Below are positions 1 through 64,000 of a DNA stretch of 64,000 bases, piece by piece. The translations under genes and the position numbers were made by a program. Below the pieces are notes generated by a model. That model was not told the DNA's origin and ran no database searches. It saw only the letters and a list, made by a program, of their open reading frames with translations. Source of the DNA: Panopea generosa (lineage: Eukaryota > Mollusca > Bivalvia > Adapedonta > Hiatellidae); the NCBI GenBank assembly GCA_029582155.1, contig CM055895.1, positions 62,039,078 through 62,103,077 of the forward strand, given 5' to 3'. Within the stretch, counting starts at the first letter, position 1; the number at the start of each line of letters is the position of its first letter.

Positions 1-890
1 AGAGTAATGGACTGACGTTTTTAGACAAGACATGCAATTTCATGTTTTTTTTTATACATAAAAGTGTGACCTAGACCTCTGTGTAACTTTGACCTTGGAA
101 TCTGAAGTAACGGTCTTGGTATTTCTACAGGTAAATGCAGGTGACACATCATCATGACATGTTGATTACTTGTGTCCAGCTTCTTTAAAATCTTTCAATG
201 TAAGACAGTTACAGACCAGACATGAAATATCAATCAAACCTAAAGTGTGACTTTGAGGTAAGGTTCTGGGTCTTAATGCGACAAGCCTTTATGTCATGTT
301 GTTCAATTAAGCTAAGTGATTTTGAAATCCATCCATGTATGATAAAGTTATAGACCAGATGTGAGATCTCAATCTGACTCAAGGTGTTGTCAAACAAACT
401 CAAAGTGAGACCTTGACCTTTGAGGTACGGGTCTTGGTCTTGCGTGCGACATGTCGTCATGTCATTCTGATCAATTGAGCCAAGTTAAAGATGAAGTTAC
501 AGACCAGACACAAACTATGAAACAAACTGAAAGTGTGACATTGAGCTTTGAGGAAAGGTTCTGGGTTTTACAAGTGACACTTCATCATGTCATGTTGATC
601 AACTGAGCCAAGTGTTTTTTTAAATTTATCTATAGGTGACAAAGTTACAGACTGGACACATCTCAAACAGACTGAAAATGTTGTCAAAGTTAAATTGTGA
701 CCTTGACCTTTGAAGTGGGAATCTGGGTGTTACTCACAACAAGTTGTCATGTTATGTTGATCATTTGTAGCAAGTATTAACAAAATCCATCCATGCATGA
801 CACATTTAAAGGCCGGACACGAAATACAGGACAGACAGATTGATGGAGAGACAGACAGACACTGCAATTACTATATGCCATCCCAAAAGT
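1..890. repeat. Degenerate tandem repeat, ~160 bp unit
   Basis: About five diverged units each carry 'gaccttgacctttga', then a 'ggttctgggtctt' block, a 'catcatgtcatgttgatca' block and an 'aaagttacagaccagacac' block. The spacing of the first block is about 125-165 bp. The array ends near 'aaaagtttgtggggcggtgg'. I recognise the style from mollusc genomes, from memory; its function is unknown. No coding potential is evident. Confidence 0.75.
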
Positions 891-1821
891 TTGTGGGGCG
901 GTGGCATAAAAACAAGAAATACAGATTTGTTGAAAAAAACAACAAACCGAGTGATAACTGATGTCTAGTGTAAACAAACTGATAAATGAGCGGAACATAT
1001 ACTATCTGATAAATTTCGATCCTTACATTTTGGTTATTATCAAGAACGGTTCCTTTCGGAAGTTTAATAGTGCTATAATAACTAACTCCATGTAACATGT
1101 AAACGTATGAGAAATTACCAGTCCAAGAGAGAGCATGGTTATCAGTGCTCCAGCTTAGTTTTTTTTCAAATTATTATTTTAATAATTAAATTCGTATGCA
1201 ATTCTTATTTTCAAAATGTTAAGGGTAAAATTAAACATTTTAATCAAATTGTTATTTAAGATAAACCAATCAACACTCACATTGTCAGTATCCAATGCGT
1301 ATTTGATCACTTAGTTTAAATTTCAATGCTTTAATCAGAAACTTAAATGCTTTATAAATATAAATACAAATAGTGCTTATTTCGAGCACTGGATTACATA
1401 GTAAAATGAATAATGCTCAATAATGCTCAAGGTCAAACTGTGAGATTTGACAGTAGGAGAATTATATTAACAATTATGGCAGTGCCAAATTAACAACTTT
1501 TATAAAATAATGACAGTGCTACAGCATAAGGTGCACATTTCTGTCCAAAGATATCACTTAAAAACTATTCTACAAACTATGACAATACCGAAAATAACAA
1601 TAGAAGTCATCTAAATACCCATATCTACACACGGTACACATATTCGACGGTTAATTGTTACCTTGTAGTAATACACATGCTTTTCCGCACGAAATCCTCC
1701 CACATCTGTCATTTTCTCATATCTTTTTTTTTGTTTACATTTTCCACTTCCTGTGCATTGTAATTGTTATGCATATCGTGATAATCACACAAATTAAATT
1801 CTTCAGTTTTAACAAGGAATA
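891..1821. other. No recognisable feature
   Basis: AT-rich sequence. Short open frames here show no family resemblance, and I see no RNA gene. Confidence 0.5.
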
Positions 1822-2160
1822 GAGAAGGAAAGGCAATTGATTGTGATTTTGTAAAAGCTCGCGTATTCACGCAAAATATCGCAATATCTTGTTCTTAAAT
1901 ATCTTAACTTCCATTCATCCCAGGAACACAAATCAAAATTCCTAGATTGCAGAATGAAATTCTCATCAAAATTTTGATTACAAAATTTGTAAACTGCAGC
2001 TAAAATAACGACAAATTAAGAGAAATTTTACTTCAAAATTTTCCTTCAAACCTCAATACCTTAAATTCAAGATCATATTACGTGGTCGAAACATGTTTGA
2101 ACATCTAAGATTAGGTACATGTTTCAATTTGTATACAATAAATCAGTTGCCGATGAATTA
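1822..2160 (+). repeat. Dispersed repeat R1, copy A
   Basis: It shares ordered blocks with 9,098-9,500 and, inverted, with 47,335-47,640: 'gaaggaaaggcaa', then 'gcgtattcacgcaaaat', then 'cttccattcatcccag', then 'ttttacttcaaa'. The second block can fold as a small stem (gcg/cgc here, ttgcg/cgcaa in copy B). No open frame is shared, and I cannot name the family. Confidence 0.7.
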
Positions 2161-2741
2161 TGAACGATTAATTGCCATCTAATGAATAGCGATTGGAGAC
2201 GGTAATTTTATATTGATATTTAAATGATTGGATACTTATAGATACTGGTATAGCATTTCATATTAGTTTACTGTTATGATTAAAACTATTTTTGAAATCA
2301 ATGGTGCAAGCTTTTTGAGAAACGAGATATTTTCTATTATTAGAAGGTATGTTTTATGATGCATTCATTATCTGAAAATGCCAAAATGTTTGATATATAG
2401 GGTAATGCTAAATTATTAATAATTTTAAATACCAATACATCATGTAGACATTATATAGATATTGCAAAACAATAATTTCGTTTCATATGTTAAATAAAAT
2501 GATATCCCTTCAAGAAGAGCTATTTTAGAGTTTAATTTGGAACGTATCTTAGAAAGCTCATTGTTCCATGATAGGGTATTGTCTATACTAACACCTCATA
2601 ATTTCTGAATGGTAACCTTTTCTATAAACACACTATTATTGCTAAATAAAAAAATGCGACATCATATACGGTCGCAAATAAATTTAAAACATATGCACAG
2701 GCAATCATAACATTTGTAGTATATATATATGTTCCAACAAT

Positions 2742-2744
2742 AAC

Positions 2745-2801
<57 letters not shown>
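2742..2801. repeat. (AC)n microsatellite followed by (TA)n
   Basis: Uninterrupted AC dinucleotides over about 47 bases, then a short TA run. Confidence 0.97.
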
Positions 2802-2802
<1 letters not shown>

Positions 2803-2950
2803 AAGGATAATAGAAATACACCTAACAAGATCCTTTCAATAGTATTGGATCACGGAGTTTATAAGATTTATAAGAAAAATACCGTGTTTTCAGTGAAATA
2901 CGCCGGTAAAATTCAAACTGTGCTGAGCAAAATGTGAAGCACAAAGTTGT

Positions 2951-3885
2951 TGATATATATCCCAAAAGTTATAGGACGCATTTAGAAATATGCATTTTTG
3001 TGTTTCAATCACAACAGAATTCGGATGAATAGATTTCCGTATTCAAACAATAAACATGCAAAATTTCAAAATTGTACACCAACATTTAACATTAATTTTG
3101 ACAAGTCTAGACTTATATGTTACAAAGTTAGGGGGAGATTGACTTTATTTATGCGATGTCAAGCTGACATTGAAATGCAAGACTCATAATTCCTAACCAC
3201 AGAATGTACACTCCAGCACATGATCTTGAGGTCCTGAAAGCACTTTCCACAACAATCTGACTCAGTCTCAGGAAAACCACACCAGATTTTGGTCGTTCAG
3301 ATCGCTGATGGTCAGTAAGTTTTGTCTCTCCATTAGAAACCCGTTTATACCATTGATAGATAAGACTCCGGGATATGCCTGCTGTTGAAGTGTTGTGTGA
3401 AATAAACTTCAGAGTATCCTGTGGGATCATATTACACCCAACACATATGACACTCCAAGTTTCCACGCTAGGCGTGACATTGCCCATTTTTTCACCATTC
3501 AAATTCGCACTTGTTATTTCAAAAGTGCACACAATATTCAAATGTTTGTCGAGAACATCGAATTTTCAAACGACGTTTGCACAAGTTAAAAACAATTACG
3601 TCTGCTGTTATTTTATAACGTTTGACGCCATATTAAAAAAGTTTTCTGCTCCCCAGGGCAATGTTGTTGTTTTTAAATGGTGTCTAATTTCAAAGTCCCC
3701 CGTACTGCTAAATTCGCGTTACTATAATGAATTTTGCATGAAATTACCGATCACTGAAAGTTGATTTGATATTTTATGACAATAGAAGATGTGTCAATAT
3801 ATCCATTCATGATATTGGTTTGCATGTAACAACATAAATACGAAAACGACTGGGTCGTCCTGTAACTTTCTGGATATACCTCGTA
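2951..3885 (-). mobile_element. Internally deleted mariner-type transposon
   Basis: The right end reads, on the minus strand, 'gtatatccagaaagttacag'. The left end at 2,951-2,978 has the related 'atatatcccaaaagttatag'. The pair matches at about 20 of 24 positions as inverted repeats, and the right end abuts a TA. Mariner ends of this type (cgagg...tcc-aaaagt) are well known. The minus-strand coding remnant between them has the mariner N-terminal helix-turn-helix but no catalytic D,D(34)D part. The total of about 935 bp is shorter than the usual ~1.3 kb, so the copy is deleted and non-autonomous. Confidence 0.75.
3149..3541 (-). pseudogene. Mariner transposase N-terminal remnant
   Basis: A 130-codon open frame. 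Residues ~35-90 read like the DNA-binding half of mariner transposase, with a 'SRSLIYQWYKRVSNGE' helix followed by 'KLTDHQRSERPKSG', equivalent to the family's W-x-x-x-F-x-x-G...D-x-R-x-G-R-P motif. Beyond residue ~90 the similarity moves to another frame ('NYESCISMSA'), so a frameshift is present. The catalytic domain is missing. The frame lies inside the inverted repeats of the 2,951-3,885 element and on the orientation expected from them. It cannot encode an active transposase. Confidence 0.75.
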
Positions 3886-4257
3886 CATTTATTATGAATG
3901 AACTAAGTAATGATCGCCGACTGGTGTTATTTAAGATGTATTTCAAATGATGCGAAAACTTGGCAAGTGTACATACTTTACATTTATTTTGAAGTTATAC
4001 TTGAAAATGTGCATTAGATAATTGTTTGTTAGTAGTTTTCCCTCAGGTCAAATACTAAAACTTATAACAATATGATTTATAAATATATTTATTGGCTTTT
4101 TAATAAATCTTGATAATTTCATTATCTATATATTTCGTTATATTCCGAATGTTAGAACTCGACAATTTTTTTATCATTTTATCCCACATGTCCAATATGT
4201 AAATATATTTACAAAGATTAAATTTAAGTTATGTATTGAACATGTATACTTTTTAAG

Positions 4258-4281
4258 ATATATATATATATATATATATAT
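4258..4281. repeat. (TA)n microsatellite
   Basis: Twelve uninterrupted TA dinucleotides. Confidence 0.95.
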
Positions 4282-4652
4282 GAAGTTGGGTACCTCCACT
4301 TTCTGCATAAAAAAATCATCAATTTTACTTTCCATATAGTTTCCTGAATAAAATGACTTTAGTCAGTCAAATATACATAAGTTTATTTTTTTATTGACAC
4401 AAACATAATACATTTGTATTTGATCGTAATCACTTGCCGGTTTGACATTTTCTTCTAGCAAAGAATAAGCTTATTATCAAAACATTTGCCCTAAACATCC
4501 CATTACTATTATCAGCCAGTCAGAGCGCTCGCCTCAGTAGTGGTTACTGATCATATGGAACCACACAAAACAATGATGTAATATATTGAATTTTGCTGTC
4601 ATATTTGATGTCTAACCCTCGGAGTAAGAAACAATGACTATACTAGTTTACC

Positions 4653-4835
4653 TAATCTTTAACAAATGGACGCACGTAATATCTTATACTACATAATCTT
4701 TAACAAATGAACGGACCTAATGTCTTATACTACATAATGTCGTATACTACATAATCTTTAACAAACGGACGGACCTAATGTCTTATACTACATAATCTTT
4801 AACAAATGGACGCACCCAATATATATATATATATA
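4653..4835. repeat. Short tandem array, ~41 bp unit, ending in (AT)n
   Basis: Four units built on 'taatctttaacaaatgga', a 'cgcacgtaat' block and 'cttatactaca'. The third copy has an extra 'tgtcgtatactaca' duplication. The array runs directly into an AT microsatellite. Confidence 0.85.
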
Positions 4836-5204
4836 TGTACCAACAATAACAACAACAATAACAACATATATACATGGTATATATATATACATATATATAT
4901 ATGAAAGCCAATTAAATGAAAATAATCATCACTTAAAGAGATATTTTTTTATGGAACTAATCGAATTATGTTTGCCTTCAAAAATGTAACTATTAGACCG
5001 AACGATAAACCATGGTTTGACTAGACCATAAGACGACGAGACCGTGAAAAACGTAAGGCACTAAATCACGTTTTCTTTCAGATTTCGAATTATACAAAAA
5101 ATACAAAATAAGGTGAACACAATAAAAAAAAACCCACACAAAATAACTTTTATACATAATATCGAATCTACTATTTTATAAAGCTACGTATATAAATAAA
5201 ACAT

Positions 5205-7560
5205 TTAAAGACTATGTAGTCAAATAAAAAATCAGAAATAATCCCTCCTCTAAAAACAACATTGTCATACGGTGGTGTTATTTATCCAATTTCTGATCAG
5301 GACAAAGCAAACTGTTTAAACGATTTTTGTTTTTTGTATTAATATCTTACCAGAGTTAAATCTTAACACAAATGCATCATTCGAAAATATAGCATTAAAG
5401 AAGAGGAAACACCAGATATATTAAAAATATTAGATTATTAATAAATCTAGTGGATGCGATCTTATTAGTCATAAGGTGTTCAAAGAAGCTGCACATGCTG
5501 TGTCAAAACCAATGTATACTTTTTAACAAATATTTTCCAGATTGTTGGAAATGTGCAAATGTTACGGCTTTGTTTTAAAAGGGTTCTCAAAATGTTGCAA
5601 CTAATTATAGGCCTATTTCTTTTTTAAGTTGTGTTGGGAAAGTGATTGAAAAAAATGTTTATAAACACATATATAATCATCTAAACCGGAATAACGTCAT
5701 TTTTATAAGCCAATCAGGATATTAGAAAGACGGCTCTACTGTTTACCAACTAATTGATATATATCACAGAATTTGTCAAGCTTTTGATTCCAAACAACAC
5801 ACACGTATAGTTTTTGGAGATATATCTAAAACTGTTGATCGAGTTTGGCATAGAGGTCTGCTTTTTAAACTGAAACAAAACGGCATTAATAGGAAAGTAT
5901 TATCTTGGATTTCAAGTTATTTCGAAAATAGAGTTAAAAATATTTATTGGAGCATCATCTTCTGAAACTAAAAGAATTACTGCTGGTGTCCCAAAAGGAT
6001 GCGTATAAGGACCATTATTATTTTTAGTATATATAAATAATATTGCTAATAACATGTTAAGTATTGTCCGTCTGTTTGCCGACGACAGTTCTCTTTCTGT
6101 ATCAAAGTCGAGTATAGATGACATGGAAAGTATTTTTAACCGTGATTTATTAATTCTGTCTAACTGGGGTAAGCAATAGTTAATGAACTTTAACTCAAAT
6201 AAAACTGAAGTACTGTTTTATCTCTAATAAATGAATAGAGGCGTCCAAACATTTATCTCGACAATGTACAATTAACCTTCATTAAACACCATGAACATCC
6301 AAGCATAACTTTAAGTCAAGACGGCAAATGACACAAGCATATATATTCTATCAATTCATCTGCATCTAAAGTTCTTGTGTGAATGAGATATTTAAAAGTT
6401 AAACTTAACAAAACCACGCTTAATCAAATATACATGTCATATATGCGCCCGATTTTAGAATATGCTGCTATAGTATGGAATGGGTGCACTGATTATGAAA
6501 AATACAAATTCGAAAAACTGCAATATGAAGCTTCACGAATTGTCGTAGGGTTGTCTCAATCAACAACCACATAAGAGAATTTGGATGGATTTCATTGTCC
6601 GATCGCCGAAAAACACAAAAACTAATTCATGTATATAAAATGAAAAATGAACTAATACACGAGCATACTTTTTCCTATCATAGGCGTAAATAATTCATAC
6701 ACTCTTAGAAATCAGAATAATCTGCAAATGTCCCTTATAAGAACTATGATATTTCTCTCATTCTTACCGTCTGCCATTGCATTATGGAATTCCATTCCAT
6801 TAAAAATTCGGAAATTTAGTTCATTAAATATTTTTAAAAATAGACTCCTTAATACATTATTCAAATACACTGAAGCGTCAAGGTATTTTTGCTGCGGTTC
6901 GAGGCAAGTTTACATGCTCGCTTACGTAATGCATGCAGTGATCTAAATAATGACTCATTTCTTAAGCATCATTGTGTGAATTTGGGCTCGAAACTGAAAA
7001 CGCACCATGTTTTAAAATCGAATCGATTTACGTATGAAAGTCATCAACTCTTTCAATCCGCTCGTAACTTTCTTTCTTTGAACGAAAACAAATTATTGTT
7101 CGGGCAGTGTGATCTAAATCATGAAAATAATGAATACATTTTTGCGTTCACACTTTTATAAAAACTAGTGGTCGTTTTCGACAATACATGCCAAACACTA
7201 ATTAAAAACGAGTATGCCAATTAGTCTATAACACATGTACCTGTCATCGAATCTCTACAAACTATATTCTCTTAAAGTATATCTCTCTATCTATTTCTCT
7301 GTCGCTATTCGCCCATCTGGATCGTTTTTTTTTCTCCTTTCAATATTCTACAAAATGTTCGTTCTGTGTCTCTAAATTTAATTGCTAGAATTTATTTTCT
7401 GTTACCTAAAATAATATAATTAACATGTTTAATATGTATTTTGTTGCTAGGCCATGACTAGTGAAATTGTAATACTGTAGTTAGGGAAGTGTCGTAACTA
7501 ATGGTGTTAGAACTTGTGACCCAACCCATTTACACATTATGGCAATAAACTATTTTTAAG
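5205..7560 (+). mobile_element. Decayed non-LTR retrotransposon, LINE family A copy 1
   Basis: A 5'-truncated, heavily mutated relative of the element at 15,960-19,463. In order on the plus strand I see pieces matching copy 2: 'DQDKANCLND' near 5,300 (copy 2 'DEEKANCLNS'), 'ISHKVFKEA' near 5,465, the RT block ending 'RLFADDSSL' at ~6,068-6,100, 'NQIYMSYMRPILEYAAIVWNG' in part at 6,420-6,485, and the C-terminal 'LHARLRNACSDLNND' at ~6,910. Stops and frameshifts break every domain. The 3' end has the same block as copy 2, 'gaacttgtgacccaaccca' then 'ggcaataaa', which marks the end near 7,560. Confidence 0.85.
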
Positions 7561-8141
7561 CTAAACTTATATTTATTATATATAGGTTCTTAATGACAAT
7601 CGGAGACCATGTCAATAATTGAATGAAAACAAAGAACGAACTTAAGTTTTAACATAATAGTATTTCTAGCTTTTTTCTGATATCGAAATGTAGCAATATT
7701 AAAATATGTCATAAAGAATGGACGAACGGTATTATGCAGCGCGCACATATTTAAAACATTCGAATTGATTTTGTTTCTGTACAGTTGTTGACATTGTGTT
7801 TAAGATTTATGGGTACCTAAACCTAATAAACAATTATATACATGTAAATAGATTATTAAAAAACGGCTAACCATTATCTGTGTGTAAGTATTTACGCCAG
7901 TCTTAAAATATATACTTGTGACCGTAGCGGTATTCGATTGTTGACCGTAATATCAAGTCAAGTGGAGTCGAGCTTTGATTAACATAAACATGTTCATTGC
8001 CATCTGTATGGCTATTAAGATTAATAGATATAACAACAAGGCCAAAAGCCATTTCGTTTAAAATAAGAAAGGTAAAGGAATCAAATGATGAAAACTGACT
8101 CATATTATAAATCGGCAATATAATTATATACTTTGAATAAG
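7561..8141. other. No recognisable feature
   Basis: AT-rich sequence downstream of the LINE 3' end. Nothing identifiable. Confidence 0.5.
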
Positions 8142-8765
8142 TTATATGTATATTTTTGTACTGGTAACGTTTATTTGCAACATTATATTGAGAGTTAAAT
8201 GCCAATATAACCATTTAATGTGTATGTTTTTAACGTTGTTCATAAGTAATGTAGGATGCACTGTGTAAGATTTCCCACTGGGTAGTGTGAGTGTTTCTGT
8301 TTTTGGTGGGTTAAAATCCACAAGCCATTGGTTGGGCCAAGTATATATTTTGGTTAAGTTGGAGTTCAAAGTGTTTGCTGTGACAGTTTGGTTGTCAACG
8401 ATTATAAATAGAATTGTAGTATCATCTGCAAATACTCGAATTTTGGATTCAATGTTAGAAATAATGTCAATAATGTAATTCAAGAAGAGTACATAGGTCC
8501 TAAGATATAACATTCTGGACCCCAGCCGTGGTGTTATTCAAGTTAGACTCAGTTCACGCTGTGTTCTGTTGGATTAATATGTAGAAACCCATTCAAAAAG
8601 TGTTCCTTCTATGCCAATTGTTTTAAGTTTGAAAAGTAAACATTTATGTTAGAAACGATCAAACGCTTTGAAAATGTCACATAATACTTCTCTTGTTTCT
8701 TTCCTTGTCATCGTCAAGAGCTCTATAAAAGTCATTAAAATAGGCTTTCATTGTTTTTTTAATTT
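8142..8765 (-). pseudogene. LINE reverse transcriptase fragment (different family)
   Basis: On the minus strand a frame broken by shifts gives 'FKAFDR' (RT motif A region), 'LLFKL', a degenerate PQGS-type block, 'FLNYIIDI', then 'RVFADDTTIL' (catalytic YADD equivalent with Phe for Tyr) and 'WLVDFNPPKTETL'. This is the order of a Jockey/CR1-type reverse transcriptase palm. Wording differs from the LINE at 15,960, so it is another family. No endonuclease part or 3' end is recognisable, and stops make it non-functional. Confidence 0.7.
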
Positions 8766-8977
8766 TTAATCATGTTTCATTTTCATCAAGAATATTGTGA
8801 GCTTTAAACAAATCATACTGAACTTCGTAAACAGTTGTTTTAATAGTTTTAATAAAAAAAACTCGCAATATTGCCAATATACTACATTCTTGAATACTGT
8901 TATACTGTACATATTTTGCAATTTGCCTACTTCACTTGCAAATAATAACTTATATAAAGAAATTATTAAAAAAGACA

Positions 8978-9093
<116 letters not shown>

Positions 9094-9097
9094 CGAA

Positions 9098-9500
9098 TTC
9101 AGATTTTGTGAAGGCTTGCGTATTCACGCAAAATCTTGCGAAATATCATTTTCAATTACTGTAACTCCCATTCATCTTAGCAAGGAATTAGAGAAAGGAA
9201 CTTCTATCAAACTTTGCTCTCAAGAATAAAATGTGACTTTACACAATGGAATTCTCTACAAAACGGGACCATTCCCAGTCAATTGTGTTTACAATTGTTG
9301 AAGTGCTTATGATTATTAAATAATATAATGTATCTTGCAACCCCCTAAAAACAAAACACAACCATTCTCGAATTGTTAATTCAAGCTCTAATATGTTCAA
9401 TGATCACTTGGCATGATCAAAACATTACAAAACCTCTGAGGCTATGCCCAAATACAACTTTGTAATACAATTTATACGTACGAAATTAGTTGCCTGTGAA
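9098..9500 (+). repeat. Dispersed repeat R1, copy B
   Basis: Contains 'gcttgcgtattcacgcaaaa', 'cccattcatcttag' and 'aaaacgggaccattcccag'. The last also occurs, as 'aaaacgagaccattcccag', in the inverted copy at 47,335-47,640. The end resembles copy A ('ttagttgcc' against 'tcagttgcc'). The copy begins right after the AAC microsatellite and ends about 60 bp before the next minisatellite. Confidence 0.7.
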
Positions 9501-9558
9501 ATTTGAACGTGTAATTTGCCAAAGAAGAAATCGTTCTCTATTTATCATATTAACATTT

Positions 9559-10146
9559 ACCCAGGAGATGCTAGTCTCATCATTATATATATGGTGTTTT
9601 ACCCAGGAGGTGCTAGTCTCATCATTATATATATGGTGTTTTACCCAGGAGGTGCTAGTCTCATCATTATATATATGGTGTTTTACCCAGGAGATGCTAG
9701 TCTCATCATTATATATATGGTGTTTTACCCAGGAGGTGCTAGTCTCATCATTATATATATGGTGTTTTACCCAGGAGGTGCTAGTCTCATCATTATATAT
9801 ATGGTGTTTTACCCAGGAGCTGCTAGTCTCATCATTATATATATGGTGTTTTACCCAGGAGGTGCTAGTCTCATCATTATATATATGGTGTTTTACCCAG
9901 GAGTTGCTAGTCTCATCATTATATATATGGTGTTTTACCCAGGAGGTGCTAGTCTCATCATTATATATATGGTGTTTTACCCAGGAGGTGCTAGTCTCAT
10001 CATTATATATATGGTGTTTTACCCAGGAGGTGCTAGTCTCATCATTATATATATGGTGTTTTATCCAGGAGGTGCTAGTCTCATCATTATATATATGGTG
10101 TTTTACCCAGGAGGTGCTAGTCTCATCATTATATATATGGTGTTTT
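9559..10146. repeat. Minisatellite, 42-bp unit, 14 copies
   Basis: Fourteen units start with 'acccaggaggtgctagtctc' and end with 'atatggtgtttt'. Copies differ almost only at the base after 'ccaggag' (a, g, c or t), plus one 'atccagg'. This homogeneity suggests recent expansion. Since 42 is a multiple of three, two long open frames run through it; I treat them as artefacts of the period. Confidence 0.97.
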
Positions 10147-10865
10147 AGTTTGTCTGGCCGACCTTCACATTGTCATTCAGACTCACATTTTACAACGTGT
10201 AAATCTGCATGACGGATCAAATTGAAATCAAAATAAAATCACATTTAATATGTCACAAAATAGGTTGCACTTTTAAGCGGGAAATCTGTTTCAGTACGAC
10301 CTAGAGGCATAGTGCAAGTTAGGAAATCCCTTTTCAAAATATTATTTTGGCATGTTTAAATAGATATACATTTGTCATTACGAGGTCAATGAGTATATAT
10401 AGGCATGATAGATAAGCATGGTATATTGGTGTGGGGATGGGGAAGTATTTTTAGCTAGGAATTTAAAGTCCCAGCTGCCGTATAGAAGCCGCAAGGTGGC
10501 TCTAGGGAAGGTTTTATATAATTCAGTACATGATTCAAATCAGAGAACCGTTTCCTAAAATTTAATAAATGCAAGTATAGACCTTTTGCAATTTAGTGTG
10601 CGCATTTTACAAATCGTCAACTTCCGCACTTTTGTTGGCACTACTTGAAAAAATACTGTTTATAAACAACACTAAACAGAGTTTGGCTGTCATTCGCAAT
10701 ACTGGTATGTTTAGTGTGATACAGACAATGCGATGTGGTCCCGGTGTCATATCGCATACATAATGATGTTCGTCATGTGTAAGGTCACACAGGTATCAAC
10801 TTGTTTTCATGTTTGATGTTTATATTTGGAAAGTTTGTAGAGTTTATATTGTTTTACCCGATAGT
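10147..10865. other. No recognisable feature
   Basis: Unique-looking sequence between two minisatellites. No exon, TE end or RNA gene recognised. Confidence 0.5.
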
Positions 10866-12030
10866 ATCGTATTTGGCATGGGAAAGAAAAACACATCGTA
10901 TTTGACATGAGATAGAAACACATCGTGTTTGACATGGTATAGAAACACATCATATTTTACATGGAATAGAAACACATCGTATTTGACATTGGATAGAAAC
11001 ACATCGTATTTGACATGGTATAGAAACACATCGTATTTGACACATCGATTGGACATGGGATAGAAACACATCGATTTAGACATGGGATAGATACACATCG
11101 TATTTGACATGGTATAGAAACACATCGTATTGGACATGGGATAGAAACATATCGTATTGAACATGGGATAGAAACACATCGTATTTGACATGGGATAGAA
11201 ACACAACGTATTGGACATGGGATAGAAATACATCGTTTTTGACATGCTATAGAAACACATCGTATTTGACATGGGATAGAAACACATCGTATTTGACACA
11301 TCGTATTGGACATGGGATAGAAACACATCGTATTAGACATGGGATAGATACACATCGTATTTGAAATGGTTTAGAAACACAGCGTATTGGACATGGGATA
11401 GAAACACATCGTATTGAACATGGGATAGAAACACATCGTATTTGACATGGGATAGAAACACAACGTATTGGACATGGGATAGTAATACATCGTTTTTGAC
11501 ATGCTATAGAAACACATCGTATATGACATGGGATAGAAACACATCGTATTTGACATGGGATAGAAACACATCGTTTTGGACATGGGATATAAACACATCG
11601 TATTTGACATGGGATAGAAACACATCGTATTTGACATGGGATAGAAACACATCGTATTTGACATGGTATATAAACACATTGTATTTGACATGGGATAGAA
11701 ACACATCGTATATGACACATCGTATTGGACATGGGATAGAAACACATCGTATTGGACATGGGATAGAAACACATCGTATTTGACATGTGTTGTATTATAC
11801 TATACATGTATTATCACTATACTATGTTCACTGCGCATGCTCTATTTATTCCCGTCTTTTATCAGTACCACTGGTCAGTGCTTATTAAATCGTAGAACTA
11901 GAAACATCTTACATTATCCTTTAACCCCACGCTCTGTGGTATATCTCGATTATGAGAAACACACGATACAACAACATGGTATAGAAACACATCGTATTTG
12001 ACATGGTATAGAAACACATCTTATTGGACG
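10866..12030. repeat. Minisatellite, 27-bp unit, with internal higher-order repeat
   Basis: About 34 units of 'acatcgtatttgacatggga' plus 'tagaaac' fill 10,866-11,790. After a non-repeat stretch (11,790-11,970) two more units occur at 11,973-12,028. A block of about 256 bp is duplicated: the variant order at 11,041-11,290 recurs at 11,297-11,547, including the rare 'acacaacgtattgg' and 'catcgtttttgacatgcta' forms. The period is a multiple of three, so frames remain open on both strands without implying a protein. Confidence 0.95.
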
Positions 12031-12576
12031 TATTGCTTTAGTTTAATTACGTTACGTGATGTGTAGATGCCCAACAGCACACAGAAGAACATATGGTTTA
12101 GTTAGGAGCATGCAAGGTTAGTTTATTTTAAAACATTCATAAATCTGACTCGTGATGAACATGTCACACCACCTAGCCTACAGACAACTTCATCCCTTTG
12201 GGAATATTTGAAAAAATGCATTTTCACCGAATAAATAAGCCTAATTGAACAACGAACTCTCGGGTGTACATGTAGCTCTTCTGTGTTCTGTCAACGCTAG
12301 AACCCTATAAGCAGACAGTATGCACTAAATACGTCTATTTTCAGCAAGACGTATGTTTATTTTGACTGATTTATCTACATATTTATATACTTTTAAACTA
12401 TTTATTAAGTCTCACTGTCACACGTCTGGGTCTCTGTCAATACTTTTTAAACCTTTATCCTGAGCAGATAGCACGCTAAACAATGAATAATACTCGGAAG
12501 TACAACAGATAGGTCAACAGAACATGTAAGTTTAAAATATATAATGTGTTTATAAATTAAGGACAGGGTCCGGTTA
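12031..12576. other. No recognisable feature
   Basis: Nothing identifiable on either strand. Confidence 0.5.
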
Positions 12577-12950
12577 GTTGATATTTATATGCACGCAATA
12601 ACGATTAGTTAAACCAACCACTATTTTCTGAGATCCTGCAAATTAAACCAATACTTGAGCTCACCCATCTCCATAAATAACTGATTAACTTTCACACTTT
12701 CGGTGAGAGACGATCGATAAGTAGACGAAATGTCGTATATTAATCATCACGGAGACTGTGCATGGGTGGGGATTTGATGACTATCAATCCGGGGCTTATG
12801 AATTCGAATCCCCACCTTATGCACGCGTGAAAGTTAATCGGTTATTTGCGAAGATGGCTGAGCTCGAATATTGGTTCAATTTGCAGAATCTCAGAAAAAT
12901 GTGGATAATCTAACTAATCGTTATAACATGTATATAAATATAAAATTTTA
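12577..12950. mobile_element. Head-to-head inverted pair of SINE-A copies
   Basis: Arms of about 110 bp (12,577-12,695 and 12,827-12,950) are imperfect reverse complements; for example 'gattaactttcac' on the left faces 'gtgaaagttaatc' on the right. Each arm matches the 3' body of the SINE at 46,433-46,727 ('gggaaagttatcagttactt', 'gagatggggtgtgctcgag'). The centre carries the tRNA-like part in plus orientation, with a B-box-like 'gaattcgaatcccc'. The RNA could fold into a long hairpin. Confidence 0.75.
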
Positions 12951-14369
12951 TACGTATATTGCTTATGTTAAAAATACATCCCAAAAACACACACAAAACA
13001 ATTCGATGTGAGGCCTCTTTAAGATACAGTTTATATTAAAGGCAATGCAGGATTACTTTGAAGTCGTTTGAAACAATCCGGCGTTTATTAGGGAAAATGC
13101 TGAAAAGATAATAGAATCCAAAATTTTAAATAATAGATGTAAACCAGTAAATCACATTACCTGAAAGGTTTACAACAAATTTAATGAACTTATGTCCATT
13201 TCATTGCCCATTGCCGATGATCAAACATATAAATACTTCATAGATCATTTATGAAATATGCAATGTTTTGTTCTAACATTCTAGTAGTTACACATTATTT
13301 TCTGAAATGGAATATGCAGAGTTATTTCGCTTTGATCATCCATATAATGGCAAATGCGACGTCTAGTCTTTTGTAATGTTTTGTTTTAAAAACCAGATCT
13401 CGGCAGTGTCAAATACGGTGACGTCGCTGCCAAGCTATTGTCAATATGAACGGTGGACATTAAGGTGTGTTACTTTTGTTAAAGATATCTTTCAATAATT
13501 TTCAAATATAATTTTTAATAATGTATTTGTTTATCTGTAAATACAGGAAATAAGATATGTTATTAAATATACGATTATCACTACCAGATTTTTTTTCTAC
13601 TGAAGATAGCTTCACTGAACTAAATATGTATTGAACTGATTATATATGTTATAACATTAATGGTTGCTAGCTTTAAGCGATTTTGTATTATGTTGATTGA
13701 ACGTCTTGTCAGCTTTACAGACACACTAGCTCTAATGCTTCTTCAAATTTCCTTTTTGCAACAATAACGTTTTCGTTGTTGTCTTTATTTCGTATTAATA
13801 TAACTTTCACATTGTTTCCATTCTCCATAAAATATGATTATGTCTCACCATCACTGGGGATAGAAATTGTTATCTGTCAAAAATATTGTCTATAGAACGC
13901 CCCGATATCTGTCATGGTGGTCGGATATAGCTTAACCCTTTAGCTGCAATGATGTTTCACTGTCTTACGACCCTTTGCATTGTCATAGTAATCTAAACTT
14001 GAATATTGATGTTGATATTTATTCCTAGATTATCTTGAAGATTGAACAATCTTTGAAATATAATATTAAACTTGGATATTAAACTTGTTTAGAAATATAT
14101 GCACACATCTATCATATTAGAGACTGAACTGTGAACTATTATTTTACAGTGAAACAATCTAAATAAAAGTTAGTTAAAATATTATCATGTTCTATGTATT
14201 TGTTGTACTCATACACAATCACTTTCCATCAGTATGTTTGTATACGGTTCCAGGCTACATCAGTGTAAAATATGAGTTATGCAATCTCCATTACGTTTAG
14301 GTTCGATAGTTTTCGATCGAGTTACGTAACACAATCTTGAAATAACAAAGCTTGTCCGTGCTTCCACTC
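12951..14369. other. No recognisable feature
   Basis: AT-rich sequence. A short GC-richer patch at 13,394-13,463 has splice-like edges but no recognisable protein. Confidence 0.4.
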
Positions 14370-14630
14370 TTACTTAATTAGTTGAAATTCACTAAAATTG
14401 CTGGGAAGAATGAGCCTTAGCCTTGTGTGAATGCTCATTTTGTTTTCCAGTTCAGTGTTTTTTAGCCGAGTTGTGGCCCTTTGAACATTCCGAATGATAA
14501 AGCTTGCGCGGTCTTCTCCATATTCTTCGACCACGTATTGACAAAACGTGATACGAACAATCGATGTGAAGCTTCGATTGACATAGCCGCATTGATTTAT
14601 CGTGTCATTGCAGTTTTCTTGTAGCCTCAC
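14370..14630 (-). CDS. Candidate terminal exon, unknown protein
   Basis: An 86-codon open frame ending in TAA. An AG splice-acceptor-like 'aaggactag' lies just upstream on the minus strand, so this could be a 3'-terminal exon and not a complete gene. The composition is protein-like (for example 'QYVVEEYGEDRASF' and 'RATTRLKNTELENK'), with mixed charged and hydrophobic residues and little low complexity, unlike the shadow frames around it. I do not recognise the family. It could equally be a chance frame in a decayed repeat. Confidence 0.3.
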   Translation of the reverse strand: MRLQENCNDTINQCGYVNRSFTSIVRITFCQYVVEEYGEDRASFIIRNVQRATTRLKNTELENKMSIHTRLRLILPSNFSEFQLIK

Positions 14631-15000
14631 AACTAGTCCTTATACAAGCTTATTTTGAACAGTAACAATAACATTTAAAATAATTCTCATAATTGTTAGA
14701 GGGGGATACATAGTCCCCATCCCACCCCCATCAAGAAACAAATTCTGGTTTTATCAAATTCAGTTGGACTGAAAACCGAGAAATATGTGTTCTTAAATAT
14801 TTACTGTCCATCAATAAATTTAATATTTTATTTTCTAAACTAACAAGTACAAGTTTAAATGTTGTCTTACATTCTCAGCCAATAAAATCGCTAAGATTTT
14901 TTAAAACAGAAGATTCCATGTTACATTGAATGATTTGACCGTCAGTAGATGTTGACCTTCTTCATCAGGCAATGAACTCGCTCCATGAATGAGGGAGTAA
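14631..15000. other. No recognisable feature
   Basis: Nothing identifiable. Confidence 0.5.
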
Positions 15001-15063
15001 ATCAACATCCATGCCAGATAGAAGTTACATGGATTTTTTCCCTAGCGTATACTTCTACCCCCC

Positions 15064-15065
<2 letters not shown>

Positions 15066-15102
<37 letters not shown>
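15066..15102. repeat. (TA)n microsatellite at the 5' edge of the E2F exon
   Basis: About 18 TA repeats run directly into the conserved codons 'YVTYQ'. No AG lies between the repeat and the exon. Confidence 0.97.
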
Positions 15103-15106
<4 letters not shown>

Positions 15107-15229
15107 ACCTATCAAGATATCCGAAGTATAAAATCCCTAGATGAACAAACAGTGATAGCAATAAAAGCTCCTCCAGAAACACGTTTAGAAGTCCCAGACC
15201 CAGGTGAAAATATACAGATATGGTTAAAG
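15101..15229 (+). CDS. E2F1/2/3-type transcription factor, marked-box exon
   Basis: The plus-strand frame encodes 43 residues beginning '[18 protein letters not shown]' and containing '[13 protein letters not shown]' and 'GENIQIWLK'. This is the conserved start of the coiled-coil/marked-box region of activator E2Fs, which contacts DP partners and co-factors; E2F/DP dimers drive G1/S genes in the nucleus. The exon ends at a clean donor, 'aaag|gtaggt'. The 5' edge is odd: the TA microsatellite abuts codon one and the nearest upstream acceptor-like AG is 'ccctag' at 15,041-15,045, which would add an in-frame (Ile-Tyr)n stretch. I found no DNA-binding or transactivation exon in the window. Identity is strong; the splice start is not. 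Confidence 0.85.
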
Positions 15230-15250
15230 GTAGGTACACGTAATTTTTTC

Positions 15251-15254
<4 letters not shown>

Positions 15255-15288
<34 letters not shown>

Positions 15289-15331
15289 ATATATATATAT
15301 GTATGTGTGTGTATGTGTATATGTATGTGTG

Positions 15332-15378
<47 letters not shown>

Positions 15379-15460
15379 GTGTGCGTATATGTGTATGTGT
15401 ATGTGTATATGCATATATAAATGTATATGTGTATGTGTATGTATAATATGCATAGTTGAC
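15255..15460. repeat. Complex (TA)n/(TG)n microsatellite
   Basis: Alternating TA and TG dinucleotide runs about 25 bp downstream of the E2F exon donor. They create poly-(Ile-Tyr) and Thr-His frames on both strands that are not genes. Confidence 0.97.
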
Positions 15461-15968
15461 CCAAGTGTGTATAATGTTCGTATAATATGCGTGTTTACAT
15501 GAACTAAATGCTTTGATTCTTAGTTAATCAATTTATTCATATTTTATTTTTTATTTTACTTTGTTAATGTTGGCACCAAATTTCTCAGATGTTCATATTG
15601 TCACTTCATGTTTACTATCAAACACATCTTGCATTTATTTGCTTTTTACAGAATGCTATGTCTTCTCCTTCTTTCACTCTTAATCCTTCCGACTCTGTTT
15701 GTTACGTTAGGTATATTAGTTTTGTGCATTTGTGGTTCAGGTGAGATTGAGAACTCTATTATTATTGATTTGTTACTTCCAAATGGGTAATGATGTAAAT
15801 TCATGGCGAGTTGCCATTGGCCTGTTCCACAGCTGCTCATACCGGTATTTAAGTAGAGTTCGAGTCAATGTATCTCTAGCTGCTGAGGTTGTTTATATCT
15901 TTTATAAGATTATAATATTATCTATACTTTTATGTTACAAATACTTAATTACATTGAAAGAATGCTTT

Positions 15969-16496
15969 AACAACGTTCATTTTATGATAGTGTTACTCTT
16001 GCTGTTGCTGGATGCTGGTGATATTGAATCTATCCCTGGGCCACCGGCTAATATACCCAACGATATGTCGATACTCCATTGTAATATAAGAAGTTTTCGA
16101 AACAAAATCAACTTTATCAAAGACAATATGTTAGATTTTGATATTTTATGCTTTACTGAAACTCATTTAGATGACCTTATAAACGAAAATGAGAAATATG
16201 ACTCACCATATAGAAAAGATCGAACAAATCACGGTGGAGGCTTATTAGTTTATTTGTCGAAGAGTATCATACACACACGACTATCTGTTCTTAAAATTTA
16301 CTGTAAAGAGTCGATATGGATTGAGATTAAATTGAATAATGAAACGTACTTACTGGGTGTGTTTTACAGCCCTAAAACTGCTGACTCTCTATTTTTTGTA
16401 AATTTTAACATGAATATAGAAAAGGCCTTGGATGTTTCTAAAAATGTGCTGATATTTGGAGATCTAAACGAAGATCTTTTTAATCCTTCTTTTTAA
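15969..16496 (+). pseudogene. LINE A endonuclease domain with 2A-like leader
   Basis: The frame opens with a Leu-rich run, then 'DAGDIESIPGPP', close to the D-x-E-x-N-P-G-P peptide-release motif known from several APE-type LINEs, but with Ile in place of Asn. It is followed by 'SILHCNIRSFRNK' (endonuclease motif I), 'DILCFTETHLD' (catalytic Glu in the T-E-T-H context), 'GGGLLVYLSKS', and 'LIFGDLNEDL' (the G-D-x-N motif). It stops at 16,494, before the expected S-x-x-D and final H motifs, which are lost or in other frames. The role in a live copy would be target-site nicking. Confidence 0.85.
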
Positions 16497-17430
16497 AATT
16501 TAAAAAATATTCTGATTACAAATTCATTGGTTAATACAATAACTACTCCCACGAGACAAAACGCTCTTTTAGATCCAGTTATAATTCCAGATGACATGTC
16601 TTATAAAGATTCTGGGATTTTACCAGTACCATCAGAAATTAGTGATAATTGTGCTACATATTTAAGAATACTGTTCCCATACAGTTTACATTCTACATAC
16701 AAGCGTAACGTTTGGTTATATAACAAAGCAAATTTCGACTTGCTCAATAATAAAATATCAGAAAGTGATTGGAGCATGCTGCTAAACGGTAAACGAGTAA
16801 GAGAAAGATTTAAATCGCACGCTTTAAAATCAGGAAAGGGTAACGATTGGGCCAAATATAAACATGCATGCAACAAAGTAAATAATCTTAAAAAAAATGC
16901 TAAAGAGAACTTTTTTAATAATTTAGATTTAACACTTTCAGACCTTCACTGTAACGATAAAAGAGGCTTTTGGAAAGTTGTTCGACATTTTGTTAAATCT
17001 ACCGACCAAAGTGGTTTTATTCCGCCTTTGTGTAAAAACCTCTGACACGGGTGAAAATGATTTTTTTTCTCTGATGAAGAAAAAGCCAATTGTCTGAATT
17101 CGTACTTTACTTCTTTATCCAACATAACAGAAGATTTGCCAAATCTTCCATTACTTTCATTAAACACTGACAACAAACTTACACATTTCTTAATATCAAA
17201 AAACAGAGGTCGAAGACATTATCTTATCACTCAGAGTAAATAAAGCAAGCGGTCCTGACATTATAAGTCACAAAATGCTTTAAGGTGCTGTAAGAACAAT
17301 TTCTGAACCTCTTACTATTTTATATAATCGTTCTATTACCGAAAGCCATTTCCCTAACTCATGGAAAATAGCCCATGTAACTCCTATTTTTAAGAAAGGG
17401 GATAAGTCAATTCCGTCTAATTATAGACCA

Positions 17431-18294
17431 GTGTCGTTGCTAAGCTGTGTCGGTAAGATTTTAGAAAGAATAATTTTTAAACATATGTATAACTTCTTCT
17501 TGAGTAACAACTTATTGTATAAATACCAGTCTGGATTTTTGCCAAATCATTCAACTACTTTTCAACTCATCGACATTTATCATCATATTTGCCAATCCTT
17601 TGACAACAATCAGTTCTCTTGTATGATTTTTTGCGATATATCAAAAGCTTTCGATAGCGTTTGCCATACGGGGCTGCTTTTCAAACTAGAAGAAAACGGT
17701 ATAAATAGGAAACTTCTAAACTGGGTCAAAGATTACCTTAAAAATAGAAAACAAAAAGTAGTAATCCAATCTTCATGTTCGTCATTAATGTATGTTAAAG
17801 CTGGAGTACCACAGGGCTCTGTCTTAGGACCTCTTCTTTTTCTCATATATGTCAACGACATAACTCAATCATTATTGAGCTTAACCAGACTGTACGCTGA
17901 TGACAGCTCTTTGTATTATTCAGCAACCTCTATCCAAGATATTGAAGGAATTATTAACCACGATTTAAATATTATATCTGCATGGGCTAATCAGTGGTTA
18001 GTTAAGTTCAATCCAGACAGAACTGAAGCAATTCTCTTCTCATTGAAACAGTTCGATGCACTTCCAAACTTGATGTTCGACAATACTCCGATTAACTTTG
18101 TTGATAGCCATAGACACCTTGGCGTCACACTTAGCAAAACCGGTAAATGGAATGACCATATTGATAATATTTTAAAATCTGCCTCTAAGGTTATTGGTGT
18201 CATGAGGAAAATGAAATTCACTTTTAGTAGAAATGCATTAAACCAAATTTATCTTTCTTATATACGTCCAGTTTTAGAATACTGTTCTCAATAG
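17431..18294 (+). pseudogene. LINE A reverse transcriptase domain
   Basis: The 287-codon frame spans most of the RT palm: 'ISKAFDSVCHTGLLFKL' (motif A, first catalytic Asp), 'AGVPQGSVLGPLLFLIYVND' (motif B), 'RLYADDSSLY' (catalytic double Asp) and 'WLVKFNPDRTEAILF'. All three catalytic aspartates are intact. Upstream fingers ('SNYRPVSLLSCVGKILERI') begin just before the ATG in the same frame. A stop at 18,292 cuts it from the C-terminal part. The family makes cDNA at the nicked target. Confidence 0.92.
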
Positions 18295-18452
18295 TATGGG
18301 ATGGATGTACTGATTATAATTCTGAAATGATTGAATTACTTTAAAATGAAGCAGCAAGAATAGTAACTGGTACCACCCGATCGATCTCCTTAAATAATCT
18401 ATACAGAGAGTGTGGATGGGTCTCTCTTGCAGAGAGGAGAAAGCAGCATAAA

Positions 18453-19136
18453 TTGATATTTATGTACAAAGCTACCCATAACATGATCCCGTCTTATATA
18501 TCAGACCTAATCCCTTCTTCTGTAGGAGAAAACGTACCATATTCCTTAAGAAATAATAATGATGTAAATATTCCAATTACTCGGACTGAACTAAGCCGCA
18601 AATCATGTATACCCTCATCTATTTCAGTTTGGAACTCTTTACCAAACGAGCTCAGAGATACTGCTACAGTATCGATTTTTAAATCTAGATTAAAGGCCTA
18701 TCTTCCAGAAGTAGTTAATCCACCCTCTTACTATAGTTATGGTCAGAGATATATAGCTGCTATGCATGCAAGATTGCGAACCAAATGTAGCAACTTGAAC
18801 AATGACCTTTACCTTAATCACCTACGCGATGTCCCTCATTGTACCTGTTCAAATTCTATAGAAGATGCAGATCATTACCTTTTTAGATGCAATCTTTTTA
18901 GGAACCAGAGATTCGTCTTATTTGACTCGACTAGAAATTTTCAACCATTAAATGCAGAGCTTCTTTTGTTTGGAAAGACTGCATTTCTATTGATGAAAAC
19001 ATTGTTGTTTTCACAGCGGTTCACGAATATATTAAAACAACAAGTCGTTTCAAAGAGTCTTAAAATGACAGCTCATTGTCATTTAAGAAATATATTATTT
19101 TGCCGGTTATATTTAAAACAAATGTATCTTAAATAG
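18453..19136 (+). pseudogene. LINE A C-terminal region
   Basis: The 227-codon frame continues the ORF2 protein downstream of the stop at 18,292 and a frame change near 18,340. It includes 'SVWNSLPNELRD', 'HARLRTKCSNLNNDLYLNH' and a Cys/His cluster 'CTCSNSIEDADHYLFRC', typical of the C-terminus of Jockey/R1/CR1-type ORF2 proteins. The protein end at 19,134 is about 330 bp before the 3' end of the element. Confidence 0.85.
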
Positions 19137-19462
19137 CTTTTAAATCTAAGTACCTGACTTAACAGACAATAAATCTATCTTATATCTTATCTTTTTGCTA
19201 ATCTATATTACTATCGCTCATTCTTTCTACTTACACATGTTGTTTCTTTTTATTATATTCTTTCCACTTCTAATTTTCTTCTGTTTATATAAACAGCTAA
19301 ATGCATTGTGACAACCTTAATTGTCGTTTAGTATATAGCCATTGTCAATTGAATTGTGTTTGTAAAATTATAACGGAAGGGCTGAATCTAAGTTGAGAGA
19401 ACTTGTGGCCCAACCCATTTGCTATATACATGTATATATTGGCAATAAAATATGTTTAAACC

Positions 19463-20423
19463 AATTAATTAATGATATCATAGATATACTCGGTATGGAA
19501 CCGCGTAATTTATTAATTACTGACATCATAGATATAATCGGTATGGAACCGCGTAATTTATTAATTAATGATATCATAGATACACTCGGTATGGAACCGC
19601 GTAATTTATTAATTACTAACATCATAGATATAATCGGTATGGAACCGCGTAATTTATTAATTAATGATACCATATATATACTCGGTATGGAACCGCGTAA
19701 TTAATTAAATAATGATACCATAGATATACTCGGTATGGAACCGCGTAATTTATTAATTACTGACACCATAGATATACTCGGTAATGGAACCGCGTAATTT
19801 ATTAATAAATGACACCATAGATATACTCGGTATGGAACCGCGTAATTTGTTAATTAATGACATCATAGATATAATCGGTATTGAACTGCGTAATTTATTA
19901 ATTACTGACATCATAGATATACTCGGTATGGAACCGCGTAATTTGTTAATTAATGATATCATAGATATACTCGGTATGGAACCGCGTAATTTGTTAATTA
20001 ATGATATCATAGATATACTCGGTATGGAACCGCGTAATTTATTAATTACTAACATCATAGATATAATCGGTATGGAACCGCGTAATTTGTTAATTACTGA
20101 CATCATAGATATACTCGGTATGGAACCGCGTAATTTGTTAATTACTGACATCATAGATATACTCGGTATGGAACCGCGTAATTTGTTAATTAATGATATC
20201 ATAGATATACTCGATATGGAACCGCGTGATTTGTTAATTAATGACATCATAGATATACTCGGTATGGAACCGCGTAATTTGTTAATTAATGACACCATAG
20301 ATATAATCGGTATGGAACCGCGTAATTTATTAATTACTGACATCATAGATATACTCGGTATGGAACCGCGTAATTTGTTAATTAATGATATCATAGATAT
20401 ACTCGGTATGGAACCGCGTAATT
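19463..20423. repeat. Minisatellite, 48-bp unit, ~20 copies
   Basis: Units contain 'ctcggtatggaaccgcgtaa', 'ttaattaatgatatc' and 'atagatata'. Two variants tend to alternate in the first part (atactcgg/ataatcgg and aatgatatc/actgacatc), hinting at a 96-bp dimer. One unit is shortened near 19,700. The array starts immediately after the LINE 3' end. The period is a multiple of three, so long frames on both strands are not evidence of a protein. Confidence 0.95.
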
Positions 20424-20517
20424 CGAATGTCGTAACGGTAGCACTTGGCTTTTACAAGATTCATAATTATATTATTTGTAACTTAAACATATAATGATTC
20501 TCATTACATACATTAAT

Positions 20518-20742
20518 TATATATATATATATCATATATATCTATTTATCACGTGACATATTTTATGAAACAATTTTTAACTATTTTTAAATATTTGTAA
20601 CACTGAAAGTACCATCTGTACATCTGTAGTTTATATTTAAAAAGAGGTTTGATTTTATTATTTATAAATGAATATCGTTAACAATTTACTTTTAAATAGA
20701 TATCTTAATTCTATAAGTAATCCATAATAGTTAATATAAATG

Positions 20743-20787
<45 letters not shown>
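20518..20787. repeat. (TA)n and (CA)n microsatellites
   Basis: A short TA run at 20,518-20,531 and about 23 CA repeats at 20,741-20,787, with AT-rich sequence between. Confidence 0.9.
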
Positions 20788-20792
<5 letters not shown>

Positions 20793-20977
20793 GTCAAGCG
20801 GGGACGTCAAATGTATTCATGGCAACTGGAGACTTTTTTAATCTTCTTTAATAATAGAGCTAGATCTAAAATTTTAACGTTTACTTTCAAGTTGAACACC
20901 CCTTAAAACGTTCCAGGCTCAAACTGTTGTGTATTGTTAAATTAGTGACTAATGAAATTGTATACTCTAACCAGGGA

Positions 20978-21162
20978 CGAACACCATTTACACACTCTGG
21001 CAACCGGGGACATACACATCGTATCAGTATTTACCGAGTAACCCGGGACCAAGTGTGTAGAAGTGTACGAGACAGTTTAAACGGGGTCGCACACCGTTAA
21101 CACTCTGGCAACTGGGGACATACACTCCGTATTAGTATTTCCCGAGTAACTAGGGACAAAGA
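20978..21162. repeat. Two-copy tandem duplication, ~106 bp unit
   Basis: Both units contain 'cactctggcaac', 'ggggacatacac' and 'ccgagtaac' in the same order. They lie just downstream (minus sense) of the NHL-like pseudogene. Confidence 0.75.
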
Positions 21163-21690
21163 GTGTAAATAACTGTATTATATGCACCCCTGGCACTGTC
21201 ACGGCAACTTTACTGTTGCTGTTTTTGTAACGTCCCAATGTGCTGACAGTTGTATTGCAGAGATAATTTTATTTTGTTTCGTGTTTACGAGTTTAATCTT
21301 CTTATTATCGAAATCTTCAATGACGAGTTGGTTGCCAGGCAACAGTACTGATCCCGTAATGCAGCAAATGGTATCACCTGGTGATTGAACAATGATGTCG
21401 GAAATGTGCGTCGCAACTCGGAGTTCGTCAGTTCCAGTTTGTTGATCGTTTTTGCATCAAAAGACTGTCACTGGGCACTGCTGTTTGTTTCACTGTCCAG
21501 TGGAGGCTCCGTTGGTGTTTGTTGACCACTTCTGTTCGTCTCTGTTTGCTCCAATTTGCATTGTGATATGTGTCCTTGTACAGGTTCCGTAAAACACTTT
21601 TGTTGCAATATACTCCCTATAGACTTCATTTACTCGAGCAAATCTTTCAACTGTGTTGTGTTTGTGGTATACATAGGAACACATAATAGT
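21140..21690 (-). pseudogene. TRIM/NHL-repeat-like protein fragment
   Basis: On the minus strand 'ICCITGSVLLPGNQLVIED', then 'IKLVNTKQNKIISAIQLSAH' and 'WDVTKTAT', then after a one-base shift 'KVAVTVPGVHIIQ'. This is the blade pattern of the C-terminal beta-propeller of the large bivalve TRIM/B-box-NHL families (from memory), where a C-x-x-x-G...LPG.LV..D..N..IKL unit is typical. In-frame stops at ~21,490 and ~21,450 and the frameshift at ~21,190 mark it as broken. A linker-like stretch with 'SIGSILQQKCF' lies upstream in another frame. RING and B-box domains are absent. Confidence 0.5.
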
Positions 21691-22087
21691 ACCATTGAAG
21701 TAATGGAACTAAAATGAACGACAGAAAGCGTGTGCTCTAACTAAGATGTTTAATGCTCAGTATCAAAGTAGCAAGTGATTCATGGTATGGAAACGCATGA
21801 AAATATAGAGGCAAATTATAAGAGTATTTCGTATTCTAAGTAAAGGGAAGTAACTACAACAAAGAATATGCTAAACAGTAATCATGAGCTATGAACATGC
21901 ATAGATAATACAACATCTCCTTTCTTATGAAAATGAATGAACAATTCTTGTGAATGAAATTCTTTGTATGTTACATTACAAATTACTCTCAAAATAGTTA
22001 ATCCAACACGTGCGGCAGCATGTTCAAATCATTGTTTGTATCAGTATTATTATCAGTTAGCAATATTACATTACCTGGGAGCCGGGG
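21691..22087. other. No recognisable feature
   Basis: AT-rich sequence upstream of the NHL-like remnant. Nothing identifiable. Confidence 0.45.
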
Positions 22088-22240
22088 GCCCGGTAGGCTG
22101 AATCGGTGGCACGTCTGACTATCAATCTAGGGGTCGTGAGTTCGAATCACCGCCCGGTCACAGTCTCCGTGGTGATTAATTTGGGAAATTCATTAGTTAC
22201 TTGCGGTGGTGGTTGTGCTTGAGTATTGATTAACCTTCAC
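22088..22240 (+). mobile_element. SINE-A, 3'-truncated copy with tRNA-like head
   Basis: The tRNA-like part has 'cacgtctgactatcaatct' and a B-box 'gagttcgaatcaccgcc'. The body 'cacagtctccgtggtgatta' and 'ttagttacttgcgg' matches 46,433-46,727. The RNA polymerase III boxes identify a tRNA-derived SINE. The diverged stem pairing argues against a functional tRNA. Confidence 0.75.
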
Positions 22241-22255
22241 AGGAAAACGTTGTTA

Positions 22256-22376
22256 ACTGGATGGATGGATGGTTGTTTGGTGGATGGACGGAATGACGGG
22301 CTGCTTCGTATTGGACGGACGGACGGGTGGATGCCTTTATTTCATGTTGACGGTGGTACAGACATGTATTTTAAGT

Positions 22377-22419
<43 letters not shown>

Positions 22420-22421
22420 AA
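22256..22421. repeat. (GGAT)-like and (GGCA)n microsatellites
   Basis: Degenerate 'tggatggatggatgg' from 22,259, then eleven or so 'caggcagg' tetranucleotides at 22,377-22,421. Confidence 0.9.
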
Positions 22422-22439
22422 AAGACACTTTGAAGTGCA

Positions 22440-23173
22440 TGTTTAAAATTTGGCCTGTATTTATAGGCGTAGTATCGTTTCAATTAATGGGGGAGTAGTT
22501 AGCTTCCCCCGGAAAATGTCGATATTTTGAACATCAAAAAGTGCATCTTAATGAGTATTTATGATAAATTTTGATTGCTATTTATTCACAATATTTTGGA
22601 AATATTAAACTGTTTTATTTATAAAACTATATACTTTCACGGGGCTTTAACACCGGTATCTCAGTAACGCAAACACTGGGAGCCATTGGAAATGCGGGAG
22701 GTGAAACTTAAAAACAACAACATATGCTGCTTTTTAGTAAGTTTAAGAGGAAATATGCTTGTTATTTACGTTTTGTATTTAAAACACGCACGCACATACG
22801 TCACACACATACAACACACATATACACACAAAAAAAATGAGTCTCCTACCGGTGTTAAACTCGGGATCTTATGCACTGGAAACAAAGACGTAGGGAAGAA
22901 TGTTGCTTTCCTCCCGCTGACGAGGGTGTATGTCTCACACACCAATTAATTTTGTACTGTTCTACATTTAGAGACATGCACTTCAGGAACACTGGATACA
23001 TTACCAATGGTTCTAAAAGTGCCTTATTCCCGTAGATAGTCCTCTGTTGGTCCAAATATGAAGAAAGAACATGGGGTTGGCCAGGTTGCTTTTTCACAAT
23101 TTCGATTGTTTGATAACAACCCTTCATTTTTGACAATTCTGCCCATTTGTTGCAGTGTATCACTACGCATCTN
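22440..23173. other. Mostly unassigned; possible minus-strand coding scrap before the gap
   Basis: 22,950-23,173 has an open minus-strand stretch ('CNKWAELSKMKGCYQ') whose last ~60 bp resemble 49,533-49,580, so it is probably a dispersed repeat. I do not recognise a protein. Confidence 0.35.
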
Positions 23174-23672
23174 NNNNNNNNNNNNNNNNNNNNNNNNNNN
23201 NNNNNNNNNNNNNNNNNNNNNNNNNNNNNNNNNNNNNNNNNNNNNNNNNNNNNNNNNNNNNNNNNNNNNNNNNNNNNNNNNNNNNNNNNNNNNNNNNNNN
23301 NNNNNNNNNNNNNNNNNNNNNNNNNNNNNNNNNNNNNNNNNNNNNNNNNNNNNNNNNNNNNNNNNNNNNNNNNNNNNNNNNNNNNNNNNNNNNNNNNNNN
23401 NNNNNNNNNNNNNNNNNNNNNNNNNNNNNNNNNNNNNNNNNNNNNNNNNNNNNNNNNNNNNNNNNNNNNNNNNNNNNNNNNNNNNNNNNNNNNNNNNNNN
23501 NNNNNNNNNNNNNNNNNNNNNNNNNNNNNNNNNNNNNNNNNNNNNNNNNNNNNNNNNNNNNNNNNNNNNNNNNNNNNNNNNNNNNNNNNNNNNNNNNNNN
23601 NNNNNNNNNNNNNNNNNNNNNNNNNNNNNNNNNNNNNNNNNNNNNNNNNNNNNNNNNNNNNNNNNNNNNNNN
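23174..23672. other. Assembly gap (Ns)
   Basis: About 500 undetermined bases. Frames that cross it are meaningless. Confidence 0.99.
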
Positions 23673-24430
23673 AAACTGGTCATTGGAACTGATGACGAAA
23701 AATCGCTGGTCAAGGCTTTCACCACTACATTCCCAGAAGCATCCCATGTCCTGTGCATATGGCATAAAATGCCTGCCAACAACTGACTGACAACGCTGTA
23801 AACATACAGGATAGAATTAAGCTACTGAGTCAGATCTTTGGTCCAGACGAAATTGCCTCTGCAGATGACAGTATCTGTTTCGAGCATTGATGCGAAGAGT
23901 TTGAAAATGTATGCTCAGACATTTCAGATAAATTCGTCAATTACTTCCAGACCAGACTGAAATCCCATCTGAAAGATAAGGTTAATGGTCCATTTAGGCA
24001 TGGATTGGTAGACTCCAACTGGACAAACAAAAATTGCGAGTACATTAACTATGTCCTAAAACAGACGGTAGACTGGAAATCGAAAGGACTGACGACATTT
24101 GCACAGCTTGCTCAAGAGCTGGTTGATGAACAAACTGTGGATCTAAAAAATGCACTCATTGGCACAGTTGACTTCCAAATTGCTGACAGTCATTCACATT
24201 TCAAAAGAACGAAAACTGAATGGCTTTCCATGATACTGCCCCAACGCCAGAATCTTTTTAAAAAGTTCAGGCAACATAAAGTGACTAGCAGCAGACTGGT
24301 TATATCCAGCGACAGACTGTCTACTGTGGTGGCACTGAGGACGAATGGTAAAAAAACCCGCGCAAGAAAGTGCAAGGTCAATATAAAGACAACAGCATTG
24401 ACAAAAAAGCCCAGGTCTGAGCACGACTAA
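23673..24430 (+). pseudogene. MULE-type transposase, C-terminal half
   Basis: Right after the gap the frame reads 'LVIGTDDEKSLVKAFTTTFP' followed by 'ASHVLCIWH'. This is the Mutator-like transposase signature around the second catalytic Asp (TD...L..A....FP.A.H.LC..H). After a frameshift at ~23,785 come 'SQIFGPDE', then 'NWTNKNCEYINYVLKQTVDW', equivalent to the N-N-x-x-E-x-x-N-x-x-L-K block that usually carries the last catalytic Glu (Glu retained here). The frame then runs to TAA at 24,428. An in-frame TGA near 23,890 adds to the damage. The N-terminal half is absent or inside the gap. No terminal inverted repeats were identified. Confidence 0.65.
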
Positions 24431-24798
24431 AGCAGCAAACACTTTGACGACATGTAGTTGGTGTTAAATATTATGTGACTGTCGTCCCATATGTTTTCTA
24501 TATAAAACACCTGTAATGTATGTCTTTTACACGAAGATGCGTTCATCCACGCATTGCACCCGCCAAGAACACCTTGTGGAAGCCTCATTATTGAGGTGGC
24601 ACTTTGTATTGCTGGACTTGCATTGTAATCAATCAATCAACCTGAACATACTTCACTTTAATTGAAATTATCTAGTATCTATAATAAGCAATTAACATAT
24701 TAGTTATTAGTTAAAATAATGACTCATTTTGTTTCTTAACACCTAAATTATTTATTGACATATTAGCATGGAATGAAAAATATAAGTCAACTAACACC
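24431..24798. other. No recognisable feature
   Basis: AT-rich sequence, with an 'aatcaatcaatca' run at ~24,626 resembling a SINE-A tail but no SINE body in front. Confidence 0.4.
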
Positions 24799-25155
24799 AT
24801 GTCATTTTTCATTTTAATATGATTTTAGTATCATAAAATATTGTTTTATTCTTCTTTATTTATCTTTTTAAACCATTTACTGGTACACAATATGTTTAAC
24901 TGGTTACATAATGACCAAAACTTAGTCCATGTATGTCATTTTTCATTTTATATGATTTTAATATCATAAATATATATACTATAAAACAATGTTTTAGTCA
25001 TCTTTATTCAACACATTATTTTCCACCGGTTATGAAGTGACCAAAACTATGGTTACGAAATGACCAACATTTTAAACCAGTTACAAAATGACAAAAAAAA
25101 ATGGTTATGAAATTACCAAAAATAGCTGGTTACGAAATAACTTAGTTACGTAATG
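24799..25155. repeat. Degenerate tandem duplication plus short 'ggttacgaaatgacc' repeats
   Basis: A ~135 bp unit ('gtcatttttcattttaatat' ... 'actggttacataatgacc') occurs twice (24,799 and 24,938). It is followed by about six short diverged copies of 'ggttacgaaatgacc'. Confidence 0.75.
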
Positions 25156-26771
25156 ACGTAAACTCCTCAGAACTTCAAAACACAGTCAATCTATGGACAG
25201 TGGTATTACAAAGAAGGTGTCGAATTGGAATTTGAATGTTCTTGATGACATTGGTGTGCAATATTCGTGCCAAGTATAAATCATGTCGATGTTTTGAATT
25301 TAAAAGACAACTTGGGTCCTCTGGCTGGGCACTGTTGTATTTAGCAAAATGCATAAATTTTGAAATCAAACCAAACAAACTGAATGTAGTTAATCTTGGG
25401 ACAGGGGGAATGCGTGCCAACATGTTGTAAAAGTTAACTGACACTCTTGACTGTAACAGTGAGAACTTAAAAGTGGAAATGTTAATATATATTGATCAAC
25501 TACAACCCGATTCAGAACAAGCAAAAGTGAGGTCATTGGGCTGTACTTAAAACATGTTATTGTGTTATAATCCTTCCTTCACACTCAAATTAAAGCTGTC
25601 CAAACTGATAGACTTTCAAAGCATTGGCTTTTTTATGAATTCTGTCAATTTTTGTCCAAAATGACAATGAAAAGTCAATATATGGCAAAATCAAATTGTT
25701 ACCTGCCTACCCACATAAAATATACTGGGTAGGAGTACAGCAAACAAATATTTATGATGACCTTATAGATGCGTCACCTATAACTTTCTGTTCTGTAAAT
25801 GATGGAAAGTTCAATGAATCGTAAATGAAAGGTCCCATTTCAAGATAATGGTTGATTACGTCCTTGTAGTTTGTCTTAGTTATGAGCTACATGTTCATAT
25901 ATCAGGAAAAAACACTATAAAAGACCATTCTTAATATTTTGTCATGAATATGCATATCTTCACCAGAATGAGGTTAGGAGCACGTCCTATCTTACAGCAG
26001 CACTAGCGTACATAGAGATTACATGGCAATCTCGGATAATACTTGAGATATTAGTCTGACTACATCTATTAATTTAAATTTGTTGACAGTTTAATTAATG
26101 TAAAGGTCAAAATACAATATTTAATTATTGATTTAAGTAGTTCATAATTTGAAAATTAAGTTTTTATATCATTCAGCATGTGTATTTTTATACTGGTTAA
26201 ACTGTGTTTTATGATCTGATAACTGAATGTTTTTACAAATTCTCAGGGGTGTGGGGGATGGAGGAAAGGGTCTGCTGTAAATCAATTTATTCACATCTGA
26301 CCTGTGTAAACATTCATGAAAATTAAGGCTAGTCAACACCTCTCTTTGAAAGTGATTTAGAAGGGATACAAACCATCTGTATAATGTCAGGTTCCATGAA
26401 TATTTGTGCCCTACCATGTGTATTCATATAAGTGTCCATTGTCTAGAACACAACAGAACAGTTAACCATTTTATTTTTGTTCAAATCCTTCTATTCTTTT
26501 TTTTTATAAAACAAAAATAATATGGGGAGGAGATATGACATAATAGGGGGTGTAACAGATCACAGAGAAATAATGAAAAAACATATAAAATAAAGGCAAT
26601 TAACATTTTATTTATTCAATATACATGTTCGAACTCATCTTAGTACAAGTATGTCTCAAAACAATGTCTACATTTAAATAAAGCTTATAATTTACTTTAC
26701 ATATCAGTTGTACAGACAGAAGCCGAGTCGACCCAACTGTTTCGGAAGCAGATTGTTAGTGTATGTAGTCA
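25156..26771. other. No recognised feature
   Basis: Contains an 89-codon minus frame (25,175-25,444) and an 82-codon minus frame (26,169-26,417). Both look more protein-like than most shadows, but neither matches a family I know and neither has convincing splice sites. Confidence 0.35.
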
Positions 26772-26904
26772 TATAGACAGGTTGTTGCTTAATGCAGGTG
26801 AATTTACTCTGAAACCATAGAAATGGGAAATACCAACTTTGGCTGCTTAAGACAAGTGGCTGCATACTAGAGCTGACCGCATGCACAGGTTTGACTGTAC
26901 GCAT
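26772..26904. mobile_element. MITE-1 (CAGTCAAAC ends), 5'-truncated copy
   Basis: Matches the second half of 32,713-32,876: 'ggctgcttaagacaagtggc' and the terminal 'acaggtttgactgta'. Confidence 0.7.
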
Positions 26905-26937
26905 ATTTATAATTAAGCAATAGAGATATATTCCAGA

Positions 26938-27128
26938 TTGATATTCTGTGGTGATTGATATATGACATTCTGTCTCAATATGATTATCTCTCACTGCTGA
27001 TTCAAGTTAACAGCTACTTGCAAAGATTGGCATGATCGAGTACTGGTTAACCAGGATCCCAGGCACTTAGTTAACTGATTGTCTGTAAGCCCTCAATAGC
27101 ATAAAAATGGCCGTTAATATTCAAACAA
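26938..27128 (+). mobile_element. SINE-A, 5'-truncated copy
   Basis: Begins inside the body ('gatattctgtggtgattgat') and follows the full copy at 46,433 through 'cactgctgattcaag', 'gatcgagtactggttaacc', 'actgattgtctgta' and the 'ggcataaaaatgg' tail. Confidence 0.8.
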
Positions 27129-27261
27129 ACTTATTTTTGTTTTTTGTTGCCCACAAGCTAATATGGTCACCATTAGTTGAACCATACAAGTGATTTTTTT
27201 AACAACATCTCGGAAAAATTGCATTTAGTTGATACTAATTTATTTTAGATCGATTGTGATG

Positions 27262-27418
27262 AAAGCTCAGAGCTTATATGAACCGCTATCAAGTCCACTT
27301 CCTAAGGTAGAACCATTACTGAGTGTTGTTTTATGAGAGGCAACGGGTCAATCTGGGGATTGAACACGCAACATATGGCTTGGCGGCCAACACTCTATCC
27401 ATTACACTTCAGCCCAGC
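27262..27418 (-). mobile_element. SINE-B copy with tRNA-like head
   Basis: On the minus strand: 'aatggatagagtgttgg' (A-box region), 'gtgttcaatccccag' (B box), then 'aaaacaacactcagtaatgg' and 'ttctaccttaggaag'. The same order is seen at 57,876-58,022 and 41,262-41,388. It is a tRNA-derived retroposon, not a tRNA gene. Confidence 0.8.
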
Positions 27419-27492
27419 TTTAAAAATTGTATTTGTCTTATTGACTGTTACAGAGCCGCAAGTACTGTTTATTTTGTTTTCATATCTTACAG

Positions 27493-27664
27493 GAGGAAAC
27501 TACCCTTTGGGGATACTGATGTTGTGTCTGTGCCTGACCTGCGATTTATCCTACCCAAAAGGATAAAAAAGGGGGGAGAAAAGCAATGTGGACTACACCA
27601 ATGTCAGTTATTGTTACAGTGGTTGAAGTACAGTAGTTTTGATTTGTTTAAAAGGTGTTTGTAA
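27493..27664 (+). CDS. Candidate exon, unknown protein
   Basis: A good acceptor ('catatcttacag') precedes an open stretch reading 'RKLPFGDTDVVSVPDLRF' and 'LPKRIKKGGEKQCG', ending at a TAA at 27,662. Composition and lack of repeats suggest a terminal exon, but I do not recognise the protein. It sits between a SINE-B copy and the first direct repeat flanking the nuclease locus, so a mobile-element origin is possible. Confidence 0.3.
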
Positions 27665-27867
27665 TGAGTATCATACAATATTTTAGTTTATACAAGTAAA
27701 TCATAGCTTATTCCGCCCCCTTTTTTCCCACGGTAACATGATTCTTATGCTTGAAAAAAAAAAGAAAAAGGCCTATATAATTTGGTTTTGAAATATATCC
27801 AGAATGGTTCATTGTGATTGTTATTTCTTGCTGCAGATGAGTAGAGTAATAGTTGGCAAAGCATATT

Positions 27868-28296
27868 GACTTAGACCAGGAACCAGGGGGTCAAAATGAT
27901 AGTACCATAGAAAATTTGACAGCGGTCGTTCAAGATGGTGTGATTGTGAAAATGCACTTGACAGGTACTATTGCAATGTGAATTTTTGAAGGGAATATAT
28001 TTTCCCAGAGAATGGTGCAGAAATGAGTGGACTGGTAGCTATAACACACAGATGGGACTATTTCATAGACAGTAAGAATTTTGCATAATTTGGCTGATTT
28101 GACCTCTGTATGTGAAATAGGGATACCTACTTTCGCTTTGAGCAAAATTGCCTATGTTTTTAACTTTTTTTTTGTGTTCTGCTTGAATTGAATATGAATT
28201 CTGGAAATTCTCATGGAGTTTGGAGCACAACTGTAAGTGTGACAGTCTACTGTGCTAATATTACGGTCTATGTGAAATTAATGTTGGGCCAGCTTC
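27868..28296. repeat. Direct repeat DR, left copy (429 bp)
   Basis: Nearly identical in order and sequence to 30,786-31,242. It starts 'gacttagaccaggaaccagg' and ends 'gggccagcttc'. Copy 2 has two small insertions. Neither strand encodes an obvious protein and no TG...CA ends are seen, so it is not a clear LTR. Confidence 0.9.
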
Positions 28297-28590
28297 TGTA
28301 TGGAGATGGCTGTTGTAAACAGTGAATTGGAATTTTTGGTAATATTTTCTGCAGGTAGGTTGATATAATTATTATTTTTAAATAAGTTGCATATACATGT
28401 GTTTATTGGCAGTTAATAACGTTTATTAAATGATGCAGTTACAAATTAGAGGTAAGTTTATATGCTTTCTCGGGCCATGAGTGCAGTTTTGAGGCCATTG
28501 TTTGGTAAGAGACTTTTTGTCAGCCTCAGCAACATGGAGGCAGCTTACAAACAGTATATTACAATGAACCTAAAGTAGAGCAGTTTTGTA

Positions 28591-28951
28591 GGTGAGAATG
28601 GTGTGTGTGTCATTTGGACTAGTGGTCAAGCCCAAAATGGATATGGACAGTGTCGATGGCTCGGGGCCAGATTGGCGCAGGCGTATTAGTCCATATTTAG
28701 TACACAGGCTTGCCATGTGCTTGAAAATCCACAGCATGGAGCTGGGACCAAAGGGTTTTTGTGTCAGCCATTTATGTCACAATAAATTGTGCATAAACCA
28801 GGACCATCTTTCCCATGAGCCACTAGGAACAAACAATGAGAAGGAGTCGTGTGTGTCTGCTGGAATGTGCTGCGAACATGGGCAGTTCAAGGGGTGTCAT
28901 GTAGTGTTAAAGTTTTATGGTTTGTTGCAATTATTTTTATGTAGCAATTAG
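28591..28951 (+). pseudogene. I-PpoI-type His-Cys box (His-Me finger) endonuclease domain, frameshifted
   Basis: The frame from 28,592 contains 'SHLCHNKLCINQDHL', then 'TNNEKESC' and 'CCEHGQFKGC'. Aligned by eye to the His-Cys box nuclease I-PpoI, all key positions are kept: the catalytic His (SHLC), catalytic Asn (TN), and the Cys/His ligands of two zinc sites (C-x4-C-x4-H and C-x6-C-x-H-x5-C). The upstream part of the domain, 'CVIWTSGQAQNGYGQC', is in the frame one base earlier (28,591), so a single frameshift lies between ~28,650 and 28,690. An acceptor-like 'gttttgtag' precedes it. In fungi and slime moulds such domains cut DNA. Here it may be a decayed gene, an exon pair, or an assembly indel. 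Confidence 0.75.
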
Positions 28952-29379
28952 CATGGAATAGCATGTATAGCAGTGTAATGTAGGTTAATGCCCACATAGT
29001 GAAATGTGGTTAATGTGATTTAGTTTAATTCAGGTGAAGTCTATTTAGCTACTGTTCTGGAAAGTTTGATAAGAAGAACACAGGTAGGTTGTTTCATTTT
29101 TAATTTGTTCATGTTTTCTTGTATGCATTGCACAAGGTTATCAAAAACAATATAATACAATGGACACACACACGCACGCACGTACACACAAACGCACACA
29201 CGCACGCACGGACACACACTCTGTTCTGTTCTATTCTATTTTATTCTATATACATTTTATCATCAGAATTTATAATTTTCTGTGTCTATTCATCACAGTT
29301 CCAGCATTTTATTCAGGTTTCTGGTAGTAATTGTCACTCCTTTTTTTTTTAAGTACCGGTAATCAGATTGTCTATTATT
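28952..29379. other. No gene; (CA)-rich stretch at 29,162-29,220
   Basis: Imperfect 'cacacgcacgcac' run, then AT-rich sequence. Nothing else identified. Confidence 0.55.
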
Positions 29380-29960
29380 TTTGAGAAGTCTATACCACCG
29401 ATGGCGAGACTCCATTTCACCACGCTGCAAAAGTCGACGTCTGTTGTACTGCTTGTCTTTCCTGTACTGTCAGTGACTTCTCATGTCCTTGCCAATTTTT
29501 GAAACTGCCTGTCCTGTTCTCTTCAGCAGGTAAATACCCATGAACTCTATTTTTTTATTTAAAGCAGTAGCTTGTCCATTATTGTGCCGGAGAACAGCTG
29601 ATACCATAGTGACAAGAGAAGTTCACATTCTTAGGAGCGCTTTTTGATAGTGTATCATTAAATGACTCCACTGATTGCGTGTTGTAATTAAACTGTGTGC
29701 TTTCTATTGCTTTTACACATAGCGTTTTTTGAGAATATCTTCTAACAGTTCTTTATCACTTTCAGTTATCCGCAATGTGATCTTGTGTGTTTCAGGCCTG
29801 TGACGCAAGAATAGCACATTAGCTTCTTGACTTGTAGATGTGGACGTCTGGCTGCAGAGTGAAAGTGAAGTAGACTGCTTTATCGACATCTTAGCTGCCA
29901 CGCTGTTGCTGCCACTGCTTTCGCTACTGTCGGATGACGATGCTGTCTGGAATGGAAGCC
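29380..29960 (-). pseudogene. Mobile-element-like protein remnant, unnamed family
   Basis: Minus-strand pieces joined across frameshifts read 'ITESDKELLEDILKKRYV', 'AIESTQFNYNTQSVESFNDT', 'SKSAPKNVNFSC', 'NNGQATALNKK', then 'KRTGQAVSKIGKDM' and 'QYRKDKQYNRRRLLQR'. I recall uncharacterised transposon-linked proteins of cnidarians and molluscs that carry T-Q-K-x-E-x-x-N-R...P-K-N-V-x-F-S blocks, some in YqaJ/Mutator-like contexts. That match is from memory and unverified. At least two frameshifts and one stop break it. An acceptor-like 'ggaaacag' lies at the 5' side. Confidence 0.45.
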
Positions 29961-30605
29961 TGTTTCCTTTTGTTAATTTATTTTATTCAAAATGATTTAA
30001 GAACATTAGAACAATAAATAAATAGTAAAATATACTTTTTATTTAATGTAAAAAAACAATTATGTAAAATAAATGTAGAGATTTAGTCAGAATTTCAATG
30101 TTTTGGTCGGTAGCCGACATCTAATTTTTTTATAAATTTTCTCTCACTTGTATGACAGAGAAACTAGTTTCACTTTCAGATTATAAATACTATTGACTTA
30201 GTACCTAGCAAGTTTCATCAATTTTGAATCATGAATAAAAAAGTTACTAAATTTTTAGAATTTCTGAATAGTTCCATAATTTGGCCATTTTGGTCAATTT
30301 GTCAAAATACCAGCAAAAGTTGAAAGGCTGTAAAAAAATGTTTATCTTTTTTTCAAGATGTTTTACCCTGGTTACATTAGTAATATATGGGTTATTAATG
30401 TGCATTATAATTTGACAATTTTCAAATCCAGATTTTCTTCTGGGAATTTGTTTTCTTTAGAAATCTCTGAAAAAATGGCCCCAATTTCTATACAGTCGAC
30501 TAAATAATAATAATATAATTTTCAGACAGAGTAAATGTATACGGATAAATATATGCAGATAGTGGTATGTTATCTAGCCTAAAATAGTTGTATTACTGTT
30601 TTCAG
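29961..30605. other. No recognisable feature
   Basis: AT-rich sequence without identifiable motifs. Confidence 0.45.
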
Positions 30606-30697
30606 TTTGTGCGGATTGCCAGATCTTTGGATTTACCCCTGAATTTGAGCAATATTACAGGTTCAACTGGCACATGAATGTGATCAACAGTTTTTGA
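30606..30697 (+). CDS. Exon-like stretch, unknown protein
   Basis: A strong acceptor ('tgttttcag') precedes a frame reading 'CADCQIFGFTPEFEQYY' and 'NWHMNVINSF', ending TGA. A second reading frame has a donor-like 'acag|gttcaa'. It is short and unrecognised, about 90 bp before the right direct repeat. Confidence 0.25.
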
Positions 30698-30785
30698 GAT
30701 ACAGTCATGGAATCTACTCTAACCACTAGCCCTAAGGTAGGAGAGCACAGCCATATGTTTTTAAAAGTCAGAATAAATGGAACAG

Positions 30786-31242
30786 GACTTAGACCAGGAA
30801 CCAGGGGGTCAAAATGGTAGCACCCGAAAGTAGTTCCATAGAAAATTGACAGTGGTCGTTCAAGATGGTGTGAGTGTGAAAATGCACTTGACAGGTACTA
30901 TTGCAATGTGAACTTGTGAAGGGAATTTTCCCAGAGAATGGTGCAGAATTGAGTGGACTGGTAGCTATAACACACAGATGGTACTATTTCTTAGACGGTA
31001 AGAATTTTGCATAATTTGGCTGATTTGACCCCTGTATGTGAAATAGGGACACCTACTTTCGGTTTGTGCAAAATTGTGAAATTGGAAGTAGTTAATGCTC
31101 ATGTTTTTAACTGTTTTTTGTGTTGTGCTTGAATTGAATATGAATTCTGGAAATTCTCATGGAGTTTGGAGCACAACTGTAAGTGTGACAGTCTACTGTG
31201 CTAATATTATTGTATATGTGAAATTAATGGTGGGCCAGCTTC
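30786..31242. repeat. Direct repeat DR, right copy (457 bp)
   Basis: Same orientation as 27,868-28,296, offset about 2.9 kb. It ends with the same 'gggccagcttc'. Confidence 0.9.
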
Positions 31243-32284
31243 ATATACTGCAATAAGACATCACTTGTGTTAAAAAAAGTGATTTTTATAGGATTTCAAC
31301 ATATGCATGTATTTATGAGCATTTGAGGACTTTTTTCAAAAAATCTCAGGGTGTCACTGCACCCTCTTAAAAAAACAGAGCTTGTCAACCTTTTTATGTG
31401 GGTATACATTCCTGCTTTGAAAAAAAAAACTTTTAAAATATTCTATGTGGAATTCTTTTTTTACCATGGAAATCCTAGAACTTATTTTATATAGAACAAA
31501 GAACAAAACTCAACTGTGTAGTGAGGCCTAAATGAACCTCTCTCAAGTCCACTTCCTTCTGGGTATAAATGATACTGAGTCAGGGGATTCTAACCTTATT
31601 AAACAGAGGCCAAATATTATGGACTCACAATACTATTATCTCCCTTGAGGACTCCTGACCTACAGATGAAGGAGGTAGAAATAGAACTTAAGTTTTCTTT
31701 TTCTTCTTTCTTCAGGGCTTTGTACTGCAGTGAGTTAAATGGTCAGTATTTTAGAAAACGCCACTGAAAATGTAATGCAGATAATTCTGTGTCATTTCAG
31801 AATTGTTGGTTCGAACCGCATCTTGGGCGAATAGTTGACATATTATTACTCTGGTAACATAAGCATTGAATTTAAAAAAAAAAAAAACCTGGTCAATGTA
31901 TGTTTTTTTTTCTTGAACCAGTGAAAAATTTGGGCCCAGACATGCTGCAGATTTTGTTTTTTCACTGGACATAAATGTTACAATGGAGCCCTATGGGAAA
32001 TGTAAATGTTATGTGAGATGTTAAAAACTCTTCCCGATTGAAAAATCATGTTATTTTCCCAATTTGTTTCTAACATTAAGGGGATAAATAACCCACTGGA
32101 TATGAAGTATTACTGTAATATCTGATAATAAATGGTTAGAACATGATCTTAACTGTGTTACGTTTTATTTTCCAGTTTGCTTAAGTCTTAAAAAATTGTT
32201 CTAAATTTCTTTTTGATAATTCTGTTTTTTCCCAATCTCGTGGGCCTCATCCCTATTTCCAGAAAAAAAGCTTTGTAAGTGTAG
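31243..32284. other. No gene; SINE-B fragment at 31,518-31,600
   Basis: 31,518-31,600 (minus strand) carries the SINE-B 3' body ('tcaagtccacttcctt' on plus). The remainder is AT-rich with poly-A/T tracts. Confidence 0.55.
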
Positions 32285-32376
32285 TTTTAAGAGACCCAAC
32301 AGGTCGAGCTGGGGATTGAACCTTCAACCTCTAGCATGAGTTGCCAACACTCTATTCACTATACCACAGTCCCGCC
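32285..32376 (-). mobile_element. SINE-B, tRNA-like head only
   Basis: On the minus strand: 'gtggtatagtgaatagagtg' (A box), 'aaggttcaatccccag' (B box), 'ctcgacctgttgggtctc'. The copy stops where the next MITE begins. Confidence 0.75.
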
Positions 32377-32377
32377 T

Positions 32378-32600
32378 TGACCATTATTAATTAATTGCTA
32401 GATCATCCAAATTTTTCTTAAAAACTGGGAGGGTGGGAGAGTTTTATTTTTTATTTTCATTTTTAAAATTTTTGATGTTTTTTTAATAAAAAAATATATA
32501 TAATTATACATATATTTTTTTTATTTATTTTTTTTTTTATGAAAATAAAAAAGGGTCAGGGCGGCATGGGATGATAATCTAGCAATTAATTTATTATGGC
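32378..32600. mobile_element. MITE-2, copy 1
   Basis: Terminal inverted repeats: 'attaattaattgctagatca' at the left and, as its complement, 'ataatctagcaattaattta' at the right. The interior has a 'gggagggtgggag' block and a 'gaaaataaaaaagggtcagg' block, also found in 41,762-41,928. No coding capacity. Confidence 0.8.
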
Positions 32601-32712
32601 GTTATACAATATCTTGAATGTGTTACAGTGTCATAATAATTAATGTTACAGCGAGAGTACAGATACTAAAATGTGGCAACAACAGAAATGAATGCCATGC
32701 TCACACTCCAAG

Positions 32713-32876
32713 TACAGTCAAACATGTCTTAAACAGCAAGTCAAGGGAAGGACTATAAGTGACCACTGGAGACAGGTTGTGGCTTTATACAGGTTAGTTT
32801 GTTCTGAGATGGGAAATAGTAAATATGGCTGTTTAAGACAAGTGGCTGCTTTATGGAGGTGTATACAGGTTTGACT
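32713..32876. mobile_element. MITE-1, complete copy with CAGTCAAAC inverted ends
   Basis: Left end 'cagtcaaacatgtcttaaac' and right end 'tatacaggtttgact' are inverted repeats, each flanked by TA. The interior has 'ggctgtttaagacaagtggc'. It ends 13 bp before the large transposon. TA flanks suggest a Tc1/mariner- or ISL2EU-like mobiliser, but the superfamily is not proven. Confidence 0.75.
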
Positions 32877-32889
32877 ACACAATAAATCA

Positions 32890-32917
32890 TTGGCTCAGCG
32901 CAAAACCCCAGTAACTG
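32890..32917 (+). repeat. Left terminal inverted repeat of the large transposon
   Basis: 28 bp, identical to the reverse complement of 41,182-41,209. It has diverged subterminal copies at ~33,115-33,133 and ~33,168-33,187. Confidence 0.9.
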
Positions 32918-33635
32918 CATTTTTCTTACTTTTCAGGAGAGACAAAAAACTGATTATATCAATTACATGTTAAAAGACTTAAGTTTAATCTTATAATTAA
33001 GCAAATTCATTAAAAATAGTTCTTCACATTTGTATCTTGTATAAAAAAAAAATATTAACAAAGTATTAAAAGTAATCTGAAAAATTAAGTTGGAAATTTG
33101 CGTTGAAAAACTCGGCGCAAAACTCCAGTAACAGTACTTACTGATTTTTTGCTCTGAAATATATTTGTGCAAAACTCCAGTAAGTGCATTTACTGTTTTT
33201 TTGCTCTTAAATTTATTTGTGCAAAACATCAGTATTTACTCTAAAAGGTATATTGTACAATTAAAATGGCCAAAGATTTACTAAACAATATAACTAGTAT
33301 AATAACATTAGTTTAATGGAAAAAAGAGTTTATTTGACTTTTACAATAGACAATATTTATTCAAACACTATTTTATTCAAAAGTAATTCTGGCCTCTGGC
33401 CCATAATACAAATATACATAGTAAACATGCACATAACAAATGACTTGCTATAACTTAAAGTAGCTGCTTCTTATAAAATTAATTTTGTTTTTTACTAGTT
33501 TTTAAATTAAAATATCAAATAATATTAAAATGAAACATTTCTTTTCTTACACTGATATTTATTAAGCTTCACAAAAGGCATGAATAGAAAGCTCTGTGGA
33601 ATTATAAACTGTTTTAAAACCATAAACAGAATGAT

Positions 33636-33872
33636 TCATATTTCTCTTTTATAAACACTATTTCCGTACTTCATATCGCAATTAAAAAAAAATTTCTTAA
33701 CATTATTTGAGCAGTACCTATCAATTATAATCTTTAGTAATTTAAATAAAAAAATGCAAAAATGTTCATCTTTTAGCAGTGTTTTATCTAAAAATGTGTT
33801 GCTTTGAGTCATTGTATTACAAATAACGTATTGTTTTTCATTAATTAAATTACAATAGAAGTCATTCAACAT
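33636..33872 (-). pseudogene. Possible 3' coding remnant of the transposon gene
   Basis: A 78-codon AT-rich frame downstream of the conserved region of the transposon gene, containing 'QYVICNTMTQSNTFLDKTLL'. It may correspond to the segment following the conserved DLG...QRDY region in relatives, but the resemblance is weak. It could be a chance frame in 3' sequence. Confidence 0.2.
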
Positions 33873-34439
33873 TAATAGTAACTATAACTATATTTGCCAG
33901 TTATGCTAAAAATTAATAATATAAACGGACAAGTTGGCTGCTTTATTACCATTAATAAACAAACAGTATTTCTTTGAAACCTTCCTTTTACTATTGGTCT
34001 TATTTAGAATTGGTTGTTCTAGAATTGTTTGAGACATATAGTCTCTTTGGCGATCAATATAACCAAGGTCTCAGGAATCATTGAATAAAGTTTCCCTTTG
34101 GGTTTCTGTAATATGAAGTTGACATTTCTTTTACAAAGCAATCAACAACCTTTTTTAACTGATTTAGCATACTTATTCACCCCACAATGACTTGTATAGC
34201 TAAGACCTCTGTTTCTTTTATTTTTTATAATATTTCTTTTCCAGTTAGATTCCTGTTTCTTTTTTTCTCCCCCTACTTTGATTTCCTACATTTAAGACAT
34301 TTCCCATTTGACATTCATTAGAGGGGCTATTTAGTTCAGAGGTGTGAGGGATTAAATTCCTAACGGGTTGTGCAAAGTAAATCAATGGTCTGTCGTCATC
34401 ATCATCATCAACTGTATTCTCACTCATTTCTATATTACA

Positions 34440-36521
34440 ACTCCTATCACAAGTACCATTTATTTCACTATTCATCTCAGTAGAATTTCTTCTATTGCTA
34501 ACATTTTTACCTGACTTGCCACCACTACCACTATTCATATCACTACTATAGCCTCTATTACCAATCTTAGTTCCATCCCCTCTTTCACCACACTTACCCC
34601 AACTACCACTATTCATCTCACTATCATTGCCTCTTATCACTAGACTCACCAACACTACCACTGTTCATCTCACTTCCATTGCCTCTATCACTAATCTTAC
34701 TACTATCCCTTCTATCACCAGACTTACCACCATTATCACTATTCATCTTACTACCATCGCCTCTATCACCAGACTACTAACACGACCATTATTCATCTCA
34801 TTGCAATCTCTTCTATCACCATACTTACCACCACTATCACTATTTATCTCATTACCATCCACTCTTTCACCAGACTGACCACCACTACCGCTATAATAAT
34901 TCATCTCACTACCATCACCTCTATCACCAATCTCACTACCATCCCCTGTATCACCAGACTTTTCACCACTACCACTATGATAATTCATCTCACTACCATC
35001 GACTCTATCACCAATCTCACTACCATCCATTCTTTCACCAGATTTACCACCACTACCACTATAATAATTCATCTCACTACCATCACCTGAATCCCCAATC
35101 TCACTACCATCCCCTATATCACCAGACTTACCGACACTACACCTATAATAATTCATCTCACTACCATCCATTCTTTCACCAGACTTGTCATCACTACCAC
35201 TATAATAATTCATCTCACTATCATCACCTCTATCACCAATCTCACTACCATCCCTGTATCACCAGATTTACCACCACTACCACTATAATAATTCATCTCA
35301 CTACCATCGCCTGTATCACCAGACTTGTCACCACTACCACTATAATAGTTCATCTCACTTTCATCGCCTCTATCACCAATCTCGCTACCATTCCCTGTAT
35401 CACAAGACTTGTCACCACTACCACTATAATAATTCATCTCACTTTCATCGCCTCTATCACCAATCTCACTACCATCCCCTGTATCACAAGACTTGTCACC
35501 ACTACCACTATAATAATTCATCTCACTACCATCACCTCTATCACCAATCTCACTACTATCCCCTCTATCACCAGACTTACAAACACTACCACTATAATAA
35601 TTCATCTCACTATCATCACCTCTTTCACTAATCTCACTGCCAACCCCTCTTTCACCAGACTTACCAACACTACCATTTTTCATCTCATTGTAACCACCTC
35701 TATCACCAAACATACCACCACTATCACTTTTCATTTCGCTACCATCCACTCTTTCACCAGACTTACAAAGACTACCACTATAATAATTCATCTCACTATC
35801 ATCACCTCTATCACCAATCTCACTACCATCATCTCTATCACCAGACTTGTCACCACTACCACTATAATAATTCATCTCACTACCATCACCTTTATCACCA
35901 ATCTCACTACTATCCCCTCTATCACCAGACTTACAAACACTACCACTATAATAATTCATCTCACTATCATCACCTCTTTCACTAATCTCACTGCCAACCC
36001 CTCTTTCACCAGACTTACCAACACTACCATTTTTCATCTCATTGTAACCACCTCTATCACCAAACATACCACCACTATCACTTTTCATTTCGCTACCATC
36101 CACTCTTTCACCAGACTTACAAAGACTACCACTATAATAATTCATCTCACTATCATCACCTCTATCACCAATCTCACTACCATCATCTCTATCACCAGAC
36201 TTGTCACCACTACCACTATAATAATTCATCTTACTATCATCTCCTCTATCACTAATCTCACTGCCATCCCCTCTATCACCAGACTTACATACACTACCAT
36301 TTTTCATCTCATTGTAACCGCCTCTATCACCAGACATACCACCACTATCACTTTTCATTTCGCTTCCATCCACTCTTTCACCAGACTTACAAACACTACC
36401 ACTATAATAATTCATCTCACTATCATCACCTCTATCACTAATCTCACTGCCATCCCCTCTTTCACCAGACTTACCAACACTACCATTATTCATCTCACTG
36501 CAATCGCCTCTATCACCAGAC
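34440..36521 (-). repeat. 84-bp coding minisatellite, 3' part (about 22 units)
   Basis: The minus-strand unit encodes 28 residues of the form 'SGDRGDGSEIGDRGDDSEMN' plus 'YYSGSVGK'; the unit is itself built from two similar 9-10-residue halves. A 354-bp block (118 codons, with the unusual 'DSGGMFGDRGGYNEMKNG') at ~35,560-35,913 is repeated almost exactly at ~35,914-36,267. Units toward 34,440 become more diverged and merge into the unique acidic region of the gene. Confidence 0.95.
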
Positions 36522-38814
36522 TTTTTTTTTTTTTTTTCAAACTGTCCAATCTTTTTTTTTTTTTTTTTTCCAGCCATTCTACACTGTAGTGGCCCATTTA
36601 TTTTCCAATTAACAACATGGATAATTATATGTTTGAGCGAGAATAAACAAATCTGAGCAATATCAATACAAGTATTCCGTATTTCCATAAAAACACTTTC
36701 TCGATCATCCTCTTTCACTCATTTTTCAGCTGTCAATCTTATGTTTTTTGCATTTATTTTAAATAATGGACCTCACAATAGAGAATAAAAAAGAACAACT
36801 CTGTGTGCACGGTTACTTACGATACAGAAATAATAATAAAAATAATATGTTACATTATGGTTGGTGTTATTTTCAGGGTCTACTTACTTGCTTCATTTGT
36901 TTTAATAAAACATTTCTTACTTATTAATTGTGTCTATATTAACATTTTAAACATTTTTTTACCAGAACCTGGATAAAACACAAGTTGTATGGAAGGAAAT
37001 TAAAACCAGTATTTATCAAATTAATCTTGAAGTAAAGTTTTGAATTTATTCCATTTTTTTTCAAAAGTTTTTATGGTATTATTTTTAACTGCTATATATT
37101 TGTTTGCCCTAAAGGAATGTTTAAGTCTGTTGTGAAGTGCAGTTATAGATAATGGAGAAGTAAATTTTTTGGCTGAGAATATATATAGTATTTAATATCT
37201 AATATGATCTGCATATCAGCCATTATATAATGTTCTCCTATATTAAATATAAATAATTCTTCTATAAATGGTAAAGTTATACTGTTCCTTATAAACCATG
37301 TTTGTATTTTTTGAAGAAATGATCTTGTTGAAGGACATGTCCAGAGTAAATGAATAATGCTTTCCTCTTGATAACAATAAGAACATAGTGAGCTTGGGAC
37401 AGCTTTAATTATTTTTAAATATTTTTTTGTTGGTAAAATTCTATGGTTGATCCTGACTTGAAACCATTGTAAAATTGAGCTATAGTTATATTTGAAAGGT
37501 GATAAGAATATGTCTTTCCACGTTTCCTCAGAGATATTATAGATTTGCTCCCATTTAAATTTTGAAGTGGGTACTTCATCATTATTATTTAAAATATTGT
37601 AAAAATGTTGGCATCCTTTTATAGATTTAAAGTATACATTTATATTGGTGGGTAAAAGTGGATTTGGCATCTTTTTATTGTTGATGGTTATGCCATATTT
37701 CTTTGCTAATTTTTTTATTGCTTGTATTATTCCATGGAACTGTAGATAGTTGTTTTTTATGTTGTATATTGTTTTAAATTCATTTTCTGTCAAAAGCTCC
37801 CCTTTTTCTGACACGATATCATTAATAAAATATATACCCTTTTCATTCCATAGCTTATTTATTATGGGTTTTCCACCTACTAGCAAATTATTATTTTGAA
37901 ATATTGGTGTCTGAAGTAGATGTTCTAAGGTTGTAATTTTGTTTAATTGAATTATGCTATTGTGTGATTTAAGAACATCTCGCCAGAATGTATTGCTAAT
38001 TTTATTTATCTTTTTTGCTGTGTAAGCATTTCCAAAATTGCTAAGATTTGATAAACTAATTTCTTGTTCTATTATTCCACTCCAGGTTCCCCCCATACGT
38101 AGTAGTCTCCTAATCCATGTTGCCTTAAGTGCTAAAATAAATGCTTCAATGTTGATCATTTTTAATCCCCCTTCAATGTATTGTTTGGTGATAACTTTTT
38201 GTTTTATTTTGGCTGTCCCACCCCATATGAAATCGTAAAAAATTTAATTTATTTCTTTGATTACATTTTCATTAGGATTTGATAATGCTACAAATATATG
38301 ATTCAAAATAGGCAATAGCAAACTTTTTATAACAGTGATTTTTCCTAATGGAGTCAGATATCTTCTTGACCATTGTTTAATTTTAGATTTTATAATATTT
38401 ATTTTTTCTTTATAATTAATATTACTCATTTTGTCTAGATCAACATGAAAATTTATTCCTAATAGTTTAAACTCGTTTTTTCCCCAATTTAGTTTCCATT
38501 TTGTTTTGATTGTCTGACTACTGTATTTCTTAACTCCAATCCATACAACCTGTGTTTTATCAAAATTAACGCATAACCCCGAGATATTTGCAAAATGTGT
38601 GAGCTCATTCAGTGTTTCGTTTAAGAGATGATTCGGATCCATCAAGAATTGTGGATGTGTCATCTGCATATTGAGAAATCTTAAATTCGGTATTGTTAAT
38701 TTTAATTCCTTTAATGTTTTTATTTTTTCTTATTTTAATAGCTAGTATTTCAGAGCATAGAATAAAAATATAGGGAGATAAAGGGTCGCCTTGACGACAA
38801 CCTCTTCCTATGTT
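36522..38814 (-). mobile_element. 5'-truncated L1/Tx1-type LINE inside the minisatellite
   Basis: The minus-strand ORF2 remnant begins abruptly in the RT ('GRGCRQGDPLSPYIFILCSE', then 'QYADDTSTI'). It continues through 'FANISGLCVNFDKTQVVWIG' and 'LLGINFHVDL', an in-frame stop at ~38,244, the 'FIWGGTAKIKQKVI' connection block, 'GGLKMINIEAFILALKATW', and the C-terminal 'CSYCYQEESIIHLLWTCP' Cys/His motif. The protein ends near 37,026 after a late frameshift. The 3' end carries two A tracts (36,552-36,569 and 36,522-36,537 as T on plus). The 6-bp 'aagtct' on both sides fits a target-site duplication. One frameshift and one stop in the RT part suggest modest age. Confidence 0.9.
37026..38814 (-). 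pseudogene. L1/Tx1-type ORF2 C-terminal two thirds
   Basis: Retains the catalytic 'YADD' double Asp but has lost the endonuclease, the fingers and the first catalytic Asp by 5' truncation. Damage: a frameshift near 38,640, a stop at ~38,242 and a frameshift near 37,160. The G-x-x-Q-G-D-P-L-S-P form of RT motif B and the long C-terminal region are typical of the L1/Tx1 group and differ from the A-G-V-P-Q-G-S form of the LINE at 15,960, so the two belong to separate clades. Confidence 0.88.
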
Positions 38815-38820
38815 AAAAAA

Positions 38821-40795
38821 AGACTTACCACCACTATCACTTTTCATCTCACTACCATCCATTCTTTCACTAGACTTACCACCACTAACACTATAATAAT
38901 TCATCTCACTACCATCGCCTCAATCCCCAATCTCATTACCATCCCCTGTATCACCAGACTTGTCACCACTATCGCTATAAAAATTCATCTCACTATCATC
39001 GCCTCTATCACCAATCTCACTACCATCCCCTGTATCACCAGACTTGTCACCACTACCACTATAATAATTTATCTCCCTACCATTGCCTCTATCACCAATC
39101 TCACTACCATCCCCTCTATCACCAGACTTACAAACACTACCACTATAATAATTCATCTTGCTACCATCGCCTCTTATCACCAATTTCACTACCATCCTCT
39201 TTATCACCAGACTTACCAACACTACCACTATAATAATTCATCTCACTACCATCCCCTCTATCACGAATCTCATGGCCATCCTCTCTATCACCAGACTTAC
39301 CAACATTACCACTATAATAATCCATCTCACTACCATCACCTCTATCACTAATATCACTGCCATCCTCTCTATCTAGACTTACCAACACTACCACTATAAT
39401 AATTCATCTCACTATCATCGCCTCTATCACTAATCTCATTGACATCCTCTCTATCACCAGACTTACCAACACTACCACTATAATAATCCATCTCACTACC
39501 ATCCCCTCTATCACTAATCTCATGGCCATCCTCTCTATCACCAGACTTACCAACACTACCACTATAATAATTCATCTCACTACCATTGCCTCTGTCACTT
39601 ATCTCACTGCCATCCTCTCTATCACCAGACTTACCAACACTACCACTATAATTCATCTCACTATCATTGCCTCTATCACTAATCTCACTGCCTTCCCCTC
39701 TATCACCAGACTTACCAACACTACCACTATAATAACTCATCTTGCTACCATCGCCTCTATCACCAATCTCTCTACCATCCCCTCTATCACCAGACTTGCC
39801 AACACTACCACTATAATAATTCATTGCACTATCATCACCTCTATCACTAATCTCACTACCATCCTCTCTATCACGAGACTTACTAACACTACCACTATAA
39901 TAATTCATCTCACTATCATCGCCTCTATCTCTTATCTCACTGACATCCTCTCTATCACCAGACTTACCAACACTACCAGTATAATAATTCATCTCACTAC
40001 CATCGCCTCTATCACTAATCTCACTACCATCCCCTGTATCACCAGACTTGTCACCACTACCACTATAATAATTGATCTCCCTACCATTGCCTCTATCACC
40101 AATCTCACTTTCATCCCCTCTATCACCAGACTTACAAACACTACCACTATAATAATTCATCTCGCTACCATCCCCTCTATCATCAATCTCACTACCATCC
40201 TCTTTATCACCAGACTTACCAACACTACCACTATAATAATTCATCTCACTACCATCACCTCTATCACTAATCTCACTGCCATCCTCTCTATCACCAAACT
40301 TACCAACACTACCACTATAATAATTCATCTCACTATCATCGCCTCTATCTCTAATCTCACTGACATCCTCTCTATCACCAGACTTACCAACACTACCACT
40401 ATAATAATTCATCTCACTGTCATTGCCTCTATCACTAATCTCACTGCCATCCTCTCTATCACCAGACTTACCAACACTACCACTATAATAATTCATCTCA
40501 CTATCATCGTCTCTATCACTAATCTCACTGCCATCCCCTCTATCACCAGACTTACCAACACTACCACTATAATATTTCATTTTGTCACCATCGCCTCTAT
40601 CACCAATCTCTCTGCCATCCCCTCTATCACCAGACTTACCAACACTACCACTATAATAATTCATTGCACTATCATCACCTCTATCACTAATCTCACTACC
40701 ATCCTCTCTATCACCAGACTTACCAACACTACCACTATGATAATTCATCTCACTATCATCGCCTCTATCACTAATATCACTACCATCCTCTATTT
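38821..40795 (-). repeat. 84-bp coding minisatellite, 5' part (about 23 units)
   Basis: Same 28-residue unit as the other half, with more uniform copies. Variant order repeats here too (for example 'SAMNYYSGSVGKSGDRGDG' followed by 'EIGDRGDG' appears twice). The 459-codon minus frame at 39,369-40,748 is uninterrupted. The plus strand is also open because the period is a multiple of three. Confidence 0.95.
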
Positions 40796-41181
40796 CAGAA
40801 GTAGAAAAATCTGTTTATTTATATCTATAGAATTTAAAAACATGCTGCTATTATTCAGATACAGATATTTGTTTTCTTTTCTAGGGGGAGGGAGTGTCAA
40901 TAAAAAATTATAGTGCAGGAAAGTTATAAAATCATAGATAATACTGGCTTTTTGCATTATTGATTTTTTGATTTGTACTTTAAAAACTTAGTGCAAAAAC
41001 TCAGTAAGTGCAGTTACTGGGGTTTTGCACTGAGAAAAAAAATCATGAATGCAGTTACTGGATTTTGCTATTTTTTGAATTAAAACATTAAAAAAAAAAT
41101 TTCAACCACCATATTTTGATAAGAGGTGTAACTTACCTTTATATACCAAATTATTGAAAAAAGTCATTTTGGGATAAATGT

Positions 41182-41209
41182 CAGTTACTGGGGTTTTGCG
41201 CTGAGCCAA
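41182..41209 (-). repeat. Right terminal inverted repeat of the large transposon
   Basis: Perfect 28-bp partner of 32,890-32,917. Subterminal copies of the inner motif lie at 41,010-41,030 and 41,051-41,069. Confidence 0.9.
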
Positions 41210-41261
41210 CGAAATGAAATATTCAAACAGAATCAAAGGTAAAACACCTAGTAAATGAAGA

Positions 41262-41388
41262 TAAAACTTGAAATCAGCATGCAGGGTTCGCTCCCCGGCT
41301 CCACCCCATGGTCTCTGAAAAAAACAACACTCAGTATTGGTTCTGCCCAAGAAGAAGACCTAAGAGAGATATAAGCTCTGACCTATAT
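41262..41388 (+). mobile_element. SINE-B, 5'-truncated copy
   Basis: Contains 'agggttcgctccccggctcc' (B box), 'aacaacactcagtattggtt' and 'aagacctaagagagatataa'. Matches 57,876-58,022. Confidence 0.75.
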
Positions 41389-41560
41389 TCATTATCAAAC
41401 TAATATGAATTAGTATAAAATTAAAATTTGAAAACGGTATAATTGCAAAGTTTCAGATTAGTCCATGACAGAATTTATTCCTCACCTCTTACAATATATA
41501 AGAGCAATTCATAACCTTGGCCTTCTTGTTTAAATATGTATAATTATTTTGTAATTGCAG

Positions 41561-41747
41561 AGTTCTATGGCAGTCCAAAGTCCAATGGGATCAGATGCGA
41601 CTGTCACAGAAAATAAAAACTTTGACATCCACGACCAACCTCAGTGGAGAGATACTGGAACAACATTGTGGCGAGCTTCTCTCTGAGTGGAAGCATTCAT
41701 TTAGAACACCACATGGAGTTGTTGGATTGATCATGTGTGGAATAAAG
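41561..41747 (+). CDS. Penultimate exon of an unidentified host gene
   Basis: Flanked by a strong acceptor ('ttttgtaattgcag') and a donor ('aataaag|gttgat'). One frame is open throughout (62 codons), with 'LWQSKVQWDQMRLSQKIKT', 'GEILEQHCGELLSEWKHSF' and 'TPHGVVGLIMCGIK'. It ends on a complete codon, and the exon at 43,714 begins on one, so the two join in frame. Helix-rich, soluble-looking composition; no family recognised. The intron between holds a MITE, a SINE-A tail and a degenerate tandem repeat. Upstream exons were not found; the large transposon lies directly upstream. Confidence 0.5.
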
Positions 41748-41761
41748 GTTGATATAAATTA

Positions 41762-41928
41762 AGGCCATAATAAATTAATTGCTAGATTATCATCCCCGCC
41801 CACTCCCTAATTTTCATGCCACCTCGACCCTTTTTATTTTCATAAAAAAAAATAAAATCCTCCCGCCCTCCCTATTTTTTACAAAAAATTTGGATGATAA
41901 CCTAGCAATTAATTAATAATAGCCCGAC
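41762..41928. mobile_element. MITE-2, copy 2
   Basis: Inverted ends 'ataaattaattgctagatta' and, as its complement, 'ataacctagcaattaattaa'. The interior includes 'cctcgaccctttttattttc' and 'cccgccctcccta', the complement of the copy-1 blocks. Confidence 0.85.
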
Positions 41929-42104
41929 CTTACCTTTGCTGAATTGTTATAAACAATTTATGAATTTGACCATTACTTTTAGCATTCAGAAAGTGTCAAT
42001 TTTTTAGTGGGTTTAACGCCATTTTCAACACATTTTAGGTTAATATTTGGCCAAATCTGAAAGCACAATTGCAAATATTTCATTCTTTCGTTATTTTCTC
42101 TTCT

Positions 42105-42232
42105 TGCAGAGATGGGTATGCTTGAATACGGGTTAACCTTCCAGTATTTAAGGAAATAATGGTTAGAATAACTGATCACCCGTTGGCCCTCAATGGCATA
42201 AAAATGATGCTAAATATTCAATAAACATATAC
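42105..42232 (+). mobile_element. SINE-A, 5'-truncated copy
   Basis: Body from 'cttgcagagatgggtatgct' through 'gggttaacc', then 'cctcaatggcataaaaatga' and 'aatattcaataaa'. Confidence 0.75.
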
Positions 42233-42241
42233 ATCATTTTT

Positions 42242-42905
42242 TATGCTCCCCCAAAGGGGGGAATCATATAGTTATGGCCCTTTGATTGAGTCTGTGACCA
42301 AATTATTGTCTGTGCTATTTCTCTACAACCCCATGTTGGAATTTTGTGAAACTTGCTAGGATGCATCATTACCAAATGCTGATGGGCATATTGTCTTTGT
42401 GTTCCGGTTTGATCATTTTTTACAGAGTTATGGCCCTTTGATTCTGTCTGACCAAATTATTGTCTGCTATTTCTCTACAACCCCATGTTGGAATTTTATG
42501 AAACTTGCTAGGATGCATTATATCGAGTGCAGATGAGCATATTGTCTGTGTTTCGGTTTGATGATTTTTCATGGAGTTATTGCCCTTTCATTGAGTCTGT
42601 GTCCAAATTTTTGTTCGCACTTTTTTCTCTACAACCTCACGTTGGAATTTAATGAAACTTGCTATGTTTGTGTTTCGGTTCAATGATTTTTCACGGAGTT
42701 ATGGCCATTTGATTGAATCTGTGACCAAATTCTTTTCCGCTCTATTTCTCTACAACCTGTGGTTGGAATTTTATGAAACTTGCTAGGATGCATCATTACC
42801 AAGTGGAGATGTGCATATTGTCGTCATGATGCTATTTCCCTACAACCTTTGGTTTTAATTCTGTAAAACTAGCTAGGATCTGCGCATATTGTCATTTTGT
42901 TCCGG
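42242..42905. repeat. Degenerate tandem repeat, ~150-180 bp unit, about four units
   Basis: Each unit has 'gagttatggccctttgat', 'tatttctctacaaccccatg', 'ttggaattttgtgaaacttg' and 'gcatattgtc'. I recall this repeat type from molluscs. No protein. Confidence 0.8.
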
Positions 42906-43311
42906 TTAAATGATTTGCGAATTAGTTCTGTGGAGTGCAGAGCCACATATTGTTCCTGCTATACAGTTTGGTATTCTTCAAACAAGTAGCCCATACAGAA
43001 GCAAACACTCACTTGGGGAGCATCCATCGGTTCCATCGATATTTTCTTGTTCTATATATTATTTATTTAGTAAAGGGACAGATACAAGGCATGTTAGATT
43101 TACAACATCAGCAAAAATATTAATAAATGTTAAGAAATAATCAGTCTAATAAGGCTTATCAGTCACTATTTTATCAAACACATACATGTATAAAGAAGCT
43201 TACATGACATTATTTAACATCAAAGACAAAAAAAAAAGCGCTTTGAACGAGAACAAAATGAAATGAATTATAAAATTACATTATAAGACAGTTATAAATT
43301 TATTTTATTAT

Positions 43312-43680
43312 CCTAATTTTTCTTAAAAACAGGGAGAGCGGGAGAATTTTTTTTTTTATTTTTCATTTTTAAAATTTTTGATGTTTTCTTTTTATGTACA
43401 CTAATGGGCGGGCAGGGATTGTAAACTAGGGGGCGGGCGGGGATTGTTAACTAGGGGGCGGGTGGGGATTGTAAACTAGGGGGCGGGCAGGATTGTAAAC
43501 TAGGGGGCGGGCGGGGATTGTAAACTAGGGGGTGGGCGGGCAGGGATTGTAAACTAGGGGGCGGGCAGGCAGGGCTTGTAAACTAGGGGGCGGGCGGGGA
43601 TTGTAATCTATGGGGCGGGCGGGATTGTAAACTAGGGGGCGGCGGGATTGTAATCTAGCAATTAATTTATTATGGCCTAA
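43312..43680. mobile_element. MITE-2, copy 3, enlarged by an internal minisatellite
   Basis: Left part 'atttttcttaaaaacaggga' and right end 'aatctagcaattaatttatt' match copy 1 (32,378). Between them, at about 43,407-43,655, are some nine to ten units of 'gggcggggattgtaaactag' plus 'gg', varying by a few bases. The outer left inverted repeat is degraded. Confidence 0.8.
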
Positions 43681-43713
43681 TCTGTTTCAGATGACTTTGA
43701 CATTCTCTTTCAG

Positions 43714-43773
43714 GTAATTGCGACATCCCTCGCTTGTGCAGAACACGAGTACTTTCAGATACTTGAACACTGA
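43714..43773 (+). CDS. Terminal exon of the unidentified host gene
   Basis: Acceptor 'cattctctttcag' is followed by 19 codons, 'VIATSLACAEHEYFQILEH', and TGA. The phase matches the donor at 41,747, giving a continuous 'MCGIK|VIATS' junction. Short, but the paired splice sites and compatible phase support it. Confidence 0.5.
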   Translation, partial: VIATSLACAEHEYFQILEH

Positions 43774-44237
43774 CGAGTGAGAGGAACAGCTCTGACAATC
43801 AATTATTCCAAACCTTTAGACTTGTTTCTGCATGCAGAAAGAACACCTATTAATTGTGAAGTGTTTTACAGATTGGCCAGCTGGTCAGTCCAGTGTAAAG
43901 GTGAAAAGTTGAGAAGATGACAGATATTAGATATATAATGATGTTTAGTTTATCAGTGTCATAATTGAGAACATCGTCGAATACCCATTACGATAGGCTC
44001 CATTCGTCACATGATGGATGGAGAGTATCGGAATTGTCACCCAGGGTATCCGATCGGATGATGGATTGAGAACTGACTATTTGAATAGGTGTATTGCTTC
44101 ATATTCAAAGTTTAAGAATATCTAATGAATGAATGAATAGTGTCAGTTACTGTGTTTTACAACACATCAGCACATAAATAGATCAGTTTGTGCATGTAAT
44201 ATGAATATCTAAACATGGACAATATATATGTAAACTA
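43774..44237. other. Probable 3' UTR and flank
   Basis: Follows the stop codon at 43,773. No strong polyadenylation signal stands out before the Tc1-like element. Confidence 0.35.
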
Positions 44238-44419
44238 CACTGACCCAAAATAAAAACTTTACACTTAATATGTTTGAATATTTCTTTTGTTAACAAACAT
44301 GCTTGAAAACGTGTTATACATGGCTATCAGGATTTAATTGCGGATAATTATTATGCATTTGTTGCTTAGAATAGATAAAAAAAACTTCATTTTGTTTTAA
44401 AAAACACTTTTATCCAACT

Positions 44420-44927
44420 ATGCCACGTCTTTCTGAAACTGAGAGAAATCATGATATTGGTATGTTCATGGCTAGTCATTGGTAAAATCATTTTGGCTGT
44501 TCCGGAGAAACTATGTCCATTCTTGCAAACCTGTACAATACTGCTGGATATGTCAGAGATCATGTCAGACCTGGTAGCGTACGTGCAAAAACATTACATA
44601 CTCGTCGAGGTATTACGTTGTCTCACCAAGTAATCGTTTCTTACCTGCAATCAGTACTCCTTTGCATTACAGTGTTGACGAACAAACGATAATAAACAGT
44701 TTGAGACAAAACCATGATCCATTTTGTGCTCGGCGACCATACACTGGTCATATTCCGACAGCGCGCCTCAGAATACAAGCGAAATTAGTGATAATGCCTC
44801 TGTCCCCGAGCCTGAACCCCATATGGAATGAATTAGGTAGGAGTGTCAGGTCCAATCATCAAATTGATATCATACATGACCTCTGAAATGCACTTCTGTT
44901 GGAATGGACCATATTCTGAACACCCTT
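44420..44927 (+). pseudogene. Tc1-like transposase remnant
   Basis: Starts 'MPRLSETERNHDIGMFMASH', a standard Tc1-like N-terminus. Then 'SILANLYNTAGYVRDH' (helix-turn-helix and basic region), 'RRGITLSHQVIV', and in a shifted frame 'NSLRQNHDPFCARRPYTGHI'. The frame then jumps to 'PLSPSLNPIWNELGRSVRSN', the C-terminal motif of the DDE domain. About 100 residues with the first two catalytic Asp are deleted. Multiple frameshifts; inactive. Confidence 0.8.
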
Positions 44928-45987
44928 CAGGGCTAGATTTTAACTTTTTTGTGCACTGGCAATTTTGGCCAGTGCCTAAAATTTCAACTGGCCAAATTTG
45001 AAACCAACTAGCCAAATCAATCCTAAATGTCTAAATAAACCCAAAATTAATTGTTTCAAAGCCTGCATGTTATTTAATATGCATTATTAGCTTTTTTTTA
45101 TTTATAGACAATGGTATCAAGGTTATTATATAATTTTATTTTAAGGTACAATTCAAAGCAGTAATTTACAAAACAAAATATTTAAAAAAATAAAATTGTC
45201 TTTGTTATTTATTATACTACCATAAATAAATGCATACAATGATATATCATTAATAAACACTTTCAACTATATATATAAAACCAAAATATGAATCGTAGAT
45301 TCAACAATAACAAGAGTTTAATTAATATGGATGATCTGTCGATTGCGGTGGTTTCTACAATTGACACACCATTTTGTCATTGTCAAGTTTATAGCCCTGT
45401 GTGATATTGAGCTGTCGCTCCCATTTCATTACAGTATTAACGGAAGGAATATTTCTCTTTTTTCTTGTTGGGACTCACTTTCATTCGTCGGTTTAATGGA
45501 TAAAAAATATGTTATTTTATCAGCCACTTTAACAGCTGACAAAATATGTAATCAATAAATTTGACGGGTTTCAACTTTACTTTTATTTTATAGAGTGAGT
45601 GCGCGATCGATCAAACTAGACGCAGTCTACTCATTATGTTGTTGACGGGTGTTAACTTTACTTCCTTTTTGCAGAATGAACTTGAGATCAAAAACAATTG
45701 GACGCAGTCTACACATTCAAATATTTAATACATGTCATTGACAATCTTGCTGCTAGTGGGTAATTTGGCGCGAGAAGCAAAAGAAATTTGGTAAAATTGA
45801 CAAAAACTCGTTATTTTTTACCAGGATAATACTTGTTTATTTTCAAAATCAATAAAATGAATGCAATAAGTAATTTTCTCAACTTGAAATCCACTCGCAA
45901 AAAAATGCCAGCTTAAGTAATTTCAACTCGCATTTTCAAAATACAGCTCGCATTTTGCGAGTGGCGAGTGCTTAAATTCGAGCCCTG
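44928..45987. mobile_element. Non-autonomous hAT-like element nested in the Tc1 copy
   Basis: Ends 'cagggctagattttaa' and, as complement, 'cagggctcgaatttaa' match at 14 of 16 positions. CAGGG termini are typical of hAT elements. The interior (~1.06 kb) has no transposase. An 8-bp duplication is not recognisable ('acaccctt' against 'cgcttatt'), so the superfamily is likely but unproven. Confidence 0.6.
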
Positions 45988-46432
45988 CGCTTATTTAATG
46001 TTACGTAAGTTCATAGAGATGACGTAATCGGAAACGCATTCATAAAACCAGAGGCCACACTGGTTACTGACATTTTAAAGAGTCAATTGTTGCACTCAGT
46101 CAGCACTTTAATATGTCTTTTTGTAAATATTACGTCCATCATTTTCATTTTTCTGGAATTTTCATTTTGACCTCTCTTCACTTAAGTGTTTATAAAATGC
46201 AGTCTGATTTTTTCCAAGAAATTACACAGAAATATTAATATAGCCATAAAACTTAGTTGAACACTTTTTTAACTCTGAATATACATTTATCGGCAAAAGA
46301 TACTTTTGAAGTCTATGTAAAGTTTTCATTTTGGTTCAGTGTTCTAGTATAAACTGGAAGCTATAGACTTGTTCTTATAAGCAGAAAACTAGCTGTTTGT
46401 CCTTTGATTGCTGCTGTATGTTGTATTAAAGG

Positions 46433-46727
46433 AGCTGGGCCTGATTAGCTCAGTCGCTAGCACGTCTGACTGTCAATTCAGGAATTGTGAGTTTTAATCC
46501 TAGCTTAGCCACAATCTCCGTGATATTTGATATACGATATTGCGTCTCATTATCATTCGTCTCTCACCGCTGATTCAAGTGGGAAAGTTATCAGTTACTT
46601 GCAGAGATGGGGTGTGCTCGAGTACTGGTTAATTATTCGGGATCCCAGGAATGGTGGTTTGGTTAACTGATTGTCTGTTAACCCTCGATGGCATAAAAAT
46701 ATCGCTTAATATTCAATCAATCAATCA
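46433..46727 (+). mobile_element. SINE-A, full-length copy with 11-bp target-site duplication
   Basis: Flanked by 'tgtattaaagg' on both sides (46,422-46,432 and 46,728-46,738). The tRNA-like head has A box 'tagctcagtcgctagc' and a B box 'gagttttaatcc'. The body includes 'ctctcaccgctgattcaag' and 'ggtgtgctcgagtactggtt'. The tail is 'aatcaatcaatcat'. This copy defines the family for the truncated ones. Confidence 0.88.
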
Positions 46728-46738
46728 TGTATTAAAGG

Positions 46739-47334
46739 GAGTACATCAGGATTTTACAAAGTTTTAGAATTAGCAGGTGACATTATGTTTCCTGTATAAA
46801 CATGCTAAAATAATATATTGAACAGGGATTTCCTGACTTCACCCATGCAAGCAGGTAAGACTAAAATAGATTTCCTTTTCTTAAAATTGCAAAGTTTTTG
46901 ATGTAATCCGTCATTTTGGTTCCACAATGTTGCCTTTGGTTCATCTTAGAATGTCAAGGCAAAGGTCGTCGAACAGTATGCACCTGATATTATTCAAGGT
47001 TCATTTTATTTATATAGACTCCCGTTTCAATTCCATTCATTCTGATTGTATTGGTTATTGCCATTGATTCACATTGGCATGACCTTTTGGAGTGTATATA
47101 TATAACTGAACAATGACACTATGTTTGTAATTAAGGACTTACCGGTATATATAGAAGCATAGGAAACTTGTATCTCTCTACTAAATGTCGATAAAATAGC
47201 GTGCGAAGAATAAATAATTTGGCAAATTCATCATTCAAATTTCATAGGTAAATGATTTCTTTTATATAAAATGTAAGGTATATGTTACCTTCAGTGTTTT
47301 ATAGTGTTTAAACATGCAAACTGAATTTGATTTT
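46739..47334. other. No recognisable feature
   Basis: Nothing identifiable. Confidence 0.5.
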
Positions 47335-47640
47335 AAAATATTACAGTTTGAAGTAAAATAAATTTCAAGTGCTTTCCTTGATTTTTAGTGGCAGTGTACA
47401 TATTTTGTGATCGTGAGTACCTCAACAAATTTAAGCACAATTTGCTGGGAATGGTCTCGTTTTGCAGAGAAGTCAATTGTACAAAGAAAGAACTTTTAAG
47501 TTGTATTTCTGACTGAGATGAATGGAAGTTTGGATATTGAAAACGAGATTTCGTAAGATTTTGCGTGAATATGCAAGCATTAATCTCAATCAGTTGCTTT
47601 TCCTTCTGTAAATAATCCCTTGATGTAATTAAGAGTTTGT
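47335..47640 (-). repeat. Dispersed repeat R1, copy C
   Basis: On the minus strand: 'gaaggaaaagcaactgattg', 'gcatattcacgcaaaatctt', 'cttccattcatctcag', 'aaaacgagaccattcccag', 'tattttacttcaaact'. It shares its first and last blocks with copy A and the middle with copy B. Confidence 0.75.
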
Positions 47641-47751
47641 CGGTGAAAATCAAACGATTAAAATTTGTGAATATGTTTCTATTTGAACACTGTTATTTTA
47701 AGAATATAGATTTTGTTTGATGTTCACCTTTCTGATAAGAATATGACACTT

Positions 47752-48050
47752 TGTCACATTTTGTCCTATTTGAATTCCCCAATCAATCTCGCACTTTGTC
47801 ATGTTTTGTAATATTTGAATTCCCAAATCAATATCACACTTTATCACATTTTGTCATATTTGAATTCCCCAATCTCACACTTTGTCACGTTTTGTCATAT
47901 TTGAATTTCCCAATCAATCTCACACTTTGTCACGTTTTGTCATATTTGAATTCCCCAATCAATCTCACATTTTGTCACGTTTTGTCATATTTGAATTCCC
48001 CCATCTCACACTTTGTCTCGTTTTGTCATATTTGAATTCCCCAATCAATC
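47752..48050. repeat. Minisatellite, ~45-bp unit (some 38-bp), 7 copies
   Basis: Units contain 'cactttgtcacgttttgtca', 'tatttgaattcccc' and 'aatcaatct'. Shorter units lack 'aatca'. Confidence 0.93.
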
Positions 48051-48159
48051 GTATTTTATTTGTAAATATTTCCAATGAGATACTTTTTAGATTATAAATT
48101 TTTAGACATCATGGAATTTTTTCCTAAAATACTACCTTTAAATGAGTGTTAAATTACCA

Positions 48160-48600
48160 CCCCCTGTGTGGTTCTGGGGAGCCATATGAGTGATGGCAAG
48201 AATAGGATCACTGTGGTTCATGCATGTCATAAGAAGCAACAATTTGAGTAATATGATAGAATTTGCTAAAACTCTGCAGTTATGCAGGTATCAAGGTTCT
48301 AGGTTCAGTCTGCATATTCATTTTTTGATGCATTTTTTTTTTAAATCTGTATGTTAATTTGGTTTATTTTTGTACATGTTAAGTGAACCTGGAATTTTTC
48401 TTCCTGTTGGCGTCGAATAACCTATGTGTTGTATGCCGTTAAACCCTATTCATTCATTTTTTGATGTATTTTTTTTAATCTGCATGTTAGTGGGGTTTTT
48501 TTTTGTACATGTAGAGGGAACCTGGAATCTTCCTTCCTATTGGCGTCGAATAACCTTAAATGTGTTGGTACGCTGTAAAACCTTTTCATTCATTTTGGTT
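48160..48600 (+). mobile_element. SINE-E copy with tandemly duplicated 3' end
   Basis: Matches the inverted copy at 53,505-53,945. It contains 'gagtgatggcaagaatagga', 'tatcaaggttctagg', 'gaacctggaat' and the tail 'ccgttaaaccctattcattc'. The last ~143 bp occur twice in tandem (from ~48,312 and ~48,456), including both 'ttggcgtcgaataacct' blocks. Confidence 0.7.
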
Positions 48601-48834
48601 TTGAGAAAAGGTGTAAATATTGCAATTGGTTGAAAGGCACTATGTTTTGCATATTAGCCTTATATGATAAAGTGAGTAACAAAATCAGTTTATCAGTATG
48701 ATAGAAGAATTACAACATTCGGTAAATATCTTCTTTTTTTTTTTAAGAATGTTTATCCAGTTTTGAAAGCAAGCATGATTCCATTAGCGTTTATAAAAAT
48801 TAAAATGCTATTAATGTTTAAATACGTTTTAGCC

Positions 48835-49320
48835 CACCTGAGCACAAGGTGAGCTGTTCTGATTGCCCCGTGTTGTCATCCGTCTGAACTTTTTGTTTTG
48901 TGCACTCTAGCATCTTCATTGGCTCTTCATCAAACTTACACAGCAGTTATACATTTTATAACAAAAATATCTCTAAATTGGATCAATTTTGTCGGAGTTC
49001 TGGCCCCTGAATCATAAGAAATTTTGCTATTTGATCTTATGTGCACTTTAGTACACTCATTTGATGTTCACCAATCTTACTCAGTAGTTACATAATCATA
49101 ATATCTTAGACAAGTTTTAGATCTGACCAAGTCGGATAAATATTATTGGAGTGATTGTCAATTGCATTATTTGAAGTTATGTGCTCTCGGGCACCTGCAA
49201 TTTTCATTTGATATTCACCAAACTTACACGGTAGTTATATATCTATAATGTCTCGACTGACAAAATTTAGATGTCTGAGGTATGGCCTTGCATTATGAAA
49301 AACTCTCTTCTTTGGCATTG
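48835..49320. repeat. Degenerate tandem repeat, ~150 bp unit
   Basis: Begins 'agcccacctgagcacaaggt'. Units share 'catcaaacttacacagcagt', 'tatgtgc' and 'tcatttgat' blocks. A related fragment is at 52,430-52,510. Confidence 0.7.
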
Positions 49321-49334
49321 TCTTCTATGCCACC

Positions 49335-49495
49335 GGTGAGCACTTAAGGGCTAGATTGATAGAGGGTCATTGGTTCATTCCTCTACCACAGCTATGTGTG
49401 GTGTCCTTGAGCATGCTTAGTACTGGTTCTACCCAGTAAGACTTCAAGCACGATTTGTCTAAGTTGTAAGAACTTGTTTCCTAATCAAAGTAAAA
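49335..49495 (+). mobile_element. SINE-B-like copy
   Basis: Contains 'gtggtgtccttgagcatgct', 'tagtactggttctacccag' and 'taagacttcaag'. The tRNA-like head is diverged. Confidence 0.55.
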
Positions 49496-50614
49496 CAAAT
49501 AAGTTTAAACTATCAATGTTTTGATTGACACCATTCATTTTGAACAATTCTGCCAGCTTGTTGTAGTGCCTACACATCTTAAACCCTTTACTCCATAGAT
49601 ACGCATTTTCTTGCACCAGTCACAGAAGGCCTTTGAAAACAGTGCAATCTGAACACTTCCTGCACTATTTTCCACTCTGTCAGTTAATATAAACATAGTT
49701 CACCCAATAATTCAAAGCCTTCTATATAAAAGGTGTCCAAAGGCATCTATATTAGGTGTCTATATGAAGAAAAGAGTTAAACTGTTATATCTTCATCCGA
49801 CAGTATCCAATGTGATTTTGGCTGAACAATGAAAATGTTCCAGTGTTCTCATACGTCCAAAGAAATATGACACAGCCATGGTTGGAGATCGGACCTTTGA
49901 TCCTGGGTCCTTAATATTATATATGAAAATTATAATTGAGTTAAAATATAAAGTGAAAAGAGGAAAGTTTATATGAGTTTTTTCTCTAATATTTTATTTA
50001 TCTAATGACTGGGGCGCACCTACCGATACGCATAGTTCCTTGGATCCCCTTGGCAATTAACCAGTACACACCTTATTGCTGACTATTTCCCCACATATTC
50101 ATAGGTGGAGGATTCATGGTGAAAGAACAAAGAGCTGTATGAATATGTAACGTGGGTATCTTAGTAAACATTAGGAGGATTGAACTATCCAGTGTCAAAC
50201 AGAAATGTTTGGGTTGGATCACTCTTCTTTAATAGAGTTGTTTGGTGAACTTAAAAAACCCTTGTTTACTCTTTGTATGTATTCTGAGGTCAAGGCCATG
50301 TACAGGACTTGGGCATATTAATGCCGTGTATCTATTATGTGTCTTGTCTGGCCTGTAACTTCGAAATGCAATAACCGATTTTCAACTTCACAGAAGTGTT
50401 CATCATAACCTGGGCTGCGTTCAGCACTGTTAAACATGTTTACTCTGTTTATAAATGCAAACGGTGACCTAACAAATGAAAAATAAACAGAAATAAGTAA
50501 TCAGGAGAACTCGGCGATGTCTCTCCACTTCCCTTTAAGTCACATGCTTAAACACAAGCAAACAGCTCGTGGAAGTATTTAATGTTAGCAAATGTTTAAA
50601 GCCAACATGTAGTT
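49496..50614. other. No gene; scattered repeat fragments
   Basis: 49,533-49,580 resembles 23,112-23,172. 50,285-50,400 resembles the 1-890 repeat ('ggtcaaggccatgtac', 'tctggcctgtaacttc'). The rest is unassigned. Confidence 0.45.
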
Positions 50615-50627
50615 CAGTTCACTTCTG

Positions 50628-50945
50628 ACAGCAGTGCGGTCTAGTGGTAGAGCGTCTGCCTCGTATGCGGAAGGTTGTGGGTTCGATCCCCAGCCGGGTC
50701 ATACCAAAGACTTTAAAAATGTTACTAGAAGCTCCCTAGCTTGACGCTCAGCATTAAGAGGAGAGTTCTAGGTCTGGTCGGCCCGGTGTCAGTATAATGT
50801 GACTGGGTGGGGTATCATACCATGTGTCTGCGGCATGATCGTCCAGTGTGACAGCGCTCAGAATACTGTCTCAAGTAGACACCGTCGCGATATGACTGAA
50901 AAATTGTTGAAAGCGACGCTAAACACCGTACAACCAACCAACCAA
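50628..50945 (+). mobile_element. SINE-C, complete copy with 13-bp target-site duplication
   Basis: 'cagttcacttctg' is repeated exactly at 50,615-50,627 and 50,946-50,958. The head resembles a tRNA (A box 'tctagtggtagagcgtctgc', B box 'gggttcgatccccagcc'; the best anticodon stem leaves CGT, Thr-like). The body includes 'ggcatgatcgtccagtgtga' and 'gacgctaaacaccgta', and the tail is 'caaccaaccaaccaa'. tRNA head, conserved body and short-repeat tail with exact duplications define a SINE. It resembles bivalve SINE superfamilies in style; subfamily not assigned. Confidence 0.9.
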
Positions 50946-51440
50946 CAGTTCACTTCTGTTATCAATCATTTGCAAAAAATTAAAAGTTTAAGCCAACTGA
51001 ATGCAGCCCTGGCAAAGTGCTGTACACAACACCAGTATGGCTACCTCAAAGGTCAAGGTCATGTATAGGACATACATATATGGAAGCTGAGCATTTACAT
51101 ATACTGTACAGAAACGTTCAACATAGCATGGCGATTCCTCAAACCTTTGGACAAGGAATTATATGCTTTGGAGTACTTTTCTAGCTGTCTTACCTGTCTG
51201 CATTTCCTGTGGCTCATTTTAAACAGTTTTTCCACATGCAAACAACTCTCAAACTTTCGTTGGTAAATGTTAGAACCTACTTAAACTATTGTTGTCAACC
51301 AGTAGGGGACTTTGTATTGTACAGAAATACTCGATTCATTTGTTGATATGGGAAACGTAGGGAACTTTTCACGTGTTCATATTAAGACCCAGTTGGCATT
51401 AAGGCCTTGTTTATATTGAGACCCTCACAAGTTTTGAACA

Positions 51441-51517
51441 ATCAGAACATCGCTCTGTCATTTTCGTAAACATTCGAAATAATGTTTACGGAAATGACCG
51501 AGCGATGTTCCGATTGA
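51441..51517. mobile_element. 77-bp hairpin insertion with 11-bp target-site duplication
   Basis: 'agttttgaaca' occurs at 51,430-51,440 and again at 51,518-51,528. The insert is a near-perfect palindrome: arms of about 35 bp ('gaacatcgctctgtcatttt' on the left, complement 'gaacatcgctcggtcatttc' on the right) with about three mismatches, around a loop of under 10 bases. It may be a minimal MITE. Confidence 0.85.
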
Positions 51518-51528
51518 AGTTTTGAACA

Positions 51529-52429
51529 GTCTTCATCTGCCTTTTAAGCAAAGGTACTTGACACTTCTTGTTTATATTGTGTATGTCAAATGGAATGGAA
51601 CTTCACACATGTTCAGTTTGAGGCCATGATATCAAAGTAGGTTAATCGTATTGATTTTATTTACCGAGTAATGACCTTTGTTGGAATAACTCTTTTTGAT
51701 TTGACTTTTGCATGTTAAGCATATATGTAAATTATTAACACATTCGTCAACTACAAAGTTTCATGCAGATCTGCCATTGTTTTAGAACTCATCAATTCAT
51801 TCTCATGTTGCCGGGAAGACTTATGGTCCTTGTTCAAGTTAGTTAACTGTGTCCAAATAACCTGTTGTGTGTGATATGATGTATATGAATATATGTATAT
51901 TTGTCAAATATGTTCTAACCAAAAAGAGGACAAATTTCACTTTATTTTAATTTGTTCTGCATAAGACATAAGAAACAAATTTATTCCTAAGTTTTATATA
52001 CCTCATTCAAGTATGTTAAAATTTATATCACTGTTGCAATCAATAAATAAACTTGAACTTGTTAACTTAAGTAAATTTATTGTGGAAGCTTTTGCTATTA
52101 GAAGAAGCATTACTTATACTATAAACATGCAACAAAAAAAAGATATATATTTTTCCAGCAACAATAAAATACTTTATTACACATTTATATTGATAAACTC
52201 ATTTTCAGTACTACTCCAATACATTTAACAAAGTACTTAATACTATAATCATAAATAAGTGTATGGTATTTATATTCTGATAACTGACATGTAAATATTT
52301 GTTGTATATTTATGTTTTGTAATGAGAAACTGTAACAGTTTAAGTTAATAAAGTCTTCTTCTATGAAACTATATATAGCTTTTGGCTTGATAGTGTGTGT
52401 TTAAGGTGCACTGATCTTCACACATTGCT
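51529..52429. other. No recognisable feature
   Basis: AT-rich sequence with a few words of the 1-890 repeat near 51,600-51,800. Confidence 0.45.
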
Positions 52430-52510
52430 TGTAATAAGCTCACTGGGCCAAAGGCTCTAATTGAACCTTTCTAATCGCCCTGTTCGACCTGTTGTCCGTC
52501 CATTGTTAAT
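52430..52510. repeat. Fragment of the 48,835-type repeat
   Basis: 'aagctcactgggccaaaggc' and 'cgccctgttcgacctgttgt' resemble the opening of the 48,835 array. Confidence 0.45.
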
Positions 52511-52915
52511 TTTTGACAAAAACATCCCTGAAATTAATAACTTAAAGAGAAAACTACACAAGCAGAATGGAGAGAAAAGAAGAAGAAAAACTGTTATTTC
52601 AGAATTGATAAATAAAAAGAAAAAGTTTTAATCTATTGCAACTTTAAAAAATATTTTTGTTTCATTTATATGTAATTTCTGTAAAATGTATAAAGGGATG
52701 GCCCAATCTGACCCTCAGACACCTATCACGGGATGAATAAATTGACCACCATATGAAATTAAAATATATTTTTTTACAAAAATTTCTGAAGTTACAGGTG
52801 CAATGACTCGTGAAATCTTATACGAAGCATGATAGTCTACAGTTCTCTAACAGTTGTGATTTTTTATTTCTCATATTGATGTGTGCGATATAAAAGTAAA
52901 GTGAAGTGTTTGTTT

Positions 52916-53155
52916 ATTACAGTGTCACCCGTATTGAATGACCAGCCACACTGGGCTCATAAGACACCTCATACAAAGTTACTTCCCGAAAGTTATCATT
53001 GCCAAGCGTCAGGCTGTTAGATATTCGGAACCCCTCAATTTAACAAGCTGCTGGGTGAGAAACCGGCCCCATCAGAAAAAAACCCAAGTGCTTCCACCAG
53101 GATTCGAACCTTCCACCTCCCTCTGAGGCGGACGCCTTAACCACTAGGTCACAGA
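52916..53155 (-). mobile_element. SINE-D copy with tRNA-like head
   Basis: On the minus strand: 'gacctagtggttaaggcgtc' (A box), 'ggaaggttcgaatcctggtg' (B box), then a body with 'gatggggccggtttctcacc' and 'gtgtggctggtcattcaata', ending 'gtgacactgtaataaac'. tRNA-like boxes plus an unrelated body indicate a SINE. Confidence 0.75.
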
Positions 53156-53504
53156 ATTTAGATTAAGAAGTGTAGTTCGATTTTTTAGTGTGAATTTTAT
53201 TTCACACATAGTGCAGAGATAGGGTTGCGGGCCAGGACTGTAGAGGTCAGTGCACTCCCAACTGGACTGACTGTAAGATGTTACCAGTTTTATCCAACTA
53301 CATATCACACACACGTCAAAGCGTTATCTGATACATATCAAGGTATAAGAATATTGCAGTGTAACACATGACAGATAGCAACAGTTATGTCGTTACGTTT
53401 AGATACATACAAGATAACGGCAAAACTTTATTACAGACATGGTAATTGGGTTCGAGTTTGATTCAAAATCTAAAACTCGGTTTAATGGGATACACAGTAT
53501 TTTT

Positions 53505-53945
53505 GAATGAATGAAAAGGGGTTTACGGCTTACCAACACATTAAAGGTTATTCGACGCCAACAGGAAGGAAGATTCCAGGTTCACTCTACATGTACAAAA
53601 ACAACAAATTAACATACAGATTAAAAATAATACATCAACAAATGAATATGCCAAATGGACCTAGAACCTTGATACCTGCAGAACTGCAGAGTTTTAGCAA
53701 ATTCTATCGTATTACTCAATTTGTCGCTTCTTACGACATGCATAAGCCACAGTGATCCTATTCTTGCCATCACTCATGGCTCCCTGGAACCACACAGGGG
53801 TTGATAATTTAACCACAATAGTGAACATGACAAAAAATGATAAAATGAACATAACACCCATTCGGAGGATTCCTACCCCTCTGCAGAGATCGACAGTGAT
53901 TCTATTCTTAGCTGGAACCACATGGGCCAGTATTCTTGAAAACTG
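53505..53945 (-). mobile_element. SINE-E, inverted partner of 48,160-48,600
   Basis: Reverse complement of the 48,160 copy with high similarity ('gttattcgacgccaacagga', 'cctagaaccttgatacctgc' on plus). Its 5' part contains two related 'aagaata(g)gatcactgt'-type blocks, so the front is duplicated in this copy. Confidence 0.75.
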
Positions 53946-55313
53946 GTCATTTGATTTATAAATATTGATTTTGTTTTATTTTATTCTTTTTTGAAACAAG
54001 TGACAAGCATGCATACAATGTGAAAATAATTGGTAGATAAAATAAACTAAAATATAGATAAATAATAGATGAAATGTCATTGACCTTGTTAAATCAATGC
54101 TAAAACCGTATCGGCATCGCGGTCGTGCTATGATACTTTTTTGCCGGTCAATATTACGGGGCAGTATTAAAAATTATTGACTGATAGGTTATGGGAAATT
54201 TAACATAGAGCCTTAAATTGAGGTATAATAATTAATTGTAGCACATGTTTGCACAGATGTCACATGTCAACGATATCGTGGGATCAATATAACCTTTATG
54301 GGGTATTGTAAAAACATCCAAAATCAAAGTGATTAATAATTAAGTATTAACAGCAAATATTCAACCTTCCCTTTTATGTAAATATATGAACCTTCAAAGA
54401 CTTAATATATTATAGCAATTTATAGTATGAAAACATATTGCTGAATGTAAATATTATAGTTTATTACCTATTTGGATTCCAGCCATTATTCTATAAACTG
54501 TGTTAACATTTAAGTTTTATTCACTGAATATAATATTTTATTTGACATTGCTTTTAAAGTGTGATTTTGAGAAGATTTAATATTACTGCTTATGTTATTG
54601 TAACACTGTGACTTTAAGTTCTCATTATCATATACATTTGAAAATTTATTTGTCAATAAACTGTGTTAACCAAATTAAAACTGATATAAATGGACACGTG
54701 TTGTTGTATTTGGTGTCTGTGACCTTAAATGTAATAAATATAGTGTCTTCAACTTCATCAATTTTGCACCATACTTCATATGTAAGAACATACTTGGTCA
54801 TCGCATCTTCTTGTCTACCCGAAGCCAACTGGAGTAAAGACAACCAAATATAATACATGGTTAAGTGGAAGTATACAATTTTTCATTCTGGTGATATCTG
54901 CACCTATATTGTTCCTCTTTCAACGTAAAGGGAGGTATTAAAATTCGTTTTCACTATGTTTATAGTTCTAAATGCACAAAAACTATTCCCAGACAGGAAA
55001 TTTAAATTCACAATACTCTTCAGATGGATACCGTTGTCTGATTGTGGAAACAACACAAGAAGGAAGAACCTTTTTCATTTTCTTTGGAAGTCTCTTCCAA
55101 ACCCAAACAAACTGTAGGCTATGTAACGGTATGTTCTGAAATAATATACTCCGATGTCTTTAAATTCTATATACATTATAAATACATGTTTTTTTAGAAA
55201 TAATATTTTATATGGAATGTCAGTGGTTCGACATATTTTTGGCAAAAATATAAGAATATTGTCTTGTATCCAAATTTGCATTATAAAAGATGATGCCTCA
55301 GAAATTGAAGGAA
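53946..55313. other. No recognisable feature
   Basis: AT-rich sequence. Short frames on both strands are unremarkable. Confidence 0.5.
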
Positions 55314-55477
55314 TGGCGACAGGACCTTACCAGATATGGCAACAGGACCTTACCAGATATGGCGACAGGACCCTTACCAGATATGGCGACAGGACCTTAC
55401 CAGATATGGCGACAGGACCTTACCAGATATGGTGACAGTACCATACCAGATATGGCAACAGGACCTTACCAGATGTG
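55314..55477. repeat. Minisatellite, 23-bp unit, 7 copies
   Basis: Units of 'gcgacaggaccttaccagat' plus 'atg', with small variants. The period is not a multiple of three. Confidence 0.95.
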
Positions 55478-55635
55478 TTTCAGTTTGATGTGTCAAAATC
55501 TTAAAAATGTACTTTACTAAAGTAAAGAGCTGATGTACATTATGAGAAGTGTTAAATCAAAATTTATTGTATACTTTTATTTTTTTATATAGTTTTTTTT
55601 TTATAATCTTGACCAATTTTTTTTTTTTTTGGGGA

Positions 55636-55745
55636 GTGTCTTGTCCAGTGGTAGAGCATCAGACCTTGGATTGGAGGGTCGGGGACTCGATCCTCTGCTG
55701 TGACTATGTGTTGTCCTTGAGCAAGACACTTTATCTGCAAACTTT
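55636..55745 (+). mobile_element. tRNA-like SINE fragment
   Basis: A box 'tccagtggtagagcatcaga', B box 'ggggactcgatcctctgc', then 'tgttgtccttgagcaagaca'. It follows a poly-T tract. Confidence 0.65.
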
Positions 55746-55778
55746 AAAGTAAATTGAACAAGTTTATAAACATTATAT

Positions 55779-55957
55779 TTACTTATGAATCATCTGATCC
55801 TCCAGAGAAAATCTTTCCTGTTCGATATACCTATAATAGCACGATTCAACCACATGGATATTGAGACAGTTGTGCAGAAACCCCTCATGTTCTGTTATAC
55901 ACTGCTCTGCAACATCCACTTTCCAACAGTGTGGGCTTGCAGTTTGTGCATGTACAC
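55779..55957 (-). pseudogene. P2X7-type C-terminal (ballast) domain-like exon, frameshifted
   Basis: A strong acceptor ('tttttattgtag') starts a minus-strand stretch. In one frame it reads 'CTCTNCKPTLLESGCCRAV'; in the next 'EQCITEHEGFLHNCLNIHVV' then 'ESCYYRYIEQERFSLEDQ' to a stop at 55,779. The order C-x-C-x-x-C-x-P...C-C-R...C-I-T...F...L...V matches the zinc-binding cytoplasmic tail of P2X7 receptors, a domain that in invertebrates also occurs as stand-alone or transposon-linked proteins (from memory). The frame change near residue 20 indicates decay or an indel. No channel part is present. Confidence 0.5.
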
Positions 55958-56911
55958 CTACAATAAAAACATAACTAAAAGTTGCATCCAAATGTGTGTT
56001 TTATATAATATTGATATTGGAACATGTCATCTACCATTTAGCAAGTGTTGAGGCACGTATGAGTATGCAGTTGGGTACTTTTGTAAATAGACTGGTTTAT
56101 ATGTGCATTGCTACAGTCTCATTTAAGAGCTTGTTTTTCTGTAGAGTTAGTATTAAATACCAGAGGTGTGGATTCCAATTCCTGTCACTCGTTTTTCTTA
56201 TTTTTAAGTCTAGTAATTCTAGAAATATGAAAAAGTTTGGCTGCATAGTTATATAATGGATAAACAACAACTAATGCTAATCACTGTGTACACTTATGTA
56301 TGCACATAGTAAAATTAATTTGGTTTTATTTAATTATTTTATTATAACTGCTGCAGAATGTGTAAGAAATACCAACTAAATGGTCAATACATATTTTTTT
56401 CATGTGCTGAATGGGTACGGCACTGCTCTTAGCATTCGGATGGTTCCATTACTGGCAAATGTTGAGGGTGGGTTTCTTCCTCAGCCTGCTCTCAGATGAC
56501 AATTGTTCCACATTATAAAATTGCGGCTAGTCAAGCATTACGTCACATTGTTATGGGTGATAAGGGAAATAAGTGAGGCAATGTTTTGTAATGTTGCTCT
56601 TTTACATATTTCTTTCACACATATTTTTTAGTACTTCAGACAGAAATATAACAACGAAAAAGTGTATTTCGGAAATGCTTAAATGGTATCTATTGTTTTT
56701 TTAAAGCTAAATTGAGGATAAAATTTCATTGCTTATGACCTTTAATCTTATAATTGATATCCATTAATTCAAAGTCCTTATTTGTAAACACTTGTTTATC
56801 CAAGCTTAGAATTTTTGTTATTATGAACAATCCATACTTGAATTTGAGAATTGTAAATTAGTCATATATTTCAAATAATTGAGAGTTGAACGTGCATCTT
56901 TTTCACAACTA
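55958..56911. other. No recognisable feature
   Basis: Nothing identifiable. Confidence 0.5.
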
Positions 56912-56960
56912 CGAGGGGTCATCCAAAAGTTTGTGGACAAATTTAGTAAAGTTCATATTC
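56912..56960 (+). mobile_element. Mariner-type terminal repeat, solo fragment
   Basis: 'tacgaggggtcatccaaaag' followed by 'tttgtgg' has the canonical mariner end form. No partner end or transposase is visible nearby. Confidence 0.5.
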
Positions 56961-57353
56961 ATGCAAGTTCATCGCTATATTTTGCACAGCTGAAGTAATT
57001 TGGAAATAAATGTTACTACGGGAAAGGTAATAGTGGTGTGAGACAAGGTCAAACATTGCCATACTTTGAAAAATAAATCTTATCCCACTTTGATTTCAAA
57101 ACTGCAAATTAAGCCTTACATAAAATTTTAAATCAAATACATTGAGTCATTGGTAAGATATGGACTTGATGGTACTTGCATGCAAAACTTTAACCAGAAT
57201 TTCTACGTCAAACAAGGGCCATAATTTGCATTATATATTGCAGGAGTTATCTAACTTAGTTAATGTAGTAGGTGTGGTGGCTTGGAAGTCTTGTGTGATG
57301 ATTAAAATCATTGAGTGATACATTGAGTGAGTATAGAGATATGATTTTGTTGG

Positions 57354-57605
57354 TACAGACCCTAAACCACTCAAGTATCCAATAATTGCACTCCATTTGC
57401 GCTCAGTTTGCACCCTATTCGCTCTCAGCACGCTCCGTTTGCATGCACTGGATTTAGTTTGGTTAATTTAATGCACTCACAAACGCATGTATTCGCTCAT
57501 GAGCGATGCATATTTGAACGTTCTATAATATCTTTATTTAATACTCCTCTAAGCATTGGCTTCATTCGTTCAGCGTTCACTCAATGTTCAGCCCGCTCAG
57601 TTCGG
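57354..57605. repeat. Dispersed repeat R2, copy 1
   Basis: Starts 'cagaccctaaaccactcaag' and is rich in 'cgctca' and 'gcactc' words. 61,854-62,160 starts the same way and has the same composition. Confidence 0.6.
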
Positions 57606-57875
57606 TGAATGTGAGATAGTATGTCAGTTATTTGCAAATCTGTGGGAAAATGCAGTCTTTCCATAAAACAGAAAATTAAATTGTCAATAAATGCATTATT
57701 CATTGTAAAAAATTCCCACTTTAATGAAGTAATCATAGAAAGTTTAAAAATAATCTGATTTTACATAAAAGTATAAATATTGCACATAATACTGTCGCAT
57801 CAGTTGAGCAAATAAATTGTGTTGATCAGTTTGCTTTCTGAGTGGCTGTCAAAACTTTATTAAAAAGAACAGCAG

Positions 57876-58022
57876 GCGTTAGTTCTGTAGGTAGAGTGTT
57901 GTCTGCTCACACAAGACGATGCAAGTTCAACCCCCAGCTCGACCCAATGCCTCTCAAAAAACAACACTCGGTACTGGTTGTACCCAGAATGCAGACTTGA
58001 GATCAGTTCTTATAAGCAATAA
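57876..58022 (+). mobile_element. SINE-B, copy with tRNA-like head
   Basis: 'gttctgtaggtagagtgttg' (A box), 'gcaagttcaacccccagctc' (B box), 'caacactcggtactggttgt', 'gagatcagttcttataagc'. Confidence 0.8.
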
Positions 58023-58639
58023 CTCGAACAAATGTTACACTGTTTTCAAGTGGTACACATTTCTCCATATCACAACAGTTAAGCAAGGGTTTGTTTTGTA
58101 TATATCAAATTGTACCTCTTCAAAGTTTGTCCTCACTGTCTCTGGCAAATCGCCTGTATTATTGCTGATTGTGCCAAGAAGCAGGTTTTCTGGCCCAATT
58201 TGACAGTACTGGTAGCACTTGCCCACCTTGGATTAGGAGCAGTGCTGTCAGCTGGCCAAGATGTTGGAATGTTTTAGAGTTGTATAGACTAAAATCACTG
58301 CGAAATGATTTATTTTGTTTGGGACCTAGTGAGATAAAATATAAATAAAAAAATATGAATTATCCAATATACAAAGCAATAATTTTTGTTGTAATAATAA
58401 AACATCCTGGCTTCTGTTTCACCAACAGTTTAGCAGTCTTATCTGTTATAAGAGGGTAGACATAGAAAGAGTAAATTTTATGTTGATGGACAGCTTTCTT
58501 CATATTTGTAACTGGACAGGAAAATATTCAGCTAGTTTAGGACTTGAAAGCTTTCACTGTCAAGGCTTATGCTTTACTGAGCTATTGGGACTGCATACAT
58601 ATATTTCTCTCCTAACAGGTTAACAACACACTGTGACAT
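58023..58639. other. No recognised gene
   Basis: A 63-codon minus frame at 58,035-58,226 is moderately protein-like but unrecognised and without clear splice sites. Confidence 0.35.
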
Positions 58640-59225
58640 AGGCTCCCACAAATTGGAATTTGTCCCTGAATTTTTTATTCAGACCAGAGAATCATGTGAA
58701 TATTTCCCAGAATACAATAAGTAACAGTCCCACATTTGGCGACAATGTAACAGGATGAGAAAACAAAAATTTAAATGCAGCCAGTCCAAATGAGCTGGCT
58801 GACATATATATTGTTAAGTAACGTTACACACTGTGACAATTTATTCTACCAAGAATTTGAAATTTGTTACTGAATTTCCAATGGCGAATGTACCGGTACT
58901 CTTAAAGAAAAGCCGACGTATGCATCCTCTAAACTCTCATATTTATTAAAATTCACTGTATTTCTACTGAAGAACATATGGTGCTTATTCAGATTTTGTG
59001 TTGTGCACCCAAAGTCCACCCCTTCTAGACTGAAACCCTGACTTCGCCCCTGATTTCCATACAGAAAACCATATGAATGTTTCTTGGAATATATGTAAGT
59101 CATAGTCCCATGTTGGGTGCCAATATAACACAACAAGAAAACTATGTAGCCAATCGGGGACTTGAACCTGTGACTATTTGTTGACAGGGCAAATACTCTG
59201 GAAACTGAGATAGCCAGACAGCTGA
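58640..59225 (-). mobile_element. SINE-F copies, one partial and one with tRNA-like head
   Basis: On the minus strand 59,225-59,050 has 'tctggctatctcagtttcca' (A-box-like), 'acaggttcaagtccccgatt' (B box), then 'catgggactatgacttacat' and 'ggggcgaagtcagggtttca'. 58,760-58,640 repeats the body ('tgtgggactgttacttattg'). Confidence 0.6.
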
Positions 59226-59589
59226 TGTATATTTTTCTCCTTAGATGTTTCATACACACTGTGACATATTCCACCTGTTGTTCATTGTCTCGGGTGACAA
59301 CAGATAAAAAAGGATAAACTAAACCCTTAAAAATACCTTGGGTGATTGTTTGAATAGATCTATGGTGTGTGATATTGTCACATGAATATTTGAGAATGTA
59401 TTCAGTGGAAGACAACACACAGACCTCGTATGTGGGGAGACTCAAGAGAACGGAAAGTGAACCAAAAAGAAAAACAGGAAAGAAGCAAAATAAACAGAAT
59501 GAAGCACAATGGCCTACCTTGTGCTAGTTATATTCTGGTTCATTTTATTTTGCACAGCATGCTGTTCTTGTTTGAATCACACAGCCACA

Positions 59590-59734
59590 ACCACACTGTC
59601 TCCTGTAGAAACACATCAACATTGATCTCGCCAACATCCTTCACCGTGATCTGAGGACGAGGATCAAAGATCTTGTTCAGGTGTCCTGGCAAGCTGATGT
59701 ATATTTGGTTGACAAACTTCAAGAAATCATGTAT
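59590..59734 (-). CDS. TRRAP homologue, N-terminal-region exon (downstream)
   Basis: On the minus strand an acceptor 'atttgactcctag' precedes 'IHDFLKFVNQIYISLPGHLN' and 'IFDPRPQITVKDVGEINV', matching the segment of TRRAP after the 'ELHKQ.RP' block (E-I-H-x-F-L-x-F-V-x-x-I-Y-x-x-L-P). TRRAP is the giant pseudokinase scaffold of SAGA and TIP60/NuA4 chromatin complexes. This part is HEAT-repeat solenoid. The donor is unclear ('aca|gtgtgg' is possible). The phase does not match the upstream exon by one base: that one ends two bases into a codon, this one starts on a full codon. That could be a sequencing indel or an undetected microexon. Confidence 0.75.
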
Positions 59735-59949
59735 CTAGGAGTCAAATAAAGGTTAAAAATGAAATAATGGATTTAGAAAGATAATTATGAAACAGTGCAG
59801 CAGTAAACTTACAGGAAAATAACTACAGAACATGAATGAAGCAATCACATTTGAGCCAAATCTGCAGTATCAGAGTAAAATTTAATAGTTAAGAATTTTG
59901 TTCTTTTGAACCGAGTTTAAAGGGAATATTGCATAGATAACTGAAACTT

Positions 59950-60060
59950 AAACACAAAAGTTTAACCTGGGTGTCTACAGACGACGACGACGATGACGAC
60001 GATGCCGGGGTCATGGCAATAGCTCTCCTTAGACTTCGTCTCGGTGAGCTAATAATAAAT
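59950..60060. repeat. Fragment of dispersed repeat R3 (terminal part)
   Basis: 'tttaacctgggtgtctacag', a 'gacgacgacgatgacgac' run and 'ggtcatggcaatagctctcc', then 'tcggtgagcta'. Shared with 62,380-62,800. Confidence 0.75.
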
Positions 60061-60566
60061 TAAATCTGAATAGTTTGGTATGGCAAATCAACCAAAACGT
60101 GACAAATTCTAAAAATAGATGACACTTAAATACTGCTTGGCCACATTCAGACTCTTTATTGATTTATTGATGAAACAATTTTAACTATGTGTAAACCTGT
60201 ATCAATGGAGGATCTACTCTAAAAAAACCTGACATATGTCCCCTCACCCCTGAACTCCCAATATTTGATTAAAATTCATTATATTTTTACTGAAAAATTG
60301 AAATCAATAAATCATATAAATTTTTTGACCAAGTTGGACTCAACATTTATGACCCTAGTGGGGAGAGTTCAGTGATCTTGAGAGAAAGTCTTAGACCACA
60401 GATGACCAACTTTAGAATTAAAATGAAAATGCATATTCTTCTTATTCCTATCATCTAAAATCATAAATACATTATATAAATAAGGAAACTTAACTGTCAC
60501 TCACTTTCAGATTATGTATGGAAATTATTTTCTATTTAACTCCTTGTCAATGATACCATTTGCAAG
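60061..60566. other. No recognisable feature
   Basis: TRRAP intron. A few words at 60,230-60,300 resemble 58,915-58,970. Confidence 0.45.
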
Positions 60567-60750
60567 CAATGAAGACTCAAACCAGTTTGAAATAACTCGC
60601 AGCCAAACCAGTCTTGAGTAACTCACTGTCAAACCAGTCTGGAGTAACTCAAAGTCAAACCAGTCTTGAATAACTTGCAGTAAAACTAGTCTGGAATCAC
60701 TTGTAGTCAAACCAGTCTGAATAAATCACAGTCAAACCCGTCTGGAGTCA
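60567..60750. repeat. Degenerate tandem repeat, ~29-bp unit, about 6-7 copies
   Basis: Units of 'gtcaaaccagtctggagtaa' plus 'ctca', diverged, inside the TRRAP intron. Confidence 0.85.
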
Positions 60751-61306
60751 GACCAGTCACTTTTTCGCCTATATATTTCAACTGAAATTCTATAGTTTTG
60801 GTGTTCTGTCACAAATTTAAAAACATTCCCACACATATAATAGTACAAGTTAATACATGCAGGAGACCTATTTAGCAGTCTTTCTGTGTCTCTGTAATGC
60901 CATCATGATAATCTCGTTTTTTCACTATATCCATTCGTCCCATCACTATATCCAAAATGTCAGGAAAATGCTGGTGCCCGAGTTTCATTCAAGTTGTCTC
61001 TATCGTCATACACTCTGACAAAATAGTCCCTGAAAAATACAAAAATATCCTGTATCTTAATACATAAAGACTTACACTTTCACATGGGATGAAGAATATT
61101 GGAGGAAGTACAGCCAATGTAAACATAAACACAAATGAAATGCACAGTTTATATTTCAAATGGACCTATTTCTGCACACAATGACCTCTTGAACAAGAGG
61201 TCACCGGTCTTCCTCCGTCTGGAATAACTGAAATCAAACCATGGACTGCAATGCTTGTTTCACAATCAGAATTTTAACAAGATCAGAGAAATCCAACCAT
61301 ACTTAC

Positions 61307-61385
61307 TCATTCATCTGTGGTCTGTATTGTTTGTGTAGCTCAAAAATGATCTTCAGACATACCAGTACATTCTCCTCATTTCTAT
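61307..61385 (-). CDS. TRRAP homologue, N-terminal-region exon (upstream)
   Basis: The exon is cleanly bounded on the minus strand: acceptor 'ctatggttacag' and donor 'aatga|gtaagt'. It encodes 'NEENVLVCLKIIFELHKQY' and 'RPQMNE', nearly identical to the TRRAP block N-E-E-N-V-L-V-C-L-R-I-I-I-E-L-H-K-Q-x-R-P known from animals. TRRAP recruits histone acetyltransferase complexes to activators such as Myc and E2F. The exon is 79 bp, with two bases of a split codon at each end. Other exons of this very large gene are not recognised in the window; sequence to the right may be upstream intron. Confidence 0.88.
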
Positions 61386-61837
61386 CTGTAACCATAGATA
61401 CATAACTGTTACTATGCAGCATAACTGTTCTTACAGAAATATTACAAGCAATTTGCATGCATCACAATTTTTGAGAATTCACTGTTGTTGCTATGGAAAT
61501 AAAACAGTTATGATTCTTCTAATAAGGCATATAAATACATGTACATACAGGCATGTTGCTCGAGACACAAATGAGATGGGTATGGCAGAGGTATACTCTG
61601 CTGTGTTCAATTTCTTTAGCAATTCATTCACGATTGGATCTTTTTCAAGTACGCTTCTCTATTTTGTCTTAAATACTGCGACATCTAGAAAATATGCACA
61701 TTTAACCTTATTTCAATTTTTTTTTGTAATATCTAAAGGTGATATTAGATGTATTTTACATTTCATATTTTTATACTAATGTAAAGTAATCACATTTTTC
61801 AAGTATTTCTCTTCATTTTTATTATACATATATATAT

Positions 61838-61860
61838 ACAGTCAAACATGTCTTACAGAC
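61838..61860. mobile_element. MITE-1 end fragment
   Basis: 'acagtcaaacatgtcttaca' matches the left end of 32,713-32,876 and then passes into repeat R2. Confidence 0.55.
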
Positions 61861-62160
61861 CCTAAACCGCTCAAGTACCCCAATTGAACGCAAACAGAGT
61901 GCACTCAGAATGTAAATGGAACAAGAATGGAACGCGGACCGAAAGCTGAGTTTTGTATAATAAATGCGCTCCTGAATGCAAGAAATAGACTGAGTGCACT
62001 CAGACACACTGAGTGCTCTCACACACACTAAGTGCACTCAGATGCACAATACACGCACTATACACTATACAAAGTAAGATAACTGATTACAAAACTATTT
62101 GTGCGCTACTGAGTGCACTCGTTCATTTGGATACACTCTTTTTTTTCATTATAAGAGAGT
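61854..62160. repeat. Dispersed repeat R2, copy 2
   Basis: Begins 'cagaccctaaaccgctcaag', followed by many 'gagtgcactcag' palindromic words. Confidence 0.6.
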
Positions 62161-62379
62161 CAATTAGTCGATAACTAAAATTGAGGTAAAAACGGAATTT
62201 TATTTTCACATAATTATAAACTATGTGGTATTTATTAATGTTTTTTTTTTGGTGCAATTGGTGTAGCATTATAAAACTGTGAAATGAGTCATCAATTTAG
62301 CAACTATTTCATAAATATCAATATTTAACTAATCAATATAGTGTGTACAAAAGACCTATTTTACAATAAACACATGCAA

Positions 62380-62800
62380 AGTTTCATTCATATCCAATGA
62401 GTGGTTGCATAGATATCTTAAACTTAAACGCAAAAGTTTAACTTGGGTGTATACTGATGAAAAATTAAGTCCAAAAGGGCCATAACTTTGCCAAAATGCA
62501 ACCCCAAGTTATTGTTCTTGTCTCTGTGTGTTCCATCGATGTTGGTGAACACACATGCGAAGTTTCATTCATATCAAACGATAGGTTGCATAAATATCTT
62601 ACCTGATAAAAAACTTTAACCTGAAAAATTAAGTCTAAAAAGGGCCATAACTTTGCCTAAATGCAATCCAAAGTTATGGTTCTTGTCTGTGTGTGTTCAA
62701 TCGATGACGGTGAACACAAATGTGAAGTTTCATTTATATCCAATGAGTATTTACGGGGTCATGGCAATAGCTCTCCTTGGACTTCATCCCGGCGAGCTTA
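62380..62800. repeat. Dispersed repeat R3, about three tandem units
   Basis: Each unit has 'gaagtttcattcatatc', 'agggccataactttgcc', 'aaatgcaa' and 'cttgtctctgtgtgttc'. It ends 'ggtcatggcaatagctctcc' and 'ggcgagctta'. Same end as 60,001-60,055. Confidence 0.8.
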
Positions 62801-62840
62801 TATGATACTTCATTTTTTAAGTATTTGTTTAAACTTATAT

Positions 62841-63720
62841 GTTTCTTATTTAATGACATGCCGATGGTTAAATTAAGATTCATTCACCTGGCAAAAATTG
62901 ACATAGTACTATCATGATCAATGGACCGATAAATCACCAACTAATTATTAATTCAAGTGACATACATGTGGTATACACCATTGGGGTCTGTTTTGCTGAT
63001 AATGGCAATCAGTGCTGGTATAACACACTGTGTATAGTGGCAATAATTTCTGATATCTTTCTCATTTTACACAAAATAAAAACATAAATCATACTATCAG
63101 TTTAAAGTTTTTGTTAGTTTACTGAAGCCATATGTAAACCCCATTTGGGAAACAAACTCAAACAATCATATCATTCAAAAGCAACTTCTGGTGCATATAT
63201 CACACTGTAAACTATATATTTACAACCACTACCACTACCATCACAACTACCGCTGCTACTACAACTACTACTGCTGCTACTGCGAGGATGGTGGCAGCTG
63301 CTGCTACTGTTACTACTACTACTAATTATAATAATAATACAACTACTACTACTGCTGCTACCTCAATTACTATTTCTACTACTGCTATTGCTGATGCTGC
63401 TGATGATGATGGTAATGATAATAATAATAATAACAATAATGATAACAATAATGGTAACAATAGCAATTATTATAATAATAATATAAAAATAATAAATAGT
63501 AATAATAATATTAACAGTAATAATAATAATAATAATAATAATACTATTTTAATAAAATACTAAATTTTTTTAGTATTGATTTAGACAGGTCTATATATTT
63601 CTTATTTAATGACATGCCGCTGGTTAAATTAAGAATCATTCACCTGGCAAAAATTACATTAGAGTAAATTTTGCACATGAGTTGGGTTCTTTTGTGGTAA
63701 ATAGATATTCAATAAATCAC
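62841..63720. repeat. Pair of ~60-bp (extended ~120-bp) direct repeats flanking a microsatellite block
   Basis: 'ttcttatttaatgacatgcc' then 'ggttaaattaaga' and 'tcacctggcaaaaatt' occur at 62,841-62,903 and at 63,596-63,657. Looser similarity continues ('aataaatcaccaa'). Confidence 0.85.
63210..63560. repeat. Compound trinucleotide microsatellite
   Basis: (ACT/ACC)n, (GCT)n, (TAA/AAT)n and (GAT)n runs. Frames with poly-Thr or poly-Asn are artefacts. Confidence 0.95.
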
Positions 63721-64000
63721 CAATTAATTATTTGACTATTGGACAAATCAAAACCTTTATTTACTGCCCACATAACAGTAAATAAATTGGTTTACTAGTT
63801 GTAAAAGACTGACCATGTGCACGCATGTAACAATTTATCCAATATAAAAGCTGTGACAAATCAAGAAGTCAAAAAATACAACATATATATAAAAAAGATC
63901 CAATGATAATGACATTTAAAAAACAATAATAAAATATAAAAAAGTAATACAAATAATAGTACAATAATACATTACATTTTCATTAGTTTTAAATTCATAC
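63721..64000. other. No recognisable feature
   Basis: AT-rich sequence to the window edge. Confidence 0.5.

Follow-up and report, generated by a model that had tools for sequence, protein, structure and literature searches.

A decayed cut-and-paste transposon of Panopea generosa points to DUF7869 as a putative DDD transposase

Two perfect 28-bp inverted repeats (32890–32917 on the plus strand and 41182–41209 on the minus strand), which lie 8.3 kb apart in a 64-kb stretch of the Panopea generosa genome (the window), raise the question of whether the interval that they enclose is a single mobile element and, if so, which protein moves it. An earlier note, made from the letters of the window, had recorded these repeats, and they are present as described: with up to three mismatches allowed, the 28-bp pattern has three matches in the window and none in each of 100 dinucleotide shuffles. 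Comparison of 36 copies placed the true terminus 2 bp outside the 28-bp repeat on each side (CG; CA at the left end in the window), and the element therefore spans 32888–41211, with 30-bp terminal inverted repeats (TIRs), CRTTGGCTCAGCGCAAAACCCCAGTAACTG, and AAAT as its target-site duplication (TSD). The window copy is organized as follows:

32884–32887, no strand: left copy of the TSD AAAT; a single AAAT in five empty sites
32888–32917, plus strand: left TIR, 30 bp, CA TTGGCTCAGCGCAAAACCCCAGTAACTG (CG start in most other copies)
32890–33936, minus strand: retained 3' non-coding end, 91.6% identical to the open-frame copy
33117–33204, plus strand: TIR core repeated subterminally on the left, in direct orientation at 33117–33131 and 33169–33183
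33138–33152 and 33190–33204: weaker inverted partners of the left core copies (3 mismatches)
33936–33942, no strand: deletion junction, DUF7869 catalytic domain gone; common to 32 of 35 distinct copies compared
33942–34466, minus strand: what is left, with frameshifts, of the Cys/His-rich stretch that precedes the catalytic domain
34466–36523, minus strand: coding tandem repeats, part 1, with a 28-aa unit GSEMNYYSGS..GKSGDR
36524–38820, minus strand: LINE fragment within the repeat array, with poly-T at its low end; C-terminal reverse transcriptase part recognized by eye
38821–40860, minus strand: coding tandem repeats, part 2; the 5' side of the gene ends in a remnant of the post-protease linker
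40860–40869, no strand: junction of a second deletion, which took away the protease (VTD) domain and upstream sequence
40869–41211, minus strand: 5' end of the element, still present, with 93.3% identity to the open-frame copy
40993–41007 (plus strand, 2 mismatches) and 41014–41028 (minus strand, exact): right subterminal copies
41182–41211, minus strand: right TIR, 30 bp, CGTTGGCTCAGCGCAAAACCCCAGTAACTG
41212–41215, no strand: right copy of the TSD AAAT; a single AAAT in five empty sites

The single minus-strand gene remnant noticed earlier is real and larger than had been described, amounting to about 4.1 kb of coding repeats of about 84 nt in two blocks (34466–36523 and 38821–40860) plus 33942–34466, interrupted by the LINE fragment, which is bordered on both sides by AGACTT (36518–36523 and 38821–38826) and yields a sub-threshold zf-RVT match. 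Both functional ends of the gene, the VTD and DUF7869 domains, are missing from the window copy, and searches with two remnant queries from it returned no Pfam family. Rfam had no match in the window, no relatives of the remnant were confirmed in viral contigs, and a 20-bp piece of the TIR had no match in viral contigs either. The diverged copies of the inner motif reported near each end were found as well: GCAAAACYCCAGTAA occurs exactly at 33117–33131, 33169–33183, and 41014–41028, with the other inner copies carrying two or three mismatches, and at up to three mismatches the motif has 11 matches, one of them outside the element (shuffle mean 3.9, maximum 9).

Mobility of the element is documented both at its insertion site and across the genome. 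The joined flanks of the window insertion match five loci over all 400 bp at 97–99% identity and a sixth at 86% (40 scored); the insertion site is itself a repeat, and the empty sites are other copies of that repeat, the five of which that were read at the base level each contain one AAAT and no footprint. In the genome, the TIR pattern, at up to three mismatches, occurs at 204 places (none for the reversed-pattern control), and among the 100 of these that were listed, to which all pair counts refer, 72 ends form 36 convergent pairs spaced by 1.27–9.5 kb. Ends are mainly paired (28 of the 100 have no partner among those listed), and the copies do not place the boundaries elsewhere beyond the 2-bp shift. 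Perfect 4-bp TSDs flank 32 of the 36 pairs, with one mismatch in three pairs and two in one, compared with a mean of 8.4 and a maximum of 16 perfect TSDs when partners were re-dealt in 1000 rounds. The TSDs lie at mostly different sites; the 32 perfect ones comprise ATAT (15), AAAT (5), AATT (1), and 11 outside the AWWT pattern. An 8-bp duplication was rejected, being present beside the 28-bp repeat in none of the 36 pairs and beside the 30-bp repeat in one. Kolobok and piggyBac elements duplicate TTAA, which is absent from all 32 perfect TSDs, so that membership in either group was also rejected. Convergent pairs, 4-bp TSDs, and footprint-free empty sites support the earlier proposal that the whole interval is one cut-and-paste element.

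The 3' deletion junction of the window copy recurs in 32 of the 35 distinct places represented by the 41 loci compared, which were mostly picked by their matches to the window and are hence biased toward its subfamily. Nineteen of these 32 copies fall among the 36 pairs, and all 19 have perfect TSDs; of the three copies without the junction, two keep the DUF7869 domain and one is a short copy without that coding part. The sharing of this deletion suggests that a dead subfamily probably multiplied in trans: having lost the catalytic domain, its members would have relied for further spread on a protein encoded at other loci. Some of the copies are segmental duplicates; those at C4:68.93M and C4:69.03M have a nearly identical flank. 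Codon-position counts between two family-A copies are few, and one of the two is broken, so that these counts support no conclusion.

The protein lost from the window is preserved elsewhere in the genome, in a 6.4-kb copy with an open frame of 1360 aa that encodes, in order, a herpesvirus-tegument-like cysteine protease (VTD; E = 2.7e-8 in Pfam), repeats, a Cys/His-rich stretch, and DUF7869 (PF25273; E = 5.2e-15, 56 bits against a cut-off of 26). VTD (PF04843) scores above the Pfam cut-off in all three proteins of relatives, with Cys36, Asp161, and His163, corresponding to the catalytic Cys and Asp-x-His, invariant in all three, and its profile matches herpesvirus large tegument chains and 8add_A, which we infer to be a Helitron VTD. 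DUF7869 is, as the earlier note had suggested for the encoded family, uncharacterized in Pfam. Three Asp residues are invariant in four of four full DUF7869 domains, and the first two in six of six rows; the third catalytic residue is uncertain because further acidic residues close to the third Asp, including a Glu, are likewise invariant. The C-terminal profile had one match among solved structures (E = 1.2), taken as chance. No relatives of alignments A1 and A3 were confirmed in viral contigs, nor of A3 in genome contigs. In the scanned frames of relatives, Pfam identified only DUF7869 and Herpes_teg_N, with no other transposase family.

The genome holds two further DUF7869 families, B and D1, whose TIRs start with CG and which have 4-bp duplications (ATAT, ATTT, and ACAT in the three copies of B that were read; GTAT in the one copy of D1). 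An N-terminal VTD is found in lineages A, D1, and D2, the frame of the D1 copy that was read being split by one stop; family B has DUF7869 without VTD. Copies of the subterminal core were not found in family B, and no ends were seen for family D2 (C18). DUF7869 is most likely a DDD transposase because it combines three invariant Asp residues with occurrence in families that have CG-starting TIRs and 4-bp duplications. As a whole, the explanation that we regard as highly probable is that the window contains a decayed, non-autonomous cut-and-paste copy, with DUF7869 in related copies as the putative DDD transposase and VTD in a presumed protective role. Against this explanation weigh the single pair, among the 36 TIR pairs of the window's family, that holds both VTD and DUF7869 by Pfam, the 45 of 49 VTD matches in the genome that lie more than 6 kb from any DUF7869 match (150 of 224 DUF7869 candidates scored), the features of family B, and the 28 unpaired ends among the 100 listed.

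The affiliation of this transposase can be read in two ways. There is roughly an even chance that the element is a plain member of the Sola superfamily, most likely Sola2, and that DUF7869 is the Sola transposase under another label. Sola elements are described as 2–9 kb long, with a DDD transposase, 4-bp TSDs, and TIRs of 11–1124 bp (PMC10741241), Sola2 in two amoebae has AT-rich 4-bp TSDs (AWWT, ATAT, AAAT, and ATTT; PMC3627910), and molluscs, bivalves included, reportedly contain Sola1-3 elements (PMC10294476). Compared by description only, the element and its relatives resemble Sola1/2/3 in their invariant, DDD-like Asp residues, in element and TIR lengths that stay inside the published limits, in the 4-bp TSD (32 of 36 pairs, 3 of 3 copies of B, and 1 of 1 of D1, the latter two being families with CG ends), and in the AT-richness known from the TSDs of Sola2. 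Since these residues and duplications fit the published descriptions, the element may, by analogy, be an unrecognized Sola lineage, which tempers the suggestion in the earlier note of an undescribed transposon group, although the protein family is indeed uncharacterized. Against plain membership, Sola2 TIRs are 12–21 bp in PMC3627910, compared with 30 bp here, and the AWWT pattern of the amoeba families accommodates 21 of the 32 perfect TSDs but not the other 11. The descriptions of Sola consulted do not speak of an N-terminal VTD protease.

Tentatively, DUF7869 could instead mark a superfamily of DDD transposases separate from Sola, with 5'-CG ends, a GTAACT core common to the TIRs, and ATAT-like 4-bp targets, in which the lineages with an N-terminal VTD deubiquitinase would be a second transposon carrier class of the herpesvirus-tegument protease besides Helentrons. 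No VTD-DDD fusion was found in the literature searched, the coverage of which was limited, and that literature had no match for DUF7869 or for Herpes_teg_N or peptidase C76 tied to transposable elements under those names. In Ginger1, too, the transposase is joined to a cysteine protease of ubiquitin type (OTU or Ulp1) and the TSD is 4 bp long, but its TSD is CCGG/CCGT, its ends are TGT, its transposase is an integrase-type DDE enzyme, and its protease is C-terminal (PMC2836005), whereas the element described here has AT-rich TSDs, CG ends, and an N-terminal VTD; the TSDs and ends of the 36 pairs do not match those of Ginger1, and membership was rejected.

That an unrelated transposase mobilizes the sequence between the TIRs, with the DUF7869 gene as a passenger, is improbable. 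Only 3 of the 36 TIR pairs of the window's family hold a DUF7869 match, with 150 of 224 DUF7869 candidates scored. However, DUF7869 lies between the ends of three families with different TIRs; besides the window's family, one has it in 11 of 12 pairs and the other in 3 of 28 (D1 counts covering the 100 of 171 TIR places listed). 5'-CG ends and 4-bp TSDs are common to all three, and the scanned frames match no other transposase family in Pfam. A Helentron-type rolling-circle element is a very remote prospect: most non-viral VTD domains come from Helitrons of the Helentron subclass (PMC9741609), which share with the relatives described here a transposon-encoded VTD with the catalytic Cys and Asp-x-His, but here VTD is joined to DUF7869 rather than to a Rep-helicase, no helicase or Rep domain is present in the scanned frames, and this reading is ruled out by the 30-bp TIRs, the 4-bp TSDs, and the empty sites, in which the target stands once. 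A chance or segmental, immobile inverted repeat, suggested by at least one copy pair with shared flanks (C7:5624k and C7:5714k, a segmental duplicate), has practically no probability and is refuted by the 204 ends, the 36 TSD-flanked pairs (100 of 204 places listed) at mostly different sites, and the empty sites.

Under the preferred reading, a decayed copy of a DUF7869 transposon, a full-length element would produce one long protein, the C-terminal DUF7869 of which is predicted from residue conservation to be an RNase H-like DDD transposase. DUF7869, together with the Cys/His-rich stretch, would bind the TIR and the subterminal core, and the transposase would excise the element and join its ends to staggered cuts 4 bp apart, preferably at ATAT-like sites; the N-terminal VTD-type deubiquitinase domain may guard against ubiquitin-dependent removal of the transposase or of its partners. 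Judging by published features, such an element would act like Sola.

These results suggest a likely transposase function for a Pfam domain of unknown function. Given at least 135 stretches matching DUF7869 in this one genome (150 of 224 candidates scored), many annotated "uncharacterized DUF7869 proteins" may be transposon genes. Three lineages in which a VTD deubiquitinase is joined to a DDD-type protein point to a cut-and-paste route by which this protease family could have spread, and the question of why transposons carry deubiquitinases becomes testable in a simple element.

The perfect 28-bp inverted repeats described in the earlier note lie exactly at 32890-32917 (+) and 41182-41209 (-), with 0 matches in 100 shuffles, and the inner copies of the repeat core are likewise present in the window element. 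The host genome (G000; 1.474 Gb, 39 contigs, the window being C2:62039078-62103077) contains the 28-bp pattern, when as many as 3 mismatches are allowed, in 204 places, 104 forward and 100 reverse, compared with 0 for a reversed-pattern control. Among the 100 ends listed, 72 form 36 convergent pairs, with 1.27 to 9.5 kb between the two ends, and the remaining 28 lack a partner within that list. Inspection of the flanks of all 36 pairs, including the window copy, placed the true terminus 2 bases outside the 28-bp repeat, where CG is found in most copies, extending the terminal inverted repeat (TIR) to 30 bp. This TIR is adjoined by a 4-bp direct target-site duplication (TSD) that is perfect in 32 of the 36 pairs, one base off in three and two bases off in one; re-dealing the partners in 1000 shuffles yielded a mean of 8.4 and a maximum of 16 of 36. 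Two of the pairs (C7:5624k and C7:5714k) have common flanks and are non-independent within the 36. The commonest perfect TSD, ATAT, accounts for 15 of 32, short of a majority; AAAT (5/32) is also the TSD of the window copy.

A 400-bp query in which the window flanks were fused around a single AAAT gave 3326 candidates, and the 40 that were scored included full-length matches at five loci with 97-99% identity and at a sixth with 86%. At the base level, a single AAAT marks the insertion point in all five and no element sequence is present; they differ from the window by two additional bases in the left flank and, in the right flank, by one base change in one locus and a small gap in one. The window element, therefore, inserted into a repeat that was already there, precisely between 32887 and 41212. 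Taken together, the paired ends, TSDs and empty sites bear out the previous reading of the interval as a single cut-and-paste transposon with ends 8.3 kb apart, which the earlier note had left without a named group. The element is flanked by a 46-bp inverted pair (89%; 32568-32613 and 41751-41796), which would enclose ~0.9 kb if the element were excised; given this straddling pair and the full-length matches of the fused flanks to the five loci, the element may have entered another inverted-repeat element.

Comparison with a 6.4-kb reference copy (C13:8227882-8234248), bounded by TIRs and carrying an open 1360-aa frame, revealed the extent of decay in the window copy.

Window copy relative to the reference copy (reference-copy positions except in the last line)
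1-340: retained (93.3%)
341-1941: missing
1942-3830: retained, repeat array longer in the window
3831-5319: missing
5320-6369: retained (91.6%)
Window 36524-38820: LINE fragment inside the repeat array (zf-RVT, E 0.0004, under the Pfam cut-off), with AGACTT at both sides

The minus-strand gene remnant noticed earlier is indeed one, matching the open-frame copy over a portion of the linker, across the repeats and into the beginning of the Cys/His-rich stretch. The 3' deletion junction is crossed unbroken in 32 of the 35 distinct copies compared (identity 86-97%, the window copy aside); the other three comprise two copies retaining the DUF7869 domain and one short copy. The 36 pairs include 19 of these 32, each with a perfect TSD, which implies that the deleted form itself inserted repeatedly and that the mobilising protein must have come from elsewhere. 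This repeated insertion is the best indication of mobilisation in trans.

Other elements were observed in the window as well. A LINE at 15720-19136 (+) contains RVT_1 (17284-18294, E 1.9e-32), preceded by a frame that we take to resemble an endonuclease. Near a run of exactly 500 N (23173-23672), a 179-aa frame at 23891-24430 (+) presumably resembles a Mutator-type transposase; a Pfam search with this frame gave nothing convincing. Two sites ~5 kb apart, 48186-48586 and 53515-53777, hold inverted repeats of 155 and 90 bp (91%) and are possibly another TIR element.

The protein of the open-frame copy carries two domains, and inspection by eye shows GSEMNSGS-type repeats and a Cys/His-rich stretch between them.

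Domains of the 1360-aa frame
Residues 21-167: Herpes_teg_N (PF04843), the herpesvirus-tegument-like cysteine protease domain (VTD), E 2.7e-8, above the Pfam cut-off
Residues 1115-1261: DUF7869 (PF25273), E 5.2e-15, above the Pfam cut-off

In the DUF7869 alignment, all six rows share the Asp of the FDLQ-type motif and that of the SDNC-type motif, and these two and the Asp of a GHT-x-x-E-x-D motif are invariant in all four full domains, with spacings of 76 and 41 residues; a Glu two residues upstream of the third Asp and another seven downstream are invariant as well. This arrangement suggests the layout of a DDD transposase, although the invariant Glu residues make the third Asp a tentative choice of catalytic residue. 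The C-terminal profile containing DUF7869 retrieved no convincing relative among solved structures (best E 1.2), so the fold is one that we infer. The VTD region keeps Cys36 and Asp161-x-His163 unchanged in three of three proteins, and the catalytic residues of the VTD are described as a Cys and an invariable Asp-x-His (PMC9741609). Among solved chains, the VTD profile matched 8add_A at E 2.7e-5 and large tegument proteins of herpesviruses at E 3.3e-6 and 1.3e-4.

With the mobile unit, its ends, TSD and empty site, and the deletion common to separately inserted copies established, a mechanism can be proposed. DUF7869, judging from its conservation, would act as the DDD nuclease; the DNA-protein complex would be built from the Cys/His-rich stretch together with the core repeated at either end; target cuts would be staggered by 4 bp, with ATAT preferred; and the VTD is predicted to strip ubiquitin from the transposase or its partners, the role that the VTD authors proposed for Helitrons (PMC9741609).

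DUF7869 is represented in the genome by at least 135 matched stretches (E <= 0.001; 150 scored candidates out of 224), whereas the 14 control genomes gave none. Besides the family of the window copy (A), three further lineages were distinguished. Family B, with 97.4-99.4% identity among three copies compared, has a TIR beginning CGTCGYTGCGAAGTCAAA and TSDs ATAT, ATTT and ACAT in the three copies; it has 29 ends and 12 pairs, 11 enclosing a DUF7869 match and none a VTD match. The TIR of D1 begins CGAGGGCTTGRTGYGAAACGG, with TSD GTAT in the one copy in which both ends were read; it has 171 ends, and among the 100 listed, 28 pairs were found, three with DUF7869 and one with VTD. Four D1 pairs with ends 246 bp apart (C3:47266267-47266512, C10:3304315-3304560, C20:8503280-8503525 and C3:47805741-47805986) are probably miniature elements of this group. 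In a D1 copy, VTD and DUF7869 parts share one frame interrupted by one stop, and D2, a further copy recognised from its frame, has an open frame of 1248 aa with both domains. By eye, the TIRs of A, B and D1 have 5'-CG and a GTAACT core in common; inner core copies sit ~180-300 bp inside the ends of family A and also occur in D1 (exact on the left side, weak elsewhere), and none were found in family B. Overall, 4 of 49 VTD matches lie within 6 kb of DUF7869, compared with ~0.05 expected at random. The fourth neighbour pair (C9:70815162 and C9:70817924) has stops in both matches. Eleven of the 49 VTD matches, with nearly equal scores, fall within frames that are all exactly 2098 aa long and are perhaps, as a guess, intact Helentrons carrying VTD.

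Sola elements are described as having a DDD transposase, 4-bp duplications, lengths of 2-9 kb and TIRs of 11-1124 bp (PMC10741241); Sola2 of two amoebae has AT-rich 4-bp duplications, AWWT (PMC3627910), a pattern that fits 21 of the 32 perfect TSDs of the window's family, and Sola1-3 are reported from molluscs (PMC10294476). The family, thus, appears to resemble Sola in working mode, a likeness drawn from published descriptions, and we regard membership in Sola, judged on that same descriptive basis, as an evenly balanced question. Ginger1 also fuses a transposase to a protease (OTU or Ulp1) but differs in its CCGG-type duplications (PMC2836005). No VTD-DDE fusion was found described in a search of papers, rather than of Repbase entries, that covered a minority of the subscription journals. 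As a dead element, the window copy is unremarkable. What interest there is, a moderate one, lies in the family it belongs to, which joins DUF7869, putative DDD-type transposition and a predicted VTD deubiquitinase.
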